Source: Saururus chinensis (taxonomy: Eukaryota; Streptophyta; Magnoliopsida; Piperales; Saururaceae). From it: 64,000 nucleotides of DNA. The notes beneath the pieces are model-generated. The model did not search any database. It had not been told where the DNA came from and worked only from the letters and a program-made list of their open reading frames with translations. Location of the stretch: assembly GCA_035235625.1 (NCBI GenBank), contig CP141149.1:36945753-37009752 (forward strand). Direction: 5' to 3'. Positions 1 to 64,000 of the stretch are shown here, piece after piece. Every line of letters starts with the position of its first letter. Position 1 is the stretch's first letter. The position numbers and the translations under genes are program-made.

Positions 1-3000
1 TTTTGCTATTTTTTGTTCGTATTTTCGACAAAAAAATTTAACGCTTTGGCATATCCATATTTTTAATTGATCATGATATTCGTAACTGTAAGAGTCAAAA
101 GTGGTGTTTAGTCATAGGTCATGGGCCATGACGCATCACAAAAAAAATTTAGCGCAACAATAGGACGAGACGTGGGAGAACAAAAGCGGGAAGAAAGAAA
201 GAGAAATGGAGAAAAAATATATAATATAAAACAAAGCGGATCGGGCGCGGAGTGCCCGACCACGAGGGAATAGTGGAAAGGACTGTTCCCTTCCTTCTGT
301 GAAGCCGGAGGCGGCACCACCGCCGGCCGCCGGCATCCGCCCACCTGGCCATGGCCTGGCGATGCCACTGCCATCACACCGGCCTGGCCCTGCCAGTCGC
401 CGCCATCCCTCTCCTCCCTCTTTCCCGTTTTGACTCGGTCACCCCTTTTCAAAAATTTTCACCCGATCCACTCTGCCACCATCTGTATGGCCTCCACCCC
501 ACTACCACGGCTTCGCCCTGGGCAGAGTGACCTCTGGCCATTGGCGTCCCAGCCTCCCCGCTCCTCCTTCGCTGGCGTGAGGTAAAAATTTGTCCACTTC
601 TTCTGTTTTTCTTGTTCCTGTATGTTGCAAACCACGACCATGTTGTTGATCTCCAGTCACTGCCAACCAGCATTGGCCTTCTCCCGGCCCGGCGACGGCG
701 ATGGCCATGCCTGAACTGCCGCCTCCTCTGGTCCTTCCGCCCTTTTCCGATCTGGATAGATTGCTTCTTCTTGCTCACCGTCACTGGCTCTGACTCGGGC
801 CAACAATAGCTCTCGTGCCCATTCTCCTCTCCTCCACCCCATTGCTCCTCTCAGTCCAAAACACAGAGACTGCCCTATTTTAGTCTAGCGGTGTCAATTT
901 GCCACAGCTAGATTCCAAGTTCGGCCTCTGGCCCTGTCAACTGTTCATGGCCCTGTGATGTGTGTCCTCCGCCCTAGTCTGGCACATTGTCACCCTGCTA
1001 GATCAAATCACTTTGTCCCATTTGATTGACAGTTTCATCGCCACCGATGTCGGTTAGTGGACAACCGCAAACATCGGCTCGCCTAACGACGGTAAGGGTC
1101 AGCCACTTTCAGTCTCCCTTGCACATCTTTTGCCCAAACTAGACACCCCTAAACTTTGGGGTACGTCTCTGACTGCCACTGATAGGCCCCGCTCCAACCC
1201 AAACCAATGTGTCCAACTTGATAGTACGCAGACTTGGGCTACAAGTCCAACCAACATGGGCTCTACCTAGTGACGGCAAGGGCCAACACTTTTGGCTCGA
1301 TTCTACCTATGCACCCTCACTTTTGTTATGCATGACCCAAAACCTACGGGAAAGAGTTTCCGAATTCTGATTCTTCCAAGGAGAAGTAATATTGTCAGCC
1401 ATTAGACTCAGCCCATTGAAGGCTCGGCAGATATCGTGCCCATATCCTCCACTATAAGCCGTGTTTGATGCACGATCGTCCGTATGATGATTTGGTTGTG
1501 AGTAGCAATTAGAAATGTCACTGCCTTTGTCGGCCACCTTCTCTGATGCTTAATGCTCTCAAGTTTGTTTAGGGGACCGTTGCTGGCGAACCTCACCCTT
1601 CTGTGACTGACCACCCTAACCCCTTAAAAGACCACTTTTGTTTTAAGGTTTGGCCATGATAGCACTTGCTAATGCTGTTTGACAGCCGATCCCGCCGAAG
1701 AGTGGTTGGATCCGGCTTCTACTAGCATGAGAAGCTTTGGGACACACCGAAAACCTATCCTCCCCTAGAGTTCCCCTTTTACCGTGCACACTCATGTCGT
1801 GTGCACAATTTAGGCTAAAGGCACCGCCTTTCTGGTGTATGACGATTGAATGACACTACCACTAAGCAATATGGACATTAAAGCCCTCCTCTATCTCCCT
1901 TATGTCCGTGTGTATGCAACCAAGTCCTCCGCCATGTTGTAAGGCTTCGACATTACGGAATTGTTGCCGCTGGATGTGGTCTGCGGTCTATTTTAACGTT
2001 TTGTGGCCAACAAAGTGTTTTTAGTTGTTGGCTGACCTCCAATTAGTCACCTCCTATTATGTGGTCGCTCTTGCCATCCTTAGTGGCACGACCTTGTGTT
2101 CGGCCATCATAATGCGCCCAGTCTTATGCTTTGAGTGAAATTAGTCTAACCTTATTGAGATTAATTCCAACATCTATGTAAATTCTCGGGACAACAACTC
2201 TCCCAATGCAATGCTTTTAACCTCCTATTCCGCCATCGATGCCATCACCATCATTTGCTTGCCATCAAACTCACGTAGATTACGAGGTAGGGGACCTTAA
2301 ACTCATAATTTCATGATAGCATGCTTTGATTGTGTAGTAGCATGCTAGGAATTTGTAACTTAATAATTTGCATGACATATGCTGATTAAATGAGTATCTT
2401 TTATATGTGAATTTTTTGTATGCTAGCAAAGACTAGGGGTATGATAGTAAGGAGTTGATTTATTTGTATGTGATTAGAGAATGTGATCAATCTGTGTGGA
2501 TGATGGGTAAGTGCATGTACAATGGATGGGATGTTTGTCGAATGGATGATTCATGCCTTTGATGGGGAGATTTATGTCTACAGAAGATGTAAGATTGGTG
2601 AAGGATGGATTTGATGTGGTTAGGGGATTGGTTTGGACTAAACTAGTTGGTACATTGGAGCGATGACTAGGAAGCAAAGGGGATGTAAGGATTTGAAGAC
2701 TTAATATTCAAAGCGCCTTTAGTGGACTGTGAGGTAGTAAGAGATAACAACATAATCATACCACATTATGTATGTAATATGAATTGTAATGAAAGAATAA
2801 GGAATAAGGAATTAGTAAGGGTTTGATGATGGAACTTAGGTCTAAAGGATTTCATTCAAGGGGTTCGAGTAAGACATTTTGGTTTTAAGGCGGATGGTGC
2901 AGGATGTAAGGCGGTAAGTATATAATGGTAAGCGCATGCTGACATGGAATTTATATTTGACAAGTAAGGTTATGCAGGGATCTATAAGACTGTAAGGGTA

Positions 3001-4621
3001 AGAATGAGTTCTAAGTACAATTGGATGAGTTAAGTTGAAGTATGTTACCCTTGTGGACCAAAGTTTTAGAACCAGTGTGGTTCTAGCTTGGTTGACTGAA
3101 GAATGTCAGACGGAAGTAGCTCCGAACATAATTGTATATGCATAAGTTACTTAATATGAACTTGAATGGTAAGTAACCCTAATTTGATAACATTGTGAGT
3201 TTGAGACTTTGGGATTCAACGAATTGAGTTCCATTTTTTAGCCAATCGATCACTAATCGACTAAGCATCTTTCTTGGTCTAACCATGGTGTTATCTTGCA
3301 GGATTTGGTCTTGGTGTTGTATTTCAGCCCATACGTTTGATGCTTTGTTGAGAGCGCTGTAAGTTTTTGCCCTTCATGGGCACTGTATGTATTTCTGCCT
3401 ACAGATAGCACTGTATGTTCCGCCAAGAGTGGCATTGAGATCCCTACCCAAGAGTGGCACCATATGTTTTTCGCCCTTAGTTGGCACTGTATGGCCTCAG
3501 AGAGTGGGTATTTGCGCGCTTAGGTAAGTAGTATCATGGATCTACTTTTACATGTTTGATCTTGTACCCTATGAGCATAGGTGTGCATTGCCTTCATAAA
3601 AGTTCATGGCATCTAGTTGCTCCCCGAAGGTTAAGGTGATGCCTTAGTGGCATTCCCTTCATTTTCGACGCTAAAACTTATTAATTGTAATGAGATTTAG
3701 TTGTTGGTAGTATGTGTACGATAGTAAGAGTAAGTTATATGTATTCAACTTTAAGTAAGTTGTATGTCTAAGATCTAGAGTAAGTGTAAGTGTAAGCTTC
3801 TAAGGAAGACAGTAAGGGTAAATTTATGAGTAAGAGTAAGATTGTATGAGTAAGTTTGTACGAGTAAGGTCGTACGAGTTTGTGTAAGTTATATGAGAAA
3901 GCGTTCAGTTGTACGAGTAAGTTAGTAAAACTCTGATTCAGAGTGTAAGTGTAAGAGTATGCTACAAGAGTAAGTGTAAGTTCAGCCAATATGATCGTGT
4001 GTGTGTAAGATACATTATTTATGTTGCATGTACTTCTTGCTTCATGTGTGATTGCATGAATGCTCTATGTATGAACTTGCGAAGTTCATTGATTTATTTT
4101 TTCCTATTGGGTATTTTCCTACTAAATATAAAAATACTCACTTACCCTATTTTTAGCCCCCTCGTGTAGAGGCTTATGCAGGTATATCAATAGCCTTTTG
4201 GACTAGACTATTCCTCGTGGTGAACTGCTTTTACTCAACCTTGAGTACAATTGACTTGTGTGAAGCTACGTGAATTTTGGTGCTATGATCTCATGTATTG
4301 ACTAAGGTGAGAGTTAAATATGTTATTCTCCTGGACTTGTCCATATGTGTATGAATTAGAACACAGGCTGTTGAAGAACTTGTACTCATAGAGGCTTGGG
4401 ATGTGTTTGTTTTTAAAGACCATAGCCATGGCGGGTTTTACTTTTATATTTTTGTTTTAGGTCACACCTGAGAATGCTAGTTTTGTCATATGATGAATTA
4501 ATTTATGAAGATTATTTTAAGACGTTGTGAATTTTGTTGATTTTTTATTTACATCTGTATTTTAAAATAAAATATTTATAAAATTTTTAATTAAATATAA
4601 GGAAAAATCTCGGGCATGACA
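1..4621 (+). mobile_element. Giant LTR, family A, copy 1 (cut by window start)
   Basis: Non-coding repeat ending in CTCGGGCATGACA, the CA end expected of an LTR. Its reverse complement matches the split copy in 29600-42674: both contain the same end, the ACTTAC-rich array, the 'tggcactgtatg'-type repeats and, at the far end, a shared block (window 1-200 against 42430-42640). By comparison with copy 2 only about 40 bp of the LTR start are missing. The full LTR would be about 4.7 kb, long even for plant Ty3/gypsy elements. Short ORFs in the GC-rich part (100-850) exist in several overlapping frames with no family resemblance and are not called as genes. Whether this is a solo LTR or part of a full element cannot be seen. 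Confidence 0.8.
3720..3990 (+). repeat. Degenerate GTAAGT/GTAAGA hexamer array in LTR A
   Basis: A run of loosely repeated 'agtaagtgtaagtgtaag' units with period near 6. The same array, in the opposite orientation, is present in the second LTR A copy at 30220-30500, so it is an ancestral part of the LTR and not a local slippage event. Confidence 0.75.
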
Positions 4622-5093
4622 TATACCTAGTGGGATGGTAAGACAAGAACCAAAACATGTGAATAAATATAGGAGCATACCAAGTGAGATGACTAAATAC
4701 AAACCAAAACAAGTAAATAAATTAATGAAGCAATTCATTGCTTTTCATACTCCACTTTGCCTTATCAAATAAAAGAAAGCAAAGGGGCTACTAAATTACA
4801 CCAAGGAGATCTCCTCAAATCCAAGAAATGTATGCCACTTTGCTAACTAGCTTCAAATTTTTCCTAAAGACTCACCCACTCTATCCACGCTATAAAGCTA
4901 AGGTCCAGAAGGGCTGATGAACTCAAGTAGATTCTCATCTTCCATGATTATCAAGACCTTATTTGTTGTGTTGCATTGGGGTCATTAATCTTTTAATCCT
5001 AAACCCTTGAAACCAACTCCCAGGTTAGAGGAGCAACTCTACAAATATAACTCTCAAGACTTGGGGAGCTAAAGATCCATGAGTGATAAGTAC
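4622..5093. other. Non-coding flank, decayed repeat
   Basis: No gene is visible. The start holds two imperfect copies of a roughly 55-bp unit ('aagacaagaaccaaaacatg' and 'aatacaaaccaaaacaagta'). The stretch before 5093 ('gaggagcaactctacaaata', 'ttggggagctaaagatccat') resembles the flank of another family D element at 54680-54740, so both D copies may have landed in the same older repeat. Confidence 0.4.
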
Positions 5094-6250
5094 AATTTAT
5101 ATATTAGTTTACCCTTAATTATTTTATTTTTTTAGTCTTCTTAAAGAGTTACTATAGCTTATATATATTTAGGAATTAAGGTTAATTAGGTTAGGAAATA
5201 CTTGTATGATATTTTGAATTAAAATGGCCAACTTGTGTGTTTTTTATGCAGTTTCTTCATTGGTGTTCGAATGGGGTAGAAGGCCGTTCAAATGGCTGCA
5301 CATGATTTAAAAAAAATAGAAATAGTTTATCCCGATCCAATAGGCATGCAGGGTGTTCAAAAGGCACAACTCACAATTTCCTATTTTAAGCCAGTTTTGA
5401 GTTATTTTCTTATTAGACTTCCTCTTATGACTCTCATGCCTATATAAAGTCATATGAGGCTTGAAATTATGGAATTTTAGTAGATTTTCTGAGGAAAAAG
5501 GGTGAGGAATATGGAGAAGCATTCAATAGCCTTCTTCTACCATGTAAGGTTAAAATTTTCTTTTACTTACGAATTAATAAAGCTATAGATACGTTTGAGT
5601 TTATTTTTCTTTTTAATTTAGATCTTGTTGTGATTAATGACAATTGTATGACAAGGATTTCCTTTTAAATGGAAGAATTTTCTTGTTTGTTCAATTCTAT
5701 GTTGATTTATTGTCTTGTAGATGATAAATTGATGTGATTTTGAGATCTACATCAATTCTAATTTTTGTGATTTAGATGAGATGGTCATGCAATAATTTTA
5801 ATGTTCATATGATTAATAAATTAGATGAATTATACTAAGATAAAATGAGGCATGCTTATAGTTTTGCTTAGTGTAGATGATTCGTGCTATTGTCGAAGAT
5901 AGTTCATGCTATGAATTTAATTAATGATTCTTTGTAAAGTAATTCTAACTTTTAGGTGAGAATACTTGTTCATATTTACACTAGATTCAGATTAAAGGTT
6001 AAGGAATTTTTATGGATTTATAGTGGATTCAATTTCTTAAGTAATAGTTATTATATTACTCTCTTCCTTTTAGTTTAGTTTAATTAATTTTTTTGTTTAA
6101 TTTAAGTTTAAGTTTTTTATTTTTAATTAACAAATTCTTCTCTTAGATTTGGGGATTAATTCATCTGCCCCTAAGGTTCGACAACCCCTTAATACTAATC
6201 CTGGTACAATTACCTTGTATACTTGCAAAGGGTTTTATTATAAATGATCA
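5094..6250 (-). mobile_element. Family D LTR-like element, copy 1
   Basis: On the minus strand it starts TGATCATTTATAAT and ends ACTTATCA, the TG...CA ends of an LTR. It is flanked by an exact 5-bp target duplication, ATGAG, at 5089-5093 and 6251-6255. It matches copies at 40051-41460, 53203-54634 and 56677-58327, including the tract 'ggttcgacaaccccttaata' and the 'gacaattgtatgac' region. No protein domain is visible. It could be a solo LTR or a short non-autonomous retroelement. This is the most diverged copy: its palindrome cassette near 5264-5363 is eroded. Confidence 0.85.
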
Positions 6251-6577
6251 ATGAGTCAACCCTTAATCTTGAGTCTCTTACACATGGCTAAAAGGACTAA
6301 TTTTGGAGTCAACCAAGCACTAAACCTATATGTCCTTAATTGTCAAAATTGAGGGTCAAGAGACATTTACACATTACAAGGATCAAGTAGAGGGTTTACT
6401 CACTTGCTATCATAATGTAATTCTATTATGTATTTATACATTCATCATGTGAGTAAATAATGTGATTATATGTCACACCCCAAGATTTTTAAACCTATCT
6501 TAAATAAACCAATCAGAGAAAATGAATTTTTTAAAACCTTTTCTCAAAATCATTTACAAGATATCTCATGGCGCAAG
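6251..6577. other. Non-coding, possible LTR remnant
   Basis: No gene is visible. At 6474 'tgtcacaccccaagattttt' looks like one end of an LTR in a plant Ty3-type family, but no partner end was found. Confidence 0.3.
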
Positions 6578-6863
6578 TGTAATGTCCAGGAAATTTTAGG
6601 TATTTTTCAGGATTTTTTCCTAAAATTTTCCTATATTTTTTGGATTTTTAGGAATTTGTAGAAATTAGGGTATGCAAAACAGTTTTTGGGATTGCAGGCC
6701 CAATTAAGTAGTGGATGAACCACTTAATTCAGGAGGGTCTAAACCACCCAGGAATCCCTATCCTACTTGGTTTAGTCCTTACCCAATTACGCTATAATTT
6801 CCTATCTATATATATATAGGTGTTCCCCTAATTATAACCCTAATTCTAGCCCTAATTGTGCCT

Positions 6864-8440
6864 AGGGGTGTTAACGAGCCGAGTATTAGGCTGTTTCGGC
6901 TTGAGCTCGAACTGTTGAAGCTCGGCTCGAGCTCGGCTTGAAGCTCGAATAAACTCGAACCTTTCAGCTCGAGCTCGGCTCGATTTAGAAATCCAAAGCT
7001 TGGCTCGAGCTCGAGCTCGAACTTGAATAAGTGAATCATAAGCCTTAGCTCGAACTGGGCTCGAACTAAAAAAAAATCTATATATAAATATAAAGTATAT
7101 GAAGTATCACATATACTAATATACTTTTAGTATTAAATATTAATTAATATACTTCAACAAGTATTACGAATACAACGTGAATATTTGATTATAGTCACTA
7201 TGAAAGAAGAAAACTATGACAAATAAGTTTTAGTTACATATGCTAAAAAAATGCAACATTATTATTTCTCTCTCTTTATGTACATATAATCACTAAAAAA
7301 GATGGAAAAAATAAAAAATTATTTAGGCAACATTGTCATCTATTTTTTTGTGTTTTCTTTTCTTTACATGCTTATAAATCACTAATAAAAAAGTTATTTT
7401 ATAATCTTAGGGTGCCTCTAAAAAATTCTGAAGTACATATAAAAAGATATACATTTTGTAAGATGAGGATGGTTCCAATGTCATGCTTCAACTTTTAAAA
7501 GAATATCTAATCATTCTTTTCTAAACTAAGGTTGGTCCACAAATGTCATGCTTATTTTAGAATTATTTTTAAGTATGTTAGTGTGATATCATGTTGACCA
7601 TCTATCATATACTTATAGCTTCATTTGGTTTTTCAATTGAACTAATTTTAGTTCATCTTCAAGAATCAAATAGCCCTATTAATTTGGGACAAAAGGAGTA
7701 TATTAGTGTTTGCATCTCCAATATTTTTATTTTTATAAAATATATATATCATATATAAAAATTATATATCCGTTATAATTTAACAAGGATATATATCATG
7801 AAATTTTTTTATATGAGTTTAGACTCTCGTACGTCAGTATGAGCAAAGACATCATAGGCCATCAGATTGAGATCTAAATGCGCAAGAAGACATAAACTAA
7901 TCTACCTCCCAAGTTATGTGTGTTTTTATATCATAATATGATGATGTATGACATCTATACTCACATAGTCGTGAGTGAGCCTTGCCTCATATAAACGGGT
8001 CTCATATATCAATATGATACATAGTATTAGTATATAAATATGTGATTATATGTTGTTTTATATATTCCATTCGTCTTAGATTAATAACTCAATTAAATTT
8101 TTCAAAATGAACTAATCAAATAGAGCTATTAATCTAAGAATGGAGCGAGTATATTATAAATATGTATTTAAATTAAAAATTATGTTTATATAAAATATCC
8201 ATATATATACATTATTTATATATAATTTTAAAATTATATTTGAGTTCGAGCTCGAGGTCGAGTTGAGTAGCATCAAGTTTGAGTTTTATTCGAGCCGAGC
8301 CGAGTCGAGCAGGGGTCGGCTCAAACTTATTCGATCTCGAATCAAGTTCGAGTCGAGCCTAATTCGAGTCGAGTTTAACTCGAGCCGAGCCTAACCAAGC
8401 CGAGTTTGCTCACGAGCTAGCTCGGCTCATTTACAGCCCT
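6864..8440. mobile_element. TIR element with TCGAGC-rich ends, Mutator-like
   Basis: The left end AGGGGTGTTAACGAGCCGAG and the inverted right end AGGGCTGTAAATGAGCCGAG form imperfect terminal inverted repeats. Flanks 'aattgtgcct' (6854-6863) and 'aattgttcct' (8441-8450) are a 10-bp target duplication with one mismatch, a length that fits Mutator-like better than hAT (8 bp). Each end carries about 150-200 bp of iterated GAGCTCGAGCTCGGCTCGAA-type motifs in inverted orientation. The middle is AT-rich and has no transposase, so the element is non-autonomous. A decayed relative lies around 23860-24043. Confidence 0.7.
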
Positions 8441-8481
8441 AATTGTTCCTTAGAAAAATTAGAGGACATTGGGAGGAAGAA

Positions 8482-10480
8482 TGTCATGCCTCGGCACTTG
8501 CCCGACTTGAGTCAAACCCGGTCCAAGGGATGGTCGAAGCGCACGGGGGCGACTAAGTAAAGATTTGTTAAAGACTTGACCCCTCTAATGGGTATTACAG
8601 CACGGAGTAATCGCACCGCTTTATCTTTGTGCAAGAGAAAATAAGTAAAAATGTAAAGGACATCGAATCTGAATTAGTCCTCAAGTCTCAACCCACAATC
8701 TTACAACACCAAGCTGTCAACATGGCTCAAGTCACAACATCTTAAATAAGTCTAAAGCCACATTGGCTAATAAAATATGAGATAAAATTGACCAAACATC
8801 AAGTTCTAACATACCAGCAGAATAAACAAGTAAAGATAGTAAGATCTCTAGGCTCTTATGCCTACTCCCGACCATCATCCACACACGTCTCATAAAGAGG
8901 GACCTGATTGTCTCCATGTCGCACTGTGTAGCCCTAAAACATAAAACATAGAGAAAGTGGGGTGAGTATAAAACTCCATAAGTTGTTGAACGCCGAAACG
9001 ATAAATTTGAAAACATCATGACATTCTACATAGTCTATCACTTCAACATATCATATATTATCTCATTTTTTATTACTTTAACATACTCACCCCTAAGTAA
9101 TTATCCTACATGAAAGTATCTCAACATGTCATACTTGGCATGAATAATCATTTCAAACCATAAACATCCATTTTGCATGAAGAGTGTTTCTAACACACCA
9201 TACATATTCATGCATATCCGTTCTTCTTCATAAACATTCATCCTGCATAACAAGTGTCTCAAACACACCAACATATCATGCTTATTCATGAACAATCATC
9301 CTACATGAGAAGTGTTTCAAATACACCAACATATCATGCATACACAACTAACCTACATGAGAAGTGTCTCAACACACTAACATATCATGCTTATCCATAA
9401 ACAACCATCTTGCATGAGAAATGTCTCAAACACACCAACATAGGATGCATATACATAAACAACCATCCTATATGAGAAGTGTCTCAAATGCACCAACATA
9501 TCATTCATATCTATAAACAATCAACCCGTATGTAAAAGTGTCTCTACCGCACTATCATAACCATGCATATTGATAAAACAACCTTGCTTAATCGGCTGAA
9601 GCTTAAGAAGTCCCTACTCACTCCAAACAATCCCCGATTGGAAAGTCTGAAGGAATTACGCAATTTGGGTAAATTCCCTAACGAGGAAGATACACCCTGG
9701 TAAGCCGGTGCACTTGGCTGCACCAGCCTGAATTCTTAGGATCTAGATGGTCTCCTTATATCATTGCCGCTCTTCTCAACCTAGGGAGGAAAACCTGTCC
9801 TCGAGGGATGTAAAGCCGCATCTTTTCGAATGTAAAACCAAATCGATAAGCCTCTGATCGATTAATCTGACAAGGAATATCACACAATTTCATCCAATCA
9901 ACCAATCACGGCTGATCTCGATAAAATTTCATTTGTAAATCCATCACATGATACATGCAACATGATACATATGTGAGTAATACATACATGAAACCTAATT
10001 CATGAAACGTGCTCTCATCAGCCATACATGAATCATTTCTAATCATGTGTCAAACAATCACCCTAATTACCCCCACATGTGTGTCTATATGGTACTAGCA
10101 TTCAATTCAAAGTATAAAAATATGCATCATGAACAACCCATCGACATACTAGACACATGCTGTCATAATTTAAACATGACTCCTCCTTACTAAAATCATA
10201 GGTAAAAACCATCGAAAAACACAATTCGAGTCAACTGAAACCTCTCACTAGACTTAAATAGCATATACATTTCTACGGTTTAAGCTAGACATGGTATCAT
10301 CATTTACCCAAAAGATAAATCACAACATGTGGCAGCATATAAGTCCATTCTCATGCCTTAAACTTGCTGGAATCCTAAGAAAAACATGAAGAATCAAACA
10401 TGAATTTAGGATAAGAATCATAACATGTTAAACCGAATAACATGTAATCTACTTCACACTTAAACATCATCATAGCTCTT
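8482..10480 (-). mobile_element. LTR family B, 5'-truncated copy
   Basis: On the plus strand it begins TGTCATGCCTCGGCACTTGC and follows the same order as the family B solo LTR from 37362: the end sequence, a 'gcgcacgggggcgac' block, the 'tgtcgcac...cagcc' block, a tandem array, then the 'ctctcatcagcc' and 'cacatgtgtgt' blocks. It stops near 10480 without the TGTAAGGACC start, so roughly the first 1.5 kb of the LTR is lost. The right limit is approximate. Confidence 0.7.
9098..9590 (-). repeat. Tandem array, period about 56-58 bp, in LTR B
   Basis: About eight diverged units built around 'gagaagtgtctcaaacacac' and 'caacatatcatgcatat'. The corresponding array in another family B LTR lies at 38041-38465 with a 56-bp period. 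The unit sequences differ between the copies while position and period are kept. Confidence 0.75.
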
Positions 10481-11069
10481 GTCACAGGCGCGAAGTTTTG
10501 CCTAGCATTCGCACTCGTGATGACCTGATTGCCTAGCGCAATTAGCAACCTTCTCTCGCGACTTCCCTCTCATATGCACAAGGGGAACAATAATCAGCAC
10601 CACACACCTATCTCTGGTGCAAAGGGACTCTGCCCTGTGCTATGTAAGTCGTCTGGTATCGCGACATTATGTGATCGTGTTTTTGGAACTTTTATTATTT
10701 TCTAAATGATTTTAAATGAAGGATGACATAATTTTTACATCCATGAAGCATATTTTTAGAACTTAACCCAACCTACTGAGTATGAATTTACTCACTCACC
10801 CTCAGATTCTGCTAGTATGACTTTCGAATCTGAAGGAGCCAACGAAGAGCTTTCTTAAATTATAGTTTTTGTATTTTTTATCTGTGTAATATTTGTAGTG
10901 ACTGATGTATAAAGGCATGTTTTTGCCCAATTTTAGAAATCTTTGTATAATACAAAGTGTGTTGTAATTACTCTTTTGGTACACGGTGATCCTTAGACTT
11001 GGAATTAAATTTTATTATCTTTTTCAAAAAAAATATTTTCTTTTATTTTATAAATTCGAGGGGTGTTAC

Positions 11070-13164
11070 AAATTCCCACTAGTGCAAAGTTGTCCTCATT
11101 CCCCCATTGTCATCCTGGTCATGCTATTTCTCATCTTGGACAGAAATATGGACTACCAAATAAACAGATTTCATCTTCCCCAATATAAATTCAGACACTT
11201 AATTGGATAGAAGTATCCATATTACATAAATGTCAAATATTTAGAAAAATCAATGAAATTGACCAATAAATTGGATTAAATAACATTAATTGACTTTGGT
11301 TTTGTGTTCCCAACTCAATCCGAACAAGAAGGCGGTCTCAAATTTTATTTTTAGCACCTGGGAAGGTTGGATTTGAAGGTGCACAGTGATGGGAAGAGGT
11401 AAATCCGCCATTTATAGATCTTCAAATCTTAAATTTTAGTGGAGAAAGCTCAAAACCACAATTAATTGAAACCCAATGTATATTAGATGTTTTTATGATG
11501 ATTTTGGTTTCATTTATAGGTTGTGTGAATGATTGTTTCAAAATTTTAAAATTTTGTGGAGTTGCCAATTTTGTTTTGAACCAGAAAATAGTAGAAACTT
11601 GCAGAGAACTCGTTGAGATTTGTTCGTGCTTATCTAAATCAAAACTAACGAATTGGAGGATTTATCAAGGTGGAGTTGTTATTTACAAGGGGTCTTTATG
11701 ATTGGCTCAAACATAGAACTAGAGTCCATAGTGATTATGTGCAGAAGTTCAAAATAGATAGGACTCTTTGATTGGCTGGTTTATTAGAAGAAAAGCCTCC
11801 CTAATGTGGATGGATTATCAGGCCAATGTGTCTTTAAGAAGGAGAGTTGAACATCCAAAATAGGGAGAATAGACCAGAGTAAAAAATTTCAGTCTCGCGA
11901 GTACTATAGCACTTTTGGAGGAAGGCGATGACGATGTTGCAGAGCACATTTCACATTTATTGCAGCAGCCACAAGCTAGTTATTTTTCGACAGGTTTTCA
12001 ACAGAGAATTTAAAGAGAAGAGGGCAGCATTTATTTTATTTTATTGCATTTCCCTCACCATGGATCTAATGCTTAGTGTTGTGATATTTATAACCATGAG
12101 GTTTTAAACCTATTTAACTAGGGCTGAGATGAAATACTAATGAAGTGTGTGTTAAACTCAAGTTTTAATTTCTATTTAGTGGATTAATCTCTTTTTAATT
12201 TTACCTTATGAGTTTTCTTTTAATTATTGTGTCAAGCACATTAATTCATTAGATTATCACTAGGTGTGAGTTATAACTTATATGTACATATGTAAAGAAT
12301 TGATCTTTGATTACTTGTGCTCTTCGGAAATGTGTAATACTTAGACAATCGATTAAAAGCTGAGGTTTCCTTTGGTACTATATGAATTTGGATTAGGGTC
12401 AAGGATACATATAGTATGGACTCAATGCCTTGGTTTAATCCTTTGTACTACTTTTCTTTGACGTTTTTAGTTTTGTTTCTTCATATTTTTTAGCAAGAAT
12501 TCTTTAAATTTTGATTTTAATAACTTAAAGTAATGACTAAAGATTATAATTTGTAACTATTTTTCTAAAAAGTTATCATTCTCATGAGATCGACCTCGGA
12601 TTCACCAAGCACTTTATTACTTTGCTACCTACATTTGGGTAACACTTTTCAAGTTGTAGCACTTGTCCAATCCACTTTACTATCCAAGATTATAATCTAT
12701 GGAAGAGTAATTACATACTTTTTGAGATTTCATTATGGCTCTCATAATCGACATGTCAATGACCATTGACATGCCCACTCGACAGCATGGACGACACATC
12801 ATCCTTTATGGATTGTTCATAAACATCAAAAGCTTGAACATCCTTCAAGATCAACCATCTTTGGATCACGATTGATCACTATAATTATCTCTCTCTAAGT
12901 CAATATATGACTCAACATGTGTGTTATGTCAGTGGAATCCACTCCTACACTCAACTGCATAGTAGTACGATGGATTGATAGTCTCATAGCTACAAGTTCA
13001 AGACTAGTAGAAACATGTAGGTGCATGTATACTACATTGCCAACTATGCTTCTCAATTAAATTGTATAAAAATATCATCTTTAACTAACTCTTTATGCAG
13101 TCAATTATTTAGCATTACCATGCATCATCATCAATTTATTTTAAGTTGAGGTTAGGCTATCCTA
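11070..13164. other. Decayed non-coding repeats
   Basis: No gene or recognisable domain in either strand. A block at 12575-12645 ('gagatcgacctcggattcac' and following) resembles the terminal part of some plant LTRs. At 12752-12773 there is a perfect inverted repeat: CATGTCAATG, two bases, CATTGACATG. The open frames of 60-75 codons are low-complexity and unsupported. Confidence 0.35.
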
Positions 13165-13323
13165 CAAAGGGAAAATGATATTTCAACATAAAAAACTCAC
13201 ACGTGAATTTTGATTGGTCTAGAGAAGTGAGTCCATGTGAACTTTGTGTGGGGTCCATTTGTGAAGTCCAATCAAAACTCTTGTGTGAGTTTTGTGTGTG
13301 TTTTTGTTGTGTGAATATCCTTT
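13165..13323. mobile_element. Fold-back MITE
   Basis: About 160 bp. The left half (aaagggaaaatgatatttca ... aactcacacgtgaattttga) is inverted in the right half (tcaaaactcttgtgtgagtt ... gtgtgaatatccttt), so the whole unit can fold into one hairpin around 13240. No coding capacity. The target duplication is unclear. Confidence 0.6.
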
Positions 13324-13446
13324 GACAGCAACTAGCTTATGTCTCAAGTGGGATCTTCCTCCAAAAACTCTCCAAACCCTAGATTTCTCCTCTTCTGGTC
13401 TCTAGAGAGGTTTCTTATTGGATGAATGTCTATGAAAGTGTGTAAT

Positions 13447-13969
13447 GTTGGGTTCTAAAGAGTTGAAACTGCATGTTTCTTATAATAGCCCAATTGTCCA
13501 CATATATGCTCTCCATCAACAAATTGTCCCCGCGTTGTCGACATGTTGGCAAGTAACTTATGGTTCAGCGAAATTTTTGTTGACACATTAGAGATAATTT
13601 GTCTAAGAGTACACATGGGAATAACTGATAGAGAAAGTGGGATGAAAGGGGGGAATAAGGAAGAGAAGGGGGGTGAAAGTGGAAGATGGAGGAGAAAGGA
13701 GATTAACAACTAATTCTCATGTCATTGCATAATCTCAATTAGGGCTAAGCCCTTACCATTTATAGAGATACTAATGACTCACTAACAGGTGCCTAAAGCC
13801 CATTAACTTAATTAAAGACAAGTATTAATAAAGCATAATTAACTTAATACTTAACGACCTAAATGCCCCTTATTCTTGAATAACAGAATCAACCTAATCA
13901 AACCCTAATCAGCATGCTTGCATACCTCCATAGGTCGACTAGTCGGGACATTACTCTCCACAACACTTC
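13447..13969 (-). mobile_element. Copia-like solo LTR or LTR piece
   Basis: Bounded by TGTTGGG at 13447 and CTCCACAACA at about 13960-13969. It contains a G/A-rich stretch ('ggaggagaaaggagat') followed by 'aagcccttaccatttataga' and 'ctcactaacaggtgcctaa'. The same order and words occur in the LTR at 25977-26315. Family membership rests on that similarity; the ends are approximate. Confidence 0.5.
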
Positions 13970-14451
13970 CACACCCACCTCATCCTCGAGGTAGTCCTCA
14001 TTTGTTATCACATATCTAGCACATAGGTTGGCAAAATAATTCCATAAGAAGGCTACATACAAGCCCACCAATGCTCTTCTAATGAGAAAGTGGGCATAGA
14101 TGCCCTAAAATGAAAATGGAACATGCAACTGAGGATATCTATGGATGCTGGTAGGGAAGGCAATAGAAGAGCTCACTACGGAGGCAGAGGCAAAATAGAG
14201 ACATTGGCGGGCATTTTAATTTAATTAAAATTTATTGGTGTTCATTAAGTAATTACATAAAAGTTATTTATTTACTTATTATTTAGGATTAATTGTTATT
14301 AGGCCCATAGACTTCTACAAATATGTAACAAGTATGCCATAGTTTCATTATTCAATCAATGGAATTATTAGAGTCGCATTAGAATTGAGAGCACCCTGTT
14401 ATTTCCTCACTCCTCTTCAACAACAACTCTGATTACACCTCTTCCATATCT
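13970..14451. other. Non-coding, no recognised gene
   Basis: AT-rich sequence with no supported ORF or clear element ends. The part 14290-14450 may belong to the copia-like LTR that follows. Confidence 0.3.
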
Positions 14452-14866
14452 TGTTATGTTATGTAATAGTTAGACAATAGTTAAGTAGTTATAATAACGT
14501 GCACATAGGTAGTGATGTTAAGTGCACATGACTTTACTTTTAATTAGTTATTAATCAGTTTTAACCTATGTAGTTAATTAATTTTCTCTATGTAGCCATG
14601 GTTTAGGTCAGCCTTAAATAGACTTATCGCTGTAATTCTAAATTAATGAAGAATTAGCCTTTCCTTCTCTCTGCTGATTTCTCCTTCCCGACCTCTCTAA
14701 ATTCAGGATCGCACTTCTAAGTGCAAGTGTGTCCCTTCTCCTCTCTCCCAACCTAACCTCCTATCTCTCGCAATCTTCCTCTCTTCCTAATTCTCTGTTT
14801 CTTTTTGGGTTTGATTCATAAGATTCACATCATATCCTCTCCCTTTTCAATCTACTTTTGCCAACA
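14452..14866 (+). mobile_element. Copia-like LTR candidate
   Basis: Starts TGTTATGTTATG and ends TTTTGCCAACA. The 'ccttaaatagacttatcgct' TATA-like region, followed by a C/T-rich leader, is typical of copia LTRs. No 5-bp target duplication is seen, so the limits are tentative. Confidence 0.45.
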
Positions 14867-15149
14867 TTTTCCCCTCAAATTATCATTGTAAATATATCAA
14901 TCTACATCATCGTAGAAAATTTTGCTTAGCATATTCTCTTCACATCTAGGAATCAAACATTTCAAGATGTTCAAGGGAAAATGGTTGAGCTCGTCTTCCA
15001 CAGGTTTGTCTGCTAACTAATTACCTCCCATTGGAAAAAAAAGGTATAAGATGTTCGAGAATTGTACAAGAGGCAACCATCATGAGTATCTTGCAAAAAT
15101 AAAGGCCTTCACAACGAGGTGAGTTAAAACTTAATATATAAACAAGTCA
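14867..15149 (-). other. Downstream region of the O-fucosyltransferase gene
   Basis: Lies just 3' of the stop codon on the minus strand and probably includes the 3' UTR. No poly(A) signal could be chosen with confidence. Confidence 0.4.
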
Positions 15150-18100
15150 TCAGGTTTTACACATACATGGAGTAAGGGGATTTTCCCAAAGATCATAGTT
15201 AGGAAAAGTTTCTTCGGGCAAGCCAGTCCTCGTCTGATGGGTGATGATAACATCCTCCACGAATGTGGCCCAGCCCATGTAGGGGTCCCCAAATGACTTT
15301 GACATGACCCCCTTGTCCGGTTTTATAGATTTAAGTCGATGCCCCATATACCTGCGTGCTCCAATTATTAGCTTCGCAAAATTGCCACCGTGAGTCATCA
15401 CAAAGACATCTGACTTCAAGCACACCAAAAAATCTAGAGCTGCCAAGCTAGTGACATGTTTCCGAAAATGGTCCAACTCCTGTTTGCTCGCCAGTTCCTC
15501 CTTAGTCACCTGTGAAGAGCCACCATTTCATCAAGAAGATATTCGTTACCTTTCACAGCCAATGCATCGACACAATAATTTACCACAAAGAGAAAAAAAA
15601 ACTTAACAGACTGGGTAATTTCATAAGTACCAAGCTTGGGAACATGTTCCTGAGAGGTGCCATTCGATTCTGCCCACCATAGACCTGACCAGAAGCAACA
15701 TAAATTTGTGTCTCTTTAGGATAGCCCATTGCCCGAAGGATCACTGCAACTTCCCCTGGTTCAAGGGGGCACCTTCCTTCCTTTCGCTTTTGTAGAGCCA
15801 ACTGCCAAAGATGGGATCCATTCTGCAGGAAAACATGTGGATCCACCAAAACATTAACCTTCAAACATAATTTAGCTCGTTACACAAAACATACAAAGAT
15901 ACGAAAAGTGCGGAATAGAAATTGGAAGCATCTTCAAGTTCAAGCAACATACATTGTGCTATAAGACTCAATCATTGTAATTGAACTTTTTTTGGTAGGT
16001 AATCATGGCAATTTAACTTAGTGTCTTTATTTCTTCAATCATTAAAAAAAGGCTCATGATGATGCAATCAGGATTAACAATTCTAATGACCTCACTACAT
16101 CAATACACAAGAATATCAGTAATCAACATAACCAATGGATTGACCTCCACCTAATACTCCGGAGTGCCCTTAAAGAATCATTGTGAACGGCCATGTCCTA
16201 ATACCACAGCAGTAAAAGCCGTCAATTTATCAGATTCTTTTTAGACACCATTTGTCACTTCTTGATCACCATCCATTTAAGGCAATGTTTTAATGTCAAT
16301 CGACTTCCCACAGGTTTAAAATAATTTTTCTTCAAAACCATGGTAAATGATTCACTTGGTCATGATTGAAAAGAACGAGGGACAAATCTACAGAAAATAA
16401 TTACACCAAACTATTCCCTGAGACCAGATTAGCAAGTGTAAAGCAGTACGTGTAAAAGTTTCACAATATTCAGATTTCAGCAGCTACCTTGTACCTACGA
16501 GGCCATTCTTTTTGTCTATATGTTGCCATCATTGCTTTCTCCTCTCTTGTTCCCACAAAATCACAAAAAGACAAACCCACCATACCCTTCTCGAATCTCA
16601 AATGAAGGGCCCTGATTAAAAGGAACAAGTTCCTAAATAAGTCTTAAGGTTGAAAACAGGTGGAACATATATCCTTTTCTCTTCTTTTTTTCTTTCTTTT
16701 GCTAGGCATATATACCCTTTCTTTTTTCTTCAAAGGATATTAATGATAGATCAAACAGCTATAGTAACAAGCAAGCTATGAAAAAATGAGATCGTAACAA
16801 CTAACATGTATGGATTTGAACCCCCAGTACGGTTCCTCATTCTTGCAGCGAGCTGATCAGCCATTTTCTCAATTTCAGGGAGGAATTTCAAAGCATGATA
16901 ATTCACCCTGCATCGCAAGCGATTAATCTCTGGTGGAACGTTATCATACCTGTTACAGTACAAGCAACATAAGTATCCCACCATGAACATATAAAGAACT
17001 GTCCTTTTTGTAGAATATATGACTTGAGGAACATCAATCATTATAAGATACAAAAAAGTAAATAGTAAGACATTCACTTACCCAAGCCTATCAACAAAAG
17101 GCTTTAAAGCCATTATTTTCTTCTCCTTGATCCGAGGTAGTACATTGTCGATATAGAATTCTGCGGGAGCATATTTTGGGATATTTTTTACAGTACGCCT
17201 ATCACAACAGAAGATCAACCATGAATCAACCATCATGCAGTAAGCTTATCATCTTATCACATTTTATCATTGGTCTACAAGGTTAAAAATAGTCAAGATA
17301 TCACATTTTTTTCCAACATAAAGCAGAATAAGCAAGAACATAATCGCAATGGATCACCATATCAAATGATGACATTATAAGTGGCCTAGCAGATATGATC
17401 AGTGAATAATATGAATAGCATCATAATCTTACAGAATGCATTTTACTTTACCATTCCACTGTCACCTGTTAGAGAGTATATGCATCTTTAGATCATCGAC
17501 CAGATCTATTTGAAGCCTTTTTAGGCTATTATTATTTTTTTGTTCTGCTTTGTCATTCAACTGTGACATGAAAGATTGTATCTGCATCTTTGGCCCCACT
17601 ATTACAGCATTCATCAGAATTCTTTTTATGCTACTTTTAACTTTCAGAAAACTCTCCTCTCATGCTGAAATGTTTAGGAGTCCCTCACAAAAAGCCTTCA
17701 AGAAAAAAATACTAATCATTTATTCTTAGACAATCAAAACCGTCCTAACAAACGTGGAAGTAAAAGGTTTATAGAAACTGGAGCAGGATTAGTTAAATAA
17801 AGTTAAGCAACTATTAGCTCAGCTCGTTATCATACACCTAATCCCAGCTATTTGGAACGCGACATGGACTGTACCATATTTGACTCATCAGAATCAAAAC
17901 GATGGTACAAAATTTATGCAGAGAAATATGAATTAACATGTTTCATATTATTGCAACAGTTTGACAGCATTCTGCTAATGTCAATTAATACATAAAATAT
18001 CACACATACAGATAGTGAAATTATCTACAATCCAATCTTCTCTCCTGATAGTGAAGAGAGGTCCCAGGCAACCCCCATTGGCACATAGTGTGTGAGAGTG

Positions 18101-21100
18101 TGTAATTCTTATAAAAAAACATCATTAGCACCTTTTTCCTATTTATCTAAGATGGTGGCTTGAATTTCAATTTTTTTTATAGCAGCCCCATTCTTCATCT
18201 ACTTAACTGCAATTTCAGATTTCTCACCAATTAATCCCAAAATCCTCAAGAATGACGGACAAAATATTAAAATTCAGGCTCCAATACCGAAAAGGCTCTT
18301 TTTGTCAGGTCAACAGCTGGTGTAAGAATATTGCTAATAAAATTTAAAATTTTTTTCTAAAATATTAAAATTTACATATTAAAGAAGAAACCACACAAAA
18401 GACAAATTACCTTATACTTGTGAAAAGCTCAGCCTTATCTACAACCCAATCTGGGATGTCACGCACGATACGCACATCATCCTTAAGGTACTCAATGAAA
18501 TGATCAACATCAAAAATATCCTCAAATTTCCTGTTCAAATAAAATGGAAAAGCAGTAGTCATTGGGACATACCTTGTCTATGTTAGAAAAGCAATATCTC
18601 AACTGCTTTCAAAAAGATTAAGCAATGCCAACAAGGGTTTAAGGTAACAACAACAAGAAGAGGAACAAAAGTAGTAGTAGGGATCGTGGTAATAGCCCTG
18701 AAGAATCATGCCTATCACAAGATGTCTCATAGGCACAAATACAACCAATCAACTAAGTTGTGATTGCCTTCCTGGTCACCTTATTGTCAAATATATAAAC
18801 TGAATCTTCCAAGCATAACCACAGGCAATTACAAAATGAAATTGGAACATAAAAGCAACCATAAATCTGGATGATGTATAAGATGGTGATGCAGCATATA
18901 AATGAAGAACAGAAATGGAGCAGCAGGAAGCAAATAGAACAGTGAATCTAAACTGAGAACACATAAATGGAGGAGGAAGAGTAGTGTTTCTATTGAATCT
19001 TCTGGAAGAACAGATAGTTACAAGCTTGAATCCACAAGCTAAAAGGCCTTCAAATCTATGAAGGGATACACAAGACTAAATCCACAGTCTTAGCTCAAAT
19101 CCATGAGCAGTGAAGAAATTTCTAGAAAGAAATTACATTCAAATTCAAAATCTGTTTTTCCCTTTCTCCTTCCCCTGTTACTAAATGATCCTAACACCCC
19201 ATAAGTAACTGGTGGTCAGATTACAGAAATACCCTTCCCATTACAAATATCTGAAATGCCTTTTATAGGCTAAAACACAATTACCCCTACTGACCCTTAA
19301 TCAGAAAACAGTGTGTTATTATGCTGTGCAAAAGACCAAAGTACCCCTCTACATCAGATGGCTTGTTGGGACAAAAATTCAATATATGATAAAGGAAATT
19401 GGTATAAAGATATCAGACACACAGCATTAAAGTTGCTAGACAGTATGATAACATTCCAATAGAGAGTTTCTGAATTTTCATGTAACAAAAACAAAACATT
19501 CGTAAGAAGGTCAAGTAAAGCACATACTCTATAAAATCTTCCAAAACATGTATTATAATTTAACTAAAAAGAAGAACAAATTTTTAAACTTGCATTCAGT
19601 CACAACGGGAAAAAAGGAAGAATTATCAAGAATCTACTTTGCTAGCAACTATTTCACCCGAACAAATTAAACAGCCTTTTCAAGTGCAAAATGATGAGTA
19701 CATCTAGAACTGAAACAGAACTGACAGAACTTTATTTTAGACATGTCTCCGAATATTTTCAAGCTAGTTACTAGTTTAAAGAAAATAAATTTGTGACCAA
19801 TAAAAGGCTTCTGAAAAGTTGTCCACAACATTGATTGACATTAGTTTCAGTAAATAAATTCGTACATAGGGCACTGAAATCAGAATTCAGTAATGCCATT
19901 TTCATAATCAATAAAAGCATAGCCAAGAAGTATATATGGATACGTTAATTAAGCACTGCCAAAAAAGTAATACTAAAGAAAAGCTACACCGCTTTGGAGG
20001 AAAATTGGGTAAATTATCTTAGTTGTTATATAAAAGCAAATAAATTTTCCAAGTATCATCATCTAGAAAAACATGATGTCCAGCAGCAACCACCTTGAAG
20101 CATTTATTTTAACAAGATCCTAAACATACATATCATAATCCTGATATTCAGCATTTAGAAATTAGTCCTCGCCTCACTTTCATGGACTAGACAGATTTGA
20201 AGCAGTAACCCCATAATCATTATCCTTTCTTTCTTGCCTACATTGTAGAAATTCTCCAAACACCAACCTCTCATATTTTACCAAATTGATACTGAAAGCT
20301 TACCAAAAGTGGCTTCCTTTAGACTTTTTAGAGAAAGGTAATGAATTATTGCCATTGCTATAAAAATATGATGGCAGAAAGCAAGCTAGAGTGGAGGTGC
20401 AAGATCCATGTTGCCTTCCCAAATTGTCGGGAAGAGGTGCTTCATGATTATAATTATGTTATCAGAATAAGATGGGCCGCAACCAGTATTTGTCTTGCTA
20501 ATGAAAAATTTCACTCGTGATTCAAATAAGCTGGTTTGATCAACAAATGACAGTGATAATATGGTCCATGAAAATGCAAAATGACACTCAGAAACCAGTT
20601 AAATCTGAAAATATGCAAAATCTTGGCTAAAGCTTATTACGTCTGGTCCTTCCAGATCTGGTCTTGCTTCAATATTGGCAATATAAGTGTTGTGTTCATT
20701 ATTTTCGCCACAGCAACAGCATTGCATATCTGCCAATGAAATAGGCGTTCAGCCAAGCAAACAAGTGAGCAATCTGTGCAGCTAAAATTCAATTAGAAAG
20801 TAAAAAACAGTGCCTTGTCATATACAGTTAACTATCACATCCATCAGATAAGCTCAAACCACCAACAAAAGAGAATAAAAAATACAGCCATGTACAAACA
20901 CAACAGAAACAATGACACATTGCAGGACAACACTATATAACACAAAATTTCCTAAATAATAGAAAATGAAATAACGCTAAAGCAAGTGGTAGAGACTCAC
21001 AGCTATTCGTTGTTGATTTAAACCACCCTCAGCATGGATCAATATATACCCGCTAGTTTCATTTTCAAGGGGAAGATCTGCGGTAACAGCATTGAAATTA

Positions 21101-23219
21101 AAGATTTCTTGAAGGAAAAGAGTCGTATGCATGAAAAATAGTACAGGAAGCTAATTGTGATTATCAAGGAAAGCCATGCATAAATCTAATGAAGACAAGA
21201 AGTTAGCAAACTATGGACAATTGCACAAACTTTGAACCAAGTGTAACATCTAGTCACCTATATCTAATTGCATTTGAGGTAGTCTTTATATTAGTAAGGG
21301 GCTGTTTGGGTGTTGGAGTTTTTAGAAACAGAAGTGAAATTTTTTGGAACTAATTCCAAAAATGCACTGCCGAATGTGAATTACGGTTGGTAATAAATTT
21401 TTTTAGAATAAATTTGGATATCGCGACAAACCCAATTTTAAAACTTTAAACTAATATCTCTCTTCCGAAGTCAGATATGCACGTTCTTGGTATTATTACA
21501 CTCCTAAATTTGAGCTATATCAAACAAGATCTCACAAGGGTAGGTAATTTTGAACTTTTAAAGTGGGCCCTACACATATTACACGCTTTTTGAGACTCAA
21601 AGCAATATGAGAGGTAACTATTGAAACATAATGGAATTTGTAATTTCGAAATTTGGCTGGGAACCGGAATCGACAGAATTACCTCATGTGGTGATTCGGT
21701 GATTCCAGCCGATTCCGGTTTGAAACTGCTTAGAATCAACTTCTAAGCAGAATTTTTAATTCTGCCCACCTTCTACACACAAATATGATCCCGATATTTT
21801 AAACCAGAATTGAGGTGGAATGGATAAAATCTTACAAAAATTCCATACATAAACAGCCCCTAAGTCTACCAAATGCACTAAGCAACAATAAATTAAAATA
21901 TACATTTAGTGACAAAGTTTAACAAAGTAGAAGAAGAACAAGCACTTTGAATCTTCTAAAAGCTGAGCATAAAATACACAAAAACAATGTGAACAATATA
22001 TTGAGCTGGACATAAAAATAGAGGAGACAAGAAAGAAGGAAATCAACAAGTATAAGTTGTTTAAAATTTCTTTGTTGCGATGTTACTTTCTCTTCCCCTG
22101 CTCCTCCTATTCAAATTTTTCCATCCTTTTCATTTTGCTTTACCACGCTCCATATGACACATAAACATGAAAACAAAGAGCATCAAATGAACCATCTTGA
22201 GCCAATTAAGATGTCAATTTCCTACAGAGATATCTCCAAGTCTACCTGAAACTCTCCTAGTACGTCTTTCAGCACAAGGTTTCCATGAGGTGGTAGCTGA
22301 ATATGGATTTTCCCAAAGTGATGGTGGCTCTTTGACCTACTAAAAAAGACTGAACTTGCTATAAAAGGAGTGAAGGCAGCAAGAAAATTGGATGTAGATG
22401 CAGCGTTTTATTATACTACGTCAAAGTCTAAGCTCACGCCGCTCATGAAAAATATCACAAGAAAATATACGCAAAACAAGGAAAATACTCACTCGTGGAC
22501 AACGCAGAGCTATTCCATCTTTGTGGCATAAGTATGGGGCATTCTGCAACAAGGCCGAGAAGAATTAGAGATATCATCTCGCATTAAATGAGCAGGGGTG
22601 TGCAGACAAGTTCATGGAATCATTGTCCGGTAGTATCAAAAGCTGTTAAAAATGATTTCATTCGTAAATCTAAAGTCAATACAAGTTACCAATAAAAAAA
22701 ATGAGCAAACTTAGTCACAACTGAAATGGATGGGTAGCATGGAGGCCGACTCATTTCGACGAAATAAAAAACATGGAAACCGGCATGTTTAAGGATATGA
22801 GGCAGCAAAACAGAACTTCTGGTATGGTAAGCGAGTGACTGCCAAATGCCAAGGCCCAACTTGGATCAGGAAAATTGCATATCACCGAGAGATCTACATC
22901 AACGGGATGATATATCGAGATGGGGAAAAAATTGGAGGAAATGAGAGAGGTGGAGGGATAGAGTGCAAACCAGGTGTTTCCAGATGGAGGGGATGGAGAA
23001 GAAGGCGGCAACGAGGAGGGAGAGGAGAAAGGCGAGAAGGATCTTAATGGAGAGATCTTTGTCCTTGGAGATTAAGGAGGAGGAGGAGGAGAAGATGGAT
23101 GGAGTGGGTTTGCGATCGTCAGAGTTCTCGGACACTAGAGGCAAAGTGTCCTCGTCTCGCTTTGCCGGAGAAGACGACGCGCGGGTGCCTATCGATGCCG
23201 AGTGCCGCAGCTCAGCCAT
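15150..23219 (-). CDS. O-fucosyltransferase family protein (GT106/DUF246), complete, 11 exons
   Basis: Exons (coding, minus strand): 22971-23219, 22493-22543, 22246-22336, 21001-21077, 20641-20729, 18411-18530, 17082-17198, 16806-16949, 16488-16611, 15631-15822, 15150-15509. All introns are GT-AG and phases join, giving 1614 nt and 537 residues. Residues 1-55 are a Ser-rich cytosolic tail (starts MAELRHSASIGTRA). Residues 56-76 are a single membrane anchor, so it is a type II Golgi-like protein. GGLNQQR (148-154), HLRFE (316-320) and THGGNFAKLI (457-466) are conserved sugar-nucleotide-binding family motifs. The C-terminus ends NPLTPCMCKT. Plant members include RG-I rhamnosyltransferases and proteins of unknown acceptor, so the donor and acceptor here are not known. 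Length is normal for the family (about 500-570). Start choice: first ATG of a frame that leads into the anchor. The largest intron (18531-20640) is 2.1 kb; introns 3 and 5 hold transposon pieces. No damage was seen. Confidence 0.95.
18970..19375 (-). mobile_element. Copia-like LTR piece in O-fucosyltransferase intron 5
   Basis: On the minus strand the order is: 'ggggtactttggtcttttgc', a TATA-like 'agcctataaaaggcat', a long 5'-leader-like region and an end near 'gaagattcaatagaaacact'. This is the layout of a copia solo LTR, in the same direction as the host gene. Exact ends and target duplication were not found. Confidence 0.45.
21298..21860. mobile_element. Tourist/PIF-Harbinger-like MITE in intron 3
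   Basis: Terminal inverted repeats GGGGCTGTTTGGG at 21298 and the inverse ending AAACAGCCCC at 21860, flanked by an exact TAA duplication (21295-21297 and 21861-21863). TAA duplication and a GGG...CTGTTTG terminus fit the PIF/Harbinger superfamily. It is 563 bp with no transposase. It lies within the third intron of the O-fucosyltransferase gene, well away from the splice sites. Confidence 0.75.
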
Positions 23220-23555
23220 AGCTATGCAGCTGCTGTCGCGGCCGACTCACTCTCGATCCTGAATTTAATGAGAAATCAATCCTCTTCGTCTTCCTTCGGA
23301 CCGAAGACGACGACGACTTTGCCTCAGGGCGGGCAGTTGCAGCCTTTGTGGCTGGTTGCGCTTCTGAGGCACCGCCTGACTGCCGCGGACTGCTCAGCCC
23401 CCCTCTGCTTAACCGAGTCCGGGGGATCTCACAGGTTAGAAGTAACCCCAAGCTATTCCAAAGTTGCCCGTTCGACGCACTCGAAAGTTTAGGGTTCACC
23501 CGTCAATGACAGCGCATGGGTGCTGAATTTTAAATACGATGATAACCCGGCACCG
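23220..23555 (-). promoter_or_regulatory. 5' leader and promoter region of the O-fucosyltransferase gene
   Basis: GC-richer than its surroundings and directly upstream of the start codon, so it probably holds the 5' UTR and core promoter. No TATA box could be assigned. Open frames on both strands here are short and overlap each other, and are taken as shadows. Confidence 0.4.
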
Positions 23556-23762
23556 TTCCCGTAGTGTGAGCGGGGGCTTACTAAAGGGAAGCATTTTATA
23601 TACCCGAGTATAAAGAATGCCTTAAGAAGCGTTGGATATCAAGATTAATCCTATATTAGCGTATGTTAAATTACCTATGTTAATATGTGCTAGCATGTGT
23701 GCCATTGATCTTGATATCCAATGCTTCCCGGGTGTTTCTTACGCTCGGCTCACATTGAAGAG
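23556..23762. mobile_element. Fold-back element upstream of the O-fucosyltransferase gene
   Basis: Inner arms AAGCGTTGGATATCAAGAT (23627-23645) and ATCTTGATATCCAATGCTT (23708-23726) pair at 18 of 19 positions around a loop of about 62 nt. Outer parts also pair loosely: 'gtgtgagcgggggcttac' against 'cttacgctcggctcacat'. The unit could be a small MITE or a decayed inverted repeat. It lies about 340 bp upstream of the start codon. Confidence 0.55.
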
Positions 23763-24043
23763 GAAGCATGACACACTCCCCTGCTAAAGAACCAAGTCAT
23801 TTCATTGAGCAAGTTAATTCAACTAAACTTGAATACAAGGGTACATCAATTCAACTAAACTTGAATATATTTCAACTCAAAATTACTTGATTGAACTCGA
23901 CTTGAACTTGAACATATTCGAGTCAAACTTAAGCATATTTTGCTCAACTCGACTCGACTCGAATAAAATTCGAACTTGGCTCAAACTCAACTCATTCTTG
24001 ACTCGAACTTGAACAAAGATTATAAAGATATTTTATAATATAC
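23763..24043. repeat. TCGAACTTGAA-rich tract, decayed relative of the 6864 element
   Basis: Iterated 'actcgacttgaacttgaa' and 'ctcgactcgactcgaata' motifs resemble the ends of the TIR element at 6864-8440. The tract is interrupted at 24043 by the retroelement and its AT-rich body appears to continue after 26315. No right end with matching repeats was found, so the copy is incomplete. Confidence 0.45.
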
Positions 24044-24704
24044 TGTTGTGAACCGATGTCCACAATGGCCTAACTAACCGGTAACAAGAAGGGAGTGGCA
24101 CAAGAAGGTCGGGAAAGGGGAGAGGGGACAACATGGATGCCAGACAGGAGGGAGAGGTAGAGAGGAAAGAGGAGATAATTAGAGAGACAATAGGGCATCA
24201 GACATCAACAAGGTCTACCCACAGAGGGCATCACACAGTATCAAGGTCAGATAAATACTGAAGGTAGCAATCAGCAGTGCAACAACTTTGGACATAGGTG
24301 AAGTAGTGGACCCATGTGGCCACCCAGATTCTAGAGCCAACGGAAGGTTCACTCCATGCACGAAACTACTTATAGATCTGAGTAAGGTCAGACACACACA
24401 AAGCCCATCCAAAAGGACTGCTCAGTCGTGGTAAAGCCCAGAACACACGTGCATAACTCCTTGTGGAAACCTGGTGAAAACAGGGATACATGCTGATATT
24501 TTTGCCCGGGGTAAAGGGAAAGCGGGTCTCAATTTGGTCATTACTAGATTGGAATCTAGGACATCCTGATGACAAGTGGTGGAAAATCTCCAAGTGCGGC
24601 CAGTGGAAACCAGACTCACACGGGAAAGAAAATCCCACATCAGCAGGGCCATCTCCCAGAAGATCCGGTTCAAACTCGATCTTCCATTCTCAGCTTGTGA
24701 CGCT

Positions 24705-24876
24705 CCTCGGATCTCCTTCCATGGAGTCCACCGGAGACACCCAGGCGGCCGCCGCCGAAGTACTTGGAGATTTTGTTGAGTACCACCACGTCCGCCCCAA
24801 GCCTGGCTGGGGACACCTCCATGGGCACGAACATGTTGTCCACCACGACTATGATCCCCTTCTCCAGTGCAGCCAT
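24705..24876 (-). pseudogene. Methionine gamma-lyase-like fragment
   Basis: Minus-strand frame with VVVDNMFVPMEVSPARLGAD followed by VVVLNKISKYFGGGRLG. This resembles the pyridoxal-phosphate core of the Cys/Met metabolism enzymes (VVDNTF...SPARLGADVVVHSISK), closest in memory to plant methionine gamma-lyase. In the intact enzyme the lysine of the SxSK motif binds the cofactor; here the motif reads NKISK. Only about 55 residues are present, preceded by 'cggcag', which looks like an intron acceptor. It lies inside the retroelement and cannot make an enzyme. Confidence 0.65.
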
Positions 24877-25142
24877 CTGCCGGCAGAGAGACAACACAGT
24901 TGGGTTGAAGTGGTAGTCTAGAGAAAATGTGGTACCATGGCTTTGTTCTGGGATGGAAGTGATCTGGCAACGGTGGAGGAGGAGGCTAGGGTTTAGATGA
25001 TGGGGCAACTACTAGAAAGGCCCCAAAGTTGGAGGTTTGGCTGCGGGTCCCCTGTTTTCAAAAGTGAAATAGGGAGTTGATCGGGAGGAGGAGAAGAAGG
25101 CGATCGGGGTTCTAGTGGAGCACAAAAGGAGGCAGCCATTTT

Positions 25143-25880
<738 letters not shown>

Positions 25881-25962
25881 GGGGATTGGCCGAAACCGAC
25901 AAGGGTTGTGGTGGGGGATCCAGGAATGGCAGTGGATGTGCATGTGGTACCCGCCACAATTT

Positions 25963-25976
25963 GGTTCTGATACCAA
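25963..25976 (-). other. Primer-binding site (initiator-Met tRNA type)
   Basis: Minus-strand TTGGTATCAGAACC directly follows the CACAACA end of the 5' LTR. TGGTATCAGAGC is the usual plant initiator-Met primer site; this copy differs at the last positions. Confidence 0.8.
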
Positions 25977-26315
25977 TGTTGTGAATTGATGTTTACAATG
26001 GCCTGATTGACAGGAAGGCCAGGAAAGGGGAGAGGAGACGGCATGGCTCCTAGACAAGAGGGAGAGGTAGAGAGGAAAGGGGAGATAATTAGAGAGACAT
26101 TAATTCATTCACTAATTCCAATTAAGGCGTAACCCTTACATTTAAATAGGCTAACTAATGGGCTCACTAACAGGTGCCTAAGGCCTAATAACATAACTAA
26201 AACAAATTACTAATACCCTAATTAATCAATTGACCTAATTGTCCTTATTACATAATTAACACCCTAATTACCCTAGCACGTGGCCCCAGTGGCAGCCCCT
26301 AGGACGTTCACAACA
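25977..26315 (-). repeat. 5' LTR of the gene-carrying retroelement
   Basis: 339 bp with TG...CA ends. It contains a CT/GA-rich stretch and 'taacccttacatttaaatag', which includes a TATA-like word on the minus strand. The first 120 bp (25977-26100) match 24044-24197, which is what remains of the other LTR. Confidence 0.8.
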
Positions 26316-26959
26316 TATACATAAAAACATATTAACTTATTTGTAAATATGCACATTTATCAATCCCAAAATACATATATAAAAAATTTATATTTTATAT
26401 ATTATAATGTACAAAATGTCTATATATTGGGTGTGTATAGGTGTATAAAGAGAGAGATTGATAATTTAAAATTTTGAAGACACATAATACATATGTCCAC
26501 ATGTGATATATATTGAAATTTAGATGTGTCATAGAAATTTGATTTAATAAAGTACATACATATATAGTACAATAAGTAAAAAATGGGATATACTATAGAC
26601 TCTATTACATATCAAACTATATGTGAATCATCTAACAAAAATATATTGGTAATATTATCTACCATCTCTACATGTCAAACAAATTATAATATTTTTTTTT
26701 CAAATTTATAGAGACTAATGTTGGAATCCTTAGAAATTAAAATTTTATAATAATTTCCTAAAAGTTATTTAGCATTGACTTGTGGAGTCTCTTTTTATTC
26801 AACAAGACAAAGACAAGTTATATTTATTTAGGATGGGTCAAAGACGACAAGACACTGAGTTTCTTATTGTCAAGACAATATGATTTGCTTGATAATCATT
26901 ATTTGAAGGATAAGATGTTAACATACCCAAGATGTCTCGCCACATACTGAGACAAAAAT
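26316..26959. other. AT-rich non-coding sequence
   Basis: No gene. The first part probably continues the AT-rich body of the element interrupted at 24043. Confidence 0.3.
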
Positions 26960-27511
26960 TGAGGGTAGTCATAACCTGAAAATAAAATCCTAAAGAAGGG
27001 ACAACATTAATTATATAGTTAGCTATTATATTTTCATGCATGCTTAATCAATAATGACATTTTGATATTATATATATTGGAGAGATAGGATCAACTAAGG
27101 CTCTCATTCATTTTCTTTTATTTAGTTATGTCACGACTTGAGGTATTATTTTGAGTATACATGTATTGGGCGAATTGAGAGCTTATGCATGTATTATTTT
27201 GGACTTGTTTATGGATTGTTTACATTTGGATTGTTATCAGACTTGTACTTGGCTATGCGTGGGAGATATATATTTAAGCCCATGGCCATGGCACTCGTGA
27301 TTTTTGTTTGATCTCATGCTCAAGGTTATTAGTCACTGTGTCTTGTTGATTTATAAAAAATTCAGGTTGTGTAATTTTAAAATTGACGATGTGAAAAACA
27401 CAAAATATTTTCACATGTTTCAAATTTCATCAATTTTCACAAATTACAACCATTATATTACAAAAAAAATTCATAATATTTATGAAAAATAGTTTGAAAA
27501 ACCTAAGGCGT
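26960..27511 (+). mobile_element. LTR family H, 5'-truncated
   Basis: The 3' end 'tttgaaaaacctaaggcgtgata' region and the blocks 'ggagatatatatttaagccc' and 'cacaaattacaaccattata' match the reverse complement of 45985-46350. The left limit is approximate because the upstream part is too diverged to follow. Confidence 0.55.
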
Positions 27512-28011
27512 GATATGCATAAACATAAACTATTATTTGATTCAACTTGCTTAAATATAACTCTCTCTCAAAACTCAATAGCCATGGAAACACGCTTTTC
27601 TCACAAACCTCTAGAAGAAAATTAGGAGAATTCCTACAATGGCCATGAAGCACCAATGTTTTTATCTCATTGGTGCAATAATGTGGCCCCCCTAGTGGTC
27701 CATTCCAAGCTCCGTCTTGGTAAATCACAAAGGTCCCTTCAACTTTTTTGGCTTATGTCTTGTGTTTTTCCACATCCAATAGCCCCTTAAATAAACTCTC
27801 AAGTCGATTTAGGTGTTAGACTTTCACTATGAATCAAAATTTATCATAAATACCCTATTTGAAGCAAAACTATGTTCATCTATGATCAATCACTACTACA
27901 AACATGCTATAGTGTAGATTCCATAACCCTTTCCGATTGATTGGACAAGAATATCATAGTACCTAATTCACTATTCATTCTCGATCAATAGTGGAGGCAA
28001 TGGGTCATGGC
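27512..28011. other. Non-coding, no recognised feature
   Basis: No supported ORF or repeat structure could be assigned. Confidence 0.3.
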
Positions 28012-29511
28012 GTAACACCCCATATTTTTAGAAGAAAATATTAATAATTATTTTATATTTTAGATCATCAGTAACCATCGATGTGTCAATGGACTTGCCA
28101 ATGGAACTCAATAAATTTATGTTAGTGGACTCATCAACGTGTTGATGAAGCTGCCAATGCTAACTAGGTGCATGCAGTTACTCCAAAATATGAGTCAGTT
28201 AAATAGTTTTGGATTTTGTGGGTAGTTATGATAATTTTTAAAACTTATGAATGGTTTGAGAAGATGAAAAACGAGTCCAAGGGGAGAGTTGTGGCTTGAG
28301 AAGAGAGCAGTTGACAATCAAGAGTGAAGTGAACACCGAAAATTGGGTGACACTCACGTTTCAAGGTCGGATGGCTTTCTGAACTTGAGGCTTTACTGAA
28401 TTGGTGTAGTTTTGGATTTCCTTCATGCTCTTCATGATTTGTGTTGGATATATTATTAGTTGAAGTAAAATCCTTTAGTTTTACAGTCTTCATAGTCAAA
28501 TTCATGGTTTTTATAGTACTATGAAGTAAAATTAAGGTTTGGATCAATGATTCCTTCTTTTGGGAAAGATTTTCATGAAGAATATACATAATTATGTTCT
28601 TATTGATAAAGGTGGAAGACTGAAGAATGTGAAGGGTTTTGAAGCTTATTCATATCACATTGGCATACAAAAATCACTAGAAAAGTTTTAGAATTGATTT
28701 TCCAAGTGATTTCAGAGGTTTTAGAAGGTTTAAGGGTAAAAAGGTAAAAATACAGTAGATCAATCAATTGCTGTAAACCCCTTTTTAAAATTGTCATGAC
28801 AAGGATTTTTAAAACCCTTTTTAATAAAGGACACATGATAAAACATGCAAAAAAAAATTTCTTTTATAAATACAAAACAAATCTTTCCTGCTTCATGTTT
28901 GAGTTGCATGAACGCATCTATTTATGGGCTTACTGAGTTCACTATTTTGAACTCCCCTACTGGGTATTTTCTTATTGAATATGAAAATACTCATTACCCT
29001 ATTTTTTTAGCCCTGTTGTTTGGGAGGCTTTTGCAGGTTTGTGACGAAGAGCTCCTAGAGATGGATGCTCGTTTCCGTGGTGGATAGTTTCCCTTTGATA
29101 GGTATATTTTTGACTCACTGTGAGTATCATTTTGTGCCACGATTTGATGTATTGGGTGAGATAAGATTTAAGGTGTTTATTGTTTTTGGACTTGTTATTT
29201 GGATTACACAGTAGACTGTTTATGGGACTTGCACTCAGGGATGCCTGAGATAGATTTGTATTTAAAATCCATGATCATGGTAATTTATTTGTACATTTAT
29301 TTTCGAGTAGCGCCTTAGGATTTTTGGTTTGGCCGTACAATGTTTGATCAAATGAGAAAATATTTGGATGGGAAAATTGATGTTTAGTGTTTTAAATTAT
29401 AAACTGTTTTCATAGGTTTTGTAATTGATCAGTTCTCCCCGATTTACAACTATTATATTAAAAAAAATTCATGAATTTTAAGAAAATGTGTTAAAAAATC
29501 TCGGGCATTAC
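28012..29511 (+). mobile_element. LTR-like repeat ending CTCGGGCATTACA
   Basis: Begins 'gcgtaacaccccatattttt', the usual TAACACCC start of many plant Ty3/gypsy LTRs, and ends CTCGGGCATTACA at 29511. The 3' third (from 28920) follows the same order as LTR A: 'ctgggtattttcttattgaa', 'cattaccctattttt', 'gaggcttttgcaggt'. The 5' part instead has 'gtcaatggac' and 'gccaatgg' words like family C. It may be a separate family or a recombinant. No target duplication was found. Confidence 0.5.
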
Positions 29512-29599
29512 AACTACATTCTCCCACTTCCACTTCGGAATAGGAAGTGGTTGTAGTAAGCCGCCCAGATGACGATGCTCCACCTTGAGTTGCTGGCAA
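29512..29599. other. Short spacer between two LTRs
   Basis: 88 bp containing an inverted word pair around 'ccacttccacttcggaatag' and 'gaagtgg'. No gene. Confidence 0.3.
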
Positions 29600-30219
29600 T
29601 GTGACGCCCGAGTTTTTCCTTATATTTGATTGAAATTTTACTAAAATTTTGTTTCAAAATACAGATGTAAATAAAAAGAACCAACAAAATTCAAAATATA
29701 TGAAAACAATTTTCATAAGTTAATTCATCTTACAACAAACCAACATTCTCAGTCGTGACCCGAAATGAAAACATAAAAGTGAAACCTACCATGGCCATGG
29801 TCTTTAAAAAGAAACAAATCTCATGCCTTTCTGAGTACAAGTTCTTCGAGAGTCTGTGTTTTAAATCATACATATATGCACAAGTCTAGAAAATAATACA
29901 TTCAACTCTCACCTTAAGTAATACATTTAATCGTGGCACTAAAATCCCCATAACTTCACTACGACTTCGCTGCGATCCAGGTCAAGGAAGAATAGTCTAC
30001 CATGGGGAATACTCCAGTCCAAAAATCTATCGATCGACCTGCAAAAGCCTCCGAACGAAGGGCTAAAAAAATAGGGTGAGTATTTTCGTACTCAGTAAAG
30101 GAAATAAATCAATGAACCTCGCAAGTTCATACATAGAAGCATTCATGTAACCACACTGAAGCAAGAAGTATATGTAGCATAAATAAAGTATCTTACACAG
30201 ATACAGTCGTACTGGCTAA

Positions 30220-30500
30220 ACTTACACTTACTCTTGTAGCATACTCTTATACTTACACTTACACTTATACTTACACTTACACTTATGCTTACACTTACAC
30301 TTACAGTCTGAATCAAATTCTCACCAACTTACTCGTACAATCGTACACTTACACTTACAACATTCACATACTCATACGGCCTTATTTGTACGAACTTACT
30401 TGTATGACCTTACTCGAACCATATTACTCTTATAGCATACTCTTACTCTTACCGTCTTCCTTAGAAGCTTACACTTACACTTACTTAAAATCGAATACAT
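30220..30500 (-). repeat. Degenerate ACTTAC hexamer array in LTR A copy 2
   Basis: Runs of 'cttacacttacacttatact' type, the counterpart of 3720-3990. It makes a spurious 69-codon ORF (30386-30595) of low complexity. Confidence 0.75.
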
Positions 30501-33360
30501 ATAACTTACTCTTACTATCGTACACATACTACCGACAACTGAAGCTCATTACAATTAATAAGCTCCAGAGTTGGAAAGGAAGGGAATGCCACTAGGGCAT
30601 CACCTTAACCTTCGGGGAGCAACTAGACACCATGGACTTTTCCGAAGGCAAGACACACCTATGCTCATGGGGCACATGATCAAACAGATAAGAGCATATC
30701 CATGATACTACTTACCTGATCATGCAAATGCCAACTCTCTAGGGCCATACAGTGCTAACTAAGGGCGGAAAATATATGGTGCCACTCTTGGGCAGGAGTC
30801 TTACAATGCAACTCTTGGGTGGAACATACAGTGCTATCAATATGCCAAAATACATACAATGCCCATGAAGGGAGGAAATTTATAGTGCTCTCAACAGAGC
30901 ATCAAACATCTAGGCCAAAATATAGCACCGAGACTAAATCCCACAGAATAACATCATGGCTAAACCAGGAAGGACACTCAGTCAATTACTTATCGACTAG
31001 CTCAAAAACAAAACTTAATTCGTCGAATCCCTCAGTCTCAAACTCACAACATTATCAAATTAGGGTTATTTACCATTCAAGTTCAGATTAGTTAACTTAT
31101 GCATGTACAATTATGTTCGGAGCTATTTCCGTCTTACATTCTCTAGCCAACCAAGATGAACTGCACCCGTTCTGAAGCTCTAATCCACAAAGGTAGCATT
31201 CTTTACTTAGCTCATCCCCCACCCTGACACTTACAGTCTAACAAATCTCTACACAACCTTAAACTCAAATTCCACACTCACACCCTTACCATCATATACT
31301 TATGGCCTTACATCTTACACCATCCGCCTTAAAACTGAATCATCTTACTCGAACTCCTCAAATGACACCCTTTAGATTTAAGTCCCGTCATCAAACCCTT
31401 ACCAATTCCTTACTCATTATTTTCTGTTACAATTCACATTACGTACATTATGTGGTACAACTATGTTGTCCACTCTCACTAATTCATAATTCCCCAAAGA
31501 CGTTAAGAACCTTGAATCTTCCAAATCCTTACATCGCTTAGCTGTTCTGCTCATTGCTCCAACGTACCACCTGACTCAGTCCAAACTAATTCTCCACTCT
31601 CATCAAATCCAACCTTTGCCTGTCAATCTACATCTTTCCTTGTCTGACATATAGTCGCAGTTTCCACATTATGGCCCATAAGGTATCCCTTCAACAAACT
31701 TACAATCAAATGAACATACTCGTGCCCATCGATCACACACCACCAGCCCATAACGAAGATCGATCACACACTCTTATCACATACATATAATTCATAACTT
31801 ACTACAGTACCCTTAGTCTTCACTAACATACGCATAATTCACATACATAACATATGCTCATTTAATTAGTATTTATCATGCAAAACATTAAGTTATAAAC
31901 TCCTACCATGCTACTACACAATCAAAGCATGCTATTATGAAATTATGAGTTCAAGGTTCCCTACCTTGTAATCCATGCGAGTTTAATGGCAAGCACACGA
32001 CGGTGGCGGAAATGATAGCGGAATACGCGGCCAAAAGCATCGCACTGAGAGAGTTGTTGTCCCGAGGATTTTTAGAGATGCTGAAATTAATCTCGATAAT
32101 GTTAGACTAATTTCACTCGAAGCAAAGGTTGGGTGCACTAAGGTGCTAGACATAAGGTCGTGCTACTAGAAATGACAAAAGCAACCACAGAATGGGGGGT
32201 GACTGATTGGAGGTCGGCCAACGGTTTAAAACACGTGTTGGCCTCAAAACGTTAAAATAGACCACTGACTACCTCTAGAGGCAACAATTCCTCATTGCCG
32301 AAGCCTCTCAACATGGTGGAGAGCTTGGTTGCGTACTCACAGACATAGGAGAGATAAAGGAGGGCTTTAGAGGCCATATTGCCTAATGGTGGAGTCGTTC
32401 CATAAACACATGTTGAGGCACTAAGGCCCAGCATAGGTGGGCGACAAAGGCAATGCCATTTCTAAACGCTACCCACAATCAAATCATTGTACGAACGGTT
32501 GTGCATTAAGCACGGCTTACGGTGGATGATATGGGCACGACATCGGTCGAGCCTTCGATGGGCTTAATCTAATGGCTGACAATATTACTTCCCCTTGGAA
32601 GAATAAGAGTTCGGGAACTCTTTTCCTCATGTTTTGGGTCATGCGTAACAAAAGTGAGGGTGCAGAGGTAGAATCAGTCCAGAAGTGTTTGCCCTTGCCG
32701 TCACTGGTCCAGGGTAGAGCCCATGTCGGTTGGACATGTGGCCCAAGTCAGCACAATATCAAGCTGAACACGTTGGCTTAGGTTGGAGTGGGGCCCATCA
32801 GCGGCAGGTAGAGACGTAGCCCAAAGTTTAGGGGTGTATGATGTGTGTAGAAGACGTGTAGAGGAGGCCGGGAGCGGTGGCCCCTTACCGTTATTGGGTC
32901 AAGCAGACATCTGCAGCTGTCAACACCTAAATAGTTGATCAAAGAATTGAAGGGATGCAATTTAGTTAGGACGATAGTGTGCCGAGTTGGGGTAGCAGAC
33001 ACGCATTGCCAGGCCATGAACGGCCAGACATGGCCGGGGCTAGACCAAGAAGACGGCGGGATCGGGCAATAGCCTGATCGCAGCAAGTCAAATGGACATC
33101 GATGAGGTGTCGTCTGACATCTGAAGGTGGAGAATGGATGCCGCCAAAGAAAGAGGTAGATTTTTCCCCTGGCAAGGGTCGACCGATTGAGCGAAATAGG
33201 ATCGATTGAGGCAAGAGAGGCCAGACCTTGGCACCTTGCTCTTGTCGGCACAAGGTGGCATATCGAAGGTGGATTGGTGGTTTGCGGACGATAGTAGTAA
33301 CACAAGGTAGAAGATCATGGCAAAATTTCTGCCTGGATTGAAATTGGGCAGAGGAGGGGC

Positions 33361-36300
33361 CAAGGAGGCGGCGGCTAGTTAACCGGTCTTCTTTTCATTT
33401 TATTTATCGGTTATCATGTGGTTTAAGCGTTTTCTGATTAAATTCGGTGGGTTTCAAAAATAAATGGGATTTATAAAGGTTTTATTCAAAACCAACATCA
33501 CATTTATGGGTTTTAAGTGATTTTGGGTCTAACTTGAATTTTTGGGATTTTTCTAAATTTTCACTAATTTTTCAAAAATTAGGGTTTGGCGGGACACCCC
33601 TATGGGCCCCACCAACAAAATTGGGTTTTTTTGACCAAAATTCCTCATACATCAATGGAAGACACTATAAAAATTTTTAGAATTTTTTGAGACCTAATTT
33701 TGGGTTGAATTGCTAAATTTCCTAATTTTAGTTAAAAACTCTATTTCTACCCCACATTTCTACAAGGTATAGCCAACCCTTACTATAAAAGAGGATGAGC
33801 TGAGCCATTCCCAAATTGGTAATAGGCTTAGCTAGGAGATTGGAGAGTAATCCCCGATTAGGCCCAAAAGGGAAACGATTAGAGGTGAGTTTAGCTTAAT
33901 CTTTACTTAATCTTTAAGTTTTTCTTAAACTCTTCTTAATCTTGACTTGCCCCATTGTTTCAATCCATTTTGAAAACATAAAACCACTGTTTTACATCTC
34001 TTTTCCAAGCCCCAATCTTCAAAATCTTATTTTTATGCTTCCAAAACTCTAGATCTAAGGTTTACTTTTGATTTTCAAAGCTAAATCGAGATTAGTTGTG
34101 TATTAGCATAGAAATCGTTTTTTTGAAAGGTGTTGGAGGAGATTGAGGGTTCATTCCGACCCAAATCAACAAGGAAAGGTAATGGGTCTCTCAAATCTCA
34201 ATTTTGGGTGGTAAAAATCTCGATTTTATGATGTTATTTGGATGGTTTTTGCTTGATTTAGGCTCTAATGGTGGGTTTAATAAATGTTAATCTTTTGTTC
34301 CTATTTCTTAGGGTTTTGTCTTAAAATGATCTAAATTAGTGTTCTAGAAGGTTTGATGGGATTTTGATAGTGTTTGAGACCATGGATGAATGTTTTAAGG
34401 TGCTTTCATGGAGTCTCAGTTTTGATTTTTGAAATGGGGAAGAAGGCCCAAAACTGCTTTGTTGGCGATCGAACGGCCTACCAGGCCGATTGATCGACAA
34501 CACTACATTTTTGGCAGATTTGCAGTTTAGCCGATCGAACGGCCTTGCAGGGCAATCGATCAACTACACAACAGTTTTGCTATTTTCAAAATTTATGTTT
34601 ATTTCGATGTTTTACTCCATTTGATGATTCTAATAGTTATGAGAGGTGTGTTATGATAAAATTAGGTTACTGAAGGTGTAGAATTGATGATGGAAGTTTA
34701 TGGAATGTGTTTAAGTGTGGTCATGTGGCATTATATTATATATTGATGATTATGCATGTTGATATTGAAGTACCTTGAACCTTTGAATGTTGGAATTCTT
34801 GTGATTAGAGTATGTTCCAGTAAGGATATTATATGGAAAATGGTGAGATGTGTTCTCTTATAATGAGGATGGTTTATGAGTAATTGATGTGATCATGTTG
34901 TGGCTTAATGTGTGAAAAAATCATGCATGTAGGAGTGAGCGCTCAATTTCACATAGATGAATTTAAGCTTTATGGTAGATTTTGTTTTGATTTCAGTTGG
35001 GCATCATTGTTTTGAATGTATTTAAGAATGAATATATTGTCTTATGAGTTTATGTTAAGCGTTGGTCATGTACTTCGAATATTCATGAATACACACACAT
35101 ATGGGGAATCTACTATAAATTTGTAGTTAATTATACTTTGATTAAGATGCATGAGGGGGCTGATTGGGAGCACGTTCCATGTGTTGGAACCCATGTAGGT
35201 CTTGCTCACGGATGTATCATGATATCATGCATCATGGATCGGTAGTCTTGAATGAAGTTTTACTGATGTTTAACCGGAATTGATCGATTGTATGCAATGA
35301 TTGAGATTGAGTGCTGGATTAATCGCTCGGTGAATTAATCGGAACTTGGTTGGTCCAAAAGGACATGTTTTTTATTTAAGTTCTTGTGTGGAACATGTAT
35401 ACTCCTCGGGTTGAGTCTAGTTAAATTGAGATATGAGGGACGAGTTGTGTACTTGTCTTGCGGATGAGATTACTTAGATTGTCATCTAAATCTTGAGAAT
35501 CCAGAGTGGTACGCTTAGTACACAAGCTACCACGTGTTCTAGGGTTCCCTGTGTGGGAATTCGGGCTCTCACCCACTGCAGGAGATGTCCCTGGGTAAAC
35601 ACACCTGCTCTAAGTTCTCTATGTGAGAATCAGATATCCTTGGCTAGGATCGTCTAGGGCGAGACAACCCCAACTCTTTTCTCCTTCCTGTGTGGAAATC
35701 GGACCATGTCTCACCTCCGTGGCCTTGACTGTGTCTACCTGTATGGCAATACTTGTGCTTACTCCTTGATGGAGGTATTCACCATTTGTATTGATGCATG
35801 TGTATTATGAATGCTATGCATGATTATGTATCATGTGTTTGACATGTTTGTCGTGCAGGGTGAATGCGGATGTGATAAGAATACATAATCAGAAATAGTG
35901 TGATGAGACACTATTATGCAGGTTTATGTGATATGGTTGCATGATCAAAAAGGGTGTGAAAGATACTTCTTATGTGATTTATGGAATTATCATGCTTGAT
36001 TTTTGTAAATATGAACAAATACCAATGTGAGATACATGTTAGGTTATAACTTTAATATTTATGACTTGACTTGATAGGTATGTCTTATGCACGATAGCTC
36101 TTATGTTTATGGTTAAATAGGGGTTTTAGCTAGTAAATGATCAGAAAGTGGTATAACATGTTAATTTTGGATTTGAATTGCTACATTGTCATGCCATCGT
36201 GTTTTCTTATTATTATAGTTGCATTCAAACCATTATTGAGTTTTTATACTCACCCCACTTTCCTTGTTTTGTTTTGGGGCCGTATGGCGTGACATGCAAT

Positions 36301-36736
36301 CGGATAGGATCCTCTATATGAGGAAAGGTTGGGAAGAGCTTGGGATTAGGCATGGAGGCCTCTAGACTTTGCATGTTTTTCTGATTATGTTGTTATGATG
36401 TTAGAACTCCTTGTGGAGTGGTTCTTGTTTCAGACTTGTGACATATTATGTCTTTAGATTTGTTTGAGACCTTGTTTTGAGCTAAATGTGTTGGCTTTGG
36501 ATTATTAGTATGTGGGTTTAAGACTTATGGATTAATTTTAGAGTTAAACACATCTTGTCGTTCTACTTATTTACTCTTGCTCAAAGTAGTGCATAACTCC
36601 GTTAATTAGACCGTCCGTAGGTGAGGCATAAGTCTTCAGCTATTAATTTAATTGTTTCTCAATATTGTTGCCCCTGTGCGCTGGACCGGCCCTTGGACCT
36701 AGTTTGGCTTGGGTTGGGTAGTGCCAGGGCATGACA
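33361..36736 (+). mobile_element. LTR family B, solo copy
   Basis: Starts with a mutated version of TGTAAGGACC (CAAGGAGGC) followed by 'ttaaccggtc', and ends GGGCATGACA. It is flanked by exact GGGGC duplications at 33356-33360 and 36737-36741. Shared blocks with other family B copies include 'gggtttggcgggacacccct', 'atgggccccacc' and 'ttatttactcttgctcaaag'. It lacks an interior, so it is a solo LTR left by recombination. About 3.4 kb. Confidence 0.8.
34465..34562 (+). repeat. Paired palindrome cassette in LTR B (33361 copy)
   Basis: Four 10-bp units begin at 34466 (CGATCGAACG), 34487 (CGATTGATCG), 34532 (CGATCGAACG) and 34553 (CAATCGATCA). Spacing is 21 bp within each pair and 66 bp between pairs. 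Confidence 0.8.
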
Positions 36737-38040
36737 GGGGCAGTTGTCGTGCCGTCGCTAGGCCGGGGGAGGGCCAAAGGTTGGTCGCAGTGGCCGGTCA
36801 CTGTTGGCATAGCCGGTGGCCGCAACACATAGTGACAAAACAGAACAAAAAGGGGGGGGGGGGAACGCTCAATCCATATCAAAAAATGGCGGAAGGAGGG
36901 GTCACGGCCGGGGAGGCAGAGGTTTGGGCCAGGGGGTGGCAACCTTGTGATCGCCGGGTCGAGAGAGAGCTAGAGGCCCATCAGCGGTGGCCAGTGATAG
37001 ACGGCACAACCACAGGTCGCAAGAGACAGAAAACCGAAACCGAAAAAAGGGCATAGCCAATCTTACCTAAGGCTGGCAGAGGAGGGTGGGGAGGCCGGGA
37101 CGGAAGTGTGAGGAGTTGGTCATGGTAGGGGCGAAGCTGTAGTAGCGGGCTGCCGGCCATGCAACTAGTGGCGGCAGCAGATCCGACGAAACAAAATCAA
37201 AAGGGTGTCATCGAACAAAATCGGGAAAGAGGGAGGAGAGAGACGGCGATGGCTGATGGGGCTAGGCCGGGCCGGGGATGACAGCAGTGGTGTCGCTAGG
37301 CCGAGGCCGACTGAGTGAAAGCCGGTACTACTGCCTTCGGCCTCTCAAAGTGAAGGGGGGCTGTCACGCCCCGGCGATGCCCGACCAGAGCCGAACCCGG
37401 TCCAAGGGCCGGTCAAGCGCGCGGGGGCGACAAAGTGAAATTGATAAACGATCTAGCGGAAGACTTAACCCTAACCACAAGTGATTTAATAGAATTATGG
37501 AGTACGCACAATCCTTTGAGCAAGAGTAAATAAGAAGGAAAGAAAGAGTGTTGCTTATCACAAAGTAAACAACTAATCTCAAACCCACATGCTTAGTTAA
37601 CTATAGCCCACACTGGCTCAAATAAGTATTAAGCAAACATAACTGTAGAATGTGACATAAATCCAAAACAAAGAACCCTACACAAAGGTTCTAAACATAA
37701 AGCATAAAACCAAAGAAGATAAGTCACACAACGATCTCTATGATCACATCCAAGCCATCTCCGACCTTTCCTCAAAGAGGAGATCCTGTCCGTCTGCGTG
37801 TCGCACCACGCAGCCCCAAATCAAAACACAAGAAAGAGGGGTAAGTTTAACAAACTAAGCAATGGTTTTTAATATCACTATCAACATCAAAAATACGATA
37901 GCATAGCATTATGATCATTCAGATCAAAGATTTACATGGTGCATCATTTTCTGATCACACATACACATCACCCAAAACTGCATCATAGTGCATAATCCAC
38001 ATAATGTCATTCTCATCATAATGTCCTGCATGAAATATAT

Positions 38041-38465
38041 CTCTAACATACATATTCCATTATGCATCACATCAAAATCAACCTGCATGGATGTATCTCT
38101 AACATACATATTCCATTATGCATCACATCAAAATCAACCTGCATGGATGTATCTCTAACATACATATTCCATCATGCATCACATCAAAATCAACCTGCAT
38201 TGATGTATCTCTAACATACATATTCCCACATGCATCATATCATAATAAGCCTGCATAGATGTATCTCTAACATACATATTCTCATATGCATCATATCATT
38301 CTCAACCTACATGGATGTATCTCTAACATACATACTTCATCATGCATCACATCATAACATCCTACATGAATGTATCTCTAACATACATCACATCATAATC
38401 AACCTACATGAATATATCTCTAACATACATATTCCATCATACATCATATCATAACATCCTCCATC
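38041..38465 (-). repeat. Tandem array, 56-bp period, in LTR B
   Basis: Units begin 'ctctaacatacatattcc' at 38041, 38097, 38153, 38209, 38265, 38321 and 38376; one later unit (from 38376) is shortened to 42 bp. Units differ by a few bases. ORFs that cross it are artefacts of the repeat. Confidence 0.9.
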
Positions 38466-39691
38466 AAGGAGTAATCACAATTTGGTGTCACACAAACGGG
38501 ACATAGACAAAGCCACGAAGGCATGTCATGGTCCAAAATTCTACACAAAAATTAAAGAAAGATTGGGGTTGTCAATCCCTAAAGATTGCTTGCCCTGGAC
38601 GATCCTGGCCAAGGATGTCCCATTCTCACACAGAGAATCTAGAGCAGGGGTGTTTGCCCAGGGACATCTCCTGTGGAGGGAAGAGCCCGAGTTTCTACAC
38701 AGGAAACCCTAGAACACGTGGTAGCGGGTGCACACAGCATACCACACTGGATTCTCAGGGTCCAGATGACACTCATAATAACATTCTCACAATCCGCAAG
38801 ACAAGTACACAACTTGTCCCCACATAATTCCATTCAACTAGACTCAACCCGGGGAGTGCATTCGTTTCACACAGGAACTCAAATCAAAATATGTCCTTTC
38901 GGACCAATCAACTTACGATTAATCCACGACCGATCAATCCGGCACACAATTTCACCACATTGCATCCAATCGGTTAAATTCGATTAACCTCGATGAAGCC
39001 TCAATTGGAAATCTATTTTCATGATGCATGCAACATGGTACATACATGGGCAAGGCATACATGAATCCTAATCCATGATAAGTGCTCTCATCAGCCCCTA
39101 ATGCATCATTCATAATCACAATATCAAGCTTCAACATCATCGTTTAACCCCCACATGTGTGTGTGTAACTAGTAGAAGCATTTTACACAATGCATGTCAA
39201 CATGCTTGAAATTAAACTCACTACCACACTACACATGTGAATTTCCATCTAAATATGAATTCCAGTGGAAATCATAGGAGAAGAAACGTTGAAATCATAA
39301 CTCAAATCAAAACTCAACCACAAAGGCTACACACACATAAGATCATTCATTTCATCCTTGAGTCATGGCATTCACCAACATCCACACATCAACTAACTAC
39401 ATTCTATCATGACAAATCAATCCATTAATAGGTTGTAGTTCTACTGAAAATATGTTTAACCAAAGGGAATCAACCATTCATAATTTCAAGATGACAATTC
39501 CAACATCATGCCACAAAATATAAGTCATTCCACAAATCTTTAAGCATATATCTCAACTCCATAACCTCAATAGCATGCCTTTCCAGTAGCATAACATAGC
39601 TTAAAACACTCCACATTAATATGAAATTGGCAAGCTAAAGTGGAATCATAGAAATAAACATCATATGCACAACATACAATTTTACTGTGTA

Positions 39692-39854
39692 GCCGTTCGA
39701 ACGCCCTTCAGGCCGTTCGATCGGCTAAACGGGAAAAATTCAAATTCATAGTTTGGCCGTTCGAACGCCCAGTAGGCCGTTTGATCGGCTAAACTGGAAA
39801 ACTGCCGATCCGACAATGTTGCCGTTCGAACGCCCAAAAGGGCCGTTCGAACGC
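39692..39854 (-). repeat. Paired palindrome cassette in LTR B (three pairs)
   Basis: Units of CGTTCGAACG or CGTTCGATCG type begin at 39693 and 39713, 39757 and 39777, 39822 and 39843. Within-pair spacing is 20, 20 and 21 bp; between-pair spacing is 64 and 65 bp. Other copies have two pairs, so this copy seems to have gained one. Confidence 0.85.
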
Positions 39855-40050
39855 CAACAAGGCAGAACTGACCATCTTCTTCCTTTCGCAATTCCAAACC
39901 GAAATACCATTGATAACACTTCAAATCAACATCTAACACCCTAATCATCATCAAAAGTCCTTCATGACTTCCAGAATGTTAAACCATATCATAATAATAC
40001 AAAACCCTAAGAAATCGGGATTAAATATTTTCATTTTCTAATCATGTCAT

Positions 40051-41460
40051 TGATCGTTTATAATTAAACCCTTTGCAAGTGTACAAGGTAATTGTACTAG
40101 GATAAGTATTTAAGGGTTGTTGAACCTCAGGGACGGATGGGTTATTACTAAATCTAAAGAGGAATTTGCTAATTACAAACTAAAACAACTTAAACTTAAA
40201 TTAAGCAAAAGAAAGAAATCAACTAGTTTAAAAAGCAAGAGATTAATATGATGGAATTTACGTAGGAAATTGAATCCACTATAAAACCATAACAATTCCT
40301 TAACTTTTAATCTAAATCTAGTGTGAACATGAACAAGTATTCTCAGCTACAAGCTAGAATTACTTCAAAAAGAATCATTAATTAACTTCCATGGCATGAA
40401 CTATCTTCGACAATAGCACGGATCATCTACACTAAACTAGCTATAGGCATGACCCGTCTAATCTTAGTATAACTCATCCAAGTCATTAATTATCTGAACA
40501 TTAAAACTATTGTATGACCATCTCATCTAAATCACAGAAATTAGAATCGATGCAAATATCAATCTATCATCTACAAGACAATAAATCAACATAGACTTGA
40601 ATAAACATTAAAAGCTCTTCCATTAAAAAGGAAATCCATATCATACAATTGTCATCATTCACAACTGAGATCTAAATTAAAAAGAAAAGAAACTGAAACT
40701 TATCTATAGCTTCATCAACTCCTAAGTAAAAGAAAAGTCTAGCCTTCCATGGTAGAAGAAAGCACTTGAATCTCCATTGAAAGCTTTGAATTCTCTTCCA
40801 TCTTCTTCTTCCTTTTTCTCTTCTTAAAATCTACTAGAAATCCTCTAATTCTAAGCTAAATATGTCTTTTTATAGGCATAAGTTCCGTAGGAAGAAGTCC
40901 AATATGAAAAGGATTGGAATTTGGGTCAAACAAGGAAACTGCATGTTATGCCGATCGATCGCCCTGCATGCCCGATCGATCGGCTACACTGTATTTTCAT
41001 CTGAATTCACTTTATCCCGATCGATCGGTAAGTGACCCCGATCGATCGGCTAAAGTGTTTCTGTTTTCCTGGACAGTTCATATTCTGTTCATTAAGCTTT
41101 CCTTCGTGTCCATATTAATTTCTAACTTGTTTATAACTCTGAAAAGTTGTCCAAATCACTTTAAAGCATGTGAAGACTATTTTTAAGCATTTCAAACATC
41201 GTCCAAGTACTTCGATAAGTGCACTTTACCTACAAAACATAAAATACCATATTTTAGACATGTATAATGTAATTAAAATTCCAACTTGATTTAAATACAT
41301 GTCTAAACAACTAATAACTACAAAATCATTAATAATTAAACTAAAATACTAATATTTATCTTAATCTAAATAAACTATAATTAACTCTAAATTAACCTAA
41401 TTTATACTAGCAAATAAGGTAAAAAGGCATATAAAATAGATATAGATTTCATACTTATCA
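40051..41460 (+). mobile_element. Family D LTR-like element, copy 2
   Basis: TGATCGTTTATAATT...ATACTTATCA, 1410 bp, with exact GTCAT target duplications at 40046-40050 and 41461-41465. It is inserted in the family B solo LTR. It is closest to the copy at 56677-58327. No gag or pol. An open frame of 90 codons (40914-41186) is shared in diverged form by copies 3 and 4. Confidence 0.9.
40951..41052 (+). repeat. Paired palindrome cassette in family D copy 2
   Basis: Four CGATCGATCG units begin at 40952, 40973, 41018 and 41039: 21 bp within pairs and 66 bp between pairs. This is the best-preserved cassette in the window. Confidence 0.9.
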
Positions 41461-42674
41461 GTCATTAACACACCAAATCAAGTAACTCCTTTCGAAATAA
41501 GCCAAAAATCAAGAGTTTTACCATGGATAAACTGAAACTTCAAAGATCTATTACCTTAGCACTTGATTAAGCTCGGATTTAAGGGTCACCCTTCTTGAAA
41601 ACCTTACAAACACATTGAGTTTGAATTAAACTCTATTAAAAATCGATTTACCAAAGAAATCCCTAATTAAAACTTAGATATAGGGCTTGTTGATCATAAA
41701 AATCGAATTTTGAAAGCTAGGGCTTGTAGTAAAATACAAATCAGTAGTTTTTGATGTCCAAAAATGAATTGAAATAAAGGGGAAATAGTAGATTTAGAAG
41801 AGATTAAGAAGAAAGCTATGATTTAGTGCTTAATTAGAGTAGGCTAACCTTAAACACCTTCTAATCCGGGCCTAATTGGGGATTAGGCCTGACCTCTCCT
41901 CCTTAGTCTATTCCCAAAAATGGAAATGTCTCAGGTTTGCCCTTTTATAGTAAGGGTTGGGGTATGTATGGGTAAGTTATGAGGTGTAAATAGGAAAAGT
42001 AGGCTAAAAATTGATATTTTATAAATTTGAGCACTAATTAAGCCTAAGAAAATTCTGAAAATTTTTGTATGGGCTTAAGTAGACATCTGGGTTCATTTGG
42101 TCCAAAAACTAAAATTTCAACGGTGGGGCCCACAGGGGTCCCGCCAAAACCCTAATTTTCAGAAAAATAGTAAAAATTCAAAAAAATCCCAAAAATTCAC
42201 ATTTGTTTTAAAACCATCATAAACACCACTTATTTCACAAAATCACCGAATAAATCAGAAAACGCGTTAATCTTACGATAATCGACAATTAAAGAAAACT
42301 AAAAACCGGTTTAGAGATGAGGGTCCTTACAAGGGCTGCCCCCATTCACTATTCATTCTGTAGGTCGGGCGCATTGAGGCACGCCTGATACGCTTTTATT
42401 TTTTCTTTTTTTCCTCTTCTCTTTCTTCCCGTTTTTGTTCTCCCACTCCCATCCTAATTTCGCGCCAAAATTTTTTGTGATGCGTCAAGGCCGATGACCT
42501 ATGACTAAACACCACTATCGACTCTTACGGTCACAAATATTCCAAATATGGATACGCCAAAGTGTCAAATTTCTTCACTGAAAATAAGAACAAAAAATTG
42601 CAGAACATTGTAGAAAAGTGACAGAAAAATAGCAAAAATTGCAGAAAAATTGTGAGTAAACTAGGGATGTTACA

Positions 42675-43866
42675 TGCAAACAAGGCATTTGGACACATAG
42701 GACGCAATGTCCCTCTTTATCCCTTTCCACCAAAATGTTCTCTTCATGTCGTGATAAGAGATAGTGAAATCATAGTCCTTTAGGAACTCTAATCATCTCC
42801 TTTGCCTCATGTTCAAGTCCCTTTGAGTGAATAGGTACCCCAAGCTCTTATGATCTGTGAACACCTCGAACTTCTCGTCATAGAGATAGTGCTGCCAAAT
42901 CTTCAATGCAAAGACCACAACCACTAATGCCAAGTCATAAGTGGGATAGTTCTGCTCATGCACTCTAAGCTGTCGGGATGCATAAGCTACCACTCTTTTG
43001 TGCTGTATCAAAACATAACCCAAACCACAAAGTGAAGCATCACTATAGACCACACATCCACCACTCCCGGAAGGCAAAGTCAACAATAGAGATGAAGTTA
43101 ATCTCTTCTTCAACTCTTGGAAGCTTTCTTCACAAGCTTGGTTCCACTCAAACTTCTCATTCTTCCTGGTCAACTTGATCACAGGGCTTGCAATGCTAGA
43201 AAACCCCTCAATGAACCGATGGTAGTACCTGGCAAGTCCTAAGAAATTGCGAACCTCCGATGCACTCTTCAGTTGCTCCCATTTCAACACGACTTTTGAG
43301 GATCAACCGCTATGCCATCTTTCAATATTACATGACCAAGGAAATGCACATTCTCGAGCCAAAATTCACACTTATCAAACTTCGCAAAGAGCTGTTGCTC
43401 CCGTAAAGTTTGTAGAACAATCCTCAAATGTGCTTCATGTTCTTCCTCATTGGCCGAATAGATCAGAATATCATCCACAAATATAATCACAAATCAATCA
43501 AGATAAGGCCAGAAGACTCAGTTCATCATATCCATGAATGAAGTTGGTGCATTGGTGAGACCAAAAGGCATCACTAGGAACTCATAATGCCCATATCGGG
43601 TATGGAAAGCCATCTTCGACACATCATCTGGACAGATCCGAAGTTGGTGATAACCCGATCTAAGATCAATTTTAGAAAAGACCTATGTTCGCTGCAGTTA
43701 ATCAAACAAATTGTCAATCTTAGGTAAATGGTATTTATTTTTTATGGTTATCTGATTTAACATTTGGTTGTTGATGCATAACCGAAGAGAACCATCCTTC
43801 TTCCGTATAAACAAGATCGTTGCGCCCGAAGGAGATGCACTCGGTTGGTTGCATATCAAGCCAGCT
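42675..43866 (-). pseudogene. Ty3/gypsy pol remnant (reverse transcriptase, RNase H, integrase zinc finger)
   Basis: Minus-strand frames give, in order: reverse transcriptase words [14 protein letters not shown] and [12 protein letters not shown], the catalytic FVDDILIYS, a frameshift at about 43285, the RNase H domain ([28 protein letters not shown]), then FLKDYDFTISYH joined directly to MKRTFWWKGIKRDIASYVSK. The last piece is the second half of the integrase HHCC zinc finger. Linker, first half of the zinc finger, and the whole integrase core and C-terminus are missing, and LTR A follows at once. Stops and frameshifts make it inactive. It looks like the chromovirus side of Ty3/gypsy, but no chromodomain remains to prove it. 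The 5' part of the element (gag, protease, 5' LTR) is absent. Confidence 0.85.
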
Positions 43867-44482
43867 GTGCCGAGCCTCGAGCTAGTTAGAAAATTTTAAA
43901 AATATTATATTGATATAATATCTTGTAAATTTATAATTTTTTAAATCTCAAGGAGGTAACAAGTATATCACCATATTATGAATACATCTCAATTAGTTTG
44001 GCATCCACTCACCTATCCATCATTTATAATTTATCATTAACATATCTCTAAAATAAAAAATATTACATTTGCACTATTTAAGAAATTAAAAATTCATTAA
44101 AATCTTCTTCTAATTTCTCATCTAATTTTGGAACTTGTTCATTTTATTTTGCATCTAGCCAATTAAGCTACTATAGACACTGGAGGAGTTATAAATCACA
44201 TGCTAAGGCAACAAGTACATGAAATATTTTTTCATGTATTCATCACCAAACTAAAACATCAAAGTTATTTATTTTTCTTTGGTTAGAAAATTAATAAAAT
44301 TATTTTATTAATACATAAATAATTCATTATTAGAAGTACTATTGTGCTTTTGTTTATTTCTACTAACTAAAAACCAAGTATAGTCATTTCTATTTAAAGG
44401 GGAGTAGAAGTGCTTTTACTACCGTACATAGATTCATATCTATCATGTAACAAATATAAGGTATTTTTAATATCATCAATGA

Positions 44483-44485
<3 letters not shown>
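43867..44485. other. AT-rich non-coding sequence
   Basis: No clear gene. Minus-strand fragments could be the very decayed C-terminal part of the hAT transposase found at 44880-45911, but no dimerisation motif could be recognised. Confidence 0.3.

Positions 44486-44555
<70 letters not shown>
44486..44555. repeat. (TA)n microsatellite
   Basis: About 35 uninterrupted TA units. The 78-codon ORF across it (44410-44646) is an artefact. Confidence 0.95.
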
Positions 44556-44560
<5 letters not shown>

Positions 44561-44879
44561 GCCCTCTACTAATATTTGTACATCACTTAACTAATTTAGA
44601 ACCCATAATTGCACCTAAACAAAAAATCATAGGAATTTCATACTAATTTTTGTTATATTTTATTTTCATTGGCCCCACAAACGTATTAAATGTATAATTA
44701 ATTCTATGTTTGGCAAACACAAAAGTAATAATATAGACTTAATTTACAACTGAAGAAGAAGTAAGATAATATATACTAGATAATTATTTAGTAACTTCAT
44801 AAAAAATTCATAATAATCGTTGCAATTTCAAAATCATTATCACATAATAAACATTTAAGCATCTTATCGGTGCACCATA

Positions 44880-45911
44880 ATAAAATTATTTCTTTAAAAT
44901 CATAACAAGATTGTATCATTAAATAAGTACTATTCCACCTATGTTTAACATCTAAGTTTTTTTTTATAATTTTTACCGTATTGTTTGCATAAGTGTCTAA
45001 ATTCTTGAGATCTAGATGAAGAAGAACTAAAATAGACTAGTGCTGCTCAAATATTCTTTACATAATCTTTAATAATATTTAATCCATCTTGAACAAATAA
45101 ATTAATAATATGGCAACACCGTATTACATGGAAAAATTTCCATTGAATACAGGATACAAATGTGTTTTAAGATAGTCCACAACACTTTTATTATCTGAAG
45201 CATTATCTAAGGTAATAGAAATAATTTTATCATTAATATGATAGTTTTGTAAAGTTGTCATTACAAACTTACTAATTGCAATTCTTGTATGAGAAGATTC
45301 TAATAAATTAAAACAATTTTTCTTTTATAAACCCAATCATTATCAATATAATGTGTTGTAATATAAAAATATCCTAAATTTTGGTTACAAGTCTATATAT
45401 CTTAAGTAATAGCAATATTACCTGAAATTGTAAAAAGAGTTTCGATAAGTTTACTTTTATAGTCATTGAAGAGTTTAGTACAGTCGAACTTAGCTGTATT
45501 ATACAAAATCTTAATGGAATAATGGGTTGAGGGCATTCTTCACATACCTTTCAAACTTCATATCATCTGCAAAAAAGAAGGGTTGTTCAACGCTTACAAT
45601 GTATTTGATTACATCATTATGATTCGTACTTTTGTTGTATGAAAGTACTTAAAAAAATATTATAAGCTAGTCATGTCACTTAATTGTGTTTGCTTGGGGG
45701 GGGGGGGGGTTGTGAGGCACCGGTCGCTGTGCCTAGTAAGATGTCCAGTACCTCCACTACCTCCACAACTTAGTTGTGTTTTGCAATATTTGCATATTGC
45801 CTTCATTATGGTAACCTGATGATTTTTTGGGTATGACATTTCTTGCTTTGTCAAGTGCTCTACATAAGAGAAACTTTGCACTTCTTTGGTGCACTTGCCT
45901 GTCACCCACAA
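44880..45911 (-). pseudogene. hAT transposase pseudogene with BED zinc finger
   Basis: The minus strand has a BED-type finger (AICKYCKTQLSCGGSGGTGH then LTRHSDRC: C-x2-C...H-x4-H/C spacing) at 45911-45700. After a gap there follow transposase pieces: DCTKLFNDYKSKLIETLF, ITLDNASDNKSVVDYLKTHL, CCHIINLFVQDGLNIIKDYV and, at about 44950-44850, KHRWNSTYLMIQSCYDFKEI. These follow the order of plant RICESLEEPER/DAYSLEEPER-like hAT transposases. Many stops and frameshifts lie between them. A run of G (45697-45710) follows the finger. No terminal repeats or 8-bp duplication could be assigned. Confidence 0.8.
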
Positions 45912-45984
45912 ATTGTCAGTGTTGGTGCCATAGGTGCTACCTCATCATTAGCTTCAATGTCAAACTTGTAGTCAGGATGAATTT

Positions 45985-46770
45985 ATCACGCCTTGAGTTT
46001 TTCAAACTATATACCATAAATTTTACATATTTTTTTTGCAATATAACAACTGTAATTTGTGAAAATTTACAAAATCTAAATCATTTGAAAACATTTTTAT
46101 AATTTTACACGTTCAGTTCAAAGCTAAACAAACTTTACTTTTGTAAATCAATAGAAACTCATCGTTTAATTATCTCAGGCGTGACTCAAAATAAAAACAT
46201 ATAAAATCACAAGTGTCATGGATATGGGCTTAAATGTATATCTCCCGTGTAGCTGAGTACAAATCCCATAACAATCCAAAAATTAATAGTCCTTAATACA
46301 AGTACAAGATAATACATGTAAATGCTTTAATCTCACCCTAATTATGTTAGAACTATGACTTTAAATGTTTGTTTATGTTTCTAATTATGTTTATTTGAAC
46401 TTTGAATGAATAATATTTTGAAGAAAAAAGTTTATATGAGCCCGGGCTCATGTATGTCTATGTGAGCTCGGGCTCATTGGGCCGTCGAATTGCCTTTGAG
46501 TATTATGGGTCATCGAATGTAAATTCGATTGCCCAGAGAGCTCAGGCTCACATAAGCTATGAGCCCGCGCTCATTTAAATAAGACTCTATTTTGAATAGT
46601 TAAATAAGTTTAAGTGAGATTTTATATATAATTTAAATAGGCTTAACTAATTTCTTTTAATATTATGAGAAAATTTTTATAAAATCTTTTTAATCGTCCC
46701 AAGTTAACCGGGTCGACCTAACCAGGGTCGGGTTCGGGCCGAGTTTTAAAACATTAGTTCTCGATAAGAC
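45985..46770 (-). mobile_element. LTR family H
   Basis: The plus strand begins 'tatcacgccttgagtttttc', the complement of the LTR 3' end, and matches the copy at 26960-27511 over about 400 bp. It carries a cluster of GAGCCCGGGCTCAT-type palindromes (46438-46572). The far end near 46770 is approximate. It lies only about 350 bp upstream of the xylosyltransferase start codon. Confidence 0.55.
46438..46572 (-). repeat. GAGCYCGGGCTC palindrome cluster in LTR H
   Basis: Units GAGCCCGGGCTC (46438), GAGCTCGGGCTC (46464), GAGCTCAGGCTC (46538) and GAGCCCGCGCTC (46561) form two pairs, 26 and 23 bp apart. Between them lie two 'tcgaat' words. The layout recalls the cassette in families B and D although the sequence differs. 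Confidence 0.7.
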
Positions 46771-46787
46771 TCACTCTAGCTTTTTGA

Positions 46788-47120
46788 AAGGTTTTATATA
46801 TGTAAAACGCACCGTGGAGTGAGTCAGTGGATGCCGCGACGGAAAGTTGACCCGTCTCTCCCGTCGGCCTCTGCAATGACGCTTTCTATTGATCGCATTA
46901 ATCAGTAGATGAATTGAGCAAGATGCTGTAGATTGCAAGTGATGGAACCTGGGAGGACGAATCTCTTCCTCCGTTCTCCACGAATCTCTCTCTGCTTGCA
47001 GACCAGTTTCTATTTCTTGCCATGGCGACGGTCCCAAATCGGAAGAATCTCCGCCCTCCATCCCTCCGTTTCTTCATTTTTCCTTCCCTGATCTGTAATT
47101 AGGAGGAGATAAATCAGTTG
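46788..47120 (+). promoter_or_regulatory. Probable promoter and 5' leader of the xylosyltransferase gene
   Basis: 'ggttttatatatgtaaaacg' at 46788-46807 includes a TATA-like word about 315 bp before the start codon. The sequence after it is GC-richer and free of repeats. This is a positional inference; no transcript end can be seen. Confidence 0.35.
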
Positions 47121-50100
47121 ATGACCAGAATGAAACGACGTATCAGCCGGCAATTCTGCTTCCGACTTTTTGCCTTGTTCGCTTTCAACGTCGTACTTTT
47201 CTTCTCCATCCATCACCACCTCTTCCCTCCCACCGATTCCGATTCCTTCCTTTCTTCTCATTCCCGTGAGGAGCGTAAGAGCTCCACATTTTCTGGCAAA
47301 CCCTGGCCTATCCTCCCTTCCTTCATCCCCTGGCTCCGTACCCCTCCCCCCCGCCCCCGCTCCTGCGAGGCCTACTTCGGCAATGGCTTCTCCCGCCGCA
47401 TCGACCTCCTCCCTCCGCCCCCCCGCCTCCCCGACTCGACGACCCCGCCTCCCCCCTTGGGCTGGTTCCGCTGCTTTTACAGCGAGTCGCTCCAAAGCTC
47501 CATCTGCGAAGCCGCTCGCCTTCGTATGGACCCTGCCAGGCTTCTCATGTCGACCGGCGGCGAGAGCTTGGAATCCGTGATCGGCCGCTCCGAGGAGGAG
47601 GAACTTCCGAGGTTTGAACGGGGCGCTTTCCAGATCCAGGTTGGCGAGGCCGGTGGCCTCCGCAAGGTAGCCACTCAGGAATTCCTTGATCAGTACGTGC
47701 CCCGTGGTCCCATCGAAACGCATACGATGAGAAACCTCATTGCTTCTCTACTCGCCGTGAGCCCCGCTGATGGTGAAGAATTTCGGTGCCAGCAGGTGCG
47801 AACATCTTACCGAAATGTGTCACTTGTTACACTCTTTCCGCAAGGAATCGTGCATCTGCATGCTCATCTCTCGTGTTGTTCCATCTCCTGTTATTATTTT
47901 TTCTCCTTAATCATTTTCTCAACTTCTATCGTCGTTGGTTTCTGTATGTATGTATTTAGACATTGATATAAAAAAAGCGTTCGCATTTTCTTCCAATTTA
48001 TACAAGATCAAGCCAAATTTTCTTCATCTTATAGTCCTTGTTCCAAACTTGCACCCGCTCCCTGCCCTGCCGCTGCCTTTTTTCTTTTTGTTATAGAATG
48101 CTTCTGTTCATGAACGGCTTTCCAAACCTGAATATACTAACGTTCTCTGTGCTTTGTTTAAAATGATTTTGCTTGCAGTGGATTGAGGATACTGTGGTTT
48201 TGGTTACACGTTTTGAGTATGCAAACCTTTTTCACACTGTTACAGACTGGTATAGTGCATATGTCGCTTCCAGAGTTACTGGTCTGCCAAATCGACCTCA
48301 CTTGATTTTTCTTGATGGACACTGCAAGGTGGGAGCTTCATAATCTAATGATTTGTCTCTTTGAGAAGATCTTTGCTACCAATTGGAGATTTTTTTTAAT
48401 TATATCTAGCATAAACTAAAAATTGTGTATATCTGTTAGGTGATAACCTATGTAGTCTTGATATGATACTTGATAACCTGTAATTGATGTCTTGTACTCT
48501 GCTCCGATCTTCCTTATCCTGATCCCAAACCTGATCCTGTAGGAAAAGCATAACAGAGAATATTCCTCCTTGTCCAGTAGAATGATCCTCTGGAAGGATC
48601 GATTCTCTGCAGAAAAAAATAACTCCTCTCCTCTATATGATGTATACTTTATAATGAAAAATTGAGGCATACAATTCAAAGTTTTCTTCATAAGGAACAT
48701 TGCTAAAACTTATACGATGAGTATGGTCACACACACACACACATTCAGTTGCCACTATAGATTTGGTATTAAAACTATTAACATTGAAGTGTGTTTTAGA
48801 TTGTTATGAATTACAATGATAGCTTGACATTATTTTGGATGAATGTTGCATCAAAGGGGAGTTTTAGGAGAGAGAGGTAATCAGGGGTCTAGATGAAGAG
48901 GTGAAGGATTTAGGAGTGACTTTTGACGAAAGGGGAGATAATCAGATGAAAGGGGAGAAGTAATAGATGATGGGGAGAAAGAGGGGATAAATGAGTTTGA
49001 GCCAACAAGATTCTATTCTCTTCAATGGATGCTGAGATTAGGGTAACCCCTTACATTAAATAGAACTCCTAAACGGGCCTGCATAACTAGTCTAAATCAA
49101 ACCATTAATGAGAACTACATTAAACTCGCTAATGATTCTTTAATTAAATAACTAATCAAATCCCCAATTAAATAGCCCAAAAAGTGGATCCGTGGGGTGG
49201 GTCATAACAAAGTGACCATATGAATAAATTTTGAGTGTGGTGTGTCTTACTTGCTAGCACCTAATCAATATAATAGGTTTTGGATTTCGGAAGTTATGTA
49301 AAAGATTTTGAATAATGGTTACATTTTAGAATGAGACAAATATTACTTCATAAAAGATTCAGAAGAAAGAACTAGGCTATACTACCTGTGCGAAGTAGCA
49401 AAAGCATCATATGGTTTAACTGCCCATTTATTTTTTACTTACTACTTTCTTTTGGTATTGTGTTTTTTGTGAGATTGGTAGGTTTTGGAGTTGGAAATTG
49501 ACAATGGGACCTGGGTAACCTAAGGTATCTCTGGCTTTGGCTTCAGACTAAAAGCCGCTTATTGCTTCAAAGTTGTTGTTAAGTTGGCATTTTATTGTCA
49601 TATTAGATGTGACTAGGCTAATAATATATGTAGAGTAAGTTAACAGTTTTTTTACAAATTAATGAAATCATCTTGTTTCTCTTTTCTTGTTTACTCCCAT
49701 CTGTTGTATGTATATCCTCATCCAACCAGTTGACTGATCAACCTCTTAAAACCCCCCTTTTTTTTTCATTTATGTTATTTACTTGTTTTTTTCCTCGTTA
49801 CAGTCTCCACTGGAGGAAACATGGGAAGCTTTGTTTTCAAGTGTGAGATATGCGAAGAACTTCACCAGTCCAGTCTGCTTTCGGCATGCTATTCTCTCGC
49901 CCTTAGGGTATGAAACGGCTTTGTTTAAGGGTCTGAGTGAAACTATAGACTGTCATGGGGCATTAGCTCATGAACTTTGGGAAAAACCAGATGAGCAGAA
50001 AACTGCCAGGCTATCTGAGTTTGGAGAAATGCTAAGAGCAGCTTTTGGTCTTCCACTGGACAAACACAGGATCACACAGCCATTATCAGGATGCAATGTA

Positions 50101-50526
50101 TTATTTGTTCGTCGTGAGGATTATTTGGCTCACCCACGACACGGTGGAAAAGTGGAGACAAGGTTAAGCAATGAACAAGAGGTATTTGATGCACTCAAAG
50201 ATTGGGTTTTGAGCTATACGAAATGTCAAGTAAATCTTGTTAATGGCTTGTTTGCTCACATGCCCATGAAGGAGCAAATTCGCTCCATTCAAGATGCTTC
50301 AGTTATCATTGGTGCCCATGGTGCAGGACTTACTCACATACTTGCGGCATCACATAAGACAGTAGTTCTTGAGATAATTAGCAGTCTATATAGGCGCCCA
50401 CATTTTGCACTCATCTCACAGTGGCGAGGATTGGAATACCATGCCATCAACCTTCCTGGTTCAGATGCTAACCCTGATGAAGTTATTGAGAAGCTTAGTA
50501 GCATATTAAGCAAGCTAGGATGTTGA
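47121..50526 (+). CDS. XYLT: Beta-1,2-xylosyltransferase (GT61), complete, 3 exons
   Basis: Exons 47121-47795, 48179-48328 and 49804-50526 join in phase 0 at GT-AG introns, giving 515 residues. The enzyme moves xylose from UDP-xylose onto the core mannose of N-glycans in the Golgi. Residues 12-30 form the type II membrane anchor, followed by a Pro/Ser-rich stem. CEAYFGNGFSRR in exon 1, TRFEYANLFHTVTDWYSAYV and FLDGHCK in exon 2, and GAHGAGLTH (445-453) in exon 3 are family motifs. The C-terminus SSILSKLGC resembles that of Arabidopsis XYLT, which is about 534 residues. The three-exon layout also agrees with that gene. Another ATG three codons in (47130) is a possible start. Intron 2 (48329-49803) contains an LTR-like insertion; reading frame and splice sites are intact. 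Confidence 0.95.
48799..49208 (-). mobile_element. Copia-like LTR piece in XYLT intron 2
   Basis: Ends TTGTTATGA and TCATAACA are inverted. Inside are a G/A-rich stretch and 'taaccccttacattaaatag', nearly the same words as in the LTR at 25977-26315. No matching target duplication was seen, so it may be old. It lies in reverse orientation to the gene. Confidence 0.5.
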
Positions 50527-52468
50527 GGCATTTTGAGCTCTGGTCGTATAGTTAGTGTGCTGGTGGTGGGTTGATTTATTATAGGAAAGCCGACTTTGCA
50601 TTATTGAAGCTGTCTGATTTTCAGGATGAGGGATGATTTTCTGTGCTGCGCATTTAAAATTTTTGCTGCTGATTCAATTAGGCAACAACATTCAAATTTA
50701 TGCAGGTGAGATGGTTCTTCTTTTTGACCTTGTTACTGAAATCTTACATACTCATTGGTTGACTAAAATTGCCAGCTTTGGGTATTTGGTTTCCGAGCTG
50801 AGGACACATACATGTTTACAATATATTTCCTGAAGGGTTAAATTGTCTGGGATTTGAAGTTACCGGGAAGATGATTAAGCTTGAGACATATTCGGGTGTG
50901 TCAAGCTGATATTTTATAATTGGTAAAAGGTATTGTGGGCAGGAAATCAGCCTGTTTTCTAAAGTTTTATGGGTGTATGGGTGATCTTCTAGTGACCAGT
51001 TATTTAGATTATATATGAAGGCGTATCAGCACAGTTTTTGTAGGCAGTATGTGACAAGTTTGCATTTTTGAAGGCCTCATGAGCTCTTTCATGAAGTAAG
51101 TTCCTTAGGAAATTATTGGATATGTTGGGAGCTTGGAAGATCAATGTATATTTGAGGATGAAGAAAGTAAATCAGTTTAAGCAAAAAAAAAAAAGCGAAT
51201 AGTCAGTTTGTGGCCTAACATCACTTTTTTTTTTCTGAAGCAAAAAATTATGTGAATAATTTGTTTGCATTTCTCGCATACATAAAACCATTGGGTATTA
51301 GTTGCTCTGTTGGTGAGTGAGGCTCTGCACCGAAGAGAGATAAACTTGGTAGGTTTTTTTAGTATTTTTGGATATAACAGTAGTGTAAACTGGAAAGAGT
51401 CCATTTTTTATGTTCACAATTTGCAAAAAATTTAATTGGTCATCATCATTATCATTACGTTTTCCAATTATTAGAAATTGGCAACGAGTATTAAACAAGA
51501 AAGGTTGGCAACAGGTATTTTTAGATTGTAGCAACTTGTATTCTTGATGTAAACTAGAAATTTAAAATGTAGCTTGTAAATGGAAAATTGAAGTTTTATA
51601 ATAGGAATTCAGGTAATTAGGTCCCAGCAAAATAACATAAAGGTAATAAAGAGTTGGTGAGACTTAGAGTGCCTTGGCATTTAGTAAGGCAGAAGAAATC
51701 TATAAAGAGCAGGATCAGAAGAAAACAGAATAGTGAATGATCTTGAAGAGGAAATTCTGAGAGAGGGATATTCATCGGAGACAACAGTGGTAAAATTTTA
51801 GAGAATTTATTTGAAAGATTTAGCGAGAAAATGAGAAAATAAGGAAGAAGAAGTTGAATATGGACGTAGAGAGTATGGAAAACCTTCCTGCTAAAACTTA
51901 GCAATTGGAGTGGGGTACACCTTACAAAAACCAATGACCTCAAATATTATGGCTAGTAAAATGGCTAGTACAGTATTCTTCTATATCTTATATGATCACC
52001 CTAGCCTGTATAGCTACAATGGCTAAGCTCAGGCTAGGGTGTCTATTTCTTGCCGCCAAGCCAACAACCTAGTCTTGCCACAACTGCCAACAACATGGCC
52101 TCCACGTTTGTGGCTGCCATGGATAGACAGCACCAACAACTTTGTCGTGGTGACTAACAATGGCCAAATCTAGTGGTGGCGTAGACATAGATCTACACTT
52201 GTGAGTTTCTATTAATAAAGGGAAAAAACATTTAAAATGTGTGTATAATATAAAATGTAAATATTTATAGTTTATGCAATTTTACATAAAATTTAAATAT
52301 TTACACTTAGTGTTATAACACAATGAACGCGTACTATTTCTTAGTGAAGGTTAACAGTGTTCTTATAGATCTCCAAGGTTCCAACAAACATCCATTTTAG
52401 ACAAAATTTTGAAACAACCTGTGCTTGGCAGAAGTACAATTTTAGCTGTGCAGGTAGAGATTTGTTGT
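50527..52468. other. XYLT downstream region and non-coding DNA
   Basis: The first few hundred bases are probably the XYLT 3' UTR. Beyond about 51200 the sequence is AT-rich with short unsupported ORFs and no clear element ends. Confidence 0.4.
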
Positions 52469-52524
52469 CACGCTCTGAGGTTTTTAAACAATAGCATAAA
52501 CTTTTCTTTCAAATTTTTTTATTA

Positions 52525-52679
52525 AATATTCGATAAAATATCTTGGGTTGTGAGCCACTCATTTGTGAATTACTATATTAAACAAGGTCAAATCACATCA
52601 CAATATTCGATAAAATATCTTGGGTTGTGAGCCACTCGTTTGTGAATTACTATATTAAACAAGGTCAAATCACACCACA
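52525..52679. repeat. 77-bp tandem duplication
   Basis: 'aatattcgataaaatatctt' begins at 52525 and again at 52602. The two copies differ at two or three positions only, so this is a recent duplication. Confidence 0.9.
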
Positions 52680-53202
52680 ATCTAATAGGGTCTAGCCCGA
52701 GTATATTTCACAGATATACATTATCCATTAATATAAGTAATTGACATTCACGCACCTAAAGTCAAATATACACATACCAAAAGTTTAGTTAATATGAAGC
52801 ATAACAATGACAACAATTCACAAATTAAGAATAACAATGTATACATATAATATGATTAACAATACATGTATATCATCAAGAGAATATAAAGATAGAGATG
52901 AACAACAACATAACATAATGAATAACATAAGAACATCATAATTTTCATATGATGGCAATAGTCAAGAGTTCATCTCCCTTATTAAGTGCAAGTCACAAAG
53001 GTTCTTTACGACACATTAGCCACATCTAAGAGCCTTTCTCTCTCACTAGATCATGAATTACTCACAAATCAACTTCAGTTTTTCTTAAGCATGTCCGATT
53101 CATCTACGAAATGAAGCTTAGACCCAAAAAGGCTCATGGACCCAAGTGGTCAAGATCTTGATTACCATAATCGTCAAATCTCTATATTGCACTATGCGGG
53201 AT

Positions 53203-54634
53203 TGATAAGTAAGAAATATATATCTATTTTATATGCCTTTTTACCTTATTTGCTAGTATAGATTAGGTTAATTAAGAGTTAGTTATAGTTTATTTAGATT
53301 AAGATAAAAATTAGTATTTTAGTTTAATTATTAAAAATGTTATAGTTATTAGTAGTTTAGATATGTATTTGAACAAAGTTGAAATTTTAATTATATTGTA
53401 CATGTCTAAAGGATGATATTTTATATTTTGTAGGTAAAATGTGCTTATCGAGGTACTTGGACGATGTTTGGAATGATTCAAAATAGTCTTGACATGCTTT
53501 AAAGTGATTTGGACAACTTTTTAGAGTTATAAACAAGTTAGAAATTAATATGGACATGCAGAAAAGCTTAATGAACAGAATATGGACTGTCCAGAAAAAC
53601 TGTCCAGATTGTAGAAACATTATAGCCGTTCGAACGGGGTCACTTACCGTTCGCTCAGGATAACGTAATTTTGAAGCAAAACTCAGTTCAAGCGTTCGAA
53701 CTGGCATGCAGGGCGTTCGAACGGCATAACGTGCAGTTTCCTAGTTTTAGCCAATTTTTAATCCTTTTCATATTGGACTTCTTCCTACAGATCTTATGCC
53801 TATAAAAAGACATATTTGGCTTGAAACTAGAGGATTCAAGTAGATTTTATGAAGAGAAAAAGGAAAAATAAGATGAAAGAGAACTCAAAGCTTTCAGTGG
53901 AGATTCAAGTGCTTCCTTCTACCATGGAAGGCTAGACTTTTCTTTTACTTAGGAGTTGATGAAGCTATAGATAAGTTTCAGTTTCTTTTCTTTTTAATTT
54001 AGATCTTAGTTGTGAATGATGACAATTGTATGATAATGATTTCCTTTTTAATGGAAGAACTTTTAATGTTTATTCAAGCCTATGTTGATTTATTGTCTTG
54101 TAGATGATAGATTGATGTGGTTTTGATATTTTCATCGATTCTAATTTCTGTGATTTAGATGAGATGGTCATACAATAGTTTTAATGTTAAGATAATTAAT
54201 GACTTGGATGAGTTATACTAAGATTAGATGTGTCATGCCTATAGCTAGTTTAGTGTGGATGATCCGTGCTATTGTCGAAGATAGTTCATGCCATGAAATT
54301 TAATTAATGATTCTTTCTAAAGTAATTCTAGCTTTTAGTTGAGAATACTTATTCATATTCACACTAGATTTAGATTAAAAGTTAAAGAATTGTTATGGTT
54401 CTATAGTGGATTCGATTTCCTAAGTAATTTCTATCATATTAATCTCTTATTTTTAAACTAGTTGATTTCTTTCATTTACTTAATTAAAGTTTAAGTTCTT
54501 TCTAGTTTTTAATCAACAAATTCTTCCTTAGATTTAGTAATAATTCATTCGTCCCTGAGGTTCGACAACCCTTAAATACTCATCCTAGTACAATTACCTT
54601 GTACACTTGCAAAGAGTTTAATTATAAATGATCA
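53203..54634 (-). mobile_element. Family D LTR-like element, copy 3
   Basis: Minus-strand start TGATCATTTATAATT and end TTACTTATCA, 1432 bp. Flanks GGGAT (53198-53202) and GGGAC (54635-54639) are a duplication with one mismatch. It keeps an open frame of 106 codons (53707-53387) matching that of copy 4 but with many amino-acid changes. Confidence 0.85.
53626..53724 (-). repeat. Paired palindrome cassette in family D copy 3
   Basis: Units begin at 53627 (CGTTCGAACG), 53648 (CGTTCGCTCA), 53693 (CGTTCGAACT) and 53714 (CGTTCGAACG). Spacing is 21 bp within pairs and 66 bp between pairs. This copy uses the GTTCGAAC core, while copies 2 and 4 use GATCGATC. Confidence 0.85.
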
Positions 54635-55870
54635 GGGACCAATCATCTTTTAATGATCTAGTCCATTCGAACATAACTTTTAGATCAAAGGAGCAACTGT
54701 ACATAATTCTTACCCTTGGGGAGATGAAAGACCATGATCCTTTTTCATACAATACCCTTCTGTCAACGTGGCTAAATAACTCAATTGAGGAGCCAACTAG
54801 ACATTAGGATCTCGTGTTTTCAAGTGTCGAACATCATTGGTATGCAGTATGATCCAACATAGCGATCCATACACACAAATATGTTTACTTACCTTTACAT
54901 AAACCTACTCATCATTATTCATACATGCATCCAAATGAACTAAAAATTATGTCAATAAGTACTCAATATTAGCATATATCATGACATAACTCTTTCTTAA
55001 AATACCCTAATACCGACTTATCATTGGTGTGCTCACCAATGCATCAGCCAAAGTGTCATCAATCCCTATTGACAATCTATAGACGCGTCGAACCCTCACT
55101 GACAATGGGCTGGCTGTACGTAACCTCCCTCATCAACGCCACACTAATGCGTCGACCTCTACAAGTGACTGACCAAAAGTACACTGACGCTCCTGTGCTT
55201 GTCAATGTCAGTATTGTTATCTCCCTCCTTCCACTAATACCATCATTGACACATTGGTGGTCGTGCCGATGATCGGGAGAGAAACAATAGAAACTTTTCC
55301 GATTTTCTGAATCACTCCAAAACATGTCATGATATAATACTTCCCACACATAATTATCCCATAGTGATAAACAATATATCTACTATCATAAATTTACTAA
55401 ACATTGGTAAAACATGATTTCACAACATAATCATTATGTAAATTTTAGAAATCATTCTTAACATGCTTTCATGTGAGATAACGACTATAAAACATGTCAT
55501 ATTTTCCCTTCAATGCCCTTTACCATAACAATGTTAACAATTTCACCTTTTTCCTCCACCAAACTCATAGGTTTCCATATTCTAGTCACTTCTCCTCCTA
55601 CTCTAGACCTTGACATGCCCTTACTACAATGAAATGTACTATTAGCGACACAAAAATAAACGTCGCTAAAAACTACTACTTGCGACGCATAAAAAAACAT
55701 CGTAAAAATATTAACTATTAGTGAAGCTTTTTATTAAGTGTCACTAATATATATATTAGTGATGCTTTATAATAAACGTCGCTAATAGTTATGCTATTAA
55801 CAATGCTTTAAATAAGTGTCACTAAAAGATATATATTTTAAATAAAGGAGAAAACATAACTATTAGCGAC

Positions 55871-56310
55871 ATATTTTCTTAAGCGTCTCTCATCTCTCTC
55901 TCCTCTCTTTCCTCTCTCTAATCTCTCCTCTTTTCTCTCTCTCTCCTCTCTCTATCTCCTCCATCTCTCTTCTCTTTTCTCTCTTACCTTCTCTCTCTCC
56001 TCTTTTCTCTCTTCCCTTCTCTATCTCTCCTCTTTTCTCTCTCCACTCTCTCTCTCTGCTCTTTCTCTTCTCTCTCTATCTCCTCCCTCTCCCTCTCTTC
56101 TATTTTCTCTCTTCCCTTCTCGCTCTCCTCTCTCTATCTCCTCCCTCTCTCTCTTCTCTTTTCTCTCTTCCCTTCTCTCTCTCCTCTTTTCTCTCTCCAC
56201 TATCTCTCTCCTCTCTCTTATCTTTTATCTCTCTCTTCCCTTCTCTCATTCTCTCTCCACTCTCTCTATCCTATCACTCTCTCTCTCCCTCTCCCTCTCT
56301 ATCTCTCCCC
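55871..56310. repeat. CT-rich low-complexity tract in the CACTA element
   Basis: About 440 bp of almost pure pyrimidine on the plus strand with 'ctctctcttcccttctctct' words repeated at irregular spacing. A similar but shorter strand-asymmetric tract, GC-rich, lies at 58328-58670 and at 56500-56676. Confidence 0.9.
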
Positions 56311-56676
56311 CACTTTTTGTGATGCTTCCAGCTTGCGCGGGTGAAATTTTACCTGCAGGGGAAATTTCAAGCGCGGGCAAATTTTGCCTGCTGTCCTTTA
56401 TCTCCTCCCCACTCTCCTTCCCTGCTAACTGATACCAACCCTGCAACCGCCCCCGGGACCACTCCCCAGTGACCTCCTCCGCCCTGGAAACCAGCCCCCT
56501 CCTCCCTTCCTCTCCCCCTCTCTCCCGGTTCCACCACTCCTTCCCCTCTCCCCGGATCCCCCCTCCTATGAAAAACAGGGGGGGGACTGGGGATAGAGGG
56601 GGGAGCATGAGGGAGGAGGCCAGAATCTGCCCCCCACCCTCCTCCTCCTTCCCGCTCCCCCCTCTCCCTGGGTCCC

Positions 56677-58327
56677 TGATCGTTTATAATTAAACCCTTC
56701 GCAAGTGTACAAGGTAATTGTACTAGGATAAGTATTTAAGGGTTGTCGAACCTCAGGGACGGATGGATTATTACTAAATCTAAAGAGGAATTTGCTAATT
56801 AAAAACTAAAATAAACTTAAACTTAAATTAAGCAAAAGAAAGGAATCAACTAGTTTAAAATAAGAGATTAATATGATGTAAATTACTTAGGAAATCGAAT
56901 CCACTATAGAACCATAACAATTCTTTAACTTTTAATCTAAATCTAGTGTGAATATGAACAAGTATTTTCAGCTACAAGCTAGAATTACTTCAAAAAGAAT
57001 CATTAATTAACTTCCATTGCATGAACTATCTTCGACAATAGCACGAATCATCTACACTAAACTAGCTATAGGCATGACCCGTCTAATCTTAGTATAACTC
57101 ATCCAAGTCATTAATTATCTTAACATTAAAACTATTGTATGCCCATCTCATCTAAATTACAGAAATTAGAATCGATTAAGTATTTTCAGCTACAAGCTAG
57201 AATTACTTCAAAAAGAATCATTAATTAACTTCCATTGCATGAACTATCTTCGACAATAGCACGAATCATCTACACTAAACTAGCTATAGGCATGACCCGT
57301 CTAATCTTAGTATAACTCATCCAAGTCATTAATTATCTTAACATTAAAACTATTGTATGACCATCTCATCTAAATTACAGAAATTAGAATCGATGAAAAT
57401 ATCAAAATCATATCAATCTATCATCTACAAGACAATAAATCAACATAGACTTGAATAAACATTAAAAGCTCTTCCATTAAAAAGGAAATCCATATCATAC
57501 AATTGTCATCATTCATAACTGAGATCTAAATTAAAAAGAAAAGAAATTGAAACTTATCTATAGCTTCATCAACTCCTAAGTAAAAGAAAAGTCTAGCCTT
57601 CCATTGTAGAAGAAAGCACTTGAATCTCCATTGAAAGCTTTGAGTTCTCTTCCATCTTCTTCTTCCTTTTTCTCTTCCTAAAATCTACTGGAATCCCCCC
57701 AATTTTAAGCCAAATATGTCTTTTTATAGGCATAAGTTCTATAGGAAGAAGTCCAATATGAAAAGGATTGGAATTTGGGTCAAGCTAGGAAACTACAAGT
57801 TATGCCGATCGATCGCCCTGCATGCCCGATCGATCGCTTGAACTGTATTTTTGTCTGAATTCACGTTATCCCGATCGATCGGTAAGTGACCCCGTTCGAT
57901 CGGATACAGTGTTTCTGCAATCTGGACAGTTTTCCTGGACAGTTCATATTCTGTTCATTAAGCTTTCCTTCGTGTCCATAATAATTTTTAACTTGTTTAT
58001 AACTCCGAAAAGTTGTCCAAATCACTTTAAAGCATGTGAAGACTACTTTGAACTATTCAAAACATCATCCAAGTACTTCGATAAGCGCACTTTACCTACA
58101 AAACATAAAATACCATATTTTAGACATGTAGAATATAATTAAAATTCCATCTTGATTTAAATACATGTCTAAACAACTAATAACTACAAAATCATTAATA
58201 ATTAAACTAAAATACTAATATCTATCTTAATCTAAATAAACCATAATTAACTCTAAATTAACCTAATCTATACTAGCAAATAAGGTAAAAAAGGCATATA
58301 AAATAGATATATATTTTATACTTATCA
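56677..58327 (+). mobile_element. Family D LTR-like element, copy 4
   Basis: TGATCGTTTATAATT...ATACTTATCA with exact GTCCC duplications at 56672-56676 and 58328-58332, nested in the CACTA element. The extra length over copy 2 (1651 against 1410 bp) is largely a 218-bp tandem duplication: 'aagtattttcagctacaagc' begins at 56960 and again at 57178. Open frame 57822-58142 (106 codons) matches that of copy 3. Confidence 0.9.
57805..57906 (+). repeat. Paired palindrome cassette in family D copy 4
   Basis: Units begin at 57806, 57827, 57872 (all CGATCGATCG) and 57893 (CGTTCGATCG): 21, 66 and 21 bp spacing as in copy 2. Confidence 0.9.
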
Positions 58328-59690
58328 GTCCCCCCCACCCTCGCCATTCACCCCCTCCCCTAGCAGAGGAGGGGAGGGAGGGGTGAACCTGGGAGAGAGA
58401 GGGGACTGGGGAGAGGGAGCGCCCTCTCCCCCACCCTCCCCATTCACCCCCCGCCCACAAAGGAGGGGAAGGGGGGACCACCTGGGGAGAGAGAGAGGAC
58501 TGGGAAGAGGCACTAGAATTCGGCCCCTCTCCCCGGTCCTGTCCCCCCTCCCCAATCCCCCCCCACCCCCAACAGAGGAGGAGAAGGGGGGGACTGGGAT
58601 GCCGGATTCTGGCTCCTAACCGGAATCGAGCCCCCTCTCCCCTCCATGGTATCCCCCAGGCCCGCCACTGGCTATTTTTTTTTTAAATTTCAAGTTTTTA
58701 GTGACACTTCGTTGAAGCCTTTTTTTTGACATATTAGCGATGCTTTTGAAAGCGTCGCTAATTTATAAAATTCCTTTTTAAATATATTTTATCTTTAGCG
58801 GCACTTTCCATAAGTGTTGCTAAATACTATATTTTATTATTTTATAATTTTTTTGGCAACACATAAATAAGCATCGCTAATAAGTTGTTTTCTATTTTTT
58901 TTAAAATATTTTTTATTAGCGATGCTTAATAAAGCATCACTAAACCTCGCTAATAATCAATTATTAGTGACACTTATAATTATACGTTGCTAATAAGCTA
59001 TTTTTTATTTTTTTAAAATATTTTTTATATTACAGACGTATAATAAAGCGTTGCTAATAACTGATTATTAATGACACTTATAATAATGCATTACTAATAC
59101 TATTAGTGACACTTTACTATGCGTTGTAAAAGTAAAATAATTTGCGATGCATAAATAAACATTGTTAATGTTACACTATTAGCGATGCTTGATGTTAAGC
59201 GTCGCTAATGAGCAATAGCGACTGTAATTTTATCAATGCATTTAACGATACTTTTTAAGTATTGCGAATAATCATTAGCGTCACTTAGAATATTATTAGC
59301 GATGCTAAAAAGCATTGCTAATAGTACTATTTGTTCTAGTGCTTAATTCTTCTTATTTGACCCCAATGTCAGAGATTCCAAAAGATTTGAGTCAAAGGGT
59401 GTCCAAGGTATTTATACGAGGGAGAAATAACTGAATTCTTGTGCATAACCATCTCAAAACCACATGAAACCGCTTTGAATTGCAATTTCAAATCCATTAG
59501 CAAAACACACCCATGAACATTGACGCATTTATGGTTCATTGACAATATGATTGTCACTTCATCAATAATGTGAGTGCTAACGTTTCGAATCCTTACCGAC
59601 ATTGGCCAATAATATCGCCAACATAGTCATCGACATGTGGAAGCTTGCCGATGAAAAATTTTTGTTCCAAAAAGTTGAAACAACAAGCTC

Positions 59691-60183
59691 TAAATTTATA
59701 ATTGTTCATACTTTCCCCTGAGTTTATTACTTAGAAGTATTTATAACCACAAGTTTGTCAATACATCGAAACTGATGCCCACATACTCTAAGTAAAAGAA
59801 GTAATTAATAAATTAAAGATAAAAAAATAATAATTAAAAGAGTTTTTTCCATATTGCTTGGCCAAAGAACGAAATATTCCATATTCCTTGGATTTGAAAC
59901 GAAAATGCTATATTACCTGTTTGTGGACCAAAATGCTCTTAGGTTTCCACTATAACAGGTTTTAATGTATAGAGTAGTAAATTCACAAGGGAATGGTGAA
60001 GTGCCGTTTAGGTAGGCTGGGAGTCATCGGCGGTGAACGGAACTCACCGGTGGGAGCGGACCGATGGTGACTCACAGACGAGAGTCGATGAACAAGGAAA
60101 AAATATTTTTTGAGAGCGCTGATGCTGTGTGAGTGCTCCAAAAGCTGCATTTCGTAGAAAAGAATCATTCTTTCACACCGAAG
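59691..60183. other. Non-coding flank of the Mutator-like pseudogene
   Basis: No gene. It may hold the 5' terminal region of the Mutator-like element, but its terminal inverted repeat could not be placed. Confidence 0.3.
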
Positions 60184-60632
60184 ATGGATATGATCGGTAT
60201 TTGCATCCATTATAACGAAGAGTTAGGCAATGACGACATGTATATTGGTGGAATGGCATGATTGATGAGCATTCATCCATCGGTGAGCTTCGGCGAGTTG
60301 GTGGGGCAAGTCAAAGCACGACTTTCCGTCAATGGTAATGTTAGTTTGAACTATTTAATTTCATCTTCCCAATCATCCATGATATATGAATTACAAGATG
60401 ATGAGGACCTTCAATTAGTGTTCTCCATTCATAAGAAGACAAATAAGGAGGTGTTATCGTTGTATGCCGAGATGAAACAGCCCGACAATGGTGATAAATC
60501 ACCATCACCCTCTGTTGAAAGGAACCAAACAGTCAATAGAGCTGAATCACCCGTCATAATGGCTCATCCCAGCACTAATGTCGAATTTCATACCAGATTC
60601 AATGAAACTCAGTTCACCTTTGAAACTGCCAG

Positions 60633-60943
60633 GTAACAATATTGAATATTTAGATTATACACAATTGGTATATTTTGTGTACTCGAGACCATGATATTGA
60701 ACTTATCGTGTTAAGGGTAAATCATATCGTGGGAAGTTATAAACACGACCTGTAATATATCGTATTAGTAATTACACGATAGACACATGCGATAGAGCAA
60801 TTATATGTTGCATCAAAGCTATAATATCACGACATGCATCCATGTCGTGGTTTCAATAACACGTCTTTAAATGTTTGCGTGTTAACAGAATACACGATGT
60901 TGATTAATTTTGCATTTTTTTAACACGATAATGTGCAATGCAG
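60633..60943 (+). repeat. CACGA/TCGTG motif cluster in MULE intron 1
   Basis: About ten words of TATCGTGTTA, AACACGAT or ATCACGAC type in both orientations within 311 bp. The neighbouring exons do not show them. Confidence 0.7.
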
Positions 60944-61750
60944 ATTGGGAGAACCGGGAAACTTGCCCTCAACAAATCTATGTCAATCATCTTTCACCGA
61001 TCCTGCGAGTACAGAACCTGAAATAGAGGTTAATCAGAATAGATCAGAGGAATTGCCACCAATGATGGGTGGGACAAGGACTTCATTTGATAACTATGAA
61101 CCTCCATACAACCCTTGTAATTACGACGGTGGACAAGGAAAAGAAGTTAAAAATATGTGGGATGAGGATCTGTGGTACGATAATGATATAGTTGACATGG
61201 AAAGTATGTCTGACCACGAAGAATTTGGAAACAGCGAGGTTCCCAGTAACATCGACATTGAGGTAGAGGCAGATTGGGATACCGTCGATGATTTAAACAT
61301 GTTGGAACTGAATATTGATGACGACCAACTAATGACGGGTAGCTTGCAAGCTAAGGATTACCAGAAGCTCCTCGAATTGGGTACACGTTTTCTAAGTTTG
61401 TTGCATTTCAAGAGGGTCTTGATCGACTTAGCAATAAAGGTGAATTTCACATATCGTGTTGTGGATGAAAACCGGAATACATATGCCGCAAAGTGCTCCA
61501 ATGAAACTTGTAACTGGTACATAAGGGCTTCAAATATAGGAGATCATGTGGCTGTCACGAGGTTAGTGCCGACTTATTCATGGAACCCAAAGGAAGTCAG
61601 CTAACCATCCCCTAGCATCGCACCTTTGGATAGCGAGAAAATGTTATGACCTCTTTAAAGACTTTGTGGACATTACACCTAAGAGCATATCAAGTTATAT
61701 TTCGAAGCACTGGGGCATAACTGCGAACTGCAAGAAATGCTGGTGTGCAA

Positions 61751-62018
61751 GTAATGCATGAGAAGAAACGAAGTGTTGATTTAGTGTCACGATATGTTAG
61801 TCTAGCGTGTTATCATTTACATGCTTAAACTATAGTCGATATTGTGTTATCCATATCGTGTTATTAATCACACGACATATGTCCATATCGTGTTACCATA
61901 AACACGATTAGGCATCGTGTATGGATTCCAATCACACGAACATAAACTGTCGTGCAATCGGGAACATAATGTCATTTGGTGTCATTTAACATTTACTAAA
62001 TTGTATTTGGTCATGCAG
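61751..62018 (+). repeat. CACGA/TCGTG motif cluster in MULE intron 2
   Basis: About nine words of the same motif (ATCGTGTTA twice, CACACGAC, AACACGAT, ATCGTGTA and others) in 268 bp, although this intron has no other likeness to intron 1. Confidence 0.7.
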
Positions 62019-62687
62019 GTAAAGCTCTGACTGATTTAATAGATGGTGACCCAGACGAATCCTACCGCTTACTTCCTTCTTATGGGAGGCAAATAGAATA
62101 TATAAATCCGGAAAGTGTAGTTGTGCCAGTGAGATCATGTGACATACCCGGCCCTATGGGTGGGTACGATTTCAAAAGAGTATTCTGGATGTTTGGCCCT
62201 ATTGAGAGAGCGTTCAGAACAACCTTGAGGCCGTTGTTAATGGTTGATGCAACTTTCTTGAAAGGAAAGTGTAAGGACCCTCATCTTTAAAACCGGTTTT
62301 GATTTTTATTTAATTATGGGTTATCGTGCAATTTACGTGTTTTCTGATCTTATTCGGTGATTTCGTAAATAAATAGAGTTTGTGATGGTTTTAACCAAAA
62401 TTAACTTCAATATTAGTGGTTTTAAGTGATTTTAAACCAAATGTGAATTTTTGGAATTTTTTGGATTTTTCACTATTTTCCCAAAAATTAGGGTTTTGGC
62501 GGGACCCCTGTGGGCCCCACGGTTGAAAATTTTATTTTTATGTCAAATGAACCTAGACATATACTTAAGGTCACACAAAAATTTTCAGAATTTTATTAGG
62601 CTTAATTCGTGCTTAAATTTGCAAAATAACCACTTTTAGCCTACTTTTCATATTTACACCCCAAAACTTACCTATGCCTACCCCAAC

Positions 62688-62702
62688 CCTTACTATAAAA
62701 GG
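62688..62702 (+). promoter_or_regulatory. TATA-like box of LTR B
   Basis: 'ccttactataaaagggc' is kept in the family B copies at 62270 and 37362 (as 'cccttttatagtaagggt' on the plus strand near 41941) and at 33361 ('cccttactataaaagagg' near 33779). Conservation in three copies supports a promoter role. Confidence 0.6.
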
Positions 62703-63371
62703 GCAAACCTGAGCCATTTCCATTTTTGGGAATAGGCTAAGGAAGGAGGGCTGGCCTAATCCCCACTTAGGCCCGAATTAGAAGCCGATTAAGGTAAGCT
62801 TGCTCTAATTAAGCACTAATCCATGGCTTTTCTCTTAATTTCTTCCAAATCTACCATTTTCCCCTTGATTCAATTCGTTTTTGACCATCAAAAGCTACTA
62901 ATTTGTGTTTTACTACAAACCCTAACATTCAAAATTCGATTTTTACTACCAACAAGCCCTAGATCTAAGATTTAATTAGGGATTTCTTAAGTAAATCGAT
63001 TTCCATTGGTGTTTAATTCAAACTCATTGTATTTTCAAGGATTTCAAGAAGGGTGACTCTTCAATCCGAGCTTAATCAAGTGCTGAGGTAATGGGTCTTC
63101 GAAATCTCTGTTTATCCATGGTAAAACTCTTCATTTTTGGCTTATTCCGAAATGGTTTGCTTGATTTAGTGTGTTAATGGTAAGATTAGAAAATGGAATT
63201 ATTTAATCCCGATTTCTTAGGGTTTTGCATTATTATGGTTTGGTTTGATATTCTGGAAGTCAAGGAGGACTTTTGATGATGATTAGGGTGTTAGATGTGG
63301 ATTTGAAGTGTTTTCTATGGTGTTTCGGTTTGGATTTGCGAAAGGAAGAAGATGACTGTTTTGTCGTGTTG

Positions 63372-63473
63372 GCGATCGATCGGCCTTGCAGGGCGATCGA
63401 TCGGCTGAACTGAAAATTTTAAAATTTTGCGTGTAACCGATCGAACGGCCTGAAGGGCGATCGATCGGCTACA
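63372..63473 (+). repeat. Paired palindrome cassette in LTR B (62270 copy)
   Basis: Units begin at 63373 (CGATCGATCG), 63394 (CGATCGATCG), 63438 (CGATCGAACG) and 63458 (CGATCGATCG). Spacing is 21 and 20 bp within pairs and 65 bp between pairs. Confidence 0.9.
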
Positions 63474-64000
63474 CAGAAAATTGCATGTTGAGTGTATGAT
63501 GCCTATTTTGATGATTCCACTTTGGCTTGCCAATTTTATACGAATGTGGAGTGTTTTAAGCTATGTTAGGCTACTGGAAATGTATGCTATTGAGTTTATG
63601 GAGTTGAGATATATGCTTAGTGATGGTGGAATGACTTATGTTTTGTGGCATGATGTTGGAATCGTTATTTTGAAATTATGAATAGTTGTTTCCCTTTGGT
63701 TAAGCATATTTCAGTAGGACTACAATCATTGTTGGACAGATTTGTCATGATAAATTGTGATTAATGGTGTGTGAATGTTGGTGAATACCATGACTCAATG
63801 ATGGAATGAGTGATGTTATAGGTGTTTAGCCTTTGTGGTTGAGTTTTGAATCTAGCTAAGATTTCAACGATTCTTCTACTATGATTTCCCCTGGAATTCA
63901 TGTTTAGGTAGAAATTCACATGTGTAGTGTGGTAGTGAGTTGATTTTCAAGCATGTTAATATGCATCATGTGAAAGGCTTCTACTAGTTACACACACACA

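What the first reader, a model, noticed from the sequence alone, without database searches (positions are those of the whole stretch)
40951..41052. Helically spaced palindrome cassette: 21 + 66 + 21 bp
Four CGATCGATCG units start at 40952, 40973, 41018 and 41039. The same grid, with units of CGATCGATCG, CGTTCGAACG or hybrid type, recurs at 57806/57827/57872/57893, 53627/53648/53693/53714, 34466/34487/34532/34553, 63373/63394/63438/63458, 39693-39843 (three pairs) and, eroded, 5264/5284/5333/5354. Spacing is 20-21 bp within pairs and 63-69 bp between pairs, close to two and six turns of B-DNA. The positions are read directly. That the grid is a docking site for a dimeric DNA-binding protein on one face of the helix is inference.
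Basis: partly seen in the sequence, partly recalled or inferred. Interest (0 to 1): 0.85.

Follow-up and report, generated by a model that had tools for sequence, protein, structure and literature searches.

The report
Palindrome array shared by plant LTRs
Two seemingly unrelated families of what look like plant jumping genes carry the same spaced set of short DNA palindromes in their terminal repeats, most likely docking sites for a regulatory protein, and whole sets appear to have switched between two spellings together.

Summary
Fifteen pairs of CGWTCGAWCG-type palindromes (30 units) lie 20-21 bp apart within pairs and 64-69 bp pair to pair. All 15 lie inside LTRs: four copies of family A (1.2-1.65 kb, all solo LTRs), two of family B (3.6 kb, one cut by the window end) and one B relative, C. 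A and B/C show no convincing homology outside the cassette.

In A a conserved TATA box follows 77 bp after the cassette. In B/C the shared TATA box lies about 680 bp before it.

Most unusual: positions 3 and 8 of the units switch A<->T together across an element. A1 vs A2 differ at 7 of 8 such positions against 17 of 960 A/T sites elsewhere; B1 vs B2 at 6 of 8 against 37 of 1053. Spacers inside A pairs are unchanged and outer flanks follow orthology.

Best reading: an LTR cis-regulatory array read by a dimeric DNA-binding factor, like Sirevirus palindromic boxes but with another core and a paired grid. A hairpin/siRNA role is a serious rival, especially in B/C. "One helical face" fits within pairs, not between them (66 bp, 6.3 turns). 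The host genome could not be searched; everything rests on seven copies.

The parts
40051..41460 (-). A1: solo LTR of family A, nested in B1; TSD GTCAT/GTCAT
   Evidence: TGATAAG...GATCA ends and 5-bp TSD; the related B2 copy shows the uninterrupted site
40951..41052 (.). Cassette of A1: units 40952, 40973, 41018, 41039, all CGATCGATCG (A-type)
   Evidence: LTR-sense positions 413-509 of 1410
40863..40878 (-). TATA box of A1 (TGCCTATAAAAAGACA), 77 bp beyond the last unit in LTR sense
   Evidence: conserved in 4 of 4 A copies, A4 reading CCTATATAAAG
53203..54634 (+). A2: solo LTR of family A; flanks GGGAT/GGGAC; cassette 53627-53723, T-type units
56677..58327 (-). A3: solo LTR of family A with an internal 220-bp duplication (99.1%); TSD GTCCC/GTCCC; cassette 57806-57902, A-type with one hybrid unit
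5084..6250 (+). A4: older solo LTR of family A; TSD ATGAG/ATGAG; eroded, mostly T-type cassette, units 5264, 5285, 5333, 5354
37362..42331 (-). B1: solo LTR of family B (3555 bp without A1); TGTAAGG...GTGACA; flanks GCCCT/GCCCC; cassette 39694-39853 with three pairs, mostly T-type
62270..64000 (+). B2: LTR of family B, cut by the window end; cassette 63373-63467, A-type with one hybrid unit
33381..36736 (+). C: 5'-truncated LTR related to B (35-39% diverged); cassette 34466-34562, A-type and hybrid units
62690..62705 (+). Shared TATA box of B2 (TTACTATAAAAGGGCA), 679 bp before the first unit
   Evidence: TTACTATAAAAG is invariant in B1, B2 and C; distance 681, 679 and 682

Best explanation
The cassette is a cis-regulatory array in LTRs of plant retrotransposons. 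Each unit, about GCCGWTCGAWCGGC, is a dyad-symmetric site for a dimeric sequence-specific DNA-binding factor, host-encoded or encoded by a retrotransposon. Two units two helical turns apart form an inverted pair of about 45 bp, and two or three pairs form the array. In family A it acts as an upstream activating or anti-silencing element just before the TATA box; in B/C it would act from about 680 bp beyond the TATA box. Positions 3 and 8 are read by the factor, so the set moves between an A-type and a T-type spelling as a whole. Shown: location in LTRs, symmetry, sharing between the families, concerted spelling. Inferred: binding, a dimer, activation, the transcription starts.
For: All 15 pairs lie in LTRs: four A copies with TG..CA ends and 5-bp TSDs (3 of 4 perfect, 1 with one mismatch), plus B1, B2 and C. 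A TATA box follows 77 bp after the last unit in 4 of 4 A copies. Outer flanks of A arms resemble those of B/C: scored with a B/C matrix over positions 11-19, A1, A2, A3 are reached by 0, 0, 1 of 20,000 random draws (5, 17, 5 over positions 13-19; inner flank 8, 10, 8). Positions 3/8: A1-A2 7 of 8 swapped vs 17/960 (p 1.8e-11); B1-B2 6 of 8 vs 37/1053 (p 8e-8). Homogeneity by element: A 29 of 32 half-sites (1 of 20,000 shuffles as high), B/C 23 of 28 (43 of 20,000). At these positions orthologous identity is 10/24 (A1-A3) and 2/8 (B1-B2) against 30/36 and 18/24 within elements, while A intra-pair spacers are 66/66 by orthology and 9/33 within elements. Outer flanks (26 of 30 arms, A4 left out) follow orthology, 6.67 of 9, not element, 4.38-5.00. 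Unit CpGs are kept 10-12 of 12 among A1-A3, other CpGs 6 of 15 to 8 of 21.
Against: Agreement of positions 3 and 8 within units is not above shuffles (22 of 30, mean 22.5), so strict dyad reading of these bases is not shown. The cassette lies on opposite sides of the TATA box in A and B/C. Spacing is not kept better than background. With one outgroup each, the switch runs T to A in family A but A to T in B1, which does not suit one drifting factor. In the old copy A4 only 3 of 10-12 unit CpGs are shared with the others. Flanks of the first A pair's second unit do not resemble B/C (top 10-25% of random sites). With units masked, 3 of 9 A-B/C alignments are not convincing (18, 67, 109 of 300 shuffles as good). 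In B/C the flanks add hairpin stability beyond the units. The p-values treat sites as independent; the sample is seven copies in one window.
Confidence: 0.5

Rival explanations
1. The cassette works as a nucleic-acid hairpin, in LTR RNA or as a cruciform in DNA: an RNA structure used by the element (packaging, dimerisation) or a source and target of siRNAs used by the host, as proposed for maize Sirevirus palindromes. Concerted spelling then reflects the need of units to stay complementary to each other.
For: Five of the seven cassettes were folded and all five lie below dinucleotide shuffles (z: A1 -7.4, A2 -3.2, A3 -2.9, B2 -8.6, C -6.1). With units fixed and other bases shuffled (all seven), B1, B2 and C still fold better than all 200 controls and A1 better than 198 of 200. 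In B/C the cassette follows the TATA box, so it is probably transcribed. Palindrome-rich regions of Sirevirus LTRs attract excess small RNAs (PMC10760457, PMC5311732, passages).
Against: A2, A3 and A4 fold no better than unit-fixed controls (51, 137 and 178 of 200 as good or better). Predicted topologies differ between copies. Hybrid first units, which cost a base pair with their partner, persist in B1, B2 and C.
Confidence: 0.27
2. Concerted evolution without function: the cassette arose by tandem duplication of a ~65-bp monomer, and its units are homogenised by template switching or quasipalindrome repair during reverse transcription. Spacing and spelling are by-products.
For: B1 has a third monomer in register (39671-39810 vs 39735-39876, 74%). 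Units are mutually complementary and so prone to self-templated repair (recalled mechanism). Spacing is no better kept than background. A1 differs from A3 at 7 of 35 inter-pair spacer sites against 60 of 1311 in the rest of the LTR, as a patchy event might leave.
Against: Conversion tracts would have to stop at the 10-14 bp units: intra-pair spacers (66/66 by orthology, 9/33 by element) and outer flanks are not homogenised. It does not explain the same array in two otherwise dissimilar LTR families.
Confidence: 0.15
3. The cassette is only a dense CpG methylation target through which the host silences the LTR; unit sequence is otherwise irrelevant.
For: CpG observed/expected is 1.29-1.91 in 6 of 7 cassettes (A4 0.70) against 0.37-0.59 for the LTRs with pattern-matching units masked.
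Against: It predicts neutral, unlinked drift at positions 3/8, not a set-wise switch. Methylated CpGs should decay, yet unit CpGs are kept in the younger copies.
Confidence: 0.08

Closest known systems
Palindromic repeated-motif (RM) boxes of Sirevirus LTRs (PMC2829016: passages including the abstract, and section 9, read)
   Same: CpG-rich palindromes repeated in the upper half of an LTR, shortly before a conserved TATA box (as in family A), shared by otherwise diverged elements, with the symmetric sequence differing between elements.
   Different: 12 of the paper's 13 RMs have a CGG-CCG core; here it is CCG-ATCGAT-CGG or CCG-TTCGAA-CGG. Here units stand in inverted pairs on a 21/64-69 bp grid and, in B/C, after the TATA box. 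Sirevirus elements hold at least 8 copies in all (3 to 14 in the 3' LTR); here 4-6 per LTR, internal regions unseen. The superfamily of A and B/C is untested.
VANC target-motif arrays of Arabidopsis VANDAL transposons (PMC5735166, passages read)
   Same: Arrays of a short motif in non-coding TE DNA, with two spellings (C-type and T-type), one of them confined to a subfamily, that evolve together.
   Different: VANDALs are DNA transposons; the motif is a nonamer in one orientation at high density; the TE encodes its binder. No binder is known here.
Repeat enhancers in the U3 of Tnt1 and Tto1 (recalled; symmetry of Tnt1 box I is mentioned in a passage of PMC2829016)
   Same: Repeated or symmetric activator sites upstream of TATA in an LTR.
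   Different: Different sequence and element group; their activity is experimentally known (recalled), this one's is not.
Operator-like array in viral contig L001 (416-493)
   Same: A 14-bp palindrome AACGTTCGAACGTT four times, 21-22 bp apart.
   Different: A contig whose genes look phage-like by eye; a resemblance of layout only.

Membership tests
Solo LTR of an LTR retrotransposon (family A) | TG...CA ends and 4-6 bp target-site duplication | tested here: met
   4 of 4 copies; GTCAT/GTCAT, GTCCC/GTCCC, ATGAG/ATGAG, and GGGAT/GGGAC with one mismatch
Solo LTR of an LTR retrotransposon (family B) | TG...CA ends and target-site duplication | tested here: met
   B1: TGTAAGG...GTGACA, flanks GCCCT/GCCCC, 4 of 5 bases alike. 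B2 is cut by the window and C is truncated: not testable there
Sirevirus RM box | Palindrome with CGG-CCG core | tested here: not met
   Units are CCG...CGG; the paper's table has one exception, Tnd-1 ACAATCGATTGT
Sirevirus RM box | At least eight copies per element | tested here: inconclusive
   4 units in A1-A4, B2 and C, 6 in B1; the paper counts linker copies too and lists 3-14 in the 3' LTR; no internal region is seen here
Sirevirus RM box | Upper half of the LTR, TATA box shortly after | tested here: inconclusive
   Met in A (413-509 of 1410 in A1, TATA 77 bp after); in B/C the TATA box precedes the cassette by 679-682 bp
Sirevirus RM box | CpG island over the boxes | tested here: inconclusive
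   200-bp windows: CpG o/e 1.16-1.67 in 6 of 7 but GC only 0.41-0.51; A4 o/e 0.48
Sirevirus (Ty1/copia) | Conserved PBS/PPT junctions and Copia pol | not testable with these tools
   No internal region of A, B or C was recognised in the window
VANC-type anti-silencing target | Bound by an element-encoded VANC protein | not testable with these tools
   Binding cannot be tested; no search for a binder was made, and the host genome was unreachable

The most novel reading that the evidence does not exclude
The cassette carries a two-letter recognition code: an A-type (CGATCGATCG) and a T-type (CGTTCGAACG) spelling correspond to two DNA-binding specificities present in the same plant. Two dissimilar LTR families have independently moved whole arrays from one to the other, in opposite directions, as they changed which factor activates or protects them.
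Probability: 0.25. Interest if true: 0.78.

Novelty: new variant of a known kind. Interest (0 to 1): 0.5.

Why it matters
If the array is a docking site shared across LTR families, one host or TE protein could control several retrotransposon families at once, and the two spellings give a direct, cheap test of how transposons follow or escape their regulators. It would also extend palindromic LTR boxes beyond the Sirevirus core sequence.

Tried and rejected
Strict helical phasing of the whole grid: rejected between pairs (66 bp = 6.3 turns). Spacing conserved beyond background: not supported for 97-bp windows; the constant TATA-to-cassette distance in B/C (679-682) is not remarkable either, since 17-46% of 680-bp windows change by at most 3 bases. 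Selection on agreement of positions 3 and 8 within a unit: not supported. Strong homology of A and B/C LTRs outside the cassette: blastn gives the cassette and weaker matches, the best outside it at E 6.9e-4. With units masked, 0, 2, 5, 6, 6, 16, 18, 67 and 109 of 300 shuffles reach the nine observed scores. Third-family grids at 30027 and 33180: the first is not kept in its homologue near 4180; the second was only read. Relatives in viral contigs: the three-unit grid gave 2 contigs; L001 has genes that look phage-like by eye, of L002 only 301 bases were read; an A-LTR end pattern gave none. Literature: exact unit strings were sought in four searches; the six papers listed do not, by title, concern this array, and searches gave none. 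PMC4728375 (Sirevirus palindromes and siRNA) is not held and is known only from passages citing it. Searches failed on short terms (one search was repeated with longer terms; one search was replaced). That B2 interrupts a MuDR-like gene is by eye only: the 90-codon frame before it is open but has no Pfam match.

Full report
Check of the observation. The four CGATCGATCG units are at 40952, 40973, 41018 and 41039, and the other grids are present with one-base corrections (5285 for 5284; triple cassette at 39694/39714, 39758/39778 and 39823/39844). A scan for CGWTCGAWCG finds 21 perfect units and 8 pairs at 19-23 bp, against no pair in 30 dinucleotide shuffles; at two mismatches 17 pairs, against a mean of 0.07. 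Of these 17, 14 are cassette pairs. The three extra pairs (30027, 30031, 33180) lie elsewhere, and the sequence at 30027-30031 is not kept in a 77% homologue. One eroded cassette pair (5333/5354) is missed at that threshold.

What carries it. All 15 pairs lie in LTRs. Family A has four copies: A1 40051-41460(-), A2 53203-54634(+), A3 56677-58327(-) and A4 5084-6250(+). Each has TGATAAG at one end and GATCA at the other, and a 5-bp duplication, perfect in three of four. A1 is nested in B1, and the related B2 shows the uninterrupted site. Family B is B1 (37362-42331, minus strand, flanks GCCCT/GCCCC) and B2 (from 62270 to the window end). C (about 33381-36736) is a 5'-truncated relative, 35-39% diverged. 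B1 itself sits in a repeat whose uninterrupted homologue appears to be window 1-585 (alignments). I recognised no internal region of A, B or C in the window, so their superfamily is open.

Place in the LTR. In LTR sense the cassette of A1 occupies 413-509 of 1410. In 4 of 4 A copies a TATA box (CTATAAAAAG; CTATATAAAG in A4) follows after 77 bp: A1, A2 and A4, A3 from its TATA position, because the script caught an earlier CCTATA in A3. In B/C the only TATA pattern searched that all three share, TTACTATAAAAG, begins 679-682 bp before the first unit (counted from the TATA itself); B2 is seen only for its first 1.73 kb. So the cassette is probably upstream of the start site in A and inside the transcribed part in B/C. 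There are no transcript data.

Anatomy. Each pair is an inverted repeat whose arms read outward roughly GSGCGWTCGAWCGGCTAMACTG, so symmetry exists at unit and pair level; the B2 cassette as a whole is also an inverted repeat (63366-63474, 80%). Arm flanks are similar between families: scored with a matrix from B/C arms over positions 11-19, A1, A2 and A3 are reached by 0, 0 and 1 of 20,000 random draws; without the two bases next to the unit, by 5, 17 and 5. Not every arm fits: the second unit of the first A pair scores like the top 10-25% of random sites. With units masked, local alignment of A with B/C is mixed, 0 to 109 of 300 shuffles reaching the observed score in nine comparisons. The shared object is thus the pair module, not the LTR.

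Spacing. Within pairs 20-21 bp (two turns at 10.5). Pair to pair 64-66 bp, 69 in A4, i.e. 6.1-6.6 turns, so pairs are not strictly on one face. Within families spacing is not unusually well kept: 97-bp windows change length by at most one base in 59% (B2-C), 38% (B1-C), 85% (A1-A2) and 41% (A1-A4) of placements.

The unusual signal. Units come in two spellings, CGATCGATCG and CGTTCGAACG, plus hybrids. A1 and A3 are A-type (8 of 8 and 7 of 8 half-sites); A2 and A4 T-type (7 of 8 each); B1 T-type (10 of 12); B2 A-type (7 of 8); C mostly A-type (6 of 8). Between A1 and A2 7 of 8 such positions are swapped, against 17 of 960 A/T sites elsewhere (p 1.8e-11), while the intra-pair spacers show 0 of 22 changes and the inter-pair spacer 14 of 35. 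Between B1 and B2 it is 6 of 8 against 37 of 1053 (p 8e-8); here B1's middle pair was left out, the 6 of 8 was entered by hand and agrees. Homogeneity by element exceeds shuffles (29 of 32 in A, 1 of 20,000; 23 of 28 in B/C, 43 of 20,000), but agreement of the two positions within units does not (22 of 30, mean 22.5). These figures treat sites as independent and come from few lineages. By contrast, outer flanks (26 of 30 arms, A4 left out) and A intra-pair spacers follow orthology, not element. Conversion tracts longer than a unit are therefore unlikely.

Mechanism. I prefer a docking array for a dimeric factor whose preference at positions 3/8 the whole set must match. The first unit of a pair is in the A,T hybrid state in 7 of 15 pairs (5 of them exactly CGATCGAACG), so the match need not be perfect. 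Polarity, judged from one outgroup each (A4, C), runs T to A in family A and A to T in B1. That does not suit one factor drifting in one direction; it suits two coexisting specificities or a neutral toggle.

Rival. Five of seven cassettes were folded as RNA against dinucleotide shuffles, and all five are more stable (z -2.9 to -8.6). With units held fixed and other bases shuffled, flanks still add stability in B1, B2 and C (0 of 200 controls each) and A1 (2 of 200), but not in A2, A3 or A4 (51, 137 and 178 of 200). Hairpin selection is therefore a real possibility for B/C, where the cassette is probably in the transcript, and less so for A.

Known relatives. Sirevirus LTRs carry palindromic boxes upstream of TATA (PMC2829016, passages and section 9). 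They share dyad symmetry, CpG richness, place and sequence differences among elements, but 12 of 13 have a CGG-CCG core. Maize work links such palindromes to small RNAs (PMC10760457, PMC5311732, passages). VANC target motifs also come in two spellings, one confined to a subfamily (PMC5735166, passages). Exact unit strings were sought in four literature searches; no report of this array was found in that open-licence library.

Limits. All conclusions rest on seven copies in one window.

Noticed in passing
L001:416-493: Viral contig with four perfect AACGTTCGAACGTT palindromes 21-22 bp apart, an operator-like array near one contig end.
   Followed up: partly
37979-38413: Tandem repeat of 56-bp period, at least six copies, inside the B1 LTR.
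   Followed up: no
56960-57397: A 220-bp tandem duplication at 99.1% identity inside A3, apparently younger than the LTR.
   Followed up: no
60933-62269: MuDR DNA-binding domain in the frame 60933-61604; the 90 codons just before LTR B2 are open and look like transposase by eye, but have no Pfam match.
   Followed up: partly
30027-30070: Loose resemblance to a cassette pair (CTATCGATCGACCTGCA...CCGAACGAAGGGCTAAA) in a third repeat family; not kept in its homologue near 4180.
   Followed up: partly
40962-40972 and the same place in A2-A4: The spacer inside the second A pair contains CATGCA (LTR sense), the core of the RY element bound by B3-domain factors (recalled); kept in 4 of 4 A copies.
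   Followed up: no
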